A stretch of 64,000 nucleotides of DNA. It comes from Rhododendron vialii. Its lineage: Eukaryota > Streptophyta > Magnoliopsida > Ericales > Ericaceae. Each line of letters starts with the position of its first letter. Position 1 is the first letter of the stretch. Where the stretch lies: NCBI RefSeq assembly GCF_030253575.1, contig NC_080566.1, positions 28,906,001 through 28,970,000 on the forward strand, written 5' to 3'. The translations under genes and the position numbers were made by a program. This document shows, piece by piece, positions 1-64,000 of the stretch. A model generated the notes under the pieces. That model did no database searches. It was not told the DNA's origin and saw only the letters and a program-made list of their open reading frames with translations.

Positions 1-34
1 AGTCATGAGCGATAGCGAAGCCAAGCTGCATGAA

Positions 35-484
35 GGGAGAATAACTTTTGGTGTGGACTCATTCTTGAAGCTGGCTCACACTTTTGAATGCCTAAAATAT
101 CCTCACTACAACAGATTCCCTTGAGTTTGTAGTTTAAATCTCACGGGTAAAATTGTACGCTCACACGATAGTTGCATACATGCATTAGAAACTACTACGG
201 CACTACCCCATTTGCCGTTCAGATTCCCTTGAGTTTGTAGTTTAAATTTCACGGATGCAGGGAGAATAACTTTTGGTGTGGACTCATTCTTGAAGCTGGC
301 TCACACTTTTGAATGCCTAAAATATCCTCACTACAACAGATTCCCTTGAGTTTGTAGTTTAAATCTCACGGGTAAAATTGTACGCTCACACGATAGTTGC
401 ATACATGCATTAGAAACTACTACGGCACTACCCCATTTGCCGTTCAGATTCCCTTGAGTTTGTAGTTTAAATTTCACGGGTAAA
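35..484. repeat. Nested tandem duplication (225 bp unit holding 108 bp units)
   Basis: A segment beginning with GGGAGAATAACTTTTGGTG at 35 recurs at 260, giving a 225 bp period. Inside it a 108 bp unit beginning AGATTCCCTTGAGTTTG starts at about 113, 221, 338 and 446. Copies differ by only a few bases, so the duplication is recent. Both periods are multiples of three, so a minus-strand reading frame stays open through the copies. Confidence 0.9.
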
Positions 485-762
485 ATTGTACGCTCACACG
501 ACAGTTGCATACATGCATTAGAAACCACTACGGCACTACCCCATTTGCCGTTCAAAAGAAAACTGCCAACTCCAATATACTTTGTCTTCATTACAAACTC
601 AAATCCTATTTGAAGCAACTCTCTTTCTTTTGTCTTCAATTTTCTTTTCAATTCATTGCTAAAACTGCTAAATGTAATTACTGATTCTGTCATCATTTCT
701 CTGTCATTTTTTTTTTTAAGGGTACTTTCGTAAGGTGTTTGCACACACATTACATGTGCCAC
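331..762 (-). CDS. Unrecognised ORF with an in-frame 36-residue repeat
   Basis: The open frame covers about 140 codons on the minus strand; its first codon is GTG and the first ATG is four codons in. The N-terminal half is lysine- and glutamate-rich. The C-terminal half contains two copies of a 36-residue block beginning NGKWGSAVVVSNACMQL, produced by the 108 bp DNA repeat. I recognise no domain. It could be the last exon of a minus-strand gene whose other exons lie at 1.5-3 kb, or a frame kept open by chance because the repeat length is a multiple of three. Confidence 0.22.
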   Translation of the reverse strand: MAHVMCVQTPYESTLKKKNDREMMTESVITFSSFSNELKRKLKTKERELLQIGFEFVMKTKYIGVGSFLLNGKWGSAVVVSNACMQLSCERTILPVKFKLQTQGNLNGKWGSAVVVSNACMQLSCERTILPVRFKLQTQGNLL

Positions 763-1594
763 AGCTTCTAGTAGTATTAATTAGACGGACGTAGTAATCA
801 AGTCTATTGGAATGAAGAACATAAGGATCAATCTTAGATTGGGTTAGGCCCCACATGCTTGTTTCTGTAATTCATGGGTTGATGCTAGAGGTAGCAAATA
901 TTTAGCAGCACAATGCTTCAAGAGAAATGCGTCAGTTACCATGCTGTCATAACAGCAGTTATTAACACCAGTCTCAGAACAGAAACTAAGAAAAAAGACG
1001 AGTGGAAAAACTCACAGGAGACTCCATTACGCACCAAGCAACTACGGCATTTTTCTAAGCATCATATGTCACCTGTAGTGTTCACATTAACAAAGAATGT
1101 GTAAATAAATTGCGGATATATAAAAGATTACGTTTAAAAATTCTAGGAACGTTGTACGGATATATCAAATTTGTTATCAGTTACAACTTACAAGTGATCG
1201 CACTAGAAGAAAAATAGTACTATCCAAGATGACAAATTTACTTAGCCTTGCATCACATGAAAAGAAATGATCAACTACACTGCAACTTGGCCTAAAATAA
1301 TGACTTATTTCGTAACTGAAGCAACTATATATTGCAATGAAATAGTCAACAGCATATGGTCTATGACCCCTAATACATGTCAAACCGCAACTAAGTTAAA
1401 TTGATTCCAAGGATGACATGTTCAACTAACTAAGACCAATGGCAACAACTAGCTCAGAACCTAGGTAAACCCTAATACAGAGAAGGCGATATCCACTGCA
1501 TTGGAACAGAATCAAAGAAAGAGATATGATCAAGCTTCCCTTCAATTAATTTAGCCTCTTTTGAAAGACCAAATAGGATCTTCAAAGTGCATAC

Positions 1595-1761
1595 CAGCAA
1601 CAGGGTCTCTGTCTCCTTCAAATGAACTAACAAGCACGAGGAGTGCGTGAACAAGTCCGCATCGTTCAAAAAAGTTTCCTTCCAGTTGGATGGGACAAAT
1701 GAAGTCTTGATTGGTAATACCCAAAACCCTCCATCACAAACCCTCTTTTCAAAGCTTTTTC
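1595..1761 (-). other. Candidate internal exon of an unrecognised minus-strand gene
   Basis: On the minus strand a pyrimidine-rich stretch ending TTTAATAG precedes about 56 open codons (starting GKSFEKRVCDGGFWVLP), which end at a good donor (TTGCTG then GTATGC). Codon use looks exon-like but I do not recognise the peptide. The region at 2,700-2,990 (minus) also has leader-like features: CT-rich tracts, TTTTTTCCCCAG, then AATCTAG/GTAATA. A single multi-exon gene of unknown identity across 0.3-3.0 kb is possible but unproven. Confidence 0.25.
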
Positions 1762-2446
1762 CTATTAAACAGACAAGCCCAATCAAGATACACATTTCAA
1801 CTGGGAACAGTGGAAATGATTACTATTGGAATTTTAGTTACAAAACAATGTATGCAGATTGATCACTTAACAGAAATCTGGTTCACTGTGCTCTTTTCAG
1901 TTAAACATCTACGCACATAGGTGACCTATACCAGATAAGGAAAGGAAACGTCAACAAAATTGTGATAGGGTTATAAAACCTTCCTCCTTATTTTCTTCAC
2001 TCTACGTCCATGGATTGCGCTCTCACTCTCTCTGTAATAAAAGCATATGTTGCCTACACGATACTGCACTATGTATCTGTCATCCCACAAGCACAAAGTT
2101 GCTGATAGTGGAATCGGAATTACAAAAAATTTGGTTGGACCTATTTGCCTCTGCCATTCCAATTGCAATTTAAATCTCATTTACTTTCAGTCAATTTGAA
2201 TAAGCATAGAAGATCCTTCCACAGTAGTTGTATTTACACGAAAAGGACTAACTGGGTAAAGAAACTGATCACACCGTTAAGCAAAAAATAAACAAAATGA
2301 TGGCATTTCGGAATATGTAAAAAATAAACAGAAAATCTTGTTTATGTTACAAATACACAGAAACAAGTTTCCAGTAGTACATAGACTTTTTCCAAAAATA
2401 AAAGAACACAGACAAGATAGAGATTTTTGTTTTTTCTATAGCCGAA

Positions 2447-2480
2447 TGTCCGGGCCAGCTTGTGCTCACCTCAACTAATT
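2447..2480 (+). repeat. Dispersed short repeat, copy 1
   Basis: GTCCGGGCCAGCTTGTGCTC followed by ACCTCAACTA closely matches 19,064-19,100 and, more weakly, 57,891-57,925. It is a dispersed repeat motif of unknown class. Confidence 0.5.
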
Positions 2481-3353
2481 CTAAGGCCCTGGAGTGTTTG
2501 ACATAGACAATATAGAGAATATTGTGTGAGAGCACCTTCAGCCCTTACCCAAACTCTTGCTCAAGTTCGAGTAAAAATACGAATAAAAACTTCATTTGAT
2601 ATGAAATACTTGAATGCTCTAACACAAATCCAAGCAAAAAATTGAATAAACGGCTGACATAGTTGTGAGAGGGAGGAAATTGGCGGGTAAAATTTGAGTA
2701 AAATTTAAATTGGAGTAAAACTTCGAGTCTCCCTTGGGGTAAAATGAGAGTAAAGTTCGATTTGATATAATTTTGAATTAAGGGCTGGAGTGGGTTTCAA
2801 TGGATTATTACCTAGATTTTGGTTCTGAGTCGTAAAGAAGGAGAGCCAACCAGGTGAGGATGATCTCCGACGAATAATCACAGATTCGTGCGGATTACGT
2901 CCCAAGGGTTCGCTCGGAAAGCTCTGGGGAAAAAACAGGGGATGAGAGAGAGAGTTTACCGTGGGTGGAGCGACGGATTGCGGGGCAGGAAACGTAGAGA
3001 GGGAAAGAGCTGACTCGGTAGGGATTAGGGAAGGAGCCTATTTGAGCATTCACTGGTATAACCAAAGGTTCAAAAGCTATGTTTACAAAATGTTACTAGT
3101 AACTTTAAAATAAAAAAAAAAGTTAAGCGGAATGAGGCCTTTATATAGTAAGGATAAGGAAAAGAAAACGGGCGGAAAATGGGAGTAAAATTTATTACTT
3201 ATTAAATTTAAAATTCTTATTTTCTTCTCTCTGTTTCTTCTAATCGAATAATAGAATGGAAATTTTTTAAATTTTCTTTATTTTCCTTAAGTTCCAAACA
3301 GAGTATTAGTAATGTTGATCTCAAAAATGACTCAAAATATAATAATCGACTTT

Positions 3354-3736
3354 GGCCTATTTTGGCCAAATGATTTATTTGGCTTTATTTTATTTTTTTG
3401 TCCTTATTAAAAAAGAATTTGCATTGTTAATTTTTCGTCAATTTTTTTGTGAATTATTGTTTCGTCATGACGAGAGGAATCTAAAATGTAAAAAATGACG
3501 ATCGAAATCCAATTTTTATGAATAAAGACAAAAAAGATTGGTTTTATTGGCTTTTGCTTTTATTCAAAAAAAATTGGTTTCGATCGTAATTTTTTACTTT
3601 TTACATTTCTCATGCCATGACAACGCAATAAACCCCAAAAAATTGACGAAAAACTAATAATTTCAAAAAAATTTGAATAACGACAAAAAAAAAAAAAAAA
3701 AGATATGCCAAATCAATTATTTGGCCAAAATAGGCC
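3354..3736. mobile_element. Foldback MITE with GGCCTATTTTGGCCAAAT ends
   Basis: The terminal 18 bp, GGCCTATTTTGGCCAAAT, are repeated inverted at the other end. Much of the interior is also self-complementary, including the segments around 3,420-3,520 and 3,560-3,680. There are no codons of interest. Diverged relatives of the interior occur at about 20.04-20.34 kb and 42.73-42.99 kb. I could not identify a target-site duplication. Confidence 0.7.
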
Positions 3737-5040
3737 TAACCTCTTAATCCATACCCAAATTTCAGTCTTCCAATAACCAAAGTTTAGCAACATTTATCTC
3801 AATAACAAAAAATGGTGGGTCATACTCATAACAGTTACTACTATATATGCTTTTGTTGTTTGAAATTCATTCTCCGTAAAGCAAATATTTTTTTGGTGGG
3901 TGAAACTCACTCTCCGCTTTGATAAGTGGCTGTGCATTTAACAATGTCGGTCACTTTATGAATTTTAACAAATACTCTTCATTTCTCTTATTTTATTAGA
4001 ATATCATTCAATGTAAACCATTCGATTGAGAAGAAAATAATAGACCACTGGATTTGAATATATGCCAACTCATTTTGATTAGGCCATTGTAGAACTTAGG
4101 GTTGCTAACTTTAGGCATGCACTCAATGATTAACCAAAATGTGATGTGACAAACTTTTAACTATGTAATTTTAATAAGTCAATTGTGAATGTTTTTAGCT
4201 TTGCTAACCTCTACTAGCTCACTAGGGCAATAATCTCAAACAAGTTATAGATATTAATACATATTTTACGGATATTAATATATTTTTACAAATATTAATA
4301 TACTTTTTCCGAATATTAATGTACATTTTACCTATTATCTATTATCTTCCGCCGGAGGCAAGTATTTTCCTTTTCATTTTGTATATGTTAAATTTGAGTA
4401 TTTGAGAGTCGATAAAATGCATTGTTTTCAAGGATTTTTTTTTTAATGTTTGAAATGAATTTGAGAATGCAGAATTTAAAAATCACATGTTGAGAGTATT
4501 TTAATTTGAGTTGTAATTGTTCTTTCATACAAATCAAAGGAAATAACCGTACTTTGACTAAAAAATTCCATCACAAAATCTATGACGTACTTACCGGATT
4601 TTCATCATAATCTGAAAAATCTACAATCCATACTATAGATATCTTAGGGGGCCTACAATGACATAACTAAAAAATCCAGATCCTTCCCCCTTCCTCCTCC
4701 TCTCCCTCTGTCCCTCCTCACCTCTCTCCTCCCTTACCATTGTGCCTTCGAGTTCCTCAGTTTTCAGGCGGTGGTTCATTGAACGGCGACGACTCCTCAG
4801 AGTCAGTGCCACCGGTAGATGGTGGTTCCTTTGGCTTGTTTCTCGTCCTCCGTTTCCAGATCTAAAGTCCTTGGACCTGCGGTGAGGTAATAAGGTGTGC
4901 AGATTTAGAGGGTTTTGTTTTCCATTTGTTTGTTTTCCGGCGGTCTTTCCATCTTTTCATCTGCTGGTTTTCAGTCCTATCGTGTACCATTTTGAGTTTT
5001 CCCCGGATATGGTGAGGACTGAGGACATGGCGGTGGGTAA
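3737..5040. other. AT-rich intergenic DNA, no gene seen
   Basis: Low-complexity AT-rich sequence with short repeated ATTAATAT units at 4,250-4,340 and a CT-rich tract at 4,680-4,740. No convincing exon. Confidence 0.5.
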
Positions 5041-5435
5041 AATAATTTTTAGGGAAATTTATATAAATAGTCATCCTAGTTTCATCCGAGTCTCATTTTT
5101 GTCCTTTAAATATCATTTATAACTCTTTTGACCTTCAAGTTTGATTTTCATACCAAATTGGTCCAATTGATATGTCAATCAAACAGAACGAAAAAAAAAA
5201 TCAGATTGATGGCAGTTTGGATGTTGCAATTCGTACCAAGTTGGTCCAATTGATAACGTTTGTCATCAATCTGATCTTTTTCATCCAGTTTGGCGAACAA
5301 ATGTTATCAATTGAACTAATTTGGTACAAAAACCAAACTTGAAGGTCAAAAGAGTTGCAATTAATACTTAGAGGACGAAAATGAAACTCGGATAAAACTA
5401 TGAGGACCATTTCTATAAATTTTCCTAAAATTATT
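5041..5435. mobile_element. Foldback MITE
   Basis: The left end (AATAATTTTTAGGGAAATTT then ATATAAATAGTC) pairs with the inverted right end (AATAATTTTAGGAAAATTTA). The arms stay similar through the GTCCAATTGATA blocks near 5,160 and 5,240. No coding content and no clear duplicated target. Confidence 0.7.
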
Positions 5436-5816
5436 GGATGGAACTAGAATTTGATGAGTAGTAGTAATCGTGGGTCTTTTACAAACTCTGTTGAAAATGA
5501 GCATTAGCCATGATCGATTCCTAGTATAGGATATCATGAAGATTTGGTATTCGTTAACATCTGGTCAAGCTAGAATTGTTGAAGATTTTTCCCAACCGGA
5601 TGGATTTGTCAAAGGTTTTATAAATGTATATTTCGATATGGTACGACACGATCAACGAATAACTGATCTTTGACCAGGTAATTTTGAAGCTTAAGCTTTT
5701 GCTACAGAGGTGGGTCTCTTGTCACAGGTAACTATTACCTAGATTCATTGTACGAACTAGCTCATTGATCCATCACAACAAAAGTGTCCAAAAGTAATGC
5801 TCTAAGTTTGTTTACT

Positions 5817-5993
5817 AATGCTTTGGTGATCATGTCTGAGTACAATATTTTGGGTATCATATGATGTGTCATCATTGTATCGGTAAAATATGTCTCATTT
5901 GTCATGTAGTATAACACATTCTACCGATGCATTAGTGACAACTCATATGTTATCCAAAATGTGATACTTAAACATGGTCACCATAGTATTGCC
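5817..5993. mobile_element. Foldback MITE, family of the 23.9 kb copy (copy A)
   Basis: It starts AATGCTTTGGTGATCATG and ends with the inverted form (CATGGTCACCATAGTATTGC). Nearly the whole element is self-complementary, with arms of roughly 70 bp. A second, better preserved copy lies in the large ATG13 intron at 23,936-24,123. Confidence 0.75.
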
Positions 5994-6491
5994 TAAGTTC
6001 GTTTATTTCCGTGTACGGAGTAGCACAAGATTGTGCTAAGAAAGCCCTATATGTTGGGGTATCTACCTCGTGGATTTTCACTTTGCCCTCTGATTTTTCT
6101 CTCTTTTTCTAATGTACTTCTATAGGTTTCCACGTATCATCTGAATAAAATTTCTTTCCTTTCGTCCCTAAGAAATAAAATTTCTTCTATAAGTGACCTC
6201 AACCTTGCACACGTCATCAGGAATGGAAAGCTTGTTGACGTGTAGATAAGGCAATGGAGTACCAAAAAAAAGCGATGTATATATTGTACTAGTAATTTAG
6301 CAAATAAAATCATAATCAAATATTTAAACGGCTGAAATCGGCGACGGGTACTGCCACCTGCCCGGCACCGAAATTTTTTTCAAGCTTAAGGCTGTGGCCT
6401 TGCGTAAGTGAGGGATGTGGCCATTTGCACTACCCCACAGGCTGCATCACATATACTGGTACCCCTCATGGCTAAACAAGCAGATGAATCA

Positions 6492-7347
6492 GGGGCCGTT
6501 CCAGATTGCATTCTGTTTGCAAAAGTTCTTTTTTGTGTATGAACAGTACAAGAACAGAAGGTCCGTTCCATTTTCCCTTAAAAACTTCTTCTTTTTTAAA
6601 AGGATTATTGTCAAAATGACCATATTGCCCCTTGAACTTATTCCAATTTCCCAGACACCTGGCTTTCTCCTTTCCCCTTCTTCCACGCACAGATCAGAGA
6701 AGACCGTGTCTCTCTCTCTTCAATCTTCATCAGTTACATAAAGAAGCATATATTCAGACAAAGCTAATCCTTTCAGTTTCCTAAATCCTCCTTCCTGACC
6801 ATTTCTTCTCTCTCTCTCTCAATGGCTAAACAAAAACGAGAAAACCGTTGGAAAAACAGATTATATTCCGAAGGGAAACGACGACGCCCAGAGCGATTCC
6901 ATCATCACAGCGACAGTGGCAGCGGCTCGTTCAAATCGATCGCCAACCCACGTCTCAAAACCCCAAATACCCCGCCTGAACCTCACTCATCGGCGCCCGA
7001 ACCCCGCCGTACTCATTGTTCACCGGCGACTCCACATTATTAAAAAAAAAGGAAGGTTCAGAGGTCTGGAAATGGGAGAGGGACGGCGACTTCTGGAAAA
7101 GGAGAAGGAGGAGGGCTGCGGAGATGAGATGAGATGAGGAGGTGCCGTGTCGTACAGTGGAAGCCCTAAGCGATAAAGCTGGGGCAAGGGCAGTATCGTC
7201 ATTTCACCCAGGGACTGTGGTGACCTTCAACCAAAACCACGTCGTTTTGGCTGAATATTTTTTAAAAAAAGGGAAGGCTCCATATCTGGAACAGGCCTTC
7301 TTTTTGGACCTCGAAAAAACCACTTTTTTCAAAAGTGGAACGGAGCC
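6492..7347 (+). mobile_element. Harbinger/Tourist-type element E1 (856 bp)
   Basis: The 11 bp ends GGGGCCGTTCC and GGAACGGAGCC are flanked by a direct TCA (6,489-6,491 and 7,348-7,350). Three-base duplications at TNA sites and GG-rich ends fit the PIF/Harbinger superfamily. The outer 200-250 bp on the left and about 270 bp on the right are shared with E2 (inverted) and E3. The interior (about 6,780-7,045) is GC-rich and coding-like, with an ATG at 6,822 opening a 73-codon frame, but I do not recognise a parent gene. No transposase is present, so the element is non-autonomous. Confidence 0.8.
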
Positions 7348-7725
7348 TCAATATGACAGCGACGAGTAAAAGATGTCTGAATCCTAATCCTTGTACCATT
7401 ATGCCATTCCTCTTTTTGGGTACACGTTTTATGCCATTCTTTGTTGAACAAGGAAGAAACATTCTCCTTCATTGGCAAAGATGTATATACAGTCCGTCAA
7501 TCTCGTCTCATTTTGTTTGTCCACCATTTGACTTTCTTACGTTCCAAACGTTTGTCAATTAGAGAAAGTCAAGAAATAAACCCCTATGAAATTCTCTTTT
7601 TATAATTCTCTTCGAAGTGATGTGACAACTTTAACTTACACCCAATTAAGTTGAGGAAAGGGGGGAAAAAAAATTGAGCTAGGTGTAGAAAAAAAATTCA
7701 CTTTTTTTTTTGACAAACAAGCTTA

Positions 7726-8644
7726 GAGGGCGTTCCACGTTAAGAAAAAGTTCTTTTTTTTTGGGTCATAAAGAAGATTGGTTCCAGATCTGGAGCCTTC
7801 CGTTTTTTTAAAATTCATTTGACCAAAACGACGTCATTTTGGTCTTTGGTCCCCACAGTCCCCTGGTGAAATGACAATATTGTCCTTGCCCCATTTTATC
7901 TTCTTGGGCTTCTAGTGTACGGCCAAAATAGAAGCAAATCTGCAGTGTGCAATGTGCATTCTTGAGCTCCTTCAACCGAAACAAGCGATCGACCTCGATC
8001 TTGAGCATCTTCTGTATCTCCCCTCTCTCGACCAGCTCCTTCATACCGGCCTCCATCGCCAAATCCCTCTCTCTCAGCATCTTCTCCGTCTCCTCTTTGT
8101 CCAATCTCATCCGCTCGAGCTTTAGGCGGATCGCGCTGAGCTCCTCCGCCAGTGACACGTCGATCGACCCGATCTTTGTAGGAGTGGCGGCGTAGACCAT
8201 GTGACGATTGTTGTTATTCTTCTTGTTCGAATCGTTGATCGGTGAGATCTCGATCCACTTCTCTGGCTTCGGTTATTGGGATTTACTAATTGGTGGTGGG
8301 TGGGAGGATTGGCTTGGATATTTCTGGATTGGAGTGATTTGCAGCCGCTTTTACCTGGGTGTGAGTACTGTTTAGGGGAGAGTACTGAGTTTTCAACATT
8401 TCTGCTTGGGCCTGGAGAGAGAGGGAGAGAGAGAGTCAGGGTTTGCTGCGTCAACGAAGAAGGAAAAATGAGGAAGGTCGTCTGGGAAATTTAGTTGGTA
8501 GAAGGGGCAATATGGTCATTACAGCTATAATTATTTTAAAAAAGAACAACTGTTTAAGGGAAAGTGGAACGGAGGTTCTGTTTTGGTACTGTTCATTACA
8601 CGAAAAAGTACTTTAGCAAACGGAAGCAAAACTGGAACCCCACC
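7726..8644 (-). mobile_element. Harbinger/Tourist-type element E2 (919 bp) with captured coding-like DNA
   Basis: The ends are GAGGGCGTTCC and GGAACCCCACC, flanked by TTA (7,723-7,725 and 8,645-8,647). The element is inverted relative to E1 and E3 and shares their ends. Its interior (about 7,926-8,405) differs from theirs. Read on the minus strand from about 8,262 to 7,985 it encodes a coherent charged helical segment (for example LAEELSAIRLKLERMRLDKE, then ERDLAMEAG and EIQKMLKIEVDRL) typical of a coiled coil. The frame then runs into element-end sequence. This looks like capture of a host exon (Pack-type element). I do not recognise the donor gene. Confidence 0.78.
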
Positions 8645-8647
8645 TTA

Positions 8648-9547
8648 GGTGGCGTTCCAGATCAGCTTCCTTTTCCCAAACTTCTTTTTTCGGTAATGAA
8701 CAGTGCTAAAAAAGAAACCCCATTCCACTTTCTCTTAAAAAGCTGTTCTTTTTAAAAAAGAGTCATGTTTAAATGACCATATTGCCCCTTCTACCAACAC
8801 AAATTCCCCAGACGCCCTCCCACTTCTTTTCCTCTTCTTTGACGCAGCAGACCCAGACTCTCTCTCAACATCTGTTGAAAAAAATCAAAAGAAGCTAATT
8901 TTCAAGAAATGAAGAAGATGTTTGCAGACAAGGAAAAAGGAATACAAAAACAAACCAACAGAGACATCTATTTGGTTACCCAGAAAGATGAGGGCTGAGA
9001 CAAAAAGATGAGCTAATTTTTCATTCCTCCGATCTCAAACATCAAAGAAAAAGGTCAGAGATTGAGAGAAAAGCTAATTTTTCTTTCACCTTTTCATTTT
9101 CTCAGCAACCATACCCACCAAAACTCACACACGGAAACAAAAGTGAGCAGAAATATGCGGATCGAGAGGTACGTAAAATGTTCGAAGAGGGATCAAATTG
9201 AATTTACGGAATTACCTTTGGGATGAGAAGTGTTGGTATCTTCAGCACAAGAAGTTTATGGGTGAGGGACGGCGACCTCTGGAAAAGGGGAAGAAGGAGG
9301 GCTGCGCAGATGGAGATGAGATGAGATGAGATGAGATGAGAAGGTGTTGTGCCGTACAGTGGAAGCCCTAAGGGATAAAAATGGGGCAAGGGCAGTATTG
9401 TCATTTTACCTAGGAGGCTGTGTGGTTTGGAGATCAACACGACGTCGTTTCGGTCTTCCATTTTTGAAAAAAAGGAAGGTCCAGATATCTGGAACCCGCC
9501 TTCTTTTTGGACCAAAAAAAAGGAATTTTAACAAAAAGTGGAACGAC
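8648..9547 (+). mobile_element. Harbinger/Tourist-type element E3 (900 bp)
   Basis: The left end GGTGGCGTTCC directly abuts the TTA that also closes E2. The right end GGAACGAC is followed by TTA at 9,548-9,550. Its outer parts match E1 in the same orientation. Its interior (about 8,870-9,240) differs from both E1 and E2 and is purine-rich with no long frame. A GATGA/GATGAGAT microsatellite at about 9,310-9,340 is shared with E1. Confidence 0.78.
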
Positions 9548-9593
9548 TTAATTCATTAAACAAAGCTACCAGTCCAACATAGGAAAATGATTA

Positions 9594-9804
9594 GGCTTTG
9601 TTTGGTTGAGAGTTTAATTTAGTTTAGTTTTGGTAATGAATAGAGAGAGAAATAAAGTAATGATTGAAGATATGGATAATGATTGGAAAGAGATAAAGAC
9701 AAATGAGAAAGTAATAATTGAAAAAATAAGGTATTGATTAGAGAAAAAAAATAAGGTAATGATTAAAAACTAAACTAAAACTAAAAGATTAACCGAACAA
9801 AGCC
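9594..9804. mobile_element. Tourist-like MITE (211 bp)
   Basis: The inverted ends are GGCTTTGTTTGGTT and AACCGAACAAAGCC. The TTTAGTTTAGTTTT blocks just inside also pair. The left flank is TTA; the right flank is ATT, so the target duplication is not exact. Confidence 0.75.
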
Positions 9805-9908
9805 ATTGACACTCCAAAAATTGATGCAAACACTCCAAAAAATAAAAGAAAGTGCTTTGGAATTATACTGATTTCGGAATGTCAGAATCAATTTTTGGAG
9901 TGCCAATA

Positions 9909-12507
9909 TCATTTTCCTCCAACATAACTGCCCTGGCCTTTTACGTGAGCAGGCTTAACCACATTTCTATCCACCTTAACTACTTTTACAACATTAAAAC
10001 AAGTACATGAAGAACAAAAGTCCATAAGAGCAGATTGCAAATAACAGTCAGCTTCTTCGGGCCCAAAAAGCCCCTTCACAAAAGCCACAAAAATCAGCAC
10101 GGATGCAAACTTCCAAAAAACCGCACTGTAATGCCCACTCCAGCACCAATAAACCAGCCTCAGCCGAGAGTTCATCAAGAGATCGAGGCTGGTCTACAAG
10201 CAAGGTGAGTAGGTCCGATCTCTACCAATACCACAGAAGAAGAATTACATTTAGCTACATGATGCGCCACCTCTTGACCACCCTCATCCACCTGAACCCA
10301 AGCCATTACCCCACAACCCGAACTAGCATGCCAAGCCCCATACGTGAGAAAAAACTTAAAGCCCAGCACCTCCATTTCTCCACCTTTGAACACAAACTGC
10401 AAATTTGAACACAGACTGCAAATTGGGACTCCTTATGACAGACCCATGGCCAGCTCCGGGTTCAAGAACATCTTGAAACCCACACTTCTTCTTAACCGAC
10501 CTGTATAAATTCCTGTGACCTGAAAAACAGGTCAACGCATTATCGAAAACATTAACCGATTCCCAATTAGCACTTTGAAATAAGGCATCATTACGCACCA
10601 CCAAATACACCACAATGTAAAAACCGAATCCCAAATCAACTACTTAAGAGGCACCATCAATATCCACCCATCAAACCAAACCCCAAACGAGACTGGCATT
10701 TCCACATCAAAGTTAAAACCCAAGTGTGATGCCCTCCACAACCTCTTAGCAAACCAGCACTGGAGAAACAAATGCTCAATCATCTCCAAGTTTTGATCGC
10801 ACGATGGACAACACGGATCAACACTAATATTCCTTCTAAGCAAAGCATCCTTGACAGCCAAAATTCTATGCAAAACCTTCCAGATGAAAAACTAAAACTT
10901 TGGCGGCAAACCCAGACCCCAAACTTTCCCCCATGGCCCAAACAAACTCTTAGCCTCCTCAAAAGCTTGACCATGAGTTCTCGAAAATTGAAACAAATAT
11001 GCCGACTTGACTGAAAAAATGCCATTTTTAGTGTGCTCCCAAGTAACCTCATCCTCAATAGTAGAAACTGGTACATACACTCCAGAATTTTCTGAGCTAC
11101 CTCTCTCAGACAAAACATAGAAATCAAAGGAGCTCGCCACTCCCTAGAACTCTGATCAAACAAATCTGCCACTTTAAAACTACTAAAATGCTGAGACATA
11201 TCCCTTCCAGCATAAGGATTCTGGAGTTTAGGGATCCATTCCGCCTTGAAGATATCTATCTTAGTCCCACTATCCACTCTCCATTTTAATCCTTCTCTTA
11301 ACAGCTTCTCTCCCCATAGAATGCTTCTCCAGCCCCATGACGAATTAGAAACAGCTTTACCATCCAAAAACTCATTCCAAGAACAATATTTTCCAGCAAA
11401 ACTGATGAAAGCAATGAATCAGGATTTTTAAAAATCCTCCAAGCCATCTTAGCGAGCAACGCCGATTCAAACAAGCTAAATCTCGCAAACCTAACCCACT
11501 CTTACTCTTAGGCAGACAGCAAATATTCCATTTCCGCTATACGAAACCCTTGTCCTTCTCACCATGCCACAAAAAACTGAGTAACAACACTTTTAACCTT
11601 ATTTAAAATACACAGGAGCTCGAAGCACCAAAAGCAAATAAATGGGTATGGTCAGCATAACATGCTTAGCCAAAACCAATCTAGCCGCAAAAGGTAACAA
11701 AGGAGCCTTCCAATTACTTAACTTGAATCCGATCCATCACACGAGAAAAAAGACTCCCTTTCTGACAAGTAAAATCTAAATTAGCCCCCAAGTAAATACC
11801 AGGTTTATCAACACATTTGACACCGAAAATACGTTGTAACCATTCCACATCCCTTATCTGCATATTAGGACTCACAAATAACTTAGACTTAACAAATTTG
11901 ATTTTCTGACCCGCCTGGTCACAATAAATATCAAGAAGCAGTTTAAGACACCAAGCATGATCCATACCATTTTCCATAAAGATAAAACAGTCGTCCGCAA
12001 ACAAAAGATGTGAAATGCAAGGAGAACGAGGACTTACAGCAACTCTCCTGCACACCTTATTGGAGGCAAACTCTGCTAGACCATCTGAAAGTGCTTGAGC
12101 TACCAGGATAAATAAATATGGCGAAAGAAGATCTCCCTGATGAATCCCACAAGTCAGTACAAACGACCTTGATCTATTCCCAATGGCAATAACCACAACA
12201 GAGAAGGAGACCGTGGTAAATCATTGCCTGATCTGATCCAATTTTCCCACCTTTGACTAAAACCCATAACCCGAACCATATTGAGCAAGAAATCCCAGCT
12301 AACTCTGTCATACACTTTATCCATATCCAACTTCAACGCAAAAAACTTCTTGCCACTCCTTTTCTTCCGGATGAACTCCAAAGTCTCATGAGAAATCACA
12401 ATATTATCTGAAATGGCGCGCGAAGGCACAAAACCATTCTGAAATCTAGAGATCAGGCTACCAAGAACTGACCCAAGATGATTAACAAACATCTTGGTAA
12501 TCAACAT
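9909..12507 (-). mobile_element. 5'-truncated, decayed LINE (non-LTR retrotransposon) ORF2 fragment
   Basis: Broken minus-strand frames keep the usual order of plant LINE ORF2 domains. Reverse transcriptase comes first (about 12,500-11,710), with the palm motif KLDMDKVYDRVSWDFL and the FADD catalytic motif near 11,995. A zinc-binding RT-associated region follows (about 11,370-10,640; SWGWRSILWGEKLLREGLKW and the C-x2-C block CPSCDQ). An RNase H-like tail ends it (about 10,400-9,910). The endonuclease and ORF1 are missing, as expected from 5' truncation. Several frame changes make it a dead copy. No clear poly(A) tail or duplicated target could be fixed. Confidence 0.85.
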
Positions 12508-12512
12508 CTGGG

Positions 12513-12703
12513 TAAGGGTTTCTTTATTTTGTTATTTTCTTCTCTGTTTCCTATCAAACCAAACAAGGAAAAATTATTTTCCTTAATTTCCTTTCGTTTT
12601 GTTTCTTTCTTCTCTGTTTCCTATCAAACCAAACAAGGAAAACTTATTTTCCTTAATTTCCTTTCATTTTGTTTCTTTTCCCTAAGTTCCAAACAAACCC
12701 TTA
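12513..12703. mobile_element. Small MITE with an internal tandem duplication
   Basis: The ends TAAGGGTTTCTTT and (inverted) TTAAGGGTTTGTTTGG pair. Between them a block of about 70 bp (TCTGTTTCCTATCAAACCAA, then ACAAGGAAAA...) is repeated twice in tandem. It abuts the truncated 5' edge of the LINE. A diverged related stretch lies at 3,210-3,310. Confidence 0.6.
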
Positions 12704-13505
12704 AAATTGAAGGGCATTTTTGAAAGTTCAAATTTGGCAAGTGTAATGATTATGCACTCTAATAAGCACTCCCGCACTTGGACAAGAATTTGAAATCTAT
12801 GTCAGACAATTTTCGTTGGATATTCACCTAAGAAACACAAATAATATTCAAGAGTACTACTAAAATATGCCCAAGACTTGCCTATCATGCTTGAAACAGT
12901 CTATTATAGCAAACACAAATTTTCCTAGAAAAATAAGCATATCAATATGAATTGTAGTTTCCCTGTGCCCTGAGCATGAAACATTGATGAATCCAACACT
13001 AAGAGTTATGAATCCAAAGCTAAGACACTATTTTCACGTTCTTGACATGACAATGATTTGAATCCAACATACATCCATACGCAACACCCCGAGTCCATTT
13101 AAGTTGTACCATAAACCACTTGTCATAGACTGAACCGAATGGGGTAAATGTCATGTGTTTCATCAACTTGTTCAGCGTCCTTTTTTACATGCTGTTCAGT
13201 GTGCAACCAAAGTTCGGTACATGGTTTTATGATTTGTTGATTATCAATTTGCTTTGGATACCATTCAATTCCAAATATCTTTAGACATACAACATCGATG
13301 CCCAAGTGATCAAGTAAACTCAGATAATTCAATTTGTGAAACCTAAAATATATGACATGCCAAAGAATAACATCTAATAATTTCCATTACTGAGCAGAAC
13401 CCTAGCAAGAATGTCATCTTGCATGCACAAACTATAAAAAAAAAGAACAGACAAAGTCAGATTTACAACAAAATAATTGAACTAAAGAAACGGGAAAAAA
13501 ATGTA
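12704..13505. other. Intergenic DNA, no gene seen
   Basis: No repeat ends and no convincing exon. Open frames here are under 70 codons. Confidence 0.4.
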
Positions 13506-13740
13506 CTCCCTCCATCCCAAAAAAGGATGACAATTTTTGAAATTTGTGCCATTTTTCATTGCTTATATCTTTCAATCTATAATGTTTTTTATGAGTTTGA
13601 AAACTTCGTCTGATAGAACTAATCGAGAATTTTCAAACAAGATCCATATTGCATATTTTTTGAGATTCATATCGAAAGATATAAGGAATTGAAATTGGCA
13701 CAAATATCAAAAATTGTCATCCAATTTAGGATAGAGGGAG
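13506..13740. mobile_element. Stowaway MITE (235 bp)
   Basis: It has the diagnostic Stowaway ends CTCCCTCCATCCC and (inverted at the right) CTCCCTCTATCCTAA, flanked by TA on both sides (13,504-13,505 and 13,741-13,742). It belongs to the Tc1/mariner group. It is non-coding and lies downstream of ATG1t. Confidence 0.9.
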
Positions 13741-13742
13741 TA

Positions 13743-14754
13743 GAAAAGAAAAGAAGCGAAACAAAGTTATTGAAGGATAAAAAGAGCAAAACAGATTATT
13801 AACAAGCTCAGAATCACCTAATTGAAAACATGTCCAATGTCATCCAGGAATACCAAAATGCCATTAAATGATCCGTCTAACAAATGTGCAACTTCATATT
13901 CAGCAAACTGATGACCCCATCGCAAGACCATGGCTCAATGTGTCAAAGTCATGATAATTTGATAACTGGGTAACCCTTCATTCCAGATAAACCAGTATGT
14001 CGCCGAGACCATTGCACTTAAGTGAGTAAACCAGTGTCACTTGCTTTCTGTAATTGCCATCTCGACATTCTTTACTGAAAGAATGTCGTGACATATAAAC
14101 AAAGAAAACCAGTACCATTAGTTTCAGCCTTTTCTGCACACCCACCAAGGAAAAGAATGGAGCAGCTGCAGGATTGTGCCTGAGATACTCAGATTAAGAA
14201 ATACCACGAGATCAATCATCGTGGTTATACCGATTTTCACATGAAATTAAATCATACAAAGCTTGAAAGCAATTCCTCTTCACAGAAACAGGGAGAAGCA
14301 TGGCAACCCAAATGACAATGGACTCCGATTTTTTGGCTGTCATCTAGCTTCCTGACATAACCCAGCAGAGTTTGATCAATTAAGAATCCGTCAGATCGAT
14401 TTCAACAGTTCTAGGAATTTCGGCACTGCTCGATCACGGAAGAAATGCCAACAAAAACACCAATCCAGCCACCTATGGCGATTGATCCACCAGAAGCTCT
14501 AACCTCTCAGTACTTAGATGAAGATAAGAAGTAAACATTAGTCCATATCAATAACTATAAGCAGTAGGGAAAGATCTGCGACCACTTCATTCAATCTTAT
14601 TATAATGGCTTAGCACAGAGAAACGGTGATTATACCGAAGAACATGGAAGTGAATGAATTTTGATACTTGAAAATCGATCTTGCAAAAGAAGTTTTCGCG
14701 AGTTCAACATCCACGCAATCACCATTTCTGCATAAGTTGGAGGATTTGGGTTCT
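13743..14754. other. Region downstream of ATG1t, no gene seen
   Basis: This may hold the ATG1t 3' untranslated region on the minus strand. An alternative donor inside the last coding exon (AAGA then GTGAGAGG, near 14,795) could in principle join to sequence here and give a longer C terminus. No exon was recognised to support that. Confidence 0.35.
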
Positions 14755-17700
14755 TCATGAATAGCCTTGACCGCTGGGCCCTCTCACTCTTAAGAACTCA
14801 TGCCGATAAAACTCATCAAAAGACAAACGGTTTTCTGCCAAGATGGAGAGAATTGTCACCTTTGACATCAAAATGTGGAAGAACATGGGAATATATATCG
14901 GTTTATGGGAGATAAAGAATTTCTAAACCTGGCTTGATAGACAATAGTCTCGAACACATGTCAACACAATCAGGGTGCAACCCTGGAAGGATGAGCTTCG
15001 AAAATGGAAGGCACGTACATGACTGGATATTCCGCAGAAGCTGGAATAGAAATTGCTTTCAGAGGAAACTGGAAATGCTATATTTGAGGAATACTTCGAG
15101 TATAAGATAAAGATGCTACCTGAACATTCGTTCTACCACAAAAGGGTGGGTAGCCGTGCAGAAGTTCAAAAAGAATCACACCAATGCTCCACATGTCAAC
15201 CTAAAATAAGGCTGATTTAAGTTTCATGCATTCTAACCGATCAACAGAATTGAAAACTTCTACCTTATCATCATACTCTTGAAACTGGAGGACTTCCGGA
15301 GCCATGTATAGCGGAGACCCGCAAACTGTCTCAACGTGGTCATTTGGAAGCATCATTCTGTTCCCAAATTATATTTGGAACCATTAGATAACTTTTTACA
15401 TTAGCAACCAAATTTCCAATATTTGAAGTCACTACTTTCGAGTTTCCTCAGCCATTTATTACCGGGAGAGACCAAAATCAGCAATTTTAAGCACTGCATC
15501 ACTCTGAGGGCTTGAAAGCAGGACATTCTGCTTTAACAAGGGCATTAACATTAGCAAGTCTGAGCTCACTCAAAAGTACACAACACTAAAAAATAGGAAT
15601 TGAGGTCAATATGAATAATATGATCAATGTCAGCATCATTGAGGAATTAAGTGATGGAATGCATTTTCTTCCCACAACAAAGTATGTAAATAAAATATAA
15701 AAAACAAAAATTTGGCAACAACAATGCCCATTGATTTGGAGTTAGATGATTTAACATGATATAAGAGCCAGGCCTTTGGAGGGCATGGACAAGACTCTCC
15801 ATTTCATAGCAAGTGATTCCCCTTTTGTTTGCAAAACGAGGTCACTTTGTTTTGTTGTAACCCATATGTTACGGCAGACTTGGAAGTTATGCATCATTTG
15901 TTTACCTCTCCATGTGCAAGTGAGCTTCACCCATAAGGGGGAGTATTAGACCTTGCCCAATATTGATAACTAACTCAGGATTACTATATGTTCGATTGTG
16001 GGCATCTTTTTTATTTTTGATAAGTATTGTGGGCATTTCTATTCACCGCTAATAATTTTTACGGTGGATGCTTTAACAAGTAAAATGAGTGAAACTAAGG
16101 TTTCTTGCTCTCTCAGCATAGAGCCATTTATGTCTACTATTTGCATGACACCCCAAATCCTATTGTTTAGAGCTTATCCTAAATAGGTTAATAATTATTA
16201 GGTCCAAAACTAGTGTATGCCACTCCATTTATCGTCAATTGGTTTTGAGTTGGATGCTTCAACATAGTAACATAGCTAGGTTTCAAAGGCTTTTGGCAAG
16301 GCTCTCTACTATCTAGTTCATACTAATGATTCCCTCTTCGTTTGTAAAGTATGTGTGCGTTGCTTTGTAATCTTCATATTATGGATCATGTGTTTACCTC
16401 TCCACATGCGAGTTGGGGATCACACGTGGAGGAGCTTGTTAAAGCTTGTCCCGCTCCCGTATATCATTGCAACTTGGTTTTGAGTAAGATGCTTCAACAC
16501 GTACTATACAGTAAGTATTAAATAGGAGAACCATTCCTACGGCGGTTTTGGTGTTTCGCGGCGGCTACATCTTTGGTGTTTGGGATACGCCCCATTTGCT
16601 TTTATTGTTTTATCTGGGGGCTTTTAGGCCTCTTAGGTGCTGCACTTTGTCCCTTGGTTGGCATCTTGCCAATTAAGGGCCTGGGTTTCGAATGGGTACT
16701 TGTTGCCTTTCTCCTTGCTCCCTTTGATCTTGGTATCATTCAAAGATTAATAATTAAAAAAATCCGCCGTTCAGAAAAAATAGAATGAGAGCTGGAAAGG
16801 TTGTCACACTCTAGAATTACATAGCAGCACAACCACTGATGCCGTCATGCAGAGAGAGAGAGAGACCAACAAAGGAATAGTATCTCTAGGAGTGGATAAG
16901 CATACAAATATCACATACCTCTGGTTTCAAATCTCGGTGAACGACATGATGGGAGTTAAGCACCTTCAAACCAGCTCCTGCAATAAGGGGACCGATGCCA
17001 CTTGCAATATTCAATTTCAAACAGGAAGAAAATGGCAATGATAAAAATATTAGTGGTAACAAGACTGCAGTGAATAATTACCAAGCTGTTGCATAAATTC
17101 TCTGGCATTTTGTTCTTGAACTCTTCCATGTAGGTGAATGTAAGAAGATAGAGTTCCCCCGGCACAAAACTCCAAGACCAAGAAGACACAATCTTCAGTC
17201 TGAGAAGAAAAAGGGCAGGTACCAGATTAAGGGGGTTGGTGACAAACAGGCTTGAGGGAGCTTGCTTTTAATTGGAGTTTCATTTGGGTCCAGCCAAATT
17301 TCAATTTAAAACTCGTTACCAATCTGAACTTCTATCAATCCCCGTGTGAAATGCATCTTCATTTCTTAAAGTAGCATGCACCTTCAATTTACTTTTGTTC
17401 CCCGAAAAGAGAGAGCATTTTCTGCACTCTGAATGCTTGGAACAAACTAATGCCTTCCATGGTAATGTAGTAAAAGATACCAAGTATCTACGGTCTAAAC
17501 GCACCAGAAGACAGAATAATACATAAACAAAGCACTTTAATTTGTTCAAGAGGAATACAGTTTGCAGCCATATTGCAGCTATTCCTTTCAATATGGGATT
17601 CTAGGGAGCAGCAACACAAACATCTTTGCATCGTCACCTCAGCTAAACCAAGAAATCCAGACATTGGCCTTCCCATGCAGAAAGAAAATAGAGCACACGA

Positions 17701-17911
17701 GTGTACCAGCGCTTGTCATCTGCCTTGAGACATACTGCTTATATTGGTGTTGTTTGTTGGTTGAAGTCGACAAAAAGTGGCTATGCTCCAGTAGCAGCTT
17801 TACATGTAATGGAGGGAGTTCACTAAACACTAAACACCCTTAAATGAAAAATAACTGGAAACCCAAATGTCCCTCTATCCCATCCTTAATCCCACCTTTT
17901 CCAATCTTTTT

Positions 17912-17976
<65 letters not shown>

Positions 17977-19875
17977 TTAGGTTCCGGTGAGGGATCCCTC
18001 ATTTTAATAAAATGAGGGACTCCCCTTCCCGATTGAATTTCGATGATCCGAGCCGCTCAAAGTGATCAGAACGTGATTTTAAGGGTCCCCGTGAGAAATC
18101 AGCCAAAAAAATGATCGGGAAGGGCTTCATCCGAGCAGTTTTCATTGAATGGTTCAAAAAAAACTGCTCGGATGACGCCCTTCCCGGTCATTTTTTTTGC
18201 TGATTTCTCGCGGGAACCCTTAAAATTACGTTCTGCACACACTGAACGGTTCGGATTTTCAAAATTTGATCGGGAAATGAAAGTCCCTCATTTTAACAAA
18301 ATAAGGGATCCCTCACTTGAAAATTCCTCTATATATATATATAAACAGCAATCGGAACGTGCCTGATTGTGGTGGGGTAGGTTTTCACCTTAAGGACTAG
18401 TAACAGAGTAGAAGTAAATGAAGAAGAGCAACAGGAGTGGAGAGTTCGCAGACACGCAAATCACTTTGATAGGAAAGATGATGTTGGAATGAACTTCCTA
18501 ATTCAGATGGGAATACGCATGGCAGAATCAAAGCAGAGAAGTTTCCAAATTGACTCAAAGTAACTGATCACTTCACTCCGAAGAGAAGAAACCCCAGAAT
18601 TACAATTAATCAAATGCTACGTCTCAGATACAGAAACGAACTTTCTTGTATCAAAAGAAAAACCAGAATGAAAGGAGAGTAGAGAAGAGTCCCACTTCGA
18701 GGAGGGGAGAAGACCTCCGAATTGCTCCGATTGAGGAGAACCGGACCTCTGTACTTCACCATACAAGACTTTGATAAATATTCACTTGCTCCTATATCCA
18801 TGAGGGATACTTGGTATTTACACACATCAATCATAATAGATAACAACCATCAACAACACCTCCAATACCCCCAACTATGTAGGACATAAAATAGCTAACA
18901 ACCCACAAAATTAGAAACTCCCCGTTTAAGTGACTGCTAGACACATAAATAAAACTAAAAATAATAACTTAACAAAAACCCTAGAAAACCAAAATTAAGG
19001 AAATGGGTATGTCTCGGACACCCTAGGAACCAAAATGAGTAATTTTTTTGTTTTAATACTCAGGTGTCTGGGCCAGCTTACGCGCACCTCGACTAATACT
19101 GAGACCACAAACCCACCGTCCACCAGTGGGCCTGTAGTTTGAAATATCGGTATCGGTCTCCATAATGGTATCGTATGTGATGTCACGATTTCGGGGCATA
19201 TTAGTTTAGCTTAGCGGTATCAGTGCTTAGCGGTATCAGTGACCGGAGGTGTGAATTCTTTAAAATTTTGCACATCATATCACCGATTCCATCGTTACGT
19301 ATTGACTCATACCGGCTGTAATGTCCGCCGTTACTAATCACCGATAAGATAAGTATGCGATTTTCCTTCACACCCCAATACCGGCAGTATCGGGACTCGG
19401 TACCTATCGGTAGGTATCCCGATATTTCAAACTATGGCGGCCCCAAGCCGGAGCAAATGCTTTCATGTGGACTGGCCCAAAGGGATTGATGGCACATGAG
19501 AGCTTTAGGAGGAAGCAAACCCCCTAGGGTTCAAATGGGTAAGTTTCAGAAACGATTTCTAAAATAATTAATTAAATGGGTAAGCAATTAATGACGAGAA
19601 TTTGGGACAGAGAGACCAACGTGGAAGACGTCTAGAAGGCGAACAATGTTCGGGTGGTTGACGGAGGACAAGAAGTTGAGCTCGCAGTCCAAGGAAGTTT
19701 TGAGGCGGCGAGTGAGTTTGGAGAGGCGGACCTGCTTCAGCGCCACCACTTGGCTGGTGTTCCGGTGCTTGGCCTTCCACACCGTCGACGTCGTCCCACC
19801 GCCGAGCTTTTCGGTCAAGTTGTAGTCACCGACGGTGAGTGGCTCGGCGAGAGCGGTGGAAGTTGGAGATTCCAT
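14755..19875 (-). CDS. ATG1t: Serine/threonine protein kinase ATG1t (autophagy-related, kinase-domain-only form)
   Basis: Eight exons (minus strand): 19621-19875, 17082-17199, 16919-16977, 15463-15527, 15264-15357, 15120-15200, 14929-15040 and 14755-14834. All have GT/AG borders and the phases join, giving 287 residues. The kinase core is complete: Gly-rich loop LGGGTTSTV (24-32), catalytic Lys47, HRDLKPEN (138-145), DFG (161-163) and GSPLYMAPE (179-187). It ends soon after the kinase domain ([14 protein letters not shown]), so the long C-terminal region of classical ATG1a-c is absent. This fits the plant ATG1t subfamily, although the Arabidopsis member is longer by about 120 residues. ATG1 kinases act at the start of autophagosome formation. 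ATG13 lies 1.7 kb upstream on the same strand. Introns 1 and 3 carry transposon insertions. Identity is by pattern recognition. Confidence 0.9.
15720..16499 (+). mobile_element. Two TRIM-like retroelement remnants in ATG1t intron 3
   Basis: The clearer copy is about 16,197-16,499. Its ends share GGTTTTGAGTTGGATGCTTC followed by AACA (ending 16,263) and the near-identical 16,437-16,499 block starting TGTTAAAGC. The left end is followed by a decayed primer-binding site for initiator tRNA-Met, and the right end is preceded by a purine tract. The other remnant has a better primer-site match (TGATATAAGAGCCA at 15,756; intact form TGGTATCAGAGCC) and a purine tract (AAGGGGGAG) at 15,935-15,943. Short terminal repeats with no coding interior indicate TRIMs. 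Confidence 0.6.
17916..17973. repeat. (TA)n microsatellite
   Basis: A near-perfect TA run of nearly 60 bp. It forms the left flank of the foldback element that follows, in intron 1 of ATG1t. Confidence 0.95.
17974..18330. mobile_element. Long foldback element inside a (TA)n tract, ATG1t intron 1
   Basis: Two arms of about 150 bp face each other around 18,145. GAGGGATCCCTCATTTTAAT at the left pairs with the inverted right end, and TGATCGGGAAGGGCTTCATC pairs with GATGACGCCCTTCCCGGTCA. TA microsatellites flank it on both sides (58 bp left, about 13 bp right), as for elements that target TA repeats such as the rice Micron family. It is non-coding; if transcribed with ATG1t pre-mRNA it would form a long hairpin. 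A partial copy lies at 30,290-30,540 beside ATG13. Confidence 0.8.
18344..19133. other. ATG1t intron 1, unassigned part
   Basis: No exon was recognised. A second copy of the dispersed GTCTGGGCCAGCTTACGCGC repeat sits at 19,064-19,100. Confidence 0.4.
19134..19434. mobile_element. MITE with TAGTTTGAAATATCGG ends in ATG1t intron 1
   Basis: TAGTTTGAAATATCGG at the left recurs inverted at the right (CCGATATTTCAAACTA, allowing one mismatch). The interior is rich in CGGTATC motifs. Superfamily uncertain; no intact target duplication. Confidence 0.65.
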
Positions 19876-21612
19876 TTACAAAGTCACAACGCGTTAAGGG
19901 GAAACAAGTCTTACGATCTAAACCGTTTGTTTCGACAACAAACAATATTTGATATTGCAGCTCGGTAACTGATGACTTGCAACCTTGTGGTGCAAGAGTG
20001 CAGTGCTTCCGGCAATCTATGGTTATATTTCATTTTGACTCCTGTTAATCTGAGCCGACAGTAATTTTTAGCAAAAAAAATGTCACCTTTTGGCCCAAAA
20101 AAATACTTTTTGGCCTAGAAAGTGATTATTTTTCAAAATATTTGGGTAAAAATTAAAAAAAAATTATTTTTCCGATTCTTCAATAACCCACAAAAATTTG
20201 ACGCAAAATTAACAAATACGAAAAAAAATTCAAATAAGAACAAAACTCACATGTTCAAGTTATGTTCACAATAATAAAAATTAAGAACCAAAGACAGCCA
20301 AAAGTCACAAAAAAAGTTGGGCCGAATGAGGCTTTAAGATTTTTGTTAAATAAATAATTTTAACTCGTAAATCTGTGAAATTTTTATTACAATTAAAATA
20401 TGTAAAATTGATGAATAATTTCAACAGAATTCTGCAGCATGTAGAACACCTTATCTGCATATCCGCGAAGATTGCTGCGGTCCTGCGGATAAGCATAGGA
20501 GCACAAAATAACGACCTCGTTGTAATTGAATGCAAAACACCCACCGTTGTTTCTAGTAAGTAAAAGATGTCATTGATACATCCATTGGAATAGTTGGGAC
20601 TTGTTTCACCTCCTACCAAACTTATTATTGGATTATTTCTAACATTACCAGTGAGAAAATTTGACATGGCAAAATAATGTTCTCACCTTTAATTCTGTAA
20701 ACTTCCCTTGAATTGTCGTCCCTCTCTCTTCTTTTTCCGGAGTATCCGAAAATGTACAGGCGAAGTTCTAAAAAAAAATAAATTCAAATTTGACTAGATA
20801 TTTACTAAATAAAGTTCTATTAACTTACAGAAAAATATTCTAATTATTATTAAGAACTCAACGGGTCCTATGTCTCACTCAGAAGTTCTTCCCAAATAAA
20901 TCATCATGCTCTAAAATGTTCATCAGTTGCAATACCAAAAAGGGGGGCAGAAATAGAATCCTTAGCAATTTGCAAATTTGCAATGCTGAAGAGTCATACC
21001 CCGGGAGAGAGCCAACCAAAGTGATACAACATTGAATATTCAGCTTACGCCGATGAGCTATGAACAAAATATGGATCAAGTATATATCACAATGAATCCA
21101 TACACCCTTTCCCATATGTTGTATATATACAATAATGAACAATCGGGACACAGTGAGTGCTTTATACATACAAGTCATATAGCTCAACCCAACATTTACC
21201 CTGGGTCGTATAAATAAACACAACTAGAGATATCTGTGTAATACATACGTATATACATGCACTAAATATACGTGCACTAAGATATTTTAGCAAAAAAGAG
21301 GAGACCGAATTCCGTAGTTTAAGCTGTGGCATGAATCTAAACTCCAAAACCAAAATGCTGTACATATCTCAATAGCATTTGTACCAACATGTGCTCAATA
21401 CTACTAAAATCCTGTCAATCCAGTCCTTGATGAAAGACTCGTAAGCTGTGCGTGGATCATAGATTTATAAAGGGCAAGCAAACAATAAGGTAGCCGATTA
21501 CAAGAAATAAAGCAAAGTAGCTAAATTATATTCCCTGGTTTTCAAATCATTTCAGTTTCCCTCGTTGAATCCCTCCACAAATCCACAATCCAAACACGGC
21601 CTTACAGCATCG
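19876..21612. other. ATG13-ATG1t intergenic interval
   Basis: It spans 1,737 bp between the ATG13 stop and the ATG1t start. It must hold the ATG13 3' end and the ATG1t promoter and leader. A decayed AT-rich repeat related to the 3.4 kb foldback lies at about 20,040-20,340. No other gene was recognised. Confidence 0.6.
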
Positions 21613-24600
21613 TTATTTTGTCAGTATAATGGATCGCATGCCTTGCGTAGCCAACGAGTCTTTCGTATCCATATATCCCCTGAGCTCATCTAATGCATTG
21701 GCTGTTGTCTTGGGCAAAATATGCCCAGAAGATGCTACACTTACAGCAGCAGCAACACATTGAACCCTTGGCGGGTCAGATTTTATATTTTGCTCAGTTG
21801 AGGTTAGAGGCCTAGAGGATTCCGGCGAGTTAATAGAACTGGAGAAGTCAAGGCGGAGAGGTGGGGCCCTCTTCAACATGTGAAAAAGAGCAGCAACAGC
21901 AGCATCTTGGGTTTTTCTGACCTGAAACAATCCTCCAGGCTCAAGTGGCTCGCATGGATGTCCTTTCTGATCAAAAGATGCAGGTCTGATAGATGGAGAA
22001 AGAACACAAGTCAAAGTTTGCTCATGCACAAGAAGAAAGTATCAAATTCATCTGAACAATGATTCCCATTCAAGTTACATTGACACGGTCCAAATTACGG
22101 AAAAGGAGATCACAAACTCAAACTAAGGCGAAGTTACAGGTAAAGAACACATATAATAAAACTAAGGTGAAGTAAGTGAAAAGGAATAGATAAATTGTTT
22201 GCGTTGCATATTTAAGTTATCAGGTTTAGTATAAGAAAGTCATATGGAAGTAATTCACAGAGTGAGATCCACACTGCAATTGCCAAAAACCATCACTTAC
22301 TTAGGGTAACCTATTCGAATTCAATAATTTGGACAAAAAAAGGTTCAACACTCTTGAAATGACGATGAAAATGTTTGTTGGATCTCCTTATTCAAGTTTT
22401 GGATCGTTAGAAAGCTACGTTAAATTTGTTGTTATAACGTTGTAGGCTCCTAGTATGCACATCAGTAATCAAACAGATATATCTTTGGAAAGAGAAGCAC
22501 AATCCTCAGAATATGTACACACGTATTGCTTCTTTTCTTTTCTTTTTCAGGCAATTTTCTCCATTTCTATTTGTTTTTAGCATTAGAAACAACAAACAGG
22601 GTCACGGTACCGTTTACGACTCAAGAACTAGTCATTAGTGTTGGATCATTTCCTATTTCCAAAACATCAAATAGATTGCGACCGGTCTTTCTTGCATTTC
22701 TTTGCAAATAATATAACCCTTTACACACAAAGCATATGTCTACGTACTTTATGAAGCTTAAATTCCTTAATTTTTGGAAGGTTTGCCGATTAAATCAATT
22801 CACAAAATGAAAGCCAAGTCCTTTTTCATTTCTTGAATTATAGGAAACACTAGGGCAGCATATCAGTGAACTTTATATCTTTGAAGATAGTTAAGTCCCC
22901 CAAAAGTATCCATGTTCTGACCCATAATTCAAAAGAAGAAAAAGGTCGTAATCCGACAAATAACATAACCACAGAGAGGTAGGCTGTGTTACATGGACTC
23001 ACATACATACAACATGGGCTACAGGCATGTGTCCAAGCACCAGACATCATAAACACCAATTACTAGGATATTAGGAGACTAAGGACAGATGGATACAGAC
23101 ACGCGGACACTACAGGGTCACAAGCACTGAAAAGAAGGGAATTCTCAAATGTATGATCCACCTTAGATCTCCCCCGTTACGTTAGGGTGACTCGAGAAAG
23201 CTTGAAAGGGAATTCCAAGAGCCCTTAAGCAGCCGAGGGGTTTCGTCTTTGAATAGTCACCATGTTCTTATTCAATTATTGTAATTATTGGCTTACCGAT
23301 GGATGTCCCTATCTCTATGTGCCTGGCTCCATGACTACCATGTATTTTTATTAAAAAGAGGGAAGCGAACGTTTTCTAATTTTTAGAATGGATTTGATTT
23401 AATGGAAAGTTTTTTTTTTTTTTTTTTGTATCGGTGAACAAGAATTGGGGATCGGATGCGGGCAAACAGCAGTGCCCCCCGCTCCTTAGTTCTTCATCCT
23501 CTTCCTCCTGCAAACAAGTCCGATTTTTTTGGGAGAATCCCACACCCGTACCCGTATCATGTCGTGTAGACACGGGTACTTCCCCCAAAATGGAGGATCC
23601 GTGTAACGTAGAGTAACACTATGAAAATACAAACCACGAGTCACGGATAAAGTATTCAAGAACTAAACAACCAAGAAAATCTTGACTCTAGGCATTGAAT
23701 TTTGACCTTTTAACGAGTACTTAAAGTGTCCTAGCATTGTCAGACTAAAAATATACAAAAAAAAAAAATGAAAACAAATTAGACATGTCCAACACGTGTC
23801 TGCAGCGTTTTGTGTCGGGTTGTGTCTGGGTCACATGCATGTCAGACACAAATAGGTGAGGTCAGTAGAAGTAAGGAGATATAGTATAATGTTTGATACG
23901 AGTACGGAGACACCCTTCAACATTTAAATACCACTAATGCTTTGGTGACCAGTACCACATTTTGGATACCATGTGATGTGTCACTATTGTATTGGTAGAA
24001 TATGCCCCATTTATCATGTAGTGGCACATTTATCATGTAGTGGAACACATTTTACTAAAGCAATGATAACACCTCACATGGTACCCAAAATGTGGTACTC
24101 ATACATGGTCACCGTAGCATTGCTCTTTAAATACATTGTGCATACGTTATATACTAACACAAGATATTGTGAAATACTCAACGTGTACTTGAAATTACAT
24201 ACCATTGGAGAAAATACGCATTTCCATCACCAAATATTTTCCAAAATACTCTACATATCATCAACATTTGAGACAGTTAAGAATTGAAGGTGGGAAAAGA
24301 ATGGAAAATTTTTGGAGACATTACTGGGTTATTGGATACCACTCTCACTTTGACAGTGTTCTAAAAGTTGCTAGGCCGATTAATCGATGCCTAGAGATTA
24401 GTCGTTTTTTATTTTTTCAAATGTTCTCCACCCCCCCTCCCCAAGTTTTGAATAAGTAGAACAACTTAAGTACAACAAAACATTAGACATTAAACATTCA
24501 TCCATCTATCATCCATTGAAATCGAACTTTTTAATATATACCATATAGAAACATCAAAACTAAGTAGCAAGTACTACCAAATAACTAGTCAATCCACAAT

Positions 24601-26896
24601 GCAAAGTTCATTGTTCATAGTTCAAACCAAACGAAACCAAGTAGGGCCAAATAGCTAGTCAATTACAAAGTTAAATGCTCAAAGTTGAAAACCAAATTGA
24701 ACCTACCGGTCAATTACTCAATCTTCTTCTCCATATCCCTCCAACACCCATAGGAGTAAATTACCTCCACAACTAAACCCCTTAAATTTCAAAAATCACA
24801 TATTTAATCCTAATTAATCTTGCCTAGTCGTCTAATTCTCCGATTAATCCACCGAGCCACTTAGTCACCGCCTAGCCGCCAACTAATCCACCTAACCGCC
24901 TGATCCTGCCAAGCCGCCTTGCCGAATAGTTGCCGACCAATCCCGCCTAGCGGCTGACTAATACGCGCTGGCGCCTAATTCCATGCCTAGGCCCTTGGTC
25001 GAGGCGGTTGGGCACCGCCTAGCGCCTAGGCAGCAATCCAGGCCGATTTTTGGAACACTGCTGACCCTGAACAAATGGTCCTAACTGACCGGTTGGGCTT
25101 AAAACAGACTCTTTAAGCTTTAAAACGACAATTGGATTGCAAGAAACAGCTTCAGATGAGCCTAGAGCAAGCCTGCTAGGTAAGGGCTCAAAACAGAGGG
25201 AACCAGTGAAGCATGCTAGTGGGTATGGTCATTCACATTTCAGGCAACCCTCAAACTGGCCACCGTAGTGAGTCTGTCTGGCTACACCCCAGGATCGGCA
25301 ATTGCGTGAAGTTTTGGGCTTAAACGCCAAGTGGCATGTTAGGACCAAACTTTTGACTTAGTAAGCGCTACTCCCTCCGAAACTCGTATGGAAAACACCC
25401 CAAGTCATTATTGACCCACTATGAATACCCATCATCCCCATTCGAAGCTATCCAAGTTGACAAAGGATTTCAAACCTCCACCCCAAAAGCTCCCAAAATT
25501 CTGCATTCTTACTCCAACATAACCAACATTATAGTCATGAATTATCATGCGTAGCACTAATGCAAAATCAAGCTGTTGCAGCATCATATTCTACATGTAC
25601 AGCTCAAATCACCATGAGATTCCAAATCTAATTTGCTAAGCTACGTATGAGTCGTATGACTGCTTGTAACGAAAAATATCTCTCCTTTAAGTTTCTGTTT
25701 GCAACACCTAGAGATCCTCAGAAAATCTGTTCAGAACAAACAATAAACAAAAATGAGTTTGAAGCCAATAACAAAACCCATGGTGAACAAAGGTCTTTCT
25801 TCCATTCTAGCATAACTTTCTAGTTTAGGTGACTATCAAGCTAAACTCCAAGAATGATGAGTAGCATCAAAATGCGTATAGTGCTTTTCTTGTTACTTTC
25901 AAATGAGCTACACCACCTCATTACATAGTTGGACCTTTTCTCATAGACTCAATCAGCCAAATGATGTGATCGAGGAAAAAAGCTATAAAGCTGATACATC
26001 TCACTCTTCGACTGGGTCAATCAACTATAGGGGCCAATTGACCACTGAAAGAAGTTATATGTGAAGAAATTCCCAAGGCAAGAAAATATAGAAGAACATG
26101 TGCTGATTTCCGGATCATAAATGATGGAATATAGACAATATTACTATTTCAAATGCTATCCAAAGGAATTTATAATCAGTAAATTCTAGGCAATATTACT
26201 ATTTCAAATGCTATCCAGTACTTCAAAGCAAATGCTGATTTCCGGATCATAAATGATGGAATATAGACAAAATCTTCCAAAGGAAACAGCAAAGAATTGA
26301 AACTCCGCCCCCATGTTGTCAAAGACTAAAACAGGAATGATCGAAAGATGCAAAACAATAAACAAACTCTTGAGAGGAAAAAAATCACTGAATGGGCTTG
26401 TAGTCGACTTCACTTCACCGCTTACATACTTATCACATCATTTTATCAGTTTTCTAACAAATTCTTATGCCAATTGACTCCTACAAGCATAGTGGATCAA
26501 CAAAGGAAGGCAGATCGACAAAAATTTGGATTGGCAAGATTGTGAAACCACATGATGTTTTTTTAACTCTTTTACGCAATGATCAGCATGATGAGAGTCG
26601 AGAGATCAATAAATAAAAGGCAAAAGTATATAAACACCCTCTCAACTATCACTTTTTCCAACAGAGACCCCCTCACATTTAAAATCGCCCATACAGACCC
26701 CCTCAACTAACCTTCGTTGCTCAAGTGACACCCTTCCGTCTCAAAACCGTTTGTGATGAACCCCCTCATCCATAAATCAGATAAAAATACCCTTGTTGCA
26801 TTACATACATACACCCCCTCTAACCCTTATTTTTCTCCCCTCTACAAACAGCCTCTAATCAAAACCCAAAACCAGCAAACAGATCTGAAACTTTGG

Positions 26897-26943
<47 letters not shown>

Positions 26944-29640
26944 GGGGCTGGTTCCACCCATAAAGTTTTTGACACTCTATCTCAACCATTAAAATCAATG
27001 ATTGGATTAAAACTTCAAAGGACTGTACTCTCCTCTCCCCTCTCAATCACAAGTAATCTCTCCCTCTCCATCTAAACTATTCTTTCTCTATACCCTCACC
27101 GACTAACCACTGGTTTCGTCCCACTCCGACGACCTTCTTCTCTCTCTCTCTAAAGAACCCAAACAAGTTACCAAAAGGAGATGGGAAAAGCAACACAACA
27201 GCCGCCATAGCCGCCGCCGGCTGCCACCACCATTCTCCTCCACTTCTCTTCTCCCACACCTCTCTCCTTTCCCTCCTCTTTTTCCCTTCTCATTTCTTCT
27301 CAGTAAAAGAACCACTGCGGCACTTGCCACCGTCGCGCCACGATTTCTGCGCTATTTTTGGTGGAATCTAATCTTTTATGGATGAAATAAGTGATGATGC
27401 AATTTTAGGGTTATAAACAAAAGGTTCTCTTTAAAATGATTGATGTAAGGAAAAAAGAAATTGTATAAAACGAAAAAAACGATTAGAACGACTGATAGGA
27501 TAAGGGTATAATATAAATGTTAGGGGGTCTCTGTGGAACAAAGCGATAGTTGAGGGGGTGTTTATGTATTTTTGCCTTATAAAAAAGGGTATCTTAGTCA
27601 TTTCCTCCATTCCATTAATGGAGTTAACATTTTTTCGTTTCCAATCGTTGAGGGGGTCTGTATGGGCGATTTTAAATGTGAGGTGGTGTCCATAGAAAAA
27701 AGTGATAGTTGAGGGGGTGTTTATGTACTTTTGCCTAAATAAAATATGTCAAATAACTTCTGAAAAATGAAATTTAAAATGAATGGCATATGCTCTTTTG
27801 TGGCGCTTTCTTTTCTAATAAAATCTTTGCTGATCCAGAAAGTAGTATAAACGTTGTATGTTAGAACCTCATAGCCGCAAGCATGCATGCATGCAGAAAA
27901 GCAAAATATCACTAGAGTAGGGAAAACGAGAACATTTACGAAAACATAGGAAACATATGGAAGTGAATGTGACAGGTAAATCACAACCAATACCAAATCA
28001 ACATATCACCAATATTACCTGCTACCTCTATCAACCATGTCAACATCATCCACAGCGAAGGGGCCAGAAAACTCAGAATCAGCAAAATCCTCCTGGAAAG
28101 ACAACCTACTCGAGGTTCTGGAAATTGATTTCCGCAATGGGCTGTTGGATGATAACTTCAGCCCAAAACAGCTTCCACTTTCATTTTTCCTGAAGGAAAG
28201 CAGCTACAGCAACGAACAAAAAGCACTATCAAAATGAAATAAGGTAGGAAAATCCATAGCTCACCATATCAATAAGCCAGCTTAAGATACCTTCTCAACT
28301 GTTGACCTGTTCTGAGCCAGATCAGAACTTTTCTCTGTCTTGGAAGCACCAGGCCTTGTAACCTTCAGAGGAGGCGAAGGAGGCAAATTTTGATAAATGT
28401 TTGACAAAGGAGCACTACCAAGCTTAGATTCAGGTATGCTAACTGGAGCACTTTCAGACTGCAACAGAACCTTAGATACATGGCTACTGGGAATATAGGC
28501 AGGTGGCGACTGGGATGGAGAGGGTGTAAAAACAGAAGGCCAATACACATCGGTATTGCTACTGTTTTCATGAAGCTGAGGGGTATCCGGAAAATGAAGC
28601 AGCAAGTTTGTAGGAGGGATACAATGGGAACTTGGTTTAGAAACTGAAGCATGGGAATCGGAGTTTGTGGGTGAAGGAGGTGCCACTCTGTGAATATCAT
28701 CACTCCAGCTATGATGCCTTCCAAAGGGAGAGGAAGACTGAGAACATCGAGGAATGGATGGGAACCTTTTTAACGGGCATGCCAATGGACTCCCAACATA
28801 ATCCTGTATAAACTGTGGGGTTGTAGGTGTTGACGGTTCAGAATTCACATCAGAGAGGGAAGAATAATAGGACACGGAGAGACAAAGCCTACCACAAAAA
28901 GTTTCCACAGGCACAAACTCGAACTTCTGCATCTCTGACTCTTCTTGACGGGTGAATGGCTCAACAAAAGAGGACACCCGATGAGTTAGGTTAAATTTGA
29001 GAATTTGACCAGTTGAAATAAGGTTGCGAAAGAGTTTATAAGCAGGCAAAAGTCTAATCATATAATACAATAGCCTTAAAAGCAGTATTGATTTCTTATA
29101 AGACGTAGGCAAACTATTACCAGTTGACCTCTTGCTTCCAGAAGTACAATCTCTACCACTCTTTCCATTTTCATACTGCACTACCCATCTCTCTATAATT
29201 TTTTCAGTCTTCACCTCATGTCCGAATTCATTAACTTCTGAATTCCAAATATTCGAAAACTGCTCTTTTGCTGACAAATTTCTTACAATGCCCCTTCTAG
29301 GGGAACTACTCATTGGGTCCAGACCACTTCTTCCTTGCAGTAAAATAATGTCAATCACCATTGGTTCAAGATAACTTTCACGCCAAAAATCAATGTTCTC
29401 TAGAGCTGCTGGACAATCCCTCAGTGCTAAATTGAACCATTTATCCCTTGTTGTAACACTAGAAGACGATGATGAGGACGAAGAGGGGGACAATATCACT
29501 TGTTCTCCACTATAATTACGAGATGATACGTGGGGACACCTCGATTCAAGGATAATTTGCCTACTTTTTGCGAACAATTCAATGATTATCTGTTCCATTT
29601 TCGCGGGTTCTGACTGCGTATGACCATGAGAAGATGCCAT
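21613..29640 (-). CDS. ATG13: Autophagy-related protein 13 (ATG13), regulatory subunit of the ATG1 kinase complex
   Basis: Three coding exons on the minus strand: 28291-29640, 28019-28203 and 21613-21985. The junctions GAGAAG|GTATCT, CTGTAG|CTGC, AGCAG|GTAATA and TATCAG|ACC keep the frame, giving 635 residues. The start ATG opens MASSHGHTQSEPAKMEQII, as in plant ATG13. The N-terminal part (about 10-240) is the HORMA region, with EQIIIELFAKSRQIILESRC, a serine run and ERWVVQYEN. The middle is a long Ser/Pro-rich disordered stretch where kinase regulation occurs in the family. The end keeps SFQEDFADSEFSGPF and QDAAVAALFHMLKRAPPLR. ATG13 scaffolds and activates ATG1 when nutrients are low. Intron 2 is 6,033 bp and full of transposons. 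ATG1t follows 1.7 kb downstream. Confidence 0.93.
22100..23935. other. ATG13 intron 2, proximal part
   Basis: AT-rich intronic sequence. A 15-base T run at about 23,413-23,427 is the only low-complexity feature. No exon was recognised in it. Confidence 0.45.
23936..24123. mobile_element. Foldback MITE (copy B) in ATG13 intron 2
   Basis: AATGCTTTGGTGACCAGTAC at the left pairs with the inverted right end (GGTCACCGTAGCATTGC). ACATTTTGG and CCAAAATGT also pair inside. It is the same family as 5,817-5,993. A 19 bp internal direct repeat (ATTTATCATGTAGTGG) is seen at its centre. Confidence 0.75.
24354..25060. mobile_element. hAT-like non-autonomous element in ATG13 intron 2
   Basis: The ends CAGTGTTCTAAAA and TTTTTGGAACACTG are inverted repeats of the CAGTGTTC type common in hAT elements. 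GCCGATT and GCCTAG(G) motifs just inside both ends also pair. The right half (24,810-25,050) is an array of CCTAGCCGCC/TAATCC words. No exact 8 bp target duplication remains. Confidence 0.6.
25061..26618. other. ATG13 intron 2, middle part
   Basis: Unassigned intronic sequence. An imperfect direct repeat of about 55-60 bp is visible (the TGCTGATTTCCGGATCATAA segment at 26,101 and 26,232, and CAATATTACTATTTCAAATG at 26,138 and 26,191). Confidence 0.45.
26619..27735. mobile_element. Mutator-type non-autonomous element (MULE-MITE) with a 9 bp target duplication, ATG13 intron 2
   Basis: Ends of about 95 bp pair closely (left GGCAAAAGTATATAAACACC; inverted right GGCAAAAGTACATAAACACC). They are flanked by an exact 9 bp duplication, TAAATAAAA, at 26,610-26,618 and 27,736-27,744, the Mutator signature. 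A second, older right-type end (TATTTTTGCC) lies internally at about 27,576. The interior has a TACA/TA microsatellite (26,897-26,943) and a GC-rich coding-like stretch (about 27,180-27,340) that may be captured host DNA. No transposase. Confidence 0.88.
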
Positions 29641-29710
29641 ACTCTTCGTCAATAACCAATCCCTAACAATGTACAATTGGAACCCTAAACTTTCACTTCA
29701 AAGCAATTCA

Positions 29711-30147
29711 CTGCAACAAGAGAGACAGGATAATCAACGATCATCGATGACCGAAGTAAAAACTAAAACGTTAATCAGAATTCAGAACCCTGCAAATTAA
29801 AATTCCTCTTGAAACCAATTAGTGCAAAAGGAGAAACAGGGGATGATCCTTAGTACACTAATAATAAATGGCAATTCAAACCCTAAAATTGCAACACCAG
29901 AAACAGGGTGATCAAATATCATCCATGAAAAAAGTAAACTAGAATGTCAATTAGAACCCCAAAATTCCACTTCAAAACAAATCACTGCAAGAAGAGAATT
30001 TTGGAAAAAAAGTACTCAAGCAGTATCTTTCATCAACAAAATAAAACCAACAACTGAAAGTAGAGAACTAAAATACAAATGGATTTTATTGATAGATAAT
30101 CCAAGAACAGTTGATGTAGCAAAACAAAAAAGAGAGAATGGACTCAC
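29711..30147 (-). promoter_or_regulatory. ATG13 leader intron with degenerate internal repeats
   Basis: On the minus strand AACA|GTGAGTCC (30,147) and CTTGTTGCAG|TGAATTGC (29,711) look like the borders of an intron in the 5' untranslated leader, 70 nt before the ATG. Inside it a block containing CACTGCAA, a GAGAAACAGG-like word and GATGATC recurs about three times with divergence. The inferred first leader exon runs up to about 30,210, next to a pyrimidine-rich CT tract. Confidence 0.5.
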
Positions 30148-30218
30148 TGTTAGCAGTTGCTTGCTTTGGAAGATATCGATAAGGGTTGACGAGGGTTGTC
30201 TCTGACTGTATATAATTC

Positions 30219-30279
<61 letters not shown>
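30219..30279. repeat. (CT)n then (AT)n microsatellite in the ATG13 leader/promoter
   Basis: A CT run of about 40 bp passes directly into about 21 bp of AT repeat. On the ATG13 strand the CT part reads as GA repeats just upstream of the inferred leader exon. Confidence 0.95.
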
Positions 30280-30289
30280 CACACAAATT

Positions 30290-30540
30290 ATCAAGTGAGG
30301 GATCCCTCACTTTGTTAAAATGCGGGACTTTCATTTTCCGATCAAATTTTGAAAATCCGAACCGTTCAATGTGTGCAAAACGTGATTTTAAGGGTCCCCG
30401 CCAGAAATCAGCAAAAAAAATGATCGGGAAGGGCTTCATCCGAGCAGTTTTTTTTGAACCGTTATCATCAAAATTTGATCGGAAAATAGAGGTCCGCATT
30501 TTATTAAAATAAAGTAGTCCTTATAAGAAGGGGACTCTAT
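30290..30540. mobile_element. Deletion copy of the TA-flanked foldback element, ATG13 promoter/leader
   Basis: The left arm AAGTGAGGGATCCCTCACTT to CATCCGAGCAGTTTT matches the arms of 17,974-18,330, including TGATCGGGAAGGGCTTCATC. Most of the right arm is deleted; only the outer part around GATCGGAAAATAGAGGTCCG remains. TA repeats flank it on both sides (about 30,258-30,279 and 30,537-30,551), as for the copy in ATG1t intron 1. Confidence 0.8.
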
Positions 30541-30715
30541 ATATATATATACTGTATAAAGTATTATATAGAGTATTATTCGTGTGTATTAAAAAAATGA
30601 TTATTCGTGTATATTGACTTGTATATTGACTTTTCGGAAATTGAAGAAACCTAATAAATTGATGGGTAAGTTTGAAGAGTGTTGGGAAACATCAAACAGC
30701 AGATGATGGGAATCA

Positions 30716-30953
30716 GGTCCCGTTCCAAAAACCTTCTTAAAAAATAAGCAGTTTATTTTATATTTTTAAATTAAAAAATAATGTAAATAAAAAATAATTT
30801 TTTAATTATTTTTGCACCGTATTAAAGATCTTGATGAGATTTATTAAACAAGATCCATATTGGTAGAAAAATTATTTACGTAAACACATTATTTTTAAGC
30901 TTGAAATTATCTTCTTAAAAATTAGTACTTATTTTACTTTCCGAAACGGGGCC
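30716..30953. mobile_element. MITE with GGTCCCGTTCC / GGCCCCGTTTCGG ends
   Basis: The termini pair imperfectly, and inner blocks AAAAATAAGCAG and TAAAATAAGTACTAA also pair. Flanking trinucleotides are TCA and TTA, so a Harbinger-type origin is likely but the duplication is not exact. Fragments of the same style occur at 55,355-55,482 and 56,860-57,030. Confidence 0.55.
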
Positions 30954-31017
30954 TTAGAAACTTTCAGAAACTTTACGGCTCCACATGGAGAGAGAGAAAG
31001 AGAGAGTTTTGTATTGA

Positions 31018-31426
31018 GGGAGAAGCGGGCGGGGGGGGGGCTGCCGCCCTCCGTTTGTAGGCCTACCCCGGTCTTGCTCCGATGATCTGAAGCGTTCACT
31101 TTGTAGACCTTGTCAAGTAAAACATTTATGCAAAAACTTAGCTTAATTAGATATCATTAAGTGCCTAATCGAAACCTTTTTATCTTGAAAAAAATGGATC
31201 CGAAACACTAGATCAAATCCATTATAATCCATGGACCGAGAGTTATATGGGCTCAGATCAGGCACTTAATGATATTCAATTAAGCTGATTTTTTGTATAG
31301 ATATTCTACTCGACTAGCTCTACAAATTGAACGCTTCAGATCATTGGAGCGAAATCGGGGTGGGCTCACAAACGGAGCACAGCAGCACGCTGTTGTCCCA
31401 AGCGGGCAGCAGCCCCCCCGCTCCCT
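31018..31426. mobile_element. Foldback element with GC-rich ends
   Basis: The left arm (GGGAGAAGCGGGCGGG, then CTGCCGCCCTCCGTTTGTAG, GATGATCTGAAGCGTTCA, TTAATTAGATATCATTAAGT) is mirrored at the right (ACTTAATGATATTCAATTAA, TGAACGCTTCAGATCATTGG, ACAAACGGAGCACAGCAGC, GCTCCC). Arms are about 150-170 bp. No coding function. Confidence 0.75.
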
Positions 31427-33107
31427 ATGGAGGGACTGTGAGACTTTGCCTATGGCGCTTTGGAGGGGAGGAGACCTTTTCGGATGGGTTGAGATCCTCT
31501 GCATTCTATGAAAACCCCTCCTTTTGCACACCCGCCCTTAATAAAGAAAATTTTCTAATTATCATTTCTATTTCTATCTCCATGGATAAAAAAAAATCTT
31601 TCGCTCCCCGCTCATTATCTTAAAAACCTCTCCCAAACCCAAAATCATGAAATAGGCCCAATCGATATCTCTCTCTCCACTCATTATCTAAAACCCTCCT
31701 TCAAAACTCAAATCATAGAATAGACCCAATTGTCCCAATATATCCATTTGAGTTTTTTTTTATTCATTTTAGAGGATGAAAACCATTTAGTACTTGTTAT
31801 GACTTCGAGTTGTGCCCATTCGATATATGGTAAAAAAATCACATTTTTTCCAACCCCGTGTATCAAACGGCCAAAATCCTTAGTGATAAATAAATATACT
31901 AGTTTTTTTTTTTGCCTTGTGTTTGATGCACACTAGCATTGTTTTCCTTTTATGCACAGAAAGACATATATCTGTTATAAATCCAAATTTGAAGTGTAAA
32001 TAAAATAAATTCAAATTAATTTACAATTGTGAAAAACTAAGTTAAACAAATCAAATTTAAAACATAAACTAAAAAGTATAATAGGAAAATTATTATCTAA
32101 CAAAACTAAAAACTTCTACTTCTCTCCATATTCACACCCCTTCCCCATGTTCTCTCACTCCCCCTTTTTTATGTTTCACCCTCTCTCTCAATTGTTTTTT
32201 TAAATTCAAATTTCAAAAATTTTAGGATTGGGGTTTTGGAAGCATGGGATCAATGGGAAGCACAACCACAGCTGTGTAGATTGAATCGTCAAATGCATCA
32301 ATCATATATCTATCGTGAGATAAATGGGTTAAATGGGCTCCGATTAGATGTTGCAATTTTTTTTCCCATGTAACTAATTCGGAGATCATAGGAATTGATA
32401 TTCAATCAACGTGATTTTTTGTGTGGTTGATGTTGTTGACAAGCCCTATCTCAAAATGGCCTTCGTTCCCGCTCTCAATCATCGTTCTGCGCTTGTGTTC
32501 TCAATCCTCGAGCTCACGAATTGTAATCGTTTGGGAGATTTATGAAATACGCTTTCACGCTTGTACTCTTGCACTCGTACCCGCATTATGTAACTTAGGT
32601 TTTGACCATTAAAGTGGATCTAGAGTCTAGACAGAGCACACAAACGAGCATAAGAATTAAGATGGTCTAGTCTGTTTCTTGGTATATAAGATTTGAAATT
32701 CCTGAATTTGAAATGAACAAAATGACTTCAGATTGATTTATTTTATTTTATGTTTTGTTACATTTTACTAACCCTTAGCCTTTAAAAATTAATGTTTCGT
32801 ATCCTTGTATTTCAAAGGTTACTACTATTTGATTTTTTGTAAGCAAAATATTAGGGGGGGCGAGCATATATATATACTTTCATAAAAAATTTATTTTAAA
32901 TTGTAGAATCATTTTCTTGCAATGACGACCACCCCCTACTGACTCTTCCATGACTCCATTGTGATTGATCTTAACACCTTTTACCCTCCCATTCGAAAGA
33001 AGAGTTCATGAGATGTGGAGTAGCAGAGAAAAGTGAAAACAGGCAAATGGGATTTTGATCTTAGGCTCCCTTTGGGGAGTCTTTAAAATCAAGCATTTTA
33101 CCCTTTT

Positions 33108-33110
<3 letters not shown>
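31427..33110. other. Intergenic DNA, no gene seen
   Basis: AT-rich, with open frames below 70 codons. No repeat termini were recognised. Confidence 0.45.

Positions 33111-33111
<1 letters not shown>

Positions 33112-33160
<49 letters not shown>
33112..33160. repeat. (TA)n microsatellite
   Basis: A TA run of about 48 bp followed shortly by a G-rich GTGTGGGGGGGTGGGGGTGG tract (33,171-33,190). Confidence 0.95.
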
Positions 33161-33167
<7 letters not shown>

Positions 33168-33369
33168 TGGGTGTGGGGGGGTGGGGGTGGGTTTAAGAAA
33201 ATCAAGCCAAAATTAGCTGGTTTTTCGGATCAAAGAAATGTTTGAAGTTTTCTTTTTCCCTAAAAATCTTCTTCTTCTTTTTTTCAGGGCAGAAAATGCT
33301 GGTCGGCTGAAACTAGCTTTTTGCTAGTCCAAACAAGGACTTGGATAATAAAAGTGTGACAGTGAAAGT

Positions 33370-33441
33370 TGGAGATGCGGGGTATCGATCCCGTACCTCT
33401 CGCATGCTAAGCGAGCGCTCTACCATCTGAGCTACATCCCC
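33370..33441 (-). tRNA. tRNA-Ala (anticodon AGC)
   Basis: A 72 nt cloverleaf on the minus strand. The acceptor is GGGGATG/CATCTCC with discriminator A. It carries the G3-U70 pair that marks alanine tRNAs. Box A reads TAGCTCAGATGG, the anticodon loop TTAGCAT with AGC centred, and box B GGGATCGATACCC. There is no intron. The CCA end is not encoded, as is usual for nuclear genes. Confidence 0.97.
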
Positions 33442-34150
33442 AATTTGATGCTAAACTTCACGTACGTCTTCATTTACCCTTAAAAGCTATAAGATAGAGC
33501 AGAGAAGGTCGATTTCTTCAATTTCTGCACACATAGATCAGCCCAGTCAACTTTACTTTTGAGTTTGCAATGCATTGGCCAAGTCCTTGAACCGTGTACA
33601 GAAGTGGGATGCAGCGGAAATAAGTACGTAGTACGTACTACTCTCTATCCAATTGCCGTAACAAGGCCATAGCTAGGTTGATTACGATTCGGGATAAGGT
33701 TGAGGAAATAAACCAACTCTATATAACCTACGACCGAATGTCGTTGCTCACATGCCAAGTTACCTACTAACTGCATCAGTTATTTGTCAGCTGAAACTAT
33801 AACCTTAGAATATCAACTATGCGGTCCTTGTTCTTGCCATTGCCGCCTCTTCGTTTCGTTTTGATCTGTTTTCAGCATAAGTATCAACTGTGAAGCGGTT
33901 GTTTCCGGGAACTACAAAAATGGAAAAGAAATTAATACCTATAGCCAACATATGCTGCAAGATTTTGTGTGATGGGAACACATTTTTGGGGGAAGCTTTG
34001 ATGATGGGGGCAAGAGCAGTACTACTGTTAACAATTGATGGATGTGCTGGTATATATATATATATAATATTCTTCAAGTAATTTTGTACCCTCAGAAAGT
34101 ATTTGTTGAAGACAAACTAAAATCTTTTGAAACCAATTTGAATGGGTCAG
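33442..34150. other. Intergenic DNA, no gene seen
   Basis: No recognisable exon. A plus-strand frame near 33,900-34,070 is short and its peptide was not recognised. Confidence 0.4.
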
Positions 34151-35075
34151 TGTAGGTGCGGTCAAAATTATCAATCTTTGATCAAGGGAGACTATTTGAC
34201 CCTCCAATTAGCAGCGGATGCGTGGTAGTATAGTCCGTGCGGAAAAGAGGTATCGGTCAAACCTTGACCTAAAGAGGGAGGTTTGACCGTCCAATTGGAA
34301 AAGGGGACGTGTATAAAAATGTAAGGAAAGACCCGCGGAAGGTGTAATTCCCGCAGAAGTCAACCTTCTCCGCAAAAAGGAAAAGTGAACCCCGAGACAA
34401 CGTCAACAGCAGATGACCACAGGTGAAGTCCCGCGGATCGATGAAGTTTACCAATTACGAGGAAATACCTAATTAAAGAATCCCTAGAGTTTCATTCGGG
34501 CCACAAGGCAAGGTCCGGAAGGAGCTTGCGATGGGAACGTGATCGCCGCAGGTCGCGACCTTGCTCCAATGGGAATAGGGGAGTTTCTTGTGGCTTTGGA
34601 TGGAGGCCGCGTCGCGGAGAATCGAGTCCTCCCGCAGAAAAGAGTCCGCGGGAGGACGAGTTTCTCCAAGACCCAAAGGTAGGGACACGTGTTGGGGTTT
34701 CATAGGAGCGTAGTCCTAGGCCTGACCTGGGCCCAAGTGCCCTAGAAATACCCCTGACATTCCCACTGATTAGACAGAGCTGACTTTTTCTAGAAAAAGA
34801 GTGTGAGCACTGAATTTGAAGAAGGAGAACATTCTTCCTCAAGAGAGAATGTGACCTCACACGCTCAATCTAGGAAAGGCCAGATGTCGACCCCGCGGAA
34901 GGAAACAAGAGACACGCTGCCTTTGTCTCTCTCGTACCTCTTGCTTCTTCCCTCACCTCACAAGATTATTTCCTCTTTTCCCCTCTCTAATCATCTACCA
35001 ATCGCACATCTCTAGCTTATACGTACTCATACATAAGCAATCACCCACAGAAACCCACAACCTACGGTCAACATG
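34150..35075. other. GC-rich block, possibly an old LTR
   Basis: It is noticeably richer in GC than its surroundings, with repeated CCCGCGG/CCGCGG words (34,330-34,900). It ends in a transcript-leader-like CT-rich stretch and CCTACGGTCAACA, which resembles a gypsy LTR end. I could not pair it with a left TG end or a duplicated target, so the assignment stays open. Overlapping open frames in all phases reflect composition rather than a gene. Confidence 0.35.
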
Positions 35076-35677
35076 CCAAATGCTTCCCGGAACGAAAATG
35101 GTTATATCAGCAAAACAAGAAAACCCATATGTGCACACGAAACACTCGGTTAATTTTGGCAATTTAACATGCTAAAAAGAATGGGTTGAAATGTTGATTA
35201 CTGTCTATCCAAACATTTTGATATATTTGGTTCAGTTTACTTGCATATCGATGCCATACAGTATTTGTTTGCTTAAGGGTTAATTAGAGAAATTGCTGCC
35301 TTTTTCTTTCTCTGCCCATATGATCAGTTCTTATGCCCCTTCTTTCTTTCAGGTTTGTCAAGTTACTTTCTTTTGCTCGGGCATTTTCAATGGATGTTGC
35401 AATTTTCGTTTGCGGCAATAAAAGAAACAACATGCATGGTTGCTGATTTTAGGATTTGGCATATACTATGCTCATTACCAGTTGTTTCTTATCGTACCAC
35501 ATATTCCATTTGTTCGAGTGACGATATTCTTAAAACACCATTCTTGATTGTACGAGAATTTTTAAAGAAACTCTTGGGTTGCCGTTTATTCCATTTTTAA
35601 ATGAACTTTTAGCTGATGTATTTCTTCAAAGTTCGTGTTTTGTGGACTTTAGCCTGTTGAGTTATTAGTTGGTTTTA

Positions 35678-36048
35678 GGGGTGTCAAACATGTCGTGTTG
35701 TGCCTGCCCGTTTACTTTATTGTACTGTGCCTGTCTGTTTACTTTATCATGCTGTGCCCTTTTTTTAATCATGTCGTACTCATGTAGTCGAAAAGGGCCA
35801 AAAAAAACTACGAAAAGTATAAAATATTTATAAACACAAAAAATGTAAAATGTTATCTTATAAATTAATATTTTTTTGGTATTAAAATTAGTATTTGGTG
35901 TTCCATGTCCTTTTGTGCCCGTCCATGTCGTACCATGCCAGACCCACTTTCGTGCCGTGCCCGTCCAGAATCGTGCCATGCCCATTCTGTGTCATATTTA
36001 AACATGTTGTGCCCGTAACGTGCAAGCCTGACCCGTCTGACACTTGTA
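35678..36048. repeat. GTGTCA-bordered repeat rich in GTGCC/CGTGCC words
   Basis: It begins GGGGTGTCAAACATGTCG and closes with GACCCGTCTGACACTTG. Degenerate short tandem words (TGTGCCTG..CCCGTTTACTTTA, CGTGCCGTGCCCGTCC) fill both ends. It is a likely non-autonomous element of unknown class. Confidence 0.45.
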
Positions 36049-36059
36049 GTTGGCTCAAA

Positions 36060-36462
36060 GGACTTGTTTAGATGGGGGCTACTGAAGGGGTATAAGTAAT
36101 ACCCCCTCTTAGGACTGTGGGCCTATGGTTAAGTTATGGTTTGGGAACACATTTTGCCACGTATTAGCTAAGCTCTGGATTCTCTTGTACTCCCGAATAT
36201 CTCCGGCGGAAAAATTATTTATGGGGAGATTCTGGGGTATTATTACACAATACCCCAAAATACCCCCGAATAATACTACATCTCTCTTTTATTTCAACTA
36301 CAAAACAATCTTATCCCTATTTTATCCATAATTCAAATTAAATATTATTTAATCTCCTGTCACATTAATATAGGCTCACCCTCTTACATAATACCCAATA
36401 CTTTCTTATTTCATTCATAACTAATACCTCAAATCCATATCCCGCATCCGAACGGGCCTAAA
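36060..36462. mobile_element. Tourist-like MITE just upstream of the RG-II xylosyltransferase gene
   Basis: AGGACTTGTTTAGATGGGGG at the left pairs loosely with the inverted right end (CCCGCATCCGAACGGGCCT). An interior GGGGTATTATTA.. block pairs with AATACCCC. It ends about 60 bp before the TATA box of the next gene. Confidence 0.5.
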
Positions 36463-36525
36463 GTCTCAAACAGGCGCGCTGCCTAGTTTGGCTGAACATT
36501 CTGGCGCTCGTTTAGCTTCAGAAAT

Positions 36526-36533
36526 TATAAAAA
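36526..36533 (+). promoter_or_regulatory. TATA box of the RG-II xylosyltransferase gene
   Basis: TATAAAAA lies 290 bp before the start codon. It predicts a transcription start near 36,555-36,565 and a leader of about 255 nt. Confidence 0.5.
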
Positions 36534-36776
36534 CAACTCCATCAGATCCGACCAGTGCCCCTCGAGAAAAAAATTTCTCTCCTCTCGATCTAAATCCAGC
36601 AGTAGTCAAGATTCGATCAGCTCATAGCCTCATACCAGTAGTAATATCCTAAACGTCACCGACATAATCAAAAATCACGCCATCCCACCGAGATCTGCAA
36701 AAGAACCCAGATTTCTCACGCTTCATCGCTCGCAACCGCCATTATTTGAGCTCAATTTCGAATACGAAACATACCC

Positions 36777-36782
36777 ATGTAG
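36777..36782 (+). promoter_or_regulatory. AUG-stop minimal upstream ORF (ATGTAG)
   Basis: The first ATG after the predicted transcription start is followed at once by TAG. There is no other ATG between about 36,560 and here. AUG-stop elements in the Arabidopsis NIP5;1 leader cause boron-dependent ribosome stalling and mRNA decay. The gene downstream makes RG-II, the pectin crosslinked by borate. The functional link is my inference. Confidence 0.55.
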
Positions 36783-36785
36783 CAG

Positions 36786-36809
36786 ATGTTCACGTATATA
36801 CACCTGTAA
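36786..36809 (+). promoter_or_regulatory. Second upstream ORF (7 codons)
   Basis: ATG at 36,786 reads MFTYIHL and stops at 36,807-36,809, six bases before the main ATG at 36,816. Its stop is close enough to the main start to make reinitiation there inefficient. Confidence 0.6.
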
Positions 36810-36815
36810 GCTGCA

Positions 36816-39614
36816 ATGTCGTACTTTCTCCATCAACGATCCCTCCACAACATTCTCTCAAACCCTAACCCTACATCCCCCAATGATTCTCCCACTGACC
36901 CCCCCAAATCCACCTCCATTTTCAGCAAAACCACCCTCTTACTCCTCTTATCCCTCCTCGTGATCCTGGGCGTCTTCGCCCCCTGGATCGGCACGCCTCA
37001 ATCTCTCTTCACCGCCTCTCGATCCTCCCAATCCAGGTGGAAGGACTACACGCTGGCCGAGGCGGCGGCCAACGTGGCCAAGAACGGCACCGTCATTGTG
37101 TGTGCCGTGAGCCAGCCCTACTTGCCGTTTCTGAATAATTGGTTGATTAGCATTGTGAGGCAGAGGCGTCACGAGCAGGTTCTGGTGATTGCTGAGGACT
37201 ATGCTACGCTTTATGAGGTTAATGGGAAGTGGCCTGGCCATGCTGTGCTTGTTCCTCCGGCTCCGGACGCGCAGACTGCGCATAAGTTTGGATCTCAGGT
37301 ACTTTTGGGTTCCGTAGTGTCTTGCATATTTCAGTGAAAATGTGATTAGTTTAAAGTTTGTTTCTTGCGATGTGTGTACTCTTTGATGTTTGTTTTGGGT
37401 TTTTCAAAATTGGGGTTAGTTGAATTTAGTTGGAAGTAAATTTGTATGATGATTAATTTCATCCGTAGAAGTGGTATGAAATTATTCAAACCTGTGTGGA
37501 AATTATAAGTGAACCCATTGAGCTGAAATTCCTAGAACCACCACTGTTGGTGGGTGGGTACGAGTGGCGTAATTGGCTGTTTCGATTCTGTCATGGAAAG
37601 CCTATCATCATATGGACCACTTTGCATTCACATTATGCCTCCTGTTCTTGGGGTAGACTTTTGCAGTAGCAATGTTGAATTTTGAGCACTGTCTTTGAGT
37701 TGATGCTTTAGCAGTTCCCCTTTTATTTAGTTGAGTAAGATAAGACTCCATGTCATATTTAAGGAAGAATCTATGCAGGAAATGGCATTTGAAAGGCCTA
37801 TTATTTTAAGTCTTGAAGAGAGAAGGTATTTTGCTTTCACCATTTGCCAAAAATGTGATAGGGGTCTCTTTGCCACTAGTCCTTACTAATTAGATAACGA
37901 GGTGTGGTTGGTTGTAAACCTGAACAACTCATAAAGTTTTCGGCCAGACTGAAGGGAGCATTTATTCTCTGATCAAACAGAACCTCGGAGTAGTACTCTA
38001 GCTCTTTCCTACATTTTGTTATTCTTCAACTAACTTCGTCGACCACCTTGATAGAGGCTTCTCATAATGACCTTGGTCACTTTCATTTTACAGGGATTCT
38101 TCAATTTTACTTCCCGAAGACCACGCCACCTACTGCAAATATTGGAGCTTGGATATAATGTTATGTACAATGATGTTGATATGGTCTGGTTAGCAGATCC
38201 ATTTTCGTATCTGCAAGGGAAGCATGATGTGTACTTCACAGATGACATGGCTGCAGTACGTTTGCTCACTTTACCTTCTAGTATTTTATATGTGTTAGTA
38301 CATCATACCTAAGCAGGGATGGACTGTGCTGGGGCAATATGCTATCAAAACCTAAACATCCCACATAAACTCTGCAGCATAAACCCTCATTAGTCTTCAT
38401 ACAAAATTATTTGGATACCCACTTCTCGTTTCTGGTCCTTTTACCTGTGTACGTGTAACTGCTGCTATGGCTTCATTCTAAGAAGTAGTTCTCTTCTCCA
38501 ATACGCATGCATGACTGCTATTAACGATCACCGGTCTTTTTCTTCCTCTTTGTGAAAACCAGGTGAAACCTTTGAACCATTCTCATGATTTGCCACCTCC
38601 AGGGAAAAAGGGCCGGACTTACATTTGCAGTTGCATGATTTACTTGCGCCCATCTAGTGGAGCTAAACTGGTTCTGAAGAAGTGGATCGAAGAACTTCAA
38701 GCTCAGCCATGGTCTCGAGCAAAGAAGTCAAATGATCAGCCTGCTTTTAACTGGGCATTAAACAAAACTGCAGGACAGGTGTGTTGCAACTTGCATTGGC
38801 CTTGTTATAATATTGCTTCTATGTTCTGTAAACCAAGTAATCTTCTTTTTTCTATGGTTTTTAGTTACCTTACAGGACATAGTTAAGAGCACAATTTAGA
38901 ACACCCATTAGAAATCTGCTTCAGCGGCCACCAAGATACCAATTATGGAATTAACACATTTAACCTCAATGTGGAGGTCTTGTCTGTCATCTACCAAGTA
39001 CTAGACTAAAAACTGATAGTTGTTTTTACTCGTTTCATAAGGAAAGAAAAAAACGTGGTCTAAGGAAGATGCAACACTCACTCTTCTGACTCTTCTTTTT
39101 CCTGCTATGTTCATCCTTGTCTCCTTTTTTAATCATTAGTTCTTCCACCCGTGGATTGTTAGGATAAGTATATCATTGGCAGTTCGTACCTTATTCTTGA
39201 GAATGCACCATATATTGTTTAAGCACTCAAACAATTGTGTTGAAGGTGCAGAGTAGAATAGTCATTTATGGGATTTGTATGTTGTTGAACGGTTGAGCTA
39301 CACTGATGCACCTATTATATATATTATGGGTATAATTGGATTCTTTTTTTCACCCTTTGAGCATGATCCTAACGAGTAGCTTCTCATAAATGTCTTCTTT
39401 GTTGCAGGTTGATCTGTATCTGCTCCCACAGGCAGCATTCCCTACGGGAGGGTTATACTTCAAGAATCAGACATGGGTTCAGGAAACTAAGGGAATGCAT
39501 GCTATCATTCATAATAACTATATAACAGGTTTTGATAAGAAAATCAAGCGCTTCCATGATTTCGGCCTCTGGTTAGTGGACGAACATGCAAAGGAGTCCC
39601 CCCTTGGCAGATGA
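36816..39614 (+). CDS. RGXT: UDP-xylose:RG-II fucose alpha-1,3-xylosyltransferase (GT77; RGXT/MGP4 type)
   Basis: Four exons: 36816-37298, 38094-38255, 38563-38778 and 39408-39614, all GT/AG and phase 0, giving 355 residues (known members are about 360). The protein is a type II Golgi enzyme. A short cytoplasmic N terminus precedes one membrane span (about 38-57, LLLLLSLLVILGVFAPWI), then a stem and the catalytic domain. The family hallmark DVD of GYNVMYNDVDMVWLADP (188-190) binds the metal and UDP-sugar. Other conserved blocks are FTDDMAAVKPLNHSHDLPPP, NDQPAFNWALNKT and the C-terminal FPTGGLYF...HNNYITGFDKKIKRF. It transfers xylose to fucose in side chain A of rhamnogalacturonan II in pectin. 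The ATG was chosen because it precedes the membrane anchor directly. The leader has two short upstream ORFs. Confidence 0.93.
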
Positions 39615-40273
39615 TAGTGAGTCAGAAAGAACACTTCATCAAATGGATAAGATGAAGAGGCCCTCAAACACCATTGCCCTTCCAATTCTGTTGACCTCAT
39701 TTTATGCCCATTGGTTTTTTGGAGTTACCATCCAGTGGCAGCTGATCAAACTCTTCATTTCCGATCATTTCCACCTGTATGAAGCACATGGAATCACCCA
39801 TTCCTAACCTGCTTGCAATTTGCCTCTTTAGATTCTGATGTGCATTTAATTAAGCAAGAGAAATTATTTTTCCAGCATAGTTTTCTGATGTTAAACCAGT
39901 CCATGTAGAAACTAGTTTTTATGTTCATTTTGTATTTCAGAACAGCTTTAGCATTCATTTTAATTCGCCATTTTTCCCCGTTGTATGTTCATGAGATACT
40001 ACAGATTTATGAATGTCTTATATGTTTTGAACTACACTTCATGTCCAAGTACTTGCTAAACCCTACTCGCGTTATAGTTGCACTAACTAGAGGGAATCAT
40101 GATTCCTGTCCACAGTCCTGGGACATCCCAAAGCGAACGGGGTAAGGAAGTGTATTGCAAATGCTGGTTATATGTTTGATTGGTTGTAATCGAATCCACT
40201 GTTTCAGTTGTAGAACAAACTGGATTCCAATGCCCCACAAGTAGAGTAATTATTTTGTTGTACCCAATTTTTA

Positions 40274-40396
40274 GGGGCTTGTTCATTTGGGATACTCAAA
40301 ATCTATGCGCACGGTTTCCAATAAATTTTCTCTATTTATCTTTCTCCACTCATTACACTTTAAAATCTCCCTCAAAATCCAAACCGAACAAGCCCC
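40274..40396. mobile_element. Tourist-like MITE (123 bp)
   Basis: It has perfect 11 bp inverted ends GGGGCTTGTTC and GAACAAGCCCC. The left flank is TTA and the right flank AAT. It lies between the xylosyltransferase gene and tRNA-Gly. Confidence 0.7.
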
Positions 40397-40598
40397 AATG
40401 ATTTGCAGAAGACAAAAAACTGAATATTGATTATACTCTATTTAATATTAACTCACTTGTCTAGAGACTGCCAAAGTAAAATGCTTCAGCTACTTCCTTC
40501 TTTTTATCAATCTCAGAGAGAGAGAGAGAGAGGGGTAGACATTTTTAGTGATTCCAAAGCTCTAAAGCCAAAACCAGAGAAAATGGGGCAAAAACTCA

Positions 40599-40670
40599 TG
40601 CGTCTGCCGGGAGTCGAACCCGGGTCTATTGCTTGGAAGGCAATTATCCTAACCGTTGGACTACAAACGC
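40599..40670 (-). tRNA. tRNA-Gly (anticodon TCC)
   Basis: A 72 nt minus-strand cloverleaf. The acceptor is GCGTTTG/CAGACGC with discriminator A, the anticodon stem ATTGC/GCAAT encloses loop CTTCCAA (anticodon TCC), and box B is GGGTTCGACTCCC. It has no intron. The longer open frame at 40,427-40,762 overlaps it and is not a gene. Confidence 0.97.
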
Positions 40671-40829
40671 TCATGTTTGAGGAAGCGTCAGAACATCATA
40701 TATTAGACATAAGTCGAAACCACCCTCACAAATTAGTGAACGATCTGGATTGCTGGGCTTAGGTAGTTAGGTTGCATTCTTTGGAAACTTTTTTTCCCTT
40801 CTTCGTTTTGTTTTTTCTTTTCTTCTTTT

Positions 40830-41251
40830 TAAATTTTTATTAGATTTGTGTTATAGTTTTTGGATTAATAATTCATGAGAGGAGTTTTAAAAGTAAAAAA
40901 TTATGACAGAAAGAAAAAAATATTAACAATTAACCCTAAAAATACAGCAAAAAAAGTTAAGAGAAATAAAATTACCAAAAAAGGTTTTAGACAATTTTTT
41001 TTACAAGAATAGTACAACCTTACTCCGGCTTGTTTTGGCTTAAAAAGTGAAGTGATTAATTTTTATCTTTATTCAACATTTTTCGTATCCGTTAGTTTTG
41101 CATTAAATTTGGGAAATGATTTCTACACTTCCCTTTTTATAACTACACTCCCTTTTTTTAATTTTAGTGTTGAAAGTGTATGTATTTTTTTTTAAAAAGA
41201 CAAAAAAAAGAGTGTGGATATCAAAAAAATGAGTAGAAATCGATTCCCTTA
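40830..41251. other. AT-rich decayed repeat, no gene seen
   Basis: A/T-rich sequence with words (GTAAAAAATTATGA, CAATTAACCCTAAAA) like those in the 3.4 kb and 42.8 kb foldback-type repeats. Confidence 0.4.
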
Positions 41252-41361
41252 GAGCATGTTTACTAGCATAGGTAAACTACCGTTATAGCTATTTTAGCTC
41301 ACCAAAGTGAGAAATGTTCAGCTGCATAGGTAAACAATAAGGTAAAATTCTTTTGTCTACC

Positions 41362-42452
41362 TGTTTACACCCGTTTTTGGCTCCCAATCCTGAGCAAGCA
41401 TTGGAAGGCCATTTAATTATCTTTTAATTAAATTGGGCCAAAGAATAGAGATGAATTGGGTTAAAATCAATGGGCCAAACAAATGTTGCCTGGGCCCAAT
41501 TAATTTTAGTTTGGTTTGGGCTCGGGTTTGGAGGTTTTTAGCCAATTTGTAAAAGAGTTCGGCTGGCCCAATTGTTAATATGGGCTAAATATGTTAATAG
41601 GCTATTTAATTTAATTAAATGGCCATTACTTAAGTGGCTTATGAAAAGTGTGAAGAAAAAAAGAAAACTGTTACCTGTTGAAAGCTTGATTCTTTCCCAC
41701 CCACAAAAGAAGGAGAAGAAATAGGCCTATTTTCCTCTGATGCCCACGGAAATAGAAAATGGAAACTGCCCATGATCTACCAAGTGCCACAGAAATAGGA
41801 AGTGGAGGGAATGCCCACTGTTTTCTATTACTTCCTCCAAGTTGCTCACGATTAAGGGAAAACATGTGGGTAATTCTTTTAACCACCCATTAGCCCACGA
41901 TGTGCGTGGATAAAGAAGTTACATGGGACACTTGGCATTACCAGGAGAAGGCGGGAACTCCATCTGCATGCAAGAAACCGTGGAGCACATTGCCTATAAA
42001 TACTAGTTTGCAAGAAGACAAAGGGGTTTCCACACTAATCAAGCTCAACGCTTAAAACCAAAGCCTTCCCAGCGAAGTAACTATCTCTATTTTCTCACCC
42101 TCACTCAATTACTTCACCAAGTAATTCGGGTTTCTATCTCCCTTGTATCCCAACTTTATTATTACGGAACATAATAAAGTTATTCATATCTCTCTTCACC
42201 CCCTACTTTATATTACGATATAATAAAGTACTTCTACGTTATTACTTTCTTTCCTACACGGTTAGGAAATTATTAAGTTCTCGCACGAAGAGGCAAAACC
42301 ACGGACCTTCACTGCAATCCAGCCCTTAGGTTGCAGCACTATCGCCCGCTCAGATCTAGAAGTCAGAAAAGGGACGCTCAGCCCTTTACGTTAGACGCGA
42401 CAAGTCTTGGCACGCCCGCTCAGTCCTTTGAGCCGCATTTTGGAGCCGAACA
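41362..42452 (+). mobile_element. Solo LTR (1,091 bp) with a 5 bp target duplication
   Basis: It begins TGTTTACACCCGTTTTTGGC and ends TTTGGAGCCGAACA, with TG...CA borders. It is flanked by an exact CTACC duplication (41,357-41,361 and 42,453-42,457). A promoter-like GCCTATAAATACTAG lies near 41,990. No internal retrotransposon region is present, so it is the product of LTR-LTR recombination. Orientation is inferred from the TATA box. Family (probably gypsy) not proven. Confidence 0.88.
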
Positions 42453-42507
42453 CTACCGTTAGCTTCTTTTGTCTAAGAACTATTCACAATCTACTCATTA
42501 TTTTATT

Positions 42508-42510
<3 letters not shown>

Positions 42511-42549
<39 letters not shown>
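42511..42549. repeat. (CT)n microsatellite
   Basis: A pure CT run of about 39 bp inside the right half of the split MITE. Confidence 0.95.
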
Positions 42550-42551
<2 letters not shown>

Positions 42552-43299
42552 TCACAATAAATAAACAATAAAGATAAAAGAAAAAGAGTGAAAAATGTAT
42601 ATTTAATTGTTATTAGATAAAATAGATAGTGTTGGTTTAATTGTGAAAGAAAAAATTGATAGCTAAAGTAGAATTGTGAACTGCTTACTTTGTAATATAC
42701 CTATGCACCGGTAAACTTACTCTTAAATTTTTGTGACTTATTAATTCGTCTCAACGAGAGAAATAAAAAAAGTAAAAAATTATAATCAAAACTCAATTTT
42801 TTTTAAAAAAAAGACAAATTATTGATTTTTCTTAACATATTTTTGTCTTTATTTTAAAAATTACTATGAGTTTCGTTTGTAATTTTTTATTTTTTCGATT
42901 TCTTTCGTCAAGACAAATCAATAAGTTACAAAAATTTAATACAAAATTAACAAATACAAAAAAAAAAAAGAAGAATAAAAATACAAAAAAAAAGGTCAAT
43001 TTTAACCACCAGAAGCCGGATTCAGATAAGCGAACTCCTTTCCTCGCTTCGTTCATACTTGTATTTCCCTGGGTCAGCTAAATCAAGTGCGAACACGTGT
43101 CCAAATGTTAATGGACTGACCTGTCGCGAAGTATCTAGACGGTTGGCGGGTACGCGAATGGTCTCGAAAGCAGTAGAATTTATCGTTGCCTCCCTCTGTA
43201 TCCCTCTATCGCCCCCCGTATAAACGGTCACCAAATTTGAATCAAATCACAGTTCAAAAATTTTTTTTTGAATCAAATCGATTGAAAACAAAAGCGGAG

Positions 43300-43460
43300 A
43301 GTTGAAAACAAGAGGGGAGAGAAATCTGTGAGTTTCTTTAGAGTTTTACTGGGTTTGTGGACCGAGTTTGTGCCGATTAACTGAGTCATTCGGATTTGGG
43401 TGGAACGGATTGGAAGGAATTTTCTGTTTCTGTCAATAATCTTCTGCGTCCTTGTAAGTG

Positions 43461-43506
<46 letters not shown>

Positions 43507-44296
43507 TCTTATCATTTTGGGTGCAGCATTTGTGAAACTACCCCATAATATTTGTCGGCAGAAAAATTCAATATTTTATCAATCAAGATATTGATGAGAA
43601 CTTTACATTTACTCCAATAAAAAAAGTTTGAATTTTGTCTTGAAAGAAATGCACGACGTTACGGATAAACATGTTGGGATGGAGGGAGTACATTTTACGT
43701 TACACTTCTGCATTAACGGGTGGTTATGTTGTGCAAATTGTGTTACGCAAGAAATGAATCATGTTACGCAAGAAATGATACAACGAAAATCTTGTAGTCA
43801 CATTAATCTGCAATGGAATCTGGGATTTGAAAGTAGAAAAGAGGAGAGAAGGAAAAAAAAAAGGAATAACAGATATCTTTTTCCTTTGTCTTGACAGGTT
43901 GTTAGGCACTTAAAAGGGTAGTTTGAGAACAAAAACTGTGAGCCAGCCATAAAACTGACGTTCCCTTTATGTTCTAGTAATGGACAATTGATTGTCTATG
44001 ATTACTTATCGATTTTTTCCTATAATATTGGCTTGGTTATCTCTATCCCTCTATGCAAACTTTAATTCAATTACTAAAATTTAAGCCTGATTGTGAGTAA
44101 AAGATATCATCTTTTTTCTTTTATTTTTTTGATATTTAGCAAAGAGAATTTTATGAAGGGTATATTTGAAAGTTGGAGAGAGGGCTTGAATTTTTTAGAA
44201 ACGCAAAAATTCTCCCTTGATTTGAGAGAAAGAATAAGTAAAACTCTTATTTTAGAGTTCAATTTGAGTAAAGAATTGGAGAGTGTTTTTTTTTTT

Positions 44297-44327
<31 letters not shown>

Positions 44328-45762
44328 GGGGTGTGGGTGTGTGTCTCATACTCCAGTTTGATTGCGAGCCAAGATTTGAATAGTGTGATGCCAATAGGGG
44401 AACCTGTAGGGGTAGTCATTTTCAGTTTGATCAAATTGTCATTTTGATTTTCCGAAATTTTTGTTTGCAAACGCACGGGGCATGCCACTGGTGGTCTAAC
44501 TTTAAACCCTTGCCTTGAAACTATGCTTGTGTAGTAGAAAGCACGCGGCATGCGACTAGTGGTCTGACTTTGAACCATTGCCTTGAAACTAAGCTAGTAT
44601 AGTAGAAAAATATTCACTTACATTAACTAACCTTGTTTGGCTAGCAGAATCATGTAGTCTATTTCTGAAAAGGGAAGAAATTTCAGTGGAACCTTGACAA
44701 GTTCTTTCTTGCATTTTTATCTTTGTATTTTCTTCTCTTTAACAACCCAAGTTCCAATGTGATTGTCATTGTTTGAAACTTCAATAATTATTTTATTGCT
44801 TGAATGTGAAAAGAGTGCTGGAAGATCAGTTTTTCAATCCCACAGTTTGAACTAATCTGGTTTGATACTCCCCTCCCCTCCCCTGCCTTTGCAGTATTGT
44901 GTTTTCTATTACAGTTTATCTGATTTTTGGATTTTCCAGCTGCTTTAATTATGTGGATCTGATAAAATTTAAGTTGCTCATCTTTGTGTATATCAAAACT
45001 AATTGCTAGGAATACATAACTAATATCTCTAACAATACAACAAATAAAACATACAGTATTTGTAGGTCTTGCTTGATAGGCTCTGAAGGAGTTATTTTGT
45101 ACAATACATAGGTAGTTTGTTGGTGTGTACATGTTGCTATTCCAGCTGAAATGCATATGAAGTAAATTGGTTTGTAAGTTTTGGGTTTGGTTCACTTATA
45201 GTGACGACTTCGGTAAAGAAATGATCCAATAGAACTCATTTCCGGTCTTCCTAATGAAGACTAAGGGAATCTTTTGGTATGAATTACTGTTTATGTGAAA
45301 GCTTGATGAGGATGCTTTATGGTTGAGCTGAACTTCTGACCGTATGAAGATATTAGGATTCATATAATTGGGTGTGATCTCCACTATCCATTCTCTGAAG
45401 CATCTCCCTCTTAGCCTTCTAAGGGTGGGGGAATTGGGGGTTGTAGGATGGGATTTTGTACAATTTCCTTCCGTTGCTACAGCGGCCACTTTCTAAACCA
45501 ATTGACACAGTCAGTCAGATGTTGTCTAACCTAGAAGGAAATGTTGTCTTGTTTTGGCTTGATCTGAGTTTTCGAATGTTTCTATTAGTGGTTGTTAGTG
45601 ATTATCTGATTATCTCAAAATTTAACTTTTGCTCTTTTGAGCCTCCTAAATGCGTTTATTATTCCTCTCAAGAATGGATTTTTTTCTACCTTGCTAAAGG
45701 GTATTTGTCGATTTGCAGTTAAAAGTAGTGATTGGCCTTTGCTTCAGCGAAAGTTGGAAAAT
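43300..45762 (+). promoter_or_regulatory. BAG6 5' untranslated leader with a 2.3 kb intron
   Basis: A leader-like exon ends at GCGTCCTT|GTAAGTGATT (43,453/43,454). A matching acceptor, GTCGATTTGCAG|TTAAAAG, is at 45,718/45,719, 44 nt before the BAG6 start codon, so an intron of 2,265 bp lies in the leader. The intron opens with a TC repeat (about 43,465-43,502) and contains the T/G homopolymer block at 44,286. The exact transcription start is not defined. Confidence 0.55.
44286..44331. repeat. T21-G25 compound homopolymer
   Basis: Twenty-one T are followed directly by 25 G, then GTGTGGGTGTGTGTC. Run lengths may be affected by assembly. Open frames called across it are artefacts of the runs. 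Confidence 0.9.
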
Positions 45763-48700
45763 ATGCATCCTATTCACCGGTGCATGGATTCATTTCCCCA
45801 CCAGCAAAATCAAATGCCCTACCCACAACATTATTATCCAATCTTTGAAGCTATTCCTCCTCCAATGAAGGTGGATGCATCCAGATCTCCCTCACCATAT
45901 GAAACCTGGCCTTATGATGGTAACTATGGCCACTCAGTTCCAGTGGGATGTCACAGCTGCTGCAACCACCACAATTTTCTTGGTTACTGTGGTTTTAAAC
46001 CTCCATATCCTTATTATCTACCGCCTCAACAGTTTCCCTATCATGGAGGTTATCCTTCGTTCCCAGAAGCTTATCCTGTTCACTATGTTCATCCGCCAAA
46101 CTACTCAATGGGTCAGCCAAGGTCTGAGTTTGACAAGAATGTGGCTGGGGATAATCACTGTTGCGGTTTCCCTAATCACCTTTGTTGTAGGAAGGAAGAT
46201 AGAGACATGAAGATTGAAGAACATGAACCACAGCTTGAAAAGGGAACTAGTGGTGGAACGACAACCAGTAGTTCTTTGGTTCCTGTTGATTTTAAGAATC
46301 AAGGATATCCAGTTGTGTGGATTCCACCTGGGTACTTGAACGGAGAGGGAAAAAATCTCACTCCGCCGAGGTTGAAGGGCAGGGATGACTATCCTTGTGA
46401 CACGAAGGCAGATGAAAATTTGAAGCCTCCTGAAAAGGAGCCTAGTGTCCGCAATGGGTGGTTTCCCTTTGATGTCAACAACTTTGGGTCTCTGAATCAT
46501 GGTGGATATGGAAAGAAAACTCAAAAACAGCCGAACGAGGACAAAAATCAATTCCCACTTCCTATCTTTTGGATGCCCTACAAACCTCAAGAAGAAGAAA
46601 AAGGAGACCATCAAGAGGCAAATACCAGTCGGGTATCTGATGAAAAATCTCCTCCTAATTTAAGGCCTGCTTCTGCTCATTTCCCTGGCTGTGATCACAA
46701 CACGAGCCAACCTAGAGCAAGCGAAGGAGGTGAGGGTGGTTCAAAGTCAATGGAAAAAAAACATACCACTAAGAAAATAATTCCCGTGAAGCAACTGGAA
46801 GAGCATGTGGAGAAGACAAAAACAGGCGGAGATGATGCGAAAGCCCAATGTGCTGTTGTGAATGAGAAAGAAGAAAGCAAAGAAAAGAAGCCTTCTGAAA
46901 ATGGTACTATAGGACAGTCTTCCTCTCCACCAAAGGTGTCCAAGCTACCTCCTGTTTGTTTGAGAGTCGACCCCTTACCAAAGAGGAAAAATGGTAGTAG
47001 CGGCAGTTCGAGGTCTCCTAGTCCTATCGGTCATAAAAAGAGAAAAGAGGTTGAGGTAGGGGATGGTAGAGCCAGGCAAGACAGTGGTGAAGATGGCAAA
47101 TTTTGGAGTCAGCCTCAAGTTGTTACTCTTCCGGTTGATTCTCAAAAGGAGGTTTTAACAAGCCCGAGCAAAGAGGAGAGGAAATCTGGGGGTGTAAACA
47201 AACCAAAAGCTGAAATGGTTAAAGAAGAATCATGTGATAGTCAATTGCTGACCCGGGAGGACAAAAGAGAAACTAGGGCTAAAGAGGACAAACCTGAGGA
47301 AGTAAAGAAAGTAGAAAGGATGAAGTTGTCAGAGGTGGAAGCAGCCGTGATTATTCAATCTGTGTATCGTGGATTTGAGGTGAGGAGATGGGAATTGTTG
47401 AAGAAAATGAAGAAACTAGTTAAAGTGAGGGAGCAGGTGGCTGAGATTAGAAGGTGCGTTGAAGCTCTTAAGTCTTCCTCTAATATCAGCAGTGACAAAA
47501 AGCAAAAGGTGGTTATTGGAGAAACCATAATGAGCCTTCTGCTTGAACTTGATACCATTCAGGTATGCTTACAATCTGTGTTAGTTTTCACTGATTTTCC
47601 ATGCTTTATGTCGCATTAAGTAATACTCCCTCCGTTCTTATTTGTTAGTCCCACTTTGGGAATCTAACTTTTTTAGTAGGCTTCATAATTAGGGAGACAT
47701 AACTTGAACTTTCCTACTTTGCCCCTCAAAATCTATAAAACAATTTTTTGTTGGAAAACTCAACTTTCAAAAATTTAGGTGGTAAACTCATTGGCAGTTG
47801 GCACCAAGTTAGAGGTAACCAATTGGCGGTAAAAGTGGGCGGAGTTTCCTGACAAAGGAATCATATTCCACTCCAATTCAAAAAGTGTCAAGAAGCATTA
47901 ATGGAACCTTAATTGAATTTTGAAGAAGGAGGGCAGAAAGTGAAAACATGATCTATTTTTATGTTGACTTTCTAAATTGGATATTCATTTTGGAACATCC
48001 AAAAAAGGAAAAATGGACCATCAAATAGGAACGGAGGGAGTAGTGTAAATAAATTCTTCTTTTTGTAGTTCTCTTGTTTTTGCTTGTAGTTAAACAATTC
48101 GAATAGTTTGTTGCCTAAAAATGGATAATGAAATATTAACTTGCATCTTTGATTATTAGGGCATACACCCATCAGTCAGGGACTTTAGGAAATCCGTGGC
48201 GAAGGAGCTTGTTAGGTTGCAGGAGAAGCTTGATTCTCTAATTTCAAAAACATCTCAAGTGCCAACTTCTGAAACCACAGAAGATCTTTGCATGAACGCT
48301 CATCAGGGTATTACTGTTCAAGGAGAACAAAAAGTGGCAGAGGTTGGACTTGGAAACATCATTGGTGAGAGTAACCAGGGTAATAATCCTGGATCTCTGG
48401 AGCCTTGTCGAGGTCAGGTTTCTCATGTCAAAAAATTAACACCCGACTCCCAGTTTGTGGAAACTTCAGATCTAAAGTCGTATGAGAAAGAAGTATGCAA
48501 TGAGCCTCAAGGCAATATCTCAAATGCAGAGGTAGAAGAAGAGGCAGTCAATAAACTAGAAGATGGGATGAACACTGAAGTGCTTGATCATGGTCAAGTG
48601 AGGATATTGGAAACTCAAGCCAGGGATCTAGAGCTCAAGCCTCTTGCCAAACCACTTCCATTTGAAGGGGAAGTTGACTCTACAGAAGAGGTGAAACTAC

Positions 48701-49782
48701 CCTCTTGTCTTGGTGACCAATCAGCAGAATTACTGGAAATGTCCGATCAGGCATTTCCCATTGAAGAGTTTCGGGAGAATGAGGAGAATACAACAGGGAA
48801 ATCTGGGATCATACAAGGAGGTGAAGTTGAAGCTCCTCTGGATGCTGAAATTGGGGATGCAAATCTACTCAAGGAAGAGAAAGTAGTTGCAGATGTGGAG
48901 GATGGGGGAAGAGAGGAAGCTTTGGAATTCTATGAGGATGTGGCAGTTACACAAGCAAAACTTCTGGGGCAAAAACGAGGAGAAGATATTAGTCATGTCG
49001 TTGATCACGTGGAAATGAATAAGGGAGAGGATGAGGTCATCAGAGTAAAGGAGGGTGGACCACTTGACAATACCTGGATTGAAGTAGAGGAGGAGCGGCC
49101 TGTGCAAACACAAGGAGAAGGAAGTAATGTTGATGACATGTTGAATACATCTGAACAGCAGGAGCCAGAGGTTTTACTTCCACATAAGGAAATGCATGAT
49201 GCAGAAGGTTCTAGACCAAAGGAAGCACTTCCGGAGCTCTTGCCTTCACAAAATGAAATTCAAGGCGGAGAACGGAAGGATGCTGGCAATTCTTGGGAAG
49301 AAAAAGAAGTGCCTATTGAGGTAATTGACGAATGTAATAAGGAAATAACTACCGGAGAAGAAAATCAAGGGATGGTGGAGGTTGGACATGAGCCTGAGGG
49401 GCTAGAGTCAATCCATGGGGATGATAGAGTAATTGAAGCGCATTTTGCTCCAGGTGGTGCTGATGGACATGTAGCCGGAGGAGAACACATCCCTATGTCA
49501 CCAACAGCCTTAAGTCAGGTCTCTGTGGTAAGTGGAATGGAGTCAGAAAATCACAAATTACTTGAAGAAAATGAGAAGTTGAGAGAGATGATGGAGAAGC
49601 TAATTGAAACAGGGAGAGAGCAGATAACAGCCATATCTAACCTCTCCGATAGAGTGAAGGTTTTGGAGAAAAAATTGGCAAGGAAAAGGAAATTACGGAC
49701 AAGGCGAGTCAGGGCTGGATCTCTATGTGGTAAACCATCGACTGATGAGCTAGAAGGGAGGGCACATGGAGTTGCAGTGTGA
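45763..49782 (+). CDS. BAG6: BAG family molecular chaperone regulator 6 (calmodulin-binding co-chaperone)
   Basis: Two coding exons, 45763-47562 and 48160-49782 (ATTCAG|GTATGC and TATTAG|GGCATA), give 1,140 residues; Arabidopsis BAG6 is about 1,040. The N-terminal 150 residues are rich in Pro, Tyr, His and Cys. A long charged disordered region follows (150-520), then an IQ calmodulin-binding motif IIQSVYRGFEVRR (530-542) and the BAG domain (about 545-632). The exon junction falls within the BAG domain at residues 600/601, between LLLELDTIQ and GIHPSVRDF. The C-terminal half is acidic and repetitive, with a terminal coiled coil (about 1,060-1,115) and a basic tail. The BAG domain binds HSP70. 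Arabidopsis BAG6 is heat-induced and linked to cell death and autophagy in pathogen defence. The intron carries a Stowaway MITE. Confidence 0.94.
47626..48040. mobile_element. Stowaway MITE (415 bp) in the BAG6 intron
   Basis: The ends CTCCCTCCGTTC and GAACGGAGGGAG are flanked by TA (47,624-47,625 and 48,041-48,042). It fills most of the 597 bp intron that splits the BAG domain. GTCCCACTTTGGG and related inner words are typical of this family. Confidence 0.9.
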
Positions 49783-50200
49783 GAGGAGCAAGTAATGCGC
49801 CTTCGCGAATCGAAATAGAGTTAGATTTACTTGAGTGATAAATAATGTGCAGCTGTATCTGTTTGTAAATCTTGAGTGGCATCGATTCTCCTTGTGTCTG
49901 GAGTTGTGAACTGTCTTGTAATTTGTATCCCTAATAATGCAAGTTCTTCTGTTCTTTTGGGTATTTTTGTCGATGTTTTATTGTACGAAAATTGTGTCTT
50001 TGCATATTCATTTTATGGCATCTCTTGGCACAAAAGAGCAACTTGATATCTTCTGGGCTTAAAGTCTGGAACATTTAGCATCACAATCCTCGAAATCTCC
50101 AGTGGAGTTCCAGAGGTGCATTTTTTCATCATGGTTATTTTCTGCTGTTTAATATGATAATTCCAGTGTAGTTTCTTAAATCCACTTTGTTTCGTATCAG

Positions 50201-51241
50201 GTTAAAGCTACAGAGTCTCTGATGCAGCACTGGGAGGTGATGATTTTGACCTTGTTTTAGTGAAGTACATGGTTGAAGGAATTAAAATGACCCATTCTGT
50301 TGATATTTCTGGTGACCGAATGGCCATGTGGAGGCTGAAGGACGCTGCAGAGAAGGCAAAATTGGAACTCTTGTCCTCTAACCAGACTTCGATAGATATC
50401 CCTTACCTCACAATGGATGGGGATGGTGTTCTCGTAGATGCAACGAGAGAGTTTCCACGCTCAGAATTTGAGGAACTCACAAAGCCCCTGTTTGGGAGAA
50501 TCACGGAGCTATGCTTGAATTGTTTGGATGCTGCAGATGTAAGTGTTAATGAAGTAATAACAAAAGTTCCCCGGATACAGAAGATTGTTGAAGAGTTCCA
50601 CTTTCCAAAAGCAACTGTGGCTATAGGTGCCTTGTTGCAATGTTATCTTGTAGTTGAAGATCAGTGGAGGAAATCTGATAAATATGTTCCACTTTCTCTA
50701 GGGATTGAATCTTTGGGGGATCTATTTACTAAGATTGTTGACAGAGACAGTGAGATCCCAGCCATGGCAAGCCGAAATATCATGACATCATGTGACTACG
50801 ATGATGGTGTTTGCATTCACGTTCTCCAAGATAACTAGGTGAGTGAGCACATTAAAGCTTCAGTGAATAGGCATTCCATGTGTTCCAGGAGGTGCCATAT
50901 GTATTAACTTGGTCTTTCATGTTCCTAGTAATGAGGTTTTCACTGTCTTAGCCAAGAGCAAGGACGATAAAGCACTGGAGTGGTCTAAAGAATTTAAGGA
51001 TTTAGATGAAATCGGGGAGGATGGTGTTAAGATGATGGCTGGTACGGGAATACTCTTTCCGCGAAGGAATCTGGAGGAGTCCCTGTCAATGCATATTAGG
51101 AGCAGAGTCGAGTTTAGCATTAGGCGTTTGACAAAATGCTATAAACCAGAAGAAAGGGAGTTCCCTCCTAAGCTTTTGGCTTATTACGAGGGCAAGTTGG
51201 CTGACTTGAAAAACGAAATGCACCTTGGTAATCTGCTCTAA
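50201..51241 (+). pseudogene. Decayed mitochondrial-type HSP70 fragment
   Basis: An intron-acceptor-like TATCAG precedes VKAT, as in the VKATNGDT region of plant mitochondrial HSP70. A frameshift (about 50,217) leads into DAALGGDDFD, then DRMAMWRLKDAAEKAKLEL and VPLSLGIESLGDLFTKI. These cover the end of the ATPase domain and the start of the substrate-binding domain. TAG at 50,836-50,838 breaks the frame. After another shift GIPCVPGGA (the family's GIPPAPRGV) and a worn C-terminal helical lid follow to 51,241. The ATPase N terminus is missing and the conserved VGGMTRMPKV motif is largely lost (TKVPRIQKIVEE). A kept splice site suggests a genomic duplicate, not a retrocopy. It lies 420 bp after BAG6 on the same strand. 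Confidence 0.8.
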
Positions 51242-51659
51242 ACCACTACTTGCTGAAGCTGCAGCACTCGAGGATGATTTAATTAGATTTTTTTTTTTTG
51301 GGTAAGTAATTTAATTAGATATTGCCCAAGAGAACTAGAGTGTACGGCCAGCAATGATGAACTATATGATGATCAACTTTCTGAAAGTGATGAATTTAGC
51401 AGGGGCATGTGAGTATTCACAGGAAAAATGAGGGAGAGCGGTTTCGTTTTATGGGGTAGTTTTATTACATGATTTTGTGCAACCTATTAGCAGGTCTTTC
51501 AGAGAACACTTGATTAAATGTGGCGTATATTCCTTCTAATTTCTTAACAACATGGAATGCAGGGAGCAATTCTAAAATACCGGTTTTCTTGTTTTGGGGT
51601 AATCTGATTCTCTTGTTCAGTGATCTATTTTGGGCTCCAGATGTTTCTAGTTTTTGTTT

Positions 51660-52033
51660 TTTTACTCTACCTATCTGACTTTTCTATAAGCTGTGCTTTG
51701 CTCCTGCTTACATTCTTCGAACTTCCGTTCTGCATCAAGAATGGAGAAAAAGGAAAGAAAGAACAAAGTTCTTCGGTGTCCCTTCTGTTGTACATCTAAA
51801 ATTGCTTGAAGAGAATTCAACGCGTTGGATGGCTATTTTGTCAACCTTTTACTCTACCTATCTGACTTTTCTATAAGCTGTGCTTTGCTCCTGCTTACAT
51901 TCTTTGAACTTCCGTTCTGCATCAAGAATGGAGAAAAAGGAAAGAAAGATCAAAGTTCTTCGGTGTCCCTTCTGTTGTACATCTAAAATTGCTTGAAGAG
52001 AATTCAACGCGTTGGATGGCTATTTTGTCAACC
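51660..52033. repeat. 187 bp tandem duplication
   Basis: TTTTACTCTACCTATCTGAC begins at 51,660 and again at 51,847, and the copies run on to TTTTGTCAACC with only a few differences. No coding function was recognised. Confidence 0.9.
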
Positions 52034-52960
52034 TTTTATTTGCTTTTGAGCCTAGAAGATACTTCTTGCAGCATAACCCTGATGTTCATAAATTACTTGG
52101 TAAAGTGCAAGGTTTTTCTCCACTGACTGATCAGGTTGGGATAAATGTTTGGGCAAGTGTTTCTTCATCTTTTCTATGGCTATTTTTAATTTCTTTTGGC
52201 CTTCAGGCACAATTTCTGAAACAGGAAAAGCTATAAATAGCAGCAAGCAGAACCCTAATTGTCTCCTCTACACGATCCCACGAATTTACTGTACCATAAG
52301 TTTCTCAATGGATCAAGTTAATGCGTTGAGCTGAATCAGCTAATTTGTATCGCTACGAAAGTGCGACTGCAATAAGGCTGCAGCCGCATTTTGTGAGGTC
52401 GCGACCCCAGCATTCACCCTAGATGCACAGATTCGGAAGCAAACATGTTTCTGCAAATCTGTTGCTATTAAGGGTGCAGCTGTATTAAGGGTGCAGCTGC
52501 ATCTTGTGAGGTCTGACCGGCCAGTGGATGGCATGTGTGGGGTCAGGCGACCCCATGGAATGTTTTTTTTGTTGCTAGAAGTATACTGAAAAATTTCTAC
52601 TGTATTTGGTAGACAATTGACCCTATCGATCACAAGATTGTAATGACACCACTATGCTGTGCAATATACTAGATTAATTTCTCATTAACTCATTGAAGAA
52701 CACACGGCTTTAGTTTTTGCAATTCAGTTGTTCATGTTCAAGAAATTTGACGTTTCTCTCGTCGCTCCTAAACGCTCTAGTTAGTGAACAGATTATTATG
52801 TATATGTACATATGTTGTCTATACTGTATCCTACTAAAGAGGTGTATCCCACATGACACTCCCTCATTTTTCCAATAAAATCATACAAAATCTACATTGC
52901 GCTGACGAAGCTATATAATTTTAATGTTTTTAGACAAAAGAAAAAGACTATAATTCTACT
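52034..52960. other. Intergenic DNA with small inverted and direct repeats
   Basis: An ATTAAGGGTGCAGCTG-type word occurs twice (about 52,468-52,500), the GCAT(C/T)TTGTGAGGTC word at 52,387 and 52,500, and a palindrome-like GTGGGGTCAGGCGACCCCAT at 52,537. No gene was recognised. Confidence 0.4.
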
Positions 52961-53140
52961 AAAGGTGAGTTCACACTATTTTTTATTTTTATTTTTTGTC
53001 TTCAGACTAATGTCAAAATACCACTTGTTTTCACTAAAAATATGAAAATACCATTTAGTCCATTTAGATAAGGAAAATTAGGTATTTTTGGACGGAATAA
53101 CGGAAACACAATATTTAGTCAATAACGTGAACTCACCTTA
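52961..53140. mobile_element. MITE with AAGGTGAGTTCAC ends (about 180 bp)
   Basis: AAAGGTGAGTTCAC at the left and GTGAACTCACCTTA at the right are inverted repeats. The interior is AT-rich and non-coding. The flank is TA-rich; the superfamily is uncertain. Confidence 0.7.
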
Positions 53141-53516
53141 AAAATTTAAAATGTGGGTAGTACGGTCGCATGAATCCATCCGCTCCACTGATCTCTCTCA
53201 AATATTTAGGGTCTTCGATCAAGTTATCTGCTCCTATTTCTTCATCTGGGTGGTGATGTCCTAGCCCTAGGAAATGAATGGAGTATTTGCTTGAGCAATT
53301 GCCTTTGGTAAAGCGTATGAACTACATTGTACGGCGAAGTACAAACCCACAAGCATCATGTTGAACGGACCTTTTGTGCCCCTCTCTACCAAGAAAGCAT
53401 TGCCCCTGGGGCACCCGCTGAGGTGCAAAGTGGCCCAGAGCCTTTCTCCGCCACACATTGTGATGGATTAATCCTCACACTTTGCCTTAAAGATGAGGCT
53501 TGTGGCACCATGCATA

Positions 53517-53759
53517 AGGGTGTAAACGAGCCGAGCCGAGCTTTGTCGAGCGCGAGCTCGGCTCGTTTACTAAATGAGCTAAAATTTCAAGCTCGAACTT
53601 GGCTCGAGCCTTAACGAGTCGAGCTTAGTCATTTACTAAACGAGCCTCTTTAATCAAGCCGAGCCATCTTTAACGAACCGAGTTTTTGTCGACAAACCGA
53701 GCTTTAATGAGCCAAACCGAATTGAACTTGCAAACCGCTTAATTCGTTTACGGCCCTAA
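53517..53759. mobile_element. MITE with AGGGTGTAAACGAG ends
   Basis: AGGGTGTAAACGAG at the left and ATTCGTTTACGGCCCT at the right form inverted ends. The interior is built from GAGCCGAGC/GCTCGGCTC words and is itself self-complementary. It resembles widespread non-autonomous plant elements; target duplication not clear. Confidence 0.65.
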
Positions 53760-55001
53760 CCACGTGACAATGCCGTGAGGTCATTGAATAAGATCTTCTA
53801 CCGACCTCTCACTAAGGGCATTGAATGAGTACCCACCTCACTTTTCCAGGATATATGACATCATTTACAAATGGAATAACATTACCTTCGGTCCAAATAA
53901 GGAATCGAGTAGGTTGTGGGGTTTCGGTATATGCACATGATGACTTTTATTTCATTGTCGCACCACATGATTTTATTCATTCCTTTTTTGCTCTTCAGAA
54001 GAAATAAATATCTTTTACAGATGTATTAGTTTCTCAATTTGTCAAAAACCTTCCATAAAAAAGTAGAAGCGCTGAAGTTGATTTGTAATTATCACCTTAC
54101 ATTTTTTCTAATCTAACCCATCTTAGTTCGAAATCCTGACTCTATTCTTGAGTGACATTTAGATGATTGAGTTCGACATCACGTCATGGTAACTTTTAAA
54201 AACCGCTTGATTTATCATCACGTATATTTGAGCCCCGTTCCGCTAAGATTTTTATTTACTAGTACTTATGTTCCCGCTTTACGAAAAGTTGAGATCATAC
54301 TAGTGGCTACTGTTAGTGGCCAAGTGGGTAGTTGCGAAAGCAATGTTCTAAGAAACCTTTCACGAAGTGTATAATTGAAGTGAAAACACAATATATATGG
54401 ACAAAACTTTAGCCTAGGAGTAAAGATAAATCAATCCTCACTCATGGGGAAAAGAAAAAGGAGCTAAAAGAATGAGAGATTATTCATTGCCTATAGGCAT
54501 CGCCACGTGGTACCTCAAGCTCCTCCTACACCACACATGTGAGATCGGTATAGTCTTAAACTCTGCAAGATTGTGTGGTGCTGTTATTATGGACATACAA
54601 AGAACATGCACGAAGTTTTACCTATAAAGGGTTGGTTTATTGGTAAAAACATAAGACCCCGATTGTATAAGGTTCAAGTTTGAGTTTACATAATATATTT
54701 TACTGGGGTTAAACATATTCATACATCATCCGCACTTCCCGATACGTACTTATCTTCAGCCCCTATACATGTGACGGAACGGTCCCCAGCAAATAAAAAG
54801 TGTGATTTGCCGAGTACCATACTTACACTTCGATTTTGAGTACCCAAAAGAAGAAAATGCAGAAAATTGGTAGCCTGCTTAGCTAGGCCCCACCACATTG
54901 GCTGCTCTCCAATCTCTGGAAAGGAAAGTGCAAAAGGAAAAAAAAATTAAAAAAAATGCAGCACGGGACCCACCTTTTTGTGTACGTGAATGTATCAAGT
55001 T
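53760..55001. other. Intergenic DNA, no gene seen
   Basis: Open frames are short. A fragment of the CACGTGG-containing foldback family is seen near 54,500-54,560. A weak tRNA-derived (box B-like AAGGTTCAAGTTTGAG) stretch lies at about 54,620-54,780. Confidence 0.4.
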
Positions 55002-55016
55002 AATCGGAATTATGGT

Positions 55017-55193
55017 TGTTAATGAGCTCTTAGCTCAGTTGGCATTACCCACCGCCTTTCTCAAGGGAGGGTTTGGATTCGAACTCCATGAGATGTGGTT
55101 GGGATTCAAAGCTATAGACAGCTATTTGGCTCCCTGTGAACTAACTTGCTAACTCGCTCTAACCCCGCTAATGTATACCGTGTGACAAAAAAG
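55017..55193 (+). mobile_element. tRNA-derived SINE (177 bp) with a 15 bp target duplication
   Basis: An RNA polymerase III promoter is visible: box A TAGCTCAGTTGG and box B GGATTCGAACT about 35 bp later. The 3' end is A-rich (ACAAAAAAG). The element is flanked by a perfect 15 bp duplication, AATCGGAATTATGGT, at 55,002-55,016 and 55,194-55,208. This is diagnostic of LINE-driven insertion, and its intactness implies a recent event. Confidence 0.92.
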
Positions 55194-55354
55194 AATCGGA
55201 ATTATGGTAGGAAGGGACTCTATTATTGTCCTCGCGAATTTGCAATCCCACTTTACTGCTTCCTGCACTCAATCATTTGACAAAATAATCAAATGAAGAA
55301 ACAATTGGCAGATCGCATTATACATGACTCAAAGTCCTCAAAAGTACCGCTAGG

Positions 55355-55482
55355 CACGTTCCGCTAAAGAAAGTAAGTATTTATTTTTTTGAATTAAATG
55401 TGATATATTGTAAGAAAATGACTTATCTCATAAAGTAAAAATAAAAAAAGTACTTAAAAAATAAAAATCTTAATAGGGCGTC
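55355..55482. repeat. MITE remnant of the GTTCC-ended family
   Basis: GGCACGTTCCGCTAAAGAAA then AGTAAGTATTTATTTTTTT at the left pairs weakly with AAGTACTTAAAAAATAAAAA at the right, like the 30,716 element. Confidence 0.4.
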
Positions 55483-56293
55483 ATTCATTATGAGTCAATA
55501 CTTAGAGCTATGCATCCAATGTTGGGGCAAATTCAAGTTTGCAAAGTAGATTAGGGGAACTAAACATACTCTTTAGCATTCATAACAGGCGGCGAGATCT
55601 CTTAGCAATCAACAGGAGTGTTGTAAGAAATTCAAGTGCCAATTTGTCTCCATAATGAACATTTTTTTTTATTAAAATGGATACGCAGATAGACTGCTAC
55701 ATATATCTGCCAAGCTATATATTATCTTCAACAAAACATCACAATCTCTAGAGAATCACATTGCACTTGTATCGGACTGAAGTTAAGATCTCAACTTGTG
55801 CTATGAGCGCTAAAGAGTATATATTTAACCACGAATACTAACTAGATTTAACGACTTGAACCCAACTATTGAGCGAGGAACTCAAGTACTTATCCATTGA
55901 ACCCACCACTTGGTGTCTCGTCCTAATACACAGCTACGTCTACAACCACTTGGTGTGCCTTCGTAATATACTGCTACAACTTTGCTAGCATCACACCCAC
56001 TTACACATTCAAACACACATACCCCCACTCACCTGACTGGTGGGTCCCGCGCATACTAGAGTTATTTAGTGCGGGTGTGTGTTTGAATGTGTAAGTAGGT
56101 GTGGTACTAAAATTATTCATACAGCTATATCTAAAACCACGGTACCACCAGATTCTAAAACGTGAGATATTTGGCAGTAAATTATGAACAAGTACCACAA
56201 ATTTAAGGTGCTCGTCCATGATCAAGAACACGATTGATTGAGTAATGATTTCGACTAATTAGTTGTTTTCCCAATCAACATGATAAGGAAAAC

Positions 56294-56566
56294 AATGAAC
56301 CAACCTAGAGCTAGCTCAGTTAGTAAGGACTCTTGCATCTCACTAGGAGATTAGAAGTTCAAGTATTTCCGTCTGCGTGTGGGATTTCTTCCGGTGGGAT
56401 TATTTCTCTCCTTAATGGGAGCTTGTAGTTGGGTTGGATTTATAATAGTTGAGTTGTTAGACTTTGTTATCCCTTGGATTCTCACACAATTGATATAGTG
56501 TCTCGTTATTTGTACCGTGTAATTGATACTTGATGCAATGTTCTCTCCTATCGATCAACCAAAAAA
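56294..56566 (+). mobile_element. tRNA-derived SINE (about 270 bp)
   Basis: Box A TAGCTCAGTTAGT and box B GAAGTTCAAGTATT sit near the 5' end. The body ends in an A-run (CCAAAAAAAA). The 9 bp direct repeat AAGGAAAAC lies at 56,285-56,293 and 56,567-56,575, extending with one mismatch (AAT/GAT). It is older than, and in a different family from, the SINE at 55,017. Confidence 0.8.
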
Positions 56567-56839
56567 AAGGAAAACGATAATGTGATAGGATGTTTCAAAA
56601 TTCTCGAATCAACAATCAAACGAGGGTTTTACTGTTGAGGAAAATTGACATAAACAGCACAATTATTGAGAGGATTATTTCAGTGTTAAGGTCGCAATCA
56701 GTTATTGGGTCTATCACCCCAATATGCGAAAGTGATGAACTGAAAACTCAAGATATTTTGAGAAACAATAAAACTTTATTGATGTAAAATAAAGTTCGTA
56801 CAACAATACTCGTGCCATCAAACAATCAAAGCAGAACTA

Positions 56840-57278
56840 AAAGAGAGAGAGAGAGTGGGAAAAAAATCCTTATTTTTTAAGACAATTTCAAGCTCAAAAA
56901 TTATGGACTTATTGAAATATAAAAATATGCAATATGGATCGCCAAAAAAAATTGAAAAATTATTTTCCTTTTACATTATTTTTGAGTTTGAAATATCAAA
57001 TAAACTGCTTATTTTTTAAGAAGGTTTCTGGCAAAGGACCCAACCAAAGAACCGAACCAAGACAGGCAAAACGCCTTCGCAAGGCGCCTAAAGATATCAA
57101 GCAAGCTCGCCCTTTTACACCAAAAACGCAAACATCATCGCCTGCAAAACAAAAAGGTGAAGAACAAGAGACAAAGGTAAAAGTCGATGGAAAGCATGGC
57201 GTTAGGAGCTACCCGGGTAGCAAGCTAGTTAGGAAAGAAGCCACCTTATACAAGAAAGTGCATTTCTCAATTCACTAG
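56840..57278 (+). other. Repeat-like AT-rich stretch followed by a basic ORF fragment
   Basis: 56,860-57,030 resembles the 30.7 kb MITE family (ACTGCTTATTTTTTAAGAAG). A frame continuing to 57,278 encodes a Lys/Pro-rich stretch (KGPNQRTEPRQAKRLRKAPK). I recognise no domain and would not call a gene. Confidence 0.3.
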
Positions 57279-58446
57279 CATATATACGGCTCAGGAGTTA
57301 AGATTGTCGTCGGGACCAACTATAAAACCAGACGTTGTGTTTTGTACTCGTATTGAAAACACCTCGACTTACTCGATCGATAACGCAAATTACGACTCAC
57401 AAGCCACAAGTATGGGGTCATATACTTTAGTTTTATCCTTCAACTACATTCAAATTAGATTGTATTTGGTTCATAAAACTTGAACAGAATACAGAAACTG
57501 GTACAGAAGTCAGAAACTTGTACAGGATTCATAAAGGAAAATACTGAAAAACCAAAATTTAGTTCCACAAAATTCAAACACAGCCCTAAAAGTAAGATTG
57601 TACCCTATAAAGATTGTAACCGGTACCCTATAAAAAAGCTCAACTTGAAATTAAGGTGAGCTCAGGTTCACCTTTATAGGGTTTGGTAGTGGTCCAACTC
57701 CACCCACCGACCCTCCAAATGAGTACCAGTTTTCAATAACATGGCCACTTCTATTCCTTCAACCACCTAATGCGTGTCCTCCTTGAGGATATTGCTTTAT
57801 CATTAGTCCTTTCCCAGGGACATGTAGTAGGTACGTACGGAAAAGTACAACCTACATGTTTTACATTCTTTTTTTGGTCATGACTCAGAATGTTTAGTCT
57901 AGCTTACGCAAACTTCGACTGACATATTAGGGGACAGTTCGTAAGTCACATAATTTGCATACGCTTCTGCGAGCATGAAAGTGTCTTTAAAACACATCTC
58001 ATACTAGTAAAATCCACGATAGCAAGGATTGAGACCGAGGATTGAGAACACGAGTGCGAAACATTTTAAAGGATTATATGAATAAGGTGACTCCTACTGT
58101 CCACTAGTAGGAGCTCAACACTCAAGTTGCAAAAGGCAGAGTTCTTACAATTCTCTTTTGTCACATGCAATTGTAGCGAGAGTCTTTTGTGAGTTGATAT
58201 GATTTTAACAACTGAGAAGACAACCAATTGAACAGACACAATTAGACACATTAACATGTGCACACGCACACGCACACAATTAGAGATGAAAATTAGAAGA
58301 TAAATTTTATATTAGAACACAATGCAAGAACAGAAAAAGCACAATCACACAGTGAACACAAACAATTTACATGGTTCGGCATGAAACCTATGTAAACAGA
58401 CAAACCCCATAAAACCTATGTCCATACGCGAAAATGAAAAAAGGAA
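57279..58446. other. Intergenic DNA with a probable LTR-retrotransposon fragment
   Basis: 58,360-58,430 contains TTTACATGGTTCGGCATGAA and ACCTATGTCCATACGCG, a worn form of the ACGTGGTTCGGC...CCTACGTCCACG block seen in many plant copia-type LTRs. 57,891-57,925 is a weak third copy of the GGGCCAGCTTACGC repeat. No gene. Confidence 0.4.
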
Positions 58447-58578
58447 GGGAAAATGACGGCCAATGACATGTTTTGATAATTAATATCAGCCAGGGGCATT
58501 TTCAGTATTAACAAATGTTCTCAGCATGTCCTTGGCGGGTATTAATCATCAAAACACATCATGCGCCGTCATTTTCCC
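58447..58578. mobile_element. Miniature Mutator-type element (132 bp) with a 9 bp target duplication
   Basis: The ends GGGAAAATGACGGC and GCCGTCATTTTCCC pair. ATGTTTTGATAATTAAT and ATTAATCATCAAAACACAT extend the arms almost to the centre. Exact 9 bp duplications AAAAAGGAA flank it (58,438-58,446 and 58,579-58,587). Confidence 0.88.
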
Positions 58579-58587
58579 AAAAAGGAA

Positions 58588-59940
58588 TCTCACTCAGACT
58601 GAAAATTACAAAAGAGCTACTTATGGACATTAACTCTCAAATAAAGCCCAACCATTCCCCCAAATAGGAACAAATGTCAGACCTATTAGTCAAGTCATGC
58701 GAGTCACAGACAGTTTATGTTCATAATCCTTGACGAATTCACAAATATCAACATGAACATTTCAAGTTGAGCAGTATTCTATCCATGGTCATGGTTGTCT
58801 TAACTAGAGCTGAAAGGTCCAAATTTGTGCTCCTGTTAACCCCAAATAATTGAACTAAAAAGGGCTTAAAAAGATTGAAACCATGTGGAAACTGTTAGCT
58901 GGTAGTTGGCAAAGCAAGGTTTAAAATATGTTTATTAGCCTCTAAAGTAAAGTTCATTAAACCTCACTGATGGGGAAATGAAAATTGAAGATAAGGAGTA
59001 CACACACTAGATCCAATGAACTGGTTTTATTATGGACAAAGAACATGCATGCCAGTGGTAGCCTGCTAGGCCAGCACCACAATTTCCTATGGGTGGGGGC
59101 TAATCTCCAATCTCTGAAAAAGTGCAAATATCTTACAAATCCATCAAGGGACCCACTTGTTTAGTGTAGTATCATCATACTCTCTCCATTTCAAAATGAC
59201 AGTCTTTTGCAAAAAAAACGTGTCGATTCTCGGATCAAAAGTTAAAAGTATTTTTGCACATAAATGCTTGATTATTTAGTTAAACTGGAGCAAAAATTTT
59301 TTTTAAAACATGTCCATAAGTGTTTTATCTGTTATCTGAAAAATGACAACAGCCCGTAATGAACAATCATTATTGTATAATGGTTGTATAAAGAAAAAAA
59401 ACTTTTTAATGGGGCCTTCCGTAAATAAAGTTTACGGAGGCCAATCTCGGCCGTCCAAACGTCCAAAAGTGTTTTGGACGATCCAGATTAAAAACAAACT
59501 ATTAAGGGTAAGAAATATTTATTACCGGTAATAGTTTAAAAATGAATCTCAACCGTTAATTGCCGAAACGGGCGAGTGAGATTGCGCGGATATTCACGGC
59601 TGCGCCATGAATAAGTTCCTCTCTTGTATAAAATATGAAATATGGTTGAAGGGACTCTCTAATCCTAAAAGCTTGTTGATCATTAATTGATCACGTTGGG
59701 TTGGCCTCTTGCTGTTCCCCTTTCTCCCAATTTGCATGCCCACTTTACGGCTCCACCCGCTCATCTTTTGATAAAACAACTCAAATGAAGAAACAAATGA
59801 ATACTATTAAATCGTGTTATAAATGTAAAAGTAACCACGATACAATAATGGGATAAATAACTGACATCACTAGAAGAACTTGTATTGGTTTAAACCCGTG
59901 ATCTAAACCTCCATAGTTGTGAGGTGAGAGGATACTTAGG
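58588..59940. other. Intergenic DNA, no gene seen
   Basis: One Stowaway-like end (CTCTCTCCATTTCAAAATGA at 59,179) is present without a clear partner. No exon was recognised. Confidence 0.4.
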
Positions 59941-60747
59941 GGAAAGGGATCGAGGGGAAGAGGAAAGGGTCGGTCTGGTGATTAAGACGTTTAATTCTCA
60001 AACATGATGTCTGAGTTTGAGTCATAGTGTTGCTATGGTATGATGCACAAGTTCGAGTATTACGTTGCTGTGGTAGGATGTCTAAGTCCGAGTCTTACGG
60101 CACTATTGGATACTTTGAGCTAGAATACAAGTTCTTTATTTTAAAACTTCACTTCAAACATACACCTTTTGACACCCTCTTACTAGGATTTTACAGAGAC
60201 CGAGCTTTTCATACCAACTCGAGCTCCGCTTGCATGCTTATTTCACCTCAATTTATTTTTTCAAAACACAAGCTCAAGCTAAATTTTTAGGCCTGTATGA
60301 TAATCAAGCCAAGCTTGCTCAACAACACAGGGTGTGTAGCGTATATTCATCAAGAATTTTTTCTAAGATATCTACCAGTCATTTCCTTAAACAGTTAGTG
60401 AATTGAGCTTGAACACTCAACTACTCGTCTAGGCTCTAGCTTTGCAGAGGACCCACAATAGGTAATGCCCATAAAAGCACTTAAGGTGCGCTACAATTTA
60501 TCTGTTTCGAGATGATTGCCTCCTTCTTTACAACTTACAACTATCAAATTTCTCTTGCTATTTGCTTTTTTATAAAAAAAAAAATGTATAATATTTGCAT
60601 TCTATATGATTGACTCAGAATTTGCATTCCAGTAATAAACAAGCACGTGCATTGGGATTGTTAATTAATCCACCCTTTTCGTGTGACTCAATGGGGCTAT
60701 GTGGGTTGTGGGTCCCCGTAGAGCAACTAGACGGTTGTAATTTTCCC

Positions 60748-60915
60748 CCGAGTGATTATTATTCCATACTCCTGGAGCACCACCACGTGGTGCTACATAA
60801 GTCTTTTCAATCACACAATAGTGTGAAAGCCACACCAATGTGTGGTAGAGAAGGCCCGTAGAGCACCGCCACCCCTAGAGCACCACATGGTGGTGCTCCA
60901 AGAGCAAGTAATAAT
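60748..60915. mobile_element. Foldback element with a G-box core, copy 1
   Basis: TGATTATTATTCCATACTCC then TGGAGCACCACCACGTGGTG at the left pairs with the inverted right side (ACCACATGGTGGTGCTCCAA, then GAGCAAGTAATAAT). One intact CACGTG is at 60,784-60,789; its partner has decayed to CACATG. The central GTGTGGTAGA/TCTACCACAC words are shared with copy 2. Confidence 0.65.
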
Positions 60916-60916
60916 T

Positions 60917-61112
60917 TTCACCCCAACATTAGGGAAAACTATTTGGGGGTCTTGGGACACCGCCACGTGGTGCCCAACACTCTTATCTACCACACATTTC
61001 TGTGGGGCCTAGTACTAAGTGTATGGACCCCCACAAAAATGTGTTGTAGACAAGGGAGTTGAAGCACCACGTGGCGGTGCCCAAGACCACCAAATAGTTA
61101 CTCCAACTTTAG
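60917..61112. mobile_element. Foldback element with two G-box cores, copy 2
   Basis: Arms of about 90 bp: TTGGGACACCGCCACGTGGT at the left against ACCACGTGGCGGTGCCCAAG at the right, with CTACCACACATTTCTGTGGG inside. Intact CACGTG motifs are at 60,964-60,969 and 61,068-61,073. It is adjacent to copy 1. Confidence 0.7.
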
Positions 61113-61161
61113 GTATGTCCAGTGTCTATTGATTGTCCTACTTTGGGCAAATTAATGGTTA

Positions 61162-61392
61162 CTCCCCCATCCCAAATTTTAGTCCAGCACGAAAGTTTGT
61201 GCAATGTTCGGAGAAAAAACAAAATAAAAATTCGAACATAATTTTTCAAATTAATTCTCAACAATTTAAGGAACTCATTGAGATCTTTAATTTTGTGCAA
61301 AGAAATTCAAAATATTATGCACAGAACTGCGTTTTATTGTATACGAAAATCGCACGACTTTTTGTAGTGGACTAAAATTTTAGGACAGAGGG
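61162..61392. mobile_element. Stowaway-like MITE
   Basis: CTCCCCCATCCCAAATTTTA then GTCCAGCACG at the left pairs with TAGTGGACTAAAATTTTAGG then ACAGAGGG at the right. TA precedes the left end (61,160-61,161). The right-hand terminal bases have diverged. Confidence 0.7.
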
Positions 61393-61699
61393 TTGATATT
61401 TTGATTATTCACTTCTCTAGACATATAATAACATGTTATAGGTGAGTGGAAGGATTATATTGTCACATAAACCGTAGACACCTTCAAGCAAAAAAATTCA
61501 TTCGGACTACATTCAAAATACAAATTCAAATCTTGAACATTAGACTATCTCTAATTCCTATATATTATCCTGACAGCACATAAAGCAAAAGAGAAAAAAG
61601 TTATTCCCTATATATAATCTATTTTAGTATACTTTTTACTCAGCTGCAAGAGGAGTGGGCGACCAGGCATAGCAGCTCTCTAGGCATGATCATGGAAAC

Positions 61700-61905
61700 T
61701 ATAGGCCCACCGGCTAATGCGCAAGGGAACAAAGAATCATGGCCACTACCGCCCCACCTGAGGAGAGCGCGGCCAATAGGCTGGAACTAGAGTGACAGGG
61801 TAGAGGGGCATCTATATCATGACTCAAACTTGTGACCTCTCTCATGGTCCAAACCCTGCAAGAGCAACCCTTTCATGCTTCAACCACCAAATTACCACCT
61901 CGGGT
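61700..61905 (-). mobile_element. Possible tRNA-derived SINE (minus strand)
   Basis: On the minus strand TTTGGTGGTTGAAGCATGAA resembles a box A region and GGTCACAAGTTTGAGTCATG a box B region about 45 bp apart. A similar arrangement on the plus strand is at about 59,955-60,060 (GGTCTGGTGATTAAGACG ... GAGTTTGAGTCA). No duplicated target was found. Confidence 0.4.
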
Positions 61906-63590
61906 GGTATGTCTTATAAAACGTATGTTGTAGGAAAGCACACTTGGCGTGCATCGCAGATGGTTTTGGAGCACAAACAGTTGTAGAATGGATAGATACA
62001 AATGAACAAATTTAAACTCTCTTGACTCTTTCAAGGATTCTATTAACCATCACTTCCTTTTTTAAATTGCCATCGAATATATGAAGATCTTATGGATAAT
62101 GCCACGTAGAGAAGCCAATCCTTTGGGCTGTGTTCAATTTGCAATTAGATTATTAAAAGTGCTTTCAGCCAACGGTATTTCATTGACAAACAAACAGAAA
62201 AGGGTGAAAAAGGAGTGATACAAGTGGGACAGTTGCTTCTAATCAAGATTAGATGGTTTACTAAGTGGGGGATTAAAGAGCACTGACACAGATAAAATTT
62301 GAGATAACATTTCTAGTAACTTGTCATGGGTTTTTTCTATTGCCATCGTTTAGCACGAGAATCGGGAGAGGCCATTTTCATATGAGATGAAAATACTATA
62401 AAAGCATAAAAAAAAAATATTAAAAAAAAAGTGAAAAAACTATGCAATACACTCAGAGCATACCTGGAATGTGTCCGTGGTGATCTCGATCAATGGGGTC
62501 GCCTTGATCTCCTCAAGATAGTCCGAATCCTAAAAGTCAGCTTTATCCATCCATGCCTAGTAATTTTATTGGTCCTGAAACATCATGTCAATGTACGAAA
62601 TTATCGTTCCAAGGATACTGTTCTTTTGTGTGAGAAAAACTACTAACATGAAGAGTATCTCCAAACTACAGGCATTTTGCCAAGTCCAAGTACAAAAAGG
62701 AAAAAGGTTCCTATTCTGGCATTTTTTCGTGTCTGTGCTCCAACAATATTTAAGCCTTCTTTCTAGTCAAAATACAAAAATTGATACTTCAAGTCGTCAA
62801 CACAATATGTGGCACGTTTCCTTCGGATAGCCGAATTTGCCTTGCTAATGGCAGTGGCTGACTGACTGACTAGCCAACCCGATTAGCAAGAGACAAAATC
62901 CTTAGTCTATTGGCGAGCAGTTGGATTTGCAAAAAGTACATATAAGTATACATGCAGTTTGCCTATTTTCGGAGATGCTTTAACGTTTGTGCAAACAAAT
63001 GTAGAAACTCTCACATAATAGTGTGAGTCCCACACATGTGTTAGTAGCAGAACTCCAAGTGTTCGTGTTTCTTTTAAGTTCTCAACCTCATTGACTAATG
63101 AGCTGAGTTGGAATTTGCAGCTAAACAACTCTGAAATTGAATTAGGTCCGACTCATAAATAATTTGACATGTCAATTACTCACTACACAACTCAAGGCAT
63201 AACGCAACAAAATAAGGGTGGCTTGTGGCAGTGACTCCCTTAATTCGAGTGTCCAATTGGATGAATTCAACAAATATACAACTATGCGGTCCGGTGTGCA
63301 GTTATGCACCAAAATAAAAGTAATTTTGCTTATATTTTCATGTCATTTTTGGACCGAAATGATTTGAACACAAATGTCCGGACAGAGAAGGGTTAGCAAC
63401 TATGAGATGCGTATGGTCCCAAATGTGTGTAGAGCCCACGTACATCCAATAGTTCTGTACACAATCTATATCCGGATATCTATGTGCCCATAACATTAGT
63501 CATGTGGGGGTGCGTGAAACTTCCTAGCCGCTTCCTGCCTAGTGGGACAGATGTGGCATTTTTAAGGATATAACAAGTGAAATGCTAGTG
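61906..63590. other. Intergenic DNA, no gene seen
   Basis: Short frames only, and no repeat ends were recognised. Confidence 0.4.
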
Positions 63591-63591
63591 C

Positions 63592-63597
63592 CACGTG
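63592..63597 (+). promoter_or_regulatory. G-box/ABRE-like CACGTG upstream of the edge gene
   Basis: GCCACGTGTC is a consensus ABRE/G-box, about 320 bp before the ATG at 63,915. Function inferred only from sequence. Confidence 0.4.
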
Positions 63598-63833
63598 TCA
63601 ATTCCTACTGCCCAGAAAGTGGACGGGCCCAATTTGATTGGAAAGCCCATTAAAACTACAAAAGGATTGATAGTGGAGGATCCAAAGGGTGGCAGAATTG
63701 ATACATTTAAAATCCAGAGATTACTTTAAACCCTCAGAATATTCGGAAATCATTATGATCAGTTTTAATAATATTAGTTTACTTTTTTCTAACTCAAAAA
63801 CTGAAAATCACACCTTTTTCACTTTTCCCCCTC

Positions 63834-63840
63834 TATATAT
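63834..63840 (+). promoter_or_regulatory. TATA box of the edge gene
   Basis: TATATAT within CCCCCTCTATATATCTCCCC lies 81 bp before the start codon, in a good position for a short leader. Confidence 0.55.
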
Positions 63841-63914
63841 CTCCCCTGTGCAACCAACTCCAGAAAAAGGTATCAACTAGACCAAAAACTAAAAAACCAA
63901 CCACTCAAGCCAAC

Positions 63915-64000
63915 ATGTATGCTTCTACTTCCTCCTCTATTACTACTACTCAGCTCCTCCAAGACAGCCTTACACAATTCTACTCAAGAAGATTGCTCCT
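63915..64000 (+). CDS. 5' end of a new gene, possibly an ATL-type RING-H2 protein (truncated by window edge)
   Basis: Twenty-eight codons are open to the window end: MYASTSSSITTTQLLQDSLT then QFYSRRLLL-like residues. A TATA box and an A-rich leader (AAAAACTAAAAAACCAACCA) precede the ATG. The LLQD...FYSRRLL pattern recalls N termini of some plant ATL RING-H2 ubiquitin ligases (ATL78 group). That is recall from a short segment, so the product stays tentative. That a gene starts here is more certain than what it encodes. Confidence 0.45.
   Translation, partial: MYASTSSSITTTQLLQDSLTQFYSRRLL

Follow-up and report, generated by a model that had tools for sequence, protein, structure and literature searches.

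ATG13 and an ATG1t-type kinase gene side by side in Rhododendron vialii: probably an inherited neighbour pair

An ATG13 gene and a gene for an ATG1t-type kinase are direct neighbours in the window (the whole 64,000 bp stretch analysed, C10:28906001-28970000), and it is probable (we would put it at roughly 0.8) that they are an inherited neighbour pair, an instance of conserved microsynteny in which the ancestral order has often been broken. The same gene pair is closely linked in distant lineages (citrus, Medicago and this window), and we infer that these three linkages share one origin. The features on which the argument draws are the following:

14755..19875, minus strand: ATG1t-type kinase coding span; 8 exons, 287 aa, kinase domain only (Pkinase match and checked exon model)
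19876..21612, no strand: spacer from the ATG13 stop to the ATG1t start; 1,737 bp, GC 0.343, no recognisable gene
20063..20276 (about), no strand: short dispersed repeat (MITE-like), from an own-genome DNA search; ~190-400 bp upstream of the ATG1t start
21613..29640, minus strand: ATG13 coding span; 3 exons, 625 aa (PF10033 and GT-AG model)
63759..64000, plus strand: 5' part of a RING-H2 gene's open frame (284 aa in all), gene presumably of ATL type; zf-RING_2 E 2.4e-15, a possible syntenic marker

The two genes and the spacer between them

The ATG13 model, built from splice sites, has predicted exons at 29640-28307, 28189-28019 and 21985-21613 (1,878 nt, 625 aa plus stop); its introns, the second of which is 6,033 bp long, are GT-AG, and its frame is open to a stop. 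Pfam places the ATG13 N-terminal domain PF10033 on the open frame 28282-29697 (minus strand) with E 1.8e-38 over profile positions 2-229 of 233. Plant ATG13b proteins (At3g18770; MtATG13b, Medtr3g095570) have this N-terminal domain as well, and the lengths are similar, 625 aa for the window protein against 633 aa for MtATG13b and 620 aa for tea ATG13. By its resemblance to this type, the window gene is a putative ATG13b.

The predicted exons of the kinase gene lie at 19875-19621, 17199-17082, 16977-16919 and 15527-15463 (exons 1-4) and at 15357-15264, 15200-15120, 15040-14929 and 14834-14755 (exons 5-8), all on the minus strand, and give a model of 864 nt (287 aa plus stop) in which all seven introns are GT-AG, the first donor (GTTGGT) being weak. 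A Pfam search of the window's frames found the kinase match on the open frame 19588-19875 (minus strand), and in the model protein the Pkinase domain is complete (residues 18-276, profile 1-263 of 263, E 5.4e-70); its best PDB matches are ULK3 (E 1.7e-62), then ULK1 and ULK2. The model carries the usual catalytic motifs, the glycine loop, VALK, HRDLKPEN, DFG and APE, and its resemblance to At1g49180 makes it a putative ATG1t. When the window gene is set beside plant ATG1t genes (Arabidopsis At1g49180, Medicago Medtr3g095620, tea CsATG1t) by their published descriptions, the kinase domain is common to them and nothing distinctive was found in the window gene; its 287 aa compare with 290 aa in Medicago, 297 aa in orange and 283 aa in tea. 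Only 11 residues follow the Pkinase match, which ends at residue 276 of 287, and the protein has no further Pfam domain. Judged from this predicted protein, the window kinase lacks the C-terminal ATG13-binding region, like the truncated kinases described in passages of a pepper study, where the C-terminal part that acts in the complex with ATG13 is missing from CaATG1a and a like truncation is noted in Arabidopsis and maize (PMC4746239).

The first-pass annotation had described the two genes as lying on one strand, 1,737 bp apart, with a complete ATG1t and no other gene between them, and the Pfam searches and exon models bear this out. A hidden gene in the spacer was considered and rejected: at E 0.001 the two longest open frames there, of 125 and 114 aa, have no Pfam match, and the spacer shows a dispersed repeat only. 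With 40 of 2,800 candidates scored, this repeat gave 76 matches (75 besides itself), all inside 20063-20276, with copies on each of the 13 contigs and many of them as inverted pairs; the remainder of the spacer had no other own-genome match among the matches listed from the same scored candidates. In the assembly (532.6 Mb in 13 contigs) the window contains no N and lies well inside contig C10, which is 39.67 Mb long. An artefact of assembly or gene modelling could be suspected, since the models come from sequence alone, one splice donor is weak and a single assembly was used, but we regard it as extremely improbable in view of the N-free window well inside its contig, the intact frames of both genes and the linkage in two other species reported in passages of published tables.

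The window holds several other features. Probable exons of a nucleotide-sugar transferase-like gene, here called RAY1-like, occupy 36810-39614 (PF03407, E 8.4e-16 on 38055-38312). Large open frames at 45610-49782 (plus strand) match the BAG domain weakly (E 0.00034; 21.5 bits, where the curated cut-off is 23.4) and possibly represent a BAG6-like co-chaperone gene. An HSP70-like stretch at 50206-51241 covers only profile positions 218-437 of 599, and the next open frame is without a Pfam match, so the gene here may be incomplete or in decay. Apparent remains of a LINE-type element lie at 10780-12531 (reverse transcriptase PF00078, E 8.2e-9 on 12154-12531), and tRNA-Ala(agc) and tRNA-Gly(tcc) are called on the minus strand at 33368-33442 and 40599-40670, respectively.

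Linkage of ATG13 and ATG1t in other species

Passages of published tables allowed linkage to be judged in seven other species, and it is found in two of these, or in three of eight when this genome is included; six of the 13 species considered (castor bean, Rosa roxburghii, tea, foxtail millet, sugar beet and cotton) are left out of the count. In sweet orange, Cs1g05170 (297 aa) is tabulated against At1g49180, and Cs1g05100, tabulated against At3g18770, is the single ATG13 (PMC7215763, passages of its tables). In Medicago the tabulated positions put MtATG13b (chr3:43671041..43677624) and MtATG1t (chr3:43689826..43692334) 12.2 kb apart (PMC8616919). If locus numbers step by ten, six genes would lie between the pair in orange and four in Medicago, against none here.

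The remaining five species are unlinked in the same kind of published passages. The first-pass annotation had stated that Arabidopsis ATG1t and its two ATG13 genes lie on different segments, and the published locus numbers agree (At1g49180 versus At3g18770 and At3g49590). The Phaseolus genes are Phvul.010g120500 versus Phvul.002g269600 and Phvul.008g187800, and in soybean ATG1t is on chromosomes 4 and 6 and ATG13 on chromosomes 2, 5, 8 and 14 (both PMC8703869). In pepper, CaATG1a, which we took as ATG1t-type because it is without the C-terminal region, is on chromosome 8 and the ATG13 genes are on chromosomes 3 and 6, by gene numbers that come from three cultivar genomes (PMC4746239). Rice was judged on one of its three ATG13 genes, OsATG13c, with OsATG13a and OsATG13b left out, and here Os04g0686600 (OsATG1b) is unlinked to Os11g0162000 (PMC11013097). 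We took OsATG1b as ATG1t-type because it is 275 aa long (against 287 aa in the window) and is named there a homologue of AtATG1d, which is At1g49180 in a passage of another paper. Among the species outside the count, castor bean has its ATG1t on contig 29659 and its ATG13 genes on 30098 and 30206, Rosa roxburghii has ATG1t and ATG13 on separate contigs in the published passages, tea is listed by accessions that carry no positions, and for cotton ATG1t alone is given.

Could the adjacency be a chance event private to this lineage that has nothing to do with the linked pairs of orange and Medicago? Such a reading, like any case against common ancestry, can point to the five of seven judged species in which the published passages give no linkage and to the spacing, which differs between the linked species. 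However, on the assumption of 25,000-45,000 genes, the chance that one of the four ATG13 loci of this genome (below) directly adjoins a single ATG1t is about 2-3 in 10,000, a figure for this one pair that ignores the many related gene pairs of a genome. The corresponding rough odds of such close linkage are ~3-6 in 10,000 for orange and ~7-12 in 10,000 for Medicago, again with assumed gene numbers and with other related pairs ignored. For all three genomes, chance is therefore an improbable cause of such close linkage, and the shared neighbours at the Arabidopsis loci (below) also argue against it, so we consider private chance adjacency unlikely.

Copies in this genome and the Arabidopsis neighbourhoods

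A genome search with PF10033, in which 0 of 14 controls matched, found four ATG13 loci: the window locus, C8:478994, and two on contig C3 at 31.08 Mb. The C8 gene is closest to the window ATG13 (73% DNA identity over exon 1 and 62.7% protein identity over residues 1-443), and the C3 copies are about 36% identical to the window protein. These two ATG13-family genes (C3:31077194-31077814 and C3:31081121-31081741) lie ~4 kb apart on one strand and probably arose by tandem duplication within a more distant ATG13 type. The kinase search, with 136 of 1,397 candidates scored, gave 138 matches. Each of the six with 74-99% identity is a window exon and none of the rest exceeds 43%, so that among the candidates scored ATG1t looks single-copy in this genome. 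A search for full-length ATG1 with ATG1-like_MIT1 gave no match, but it read the genome exon by exon, matched 0 of 14 controls and carries no information.

No ATG1t was found within C8:440-540 kb or C3:31.06-31.11 Mb. The 73% identity in exon 1 had suggested the C8 locus as a duplicated segment; this stays unproven because neither ATG1t nor the other tested neighbours from the window region (the RAY1-like, BAG, HSP70-like, RING, BTB and lectin-kinase proteins) has a match within C8:440-540 kb.

The RING-H2 gene begins ~34 kb from ATG13; its frame runs beyond the window end to C10:28970610 and has its first ATG at 63915. From its motifs we assign it tentatively to the ATL type. ATL77, which we take to be At3g18773, lies beside ATG13b in Arabidopsis. 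By the locus numbers in published passages, Arabidopsis ATG1t (At1g49180) is near ZIK7 (At1g49160) and near ATL10 and ATL78 (At1g49220 and At1g49230), and ATG13b (At3g18770) is near ZIK5 (At3g18750). A passage of a paper on the ATL family (PMC3161093) ascribes the ATL arrays on chromosomes 1 and 3 to a segmental duplication, by which ATL78 and ATL75 would have arisen from ATL81 and ATL77. Since related neighbours (ZIK and ATL) stand at both loci, Arabidopsis ATG1t and ATG13b probably derive from one duplicated neighbourhood, of which each copy lost the opposite member of the pair. The presumably ATL-type RING-H2 gene near the pair here would fit with the ATL genes that accompany ATG1t in Arabidopsis, a comparison of marker genes and not of whole neighbourhoods, but the RING-H2 marker alone is weak because ATL genes are numerous.

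Shared ancestry and the question of function

Plant functional (biosynthetic) gene clusters place non-homologous genes of related function side by side. The window pair resembles them in consisting of non-homologous neighbours of related function, and differs in that it has two genes only and that binding through the usual ATG1-ATG13 contact is not expected. The first-pass annotation had proposed a lineage-specific or ancestral functional cluster; the ancestral part gains from the linkage in orange and Medicago and from the Arabidopsis layout, whereas the functional part loses from the truncated kinase and the frequent absence of linkage.

If ATG13 and ATG1t were held together for co-regulation, co-inheritance or read-through, it would fit that a review, although it describes ATG1t as possibly a new adaptation that the kinase family underwent in seed plants, still places it in its table under the ATG1/ULK1 complex (PMC6299029), and that the linkage recurs in the sweet orange and Medicago tables. 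In addition, pepper CaATG1a (as ATG1t-type), CaATG13a and CaATG13b are all among the 10 carbohydrate-starvation-induced genes named in passages of that study, though they are unlinked (PMC4746239). Nonetheless, we think selection for such a cluster very unlikely and do not adopt it as our main interpretation: the predicted kinase lacks the ATG13-binding tail, so adjacency does not imply binding, and linkage is often absent. A functional cluster should keep its linkage across lineages, and the published passages show it in two of seven species, besides this genome; it is missing in Arabidopsis, Phaseolus, soybean and pepper, and in rice as judged from OsATG13c, and the C8 ATG13 has no ATG1t in its 100 kb here, a frequency of absence that speaks against strong selection for keeping the pair together. 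In passages of the Medicago study, moreover, MtATG1t is high in leaves and MtATG13a and MtATG13c are high in roots, the linked MtATG13b being in neither list (PMC8616919). A milder version, in which an old linkage is under weak selection in some lineages through shared chromatin or occasional ATG13-ATG1t read-through that matches product doses in starvation, is in our estimate likewise very unlikely.

The reading we prefer, an inherited neighbour pair, would run as follows. An ancestral eudicot chromosome would have carried an ATG13 near ATG1t, and the linkage would have survived in this genome, in sweet orange and in Medicago. Arabidopsis and others would have lost it, in Arabidopsis probably by the loss of one gene from each copy of a duplicated segment. 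Each gene would presumably be driven by a promoter of its own and work separately, ATG13 as scaffold of the ATG1 complex and ATG1t as a free-standing ULK-like kinase, so that the products would act independently. We count against this independence the starvation induction of all three unlinked pepper genes, and also that MtATG1t, like 26 of the 34 Medicago ATG genes, goes up under drought in passages of the Medicago study (PMC8616919). The pattern is like that of eudicot microsynteny with loss after genome duplication, where some lineages retain the neighbours together and others have them divided between duplicated segments, and is unlike it in that the neighbours here happen to bear names from one pathway. 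The passages of plant ATG papers that bear on ATG1t make no mention of an ATG13-ATG1t linkage, which may be undescribed in that literature.

If the pair is inherited in this way, same-pathway names side by side should not be read as a functional cluster, and the linkage would aid orthologue assignment across crops. The separation of ATG1t and ATG13b in Arabidopsis would then be explained too, the two genes being what is left of a single ancestral neighbourhood after its duplication and thinning.
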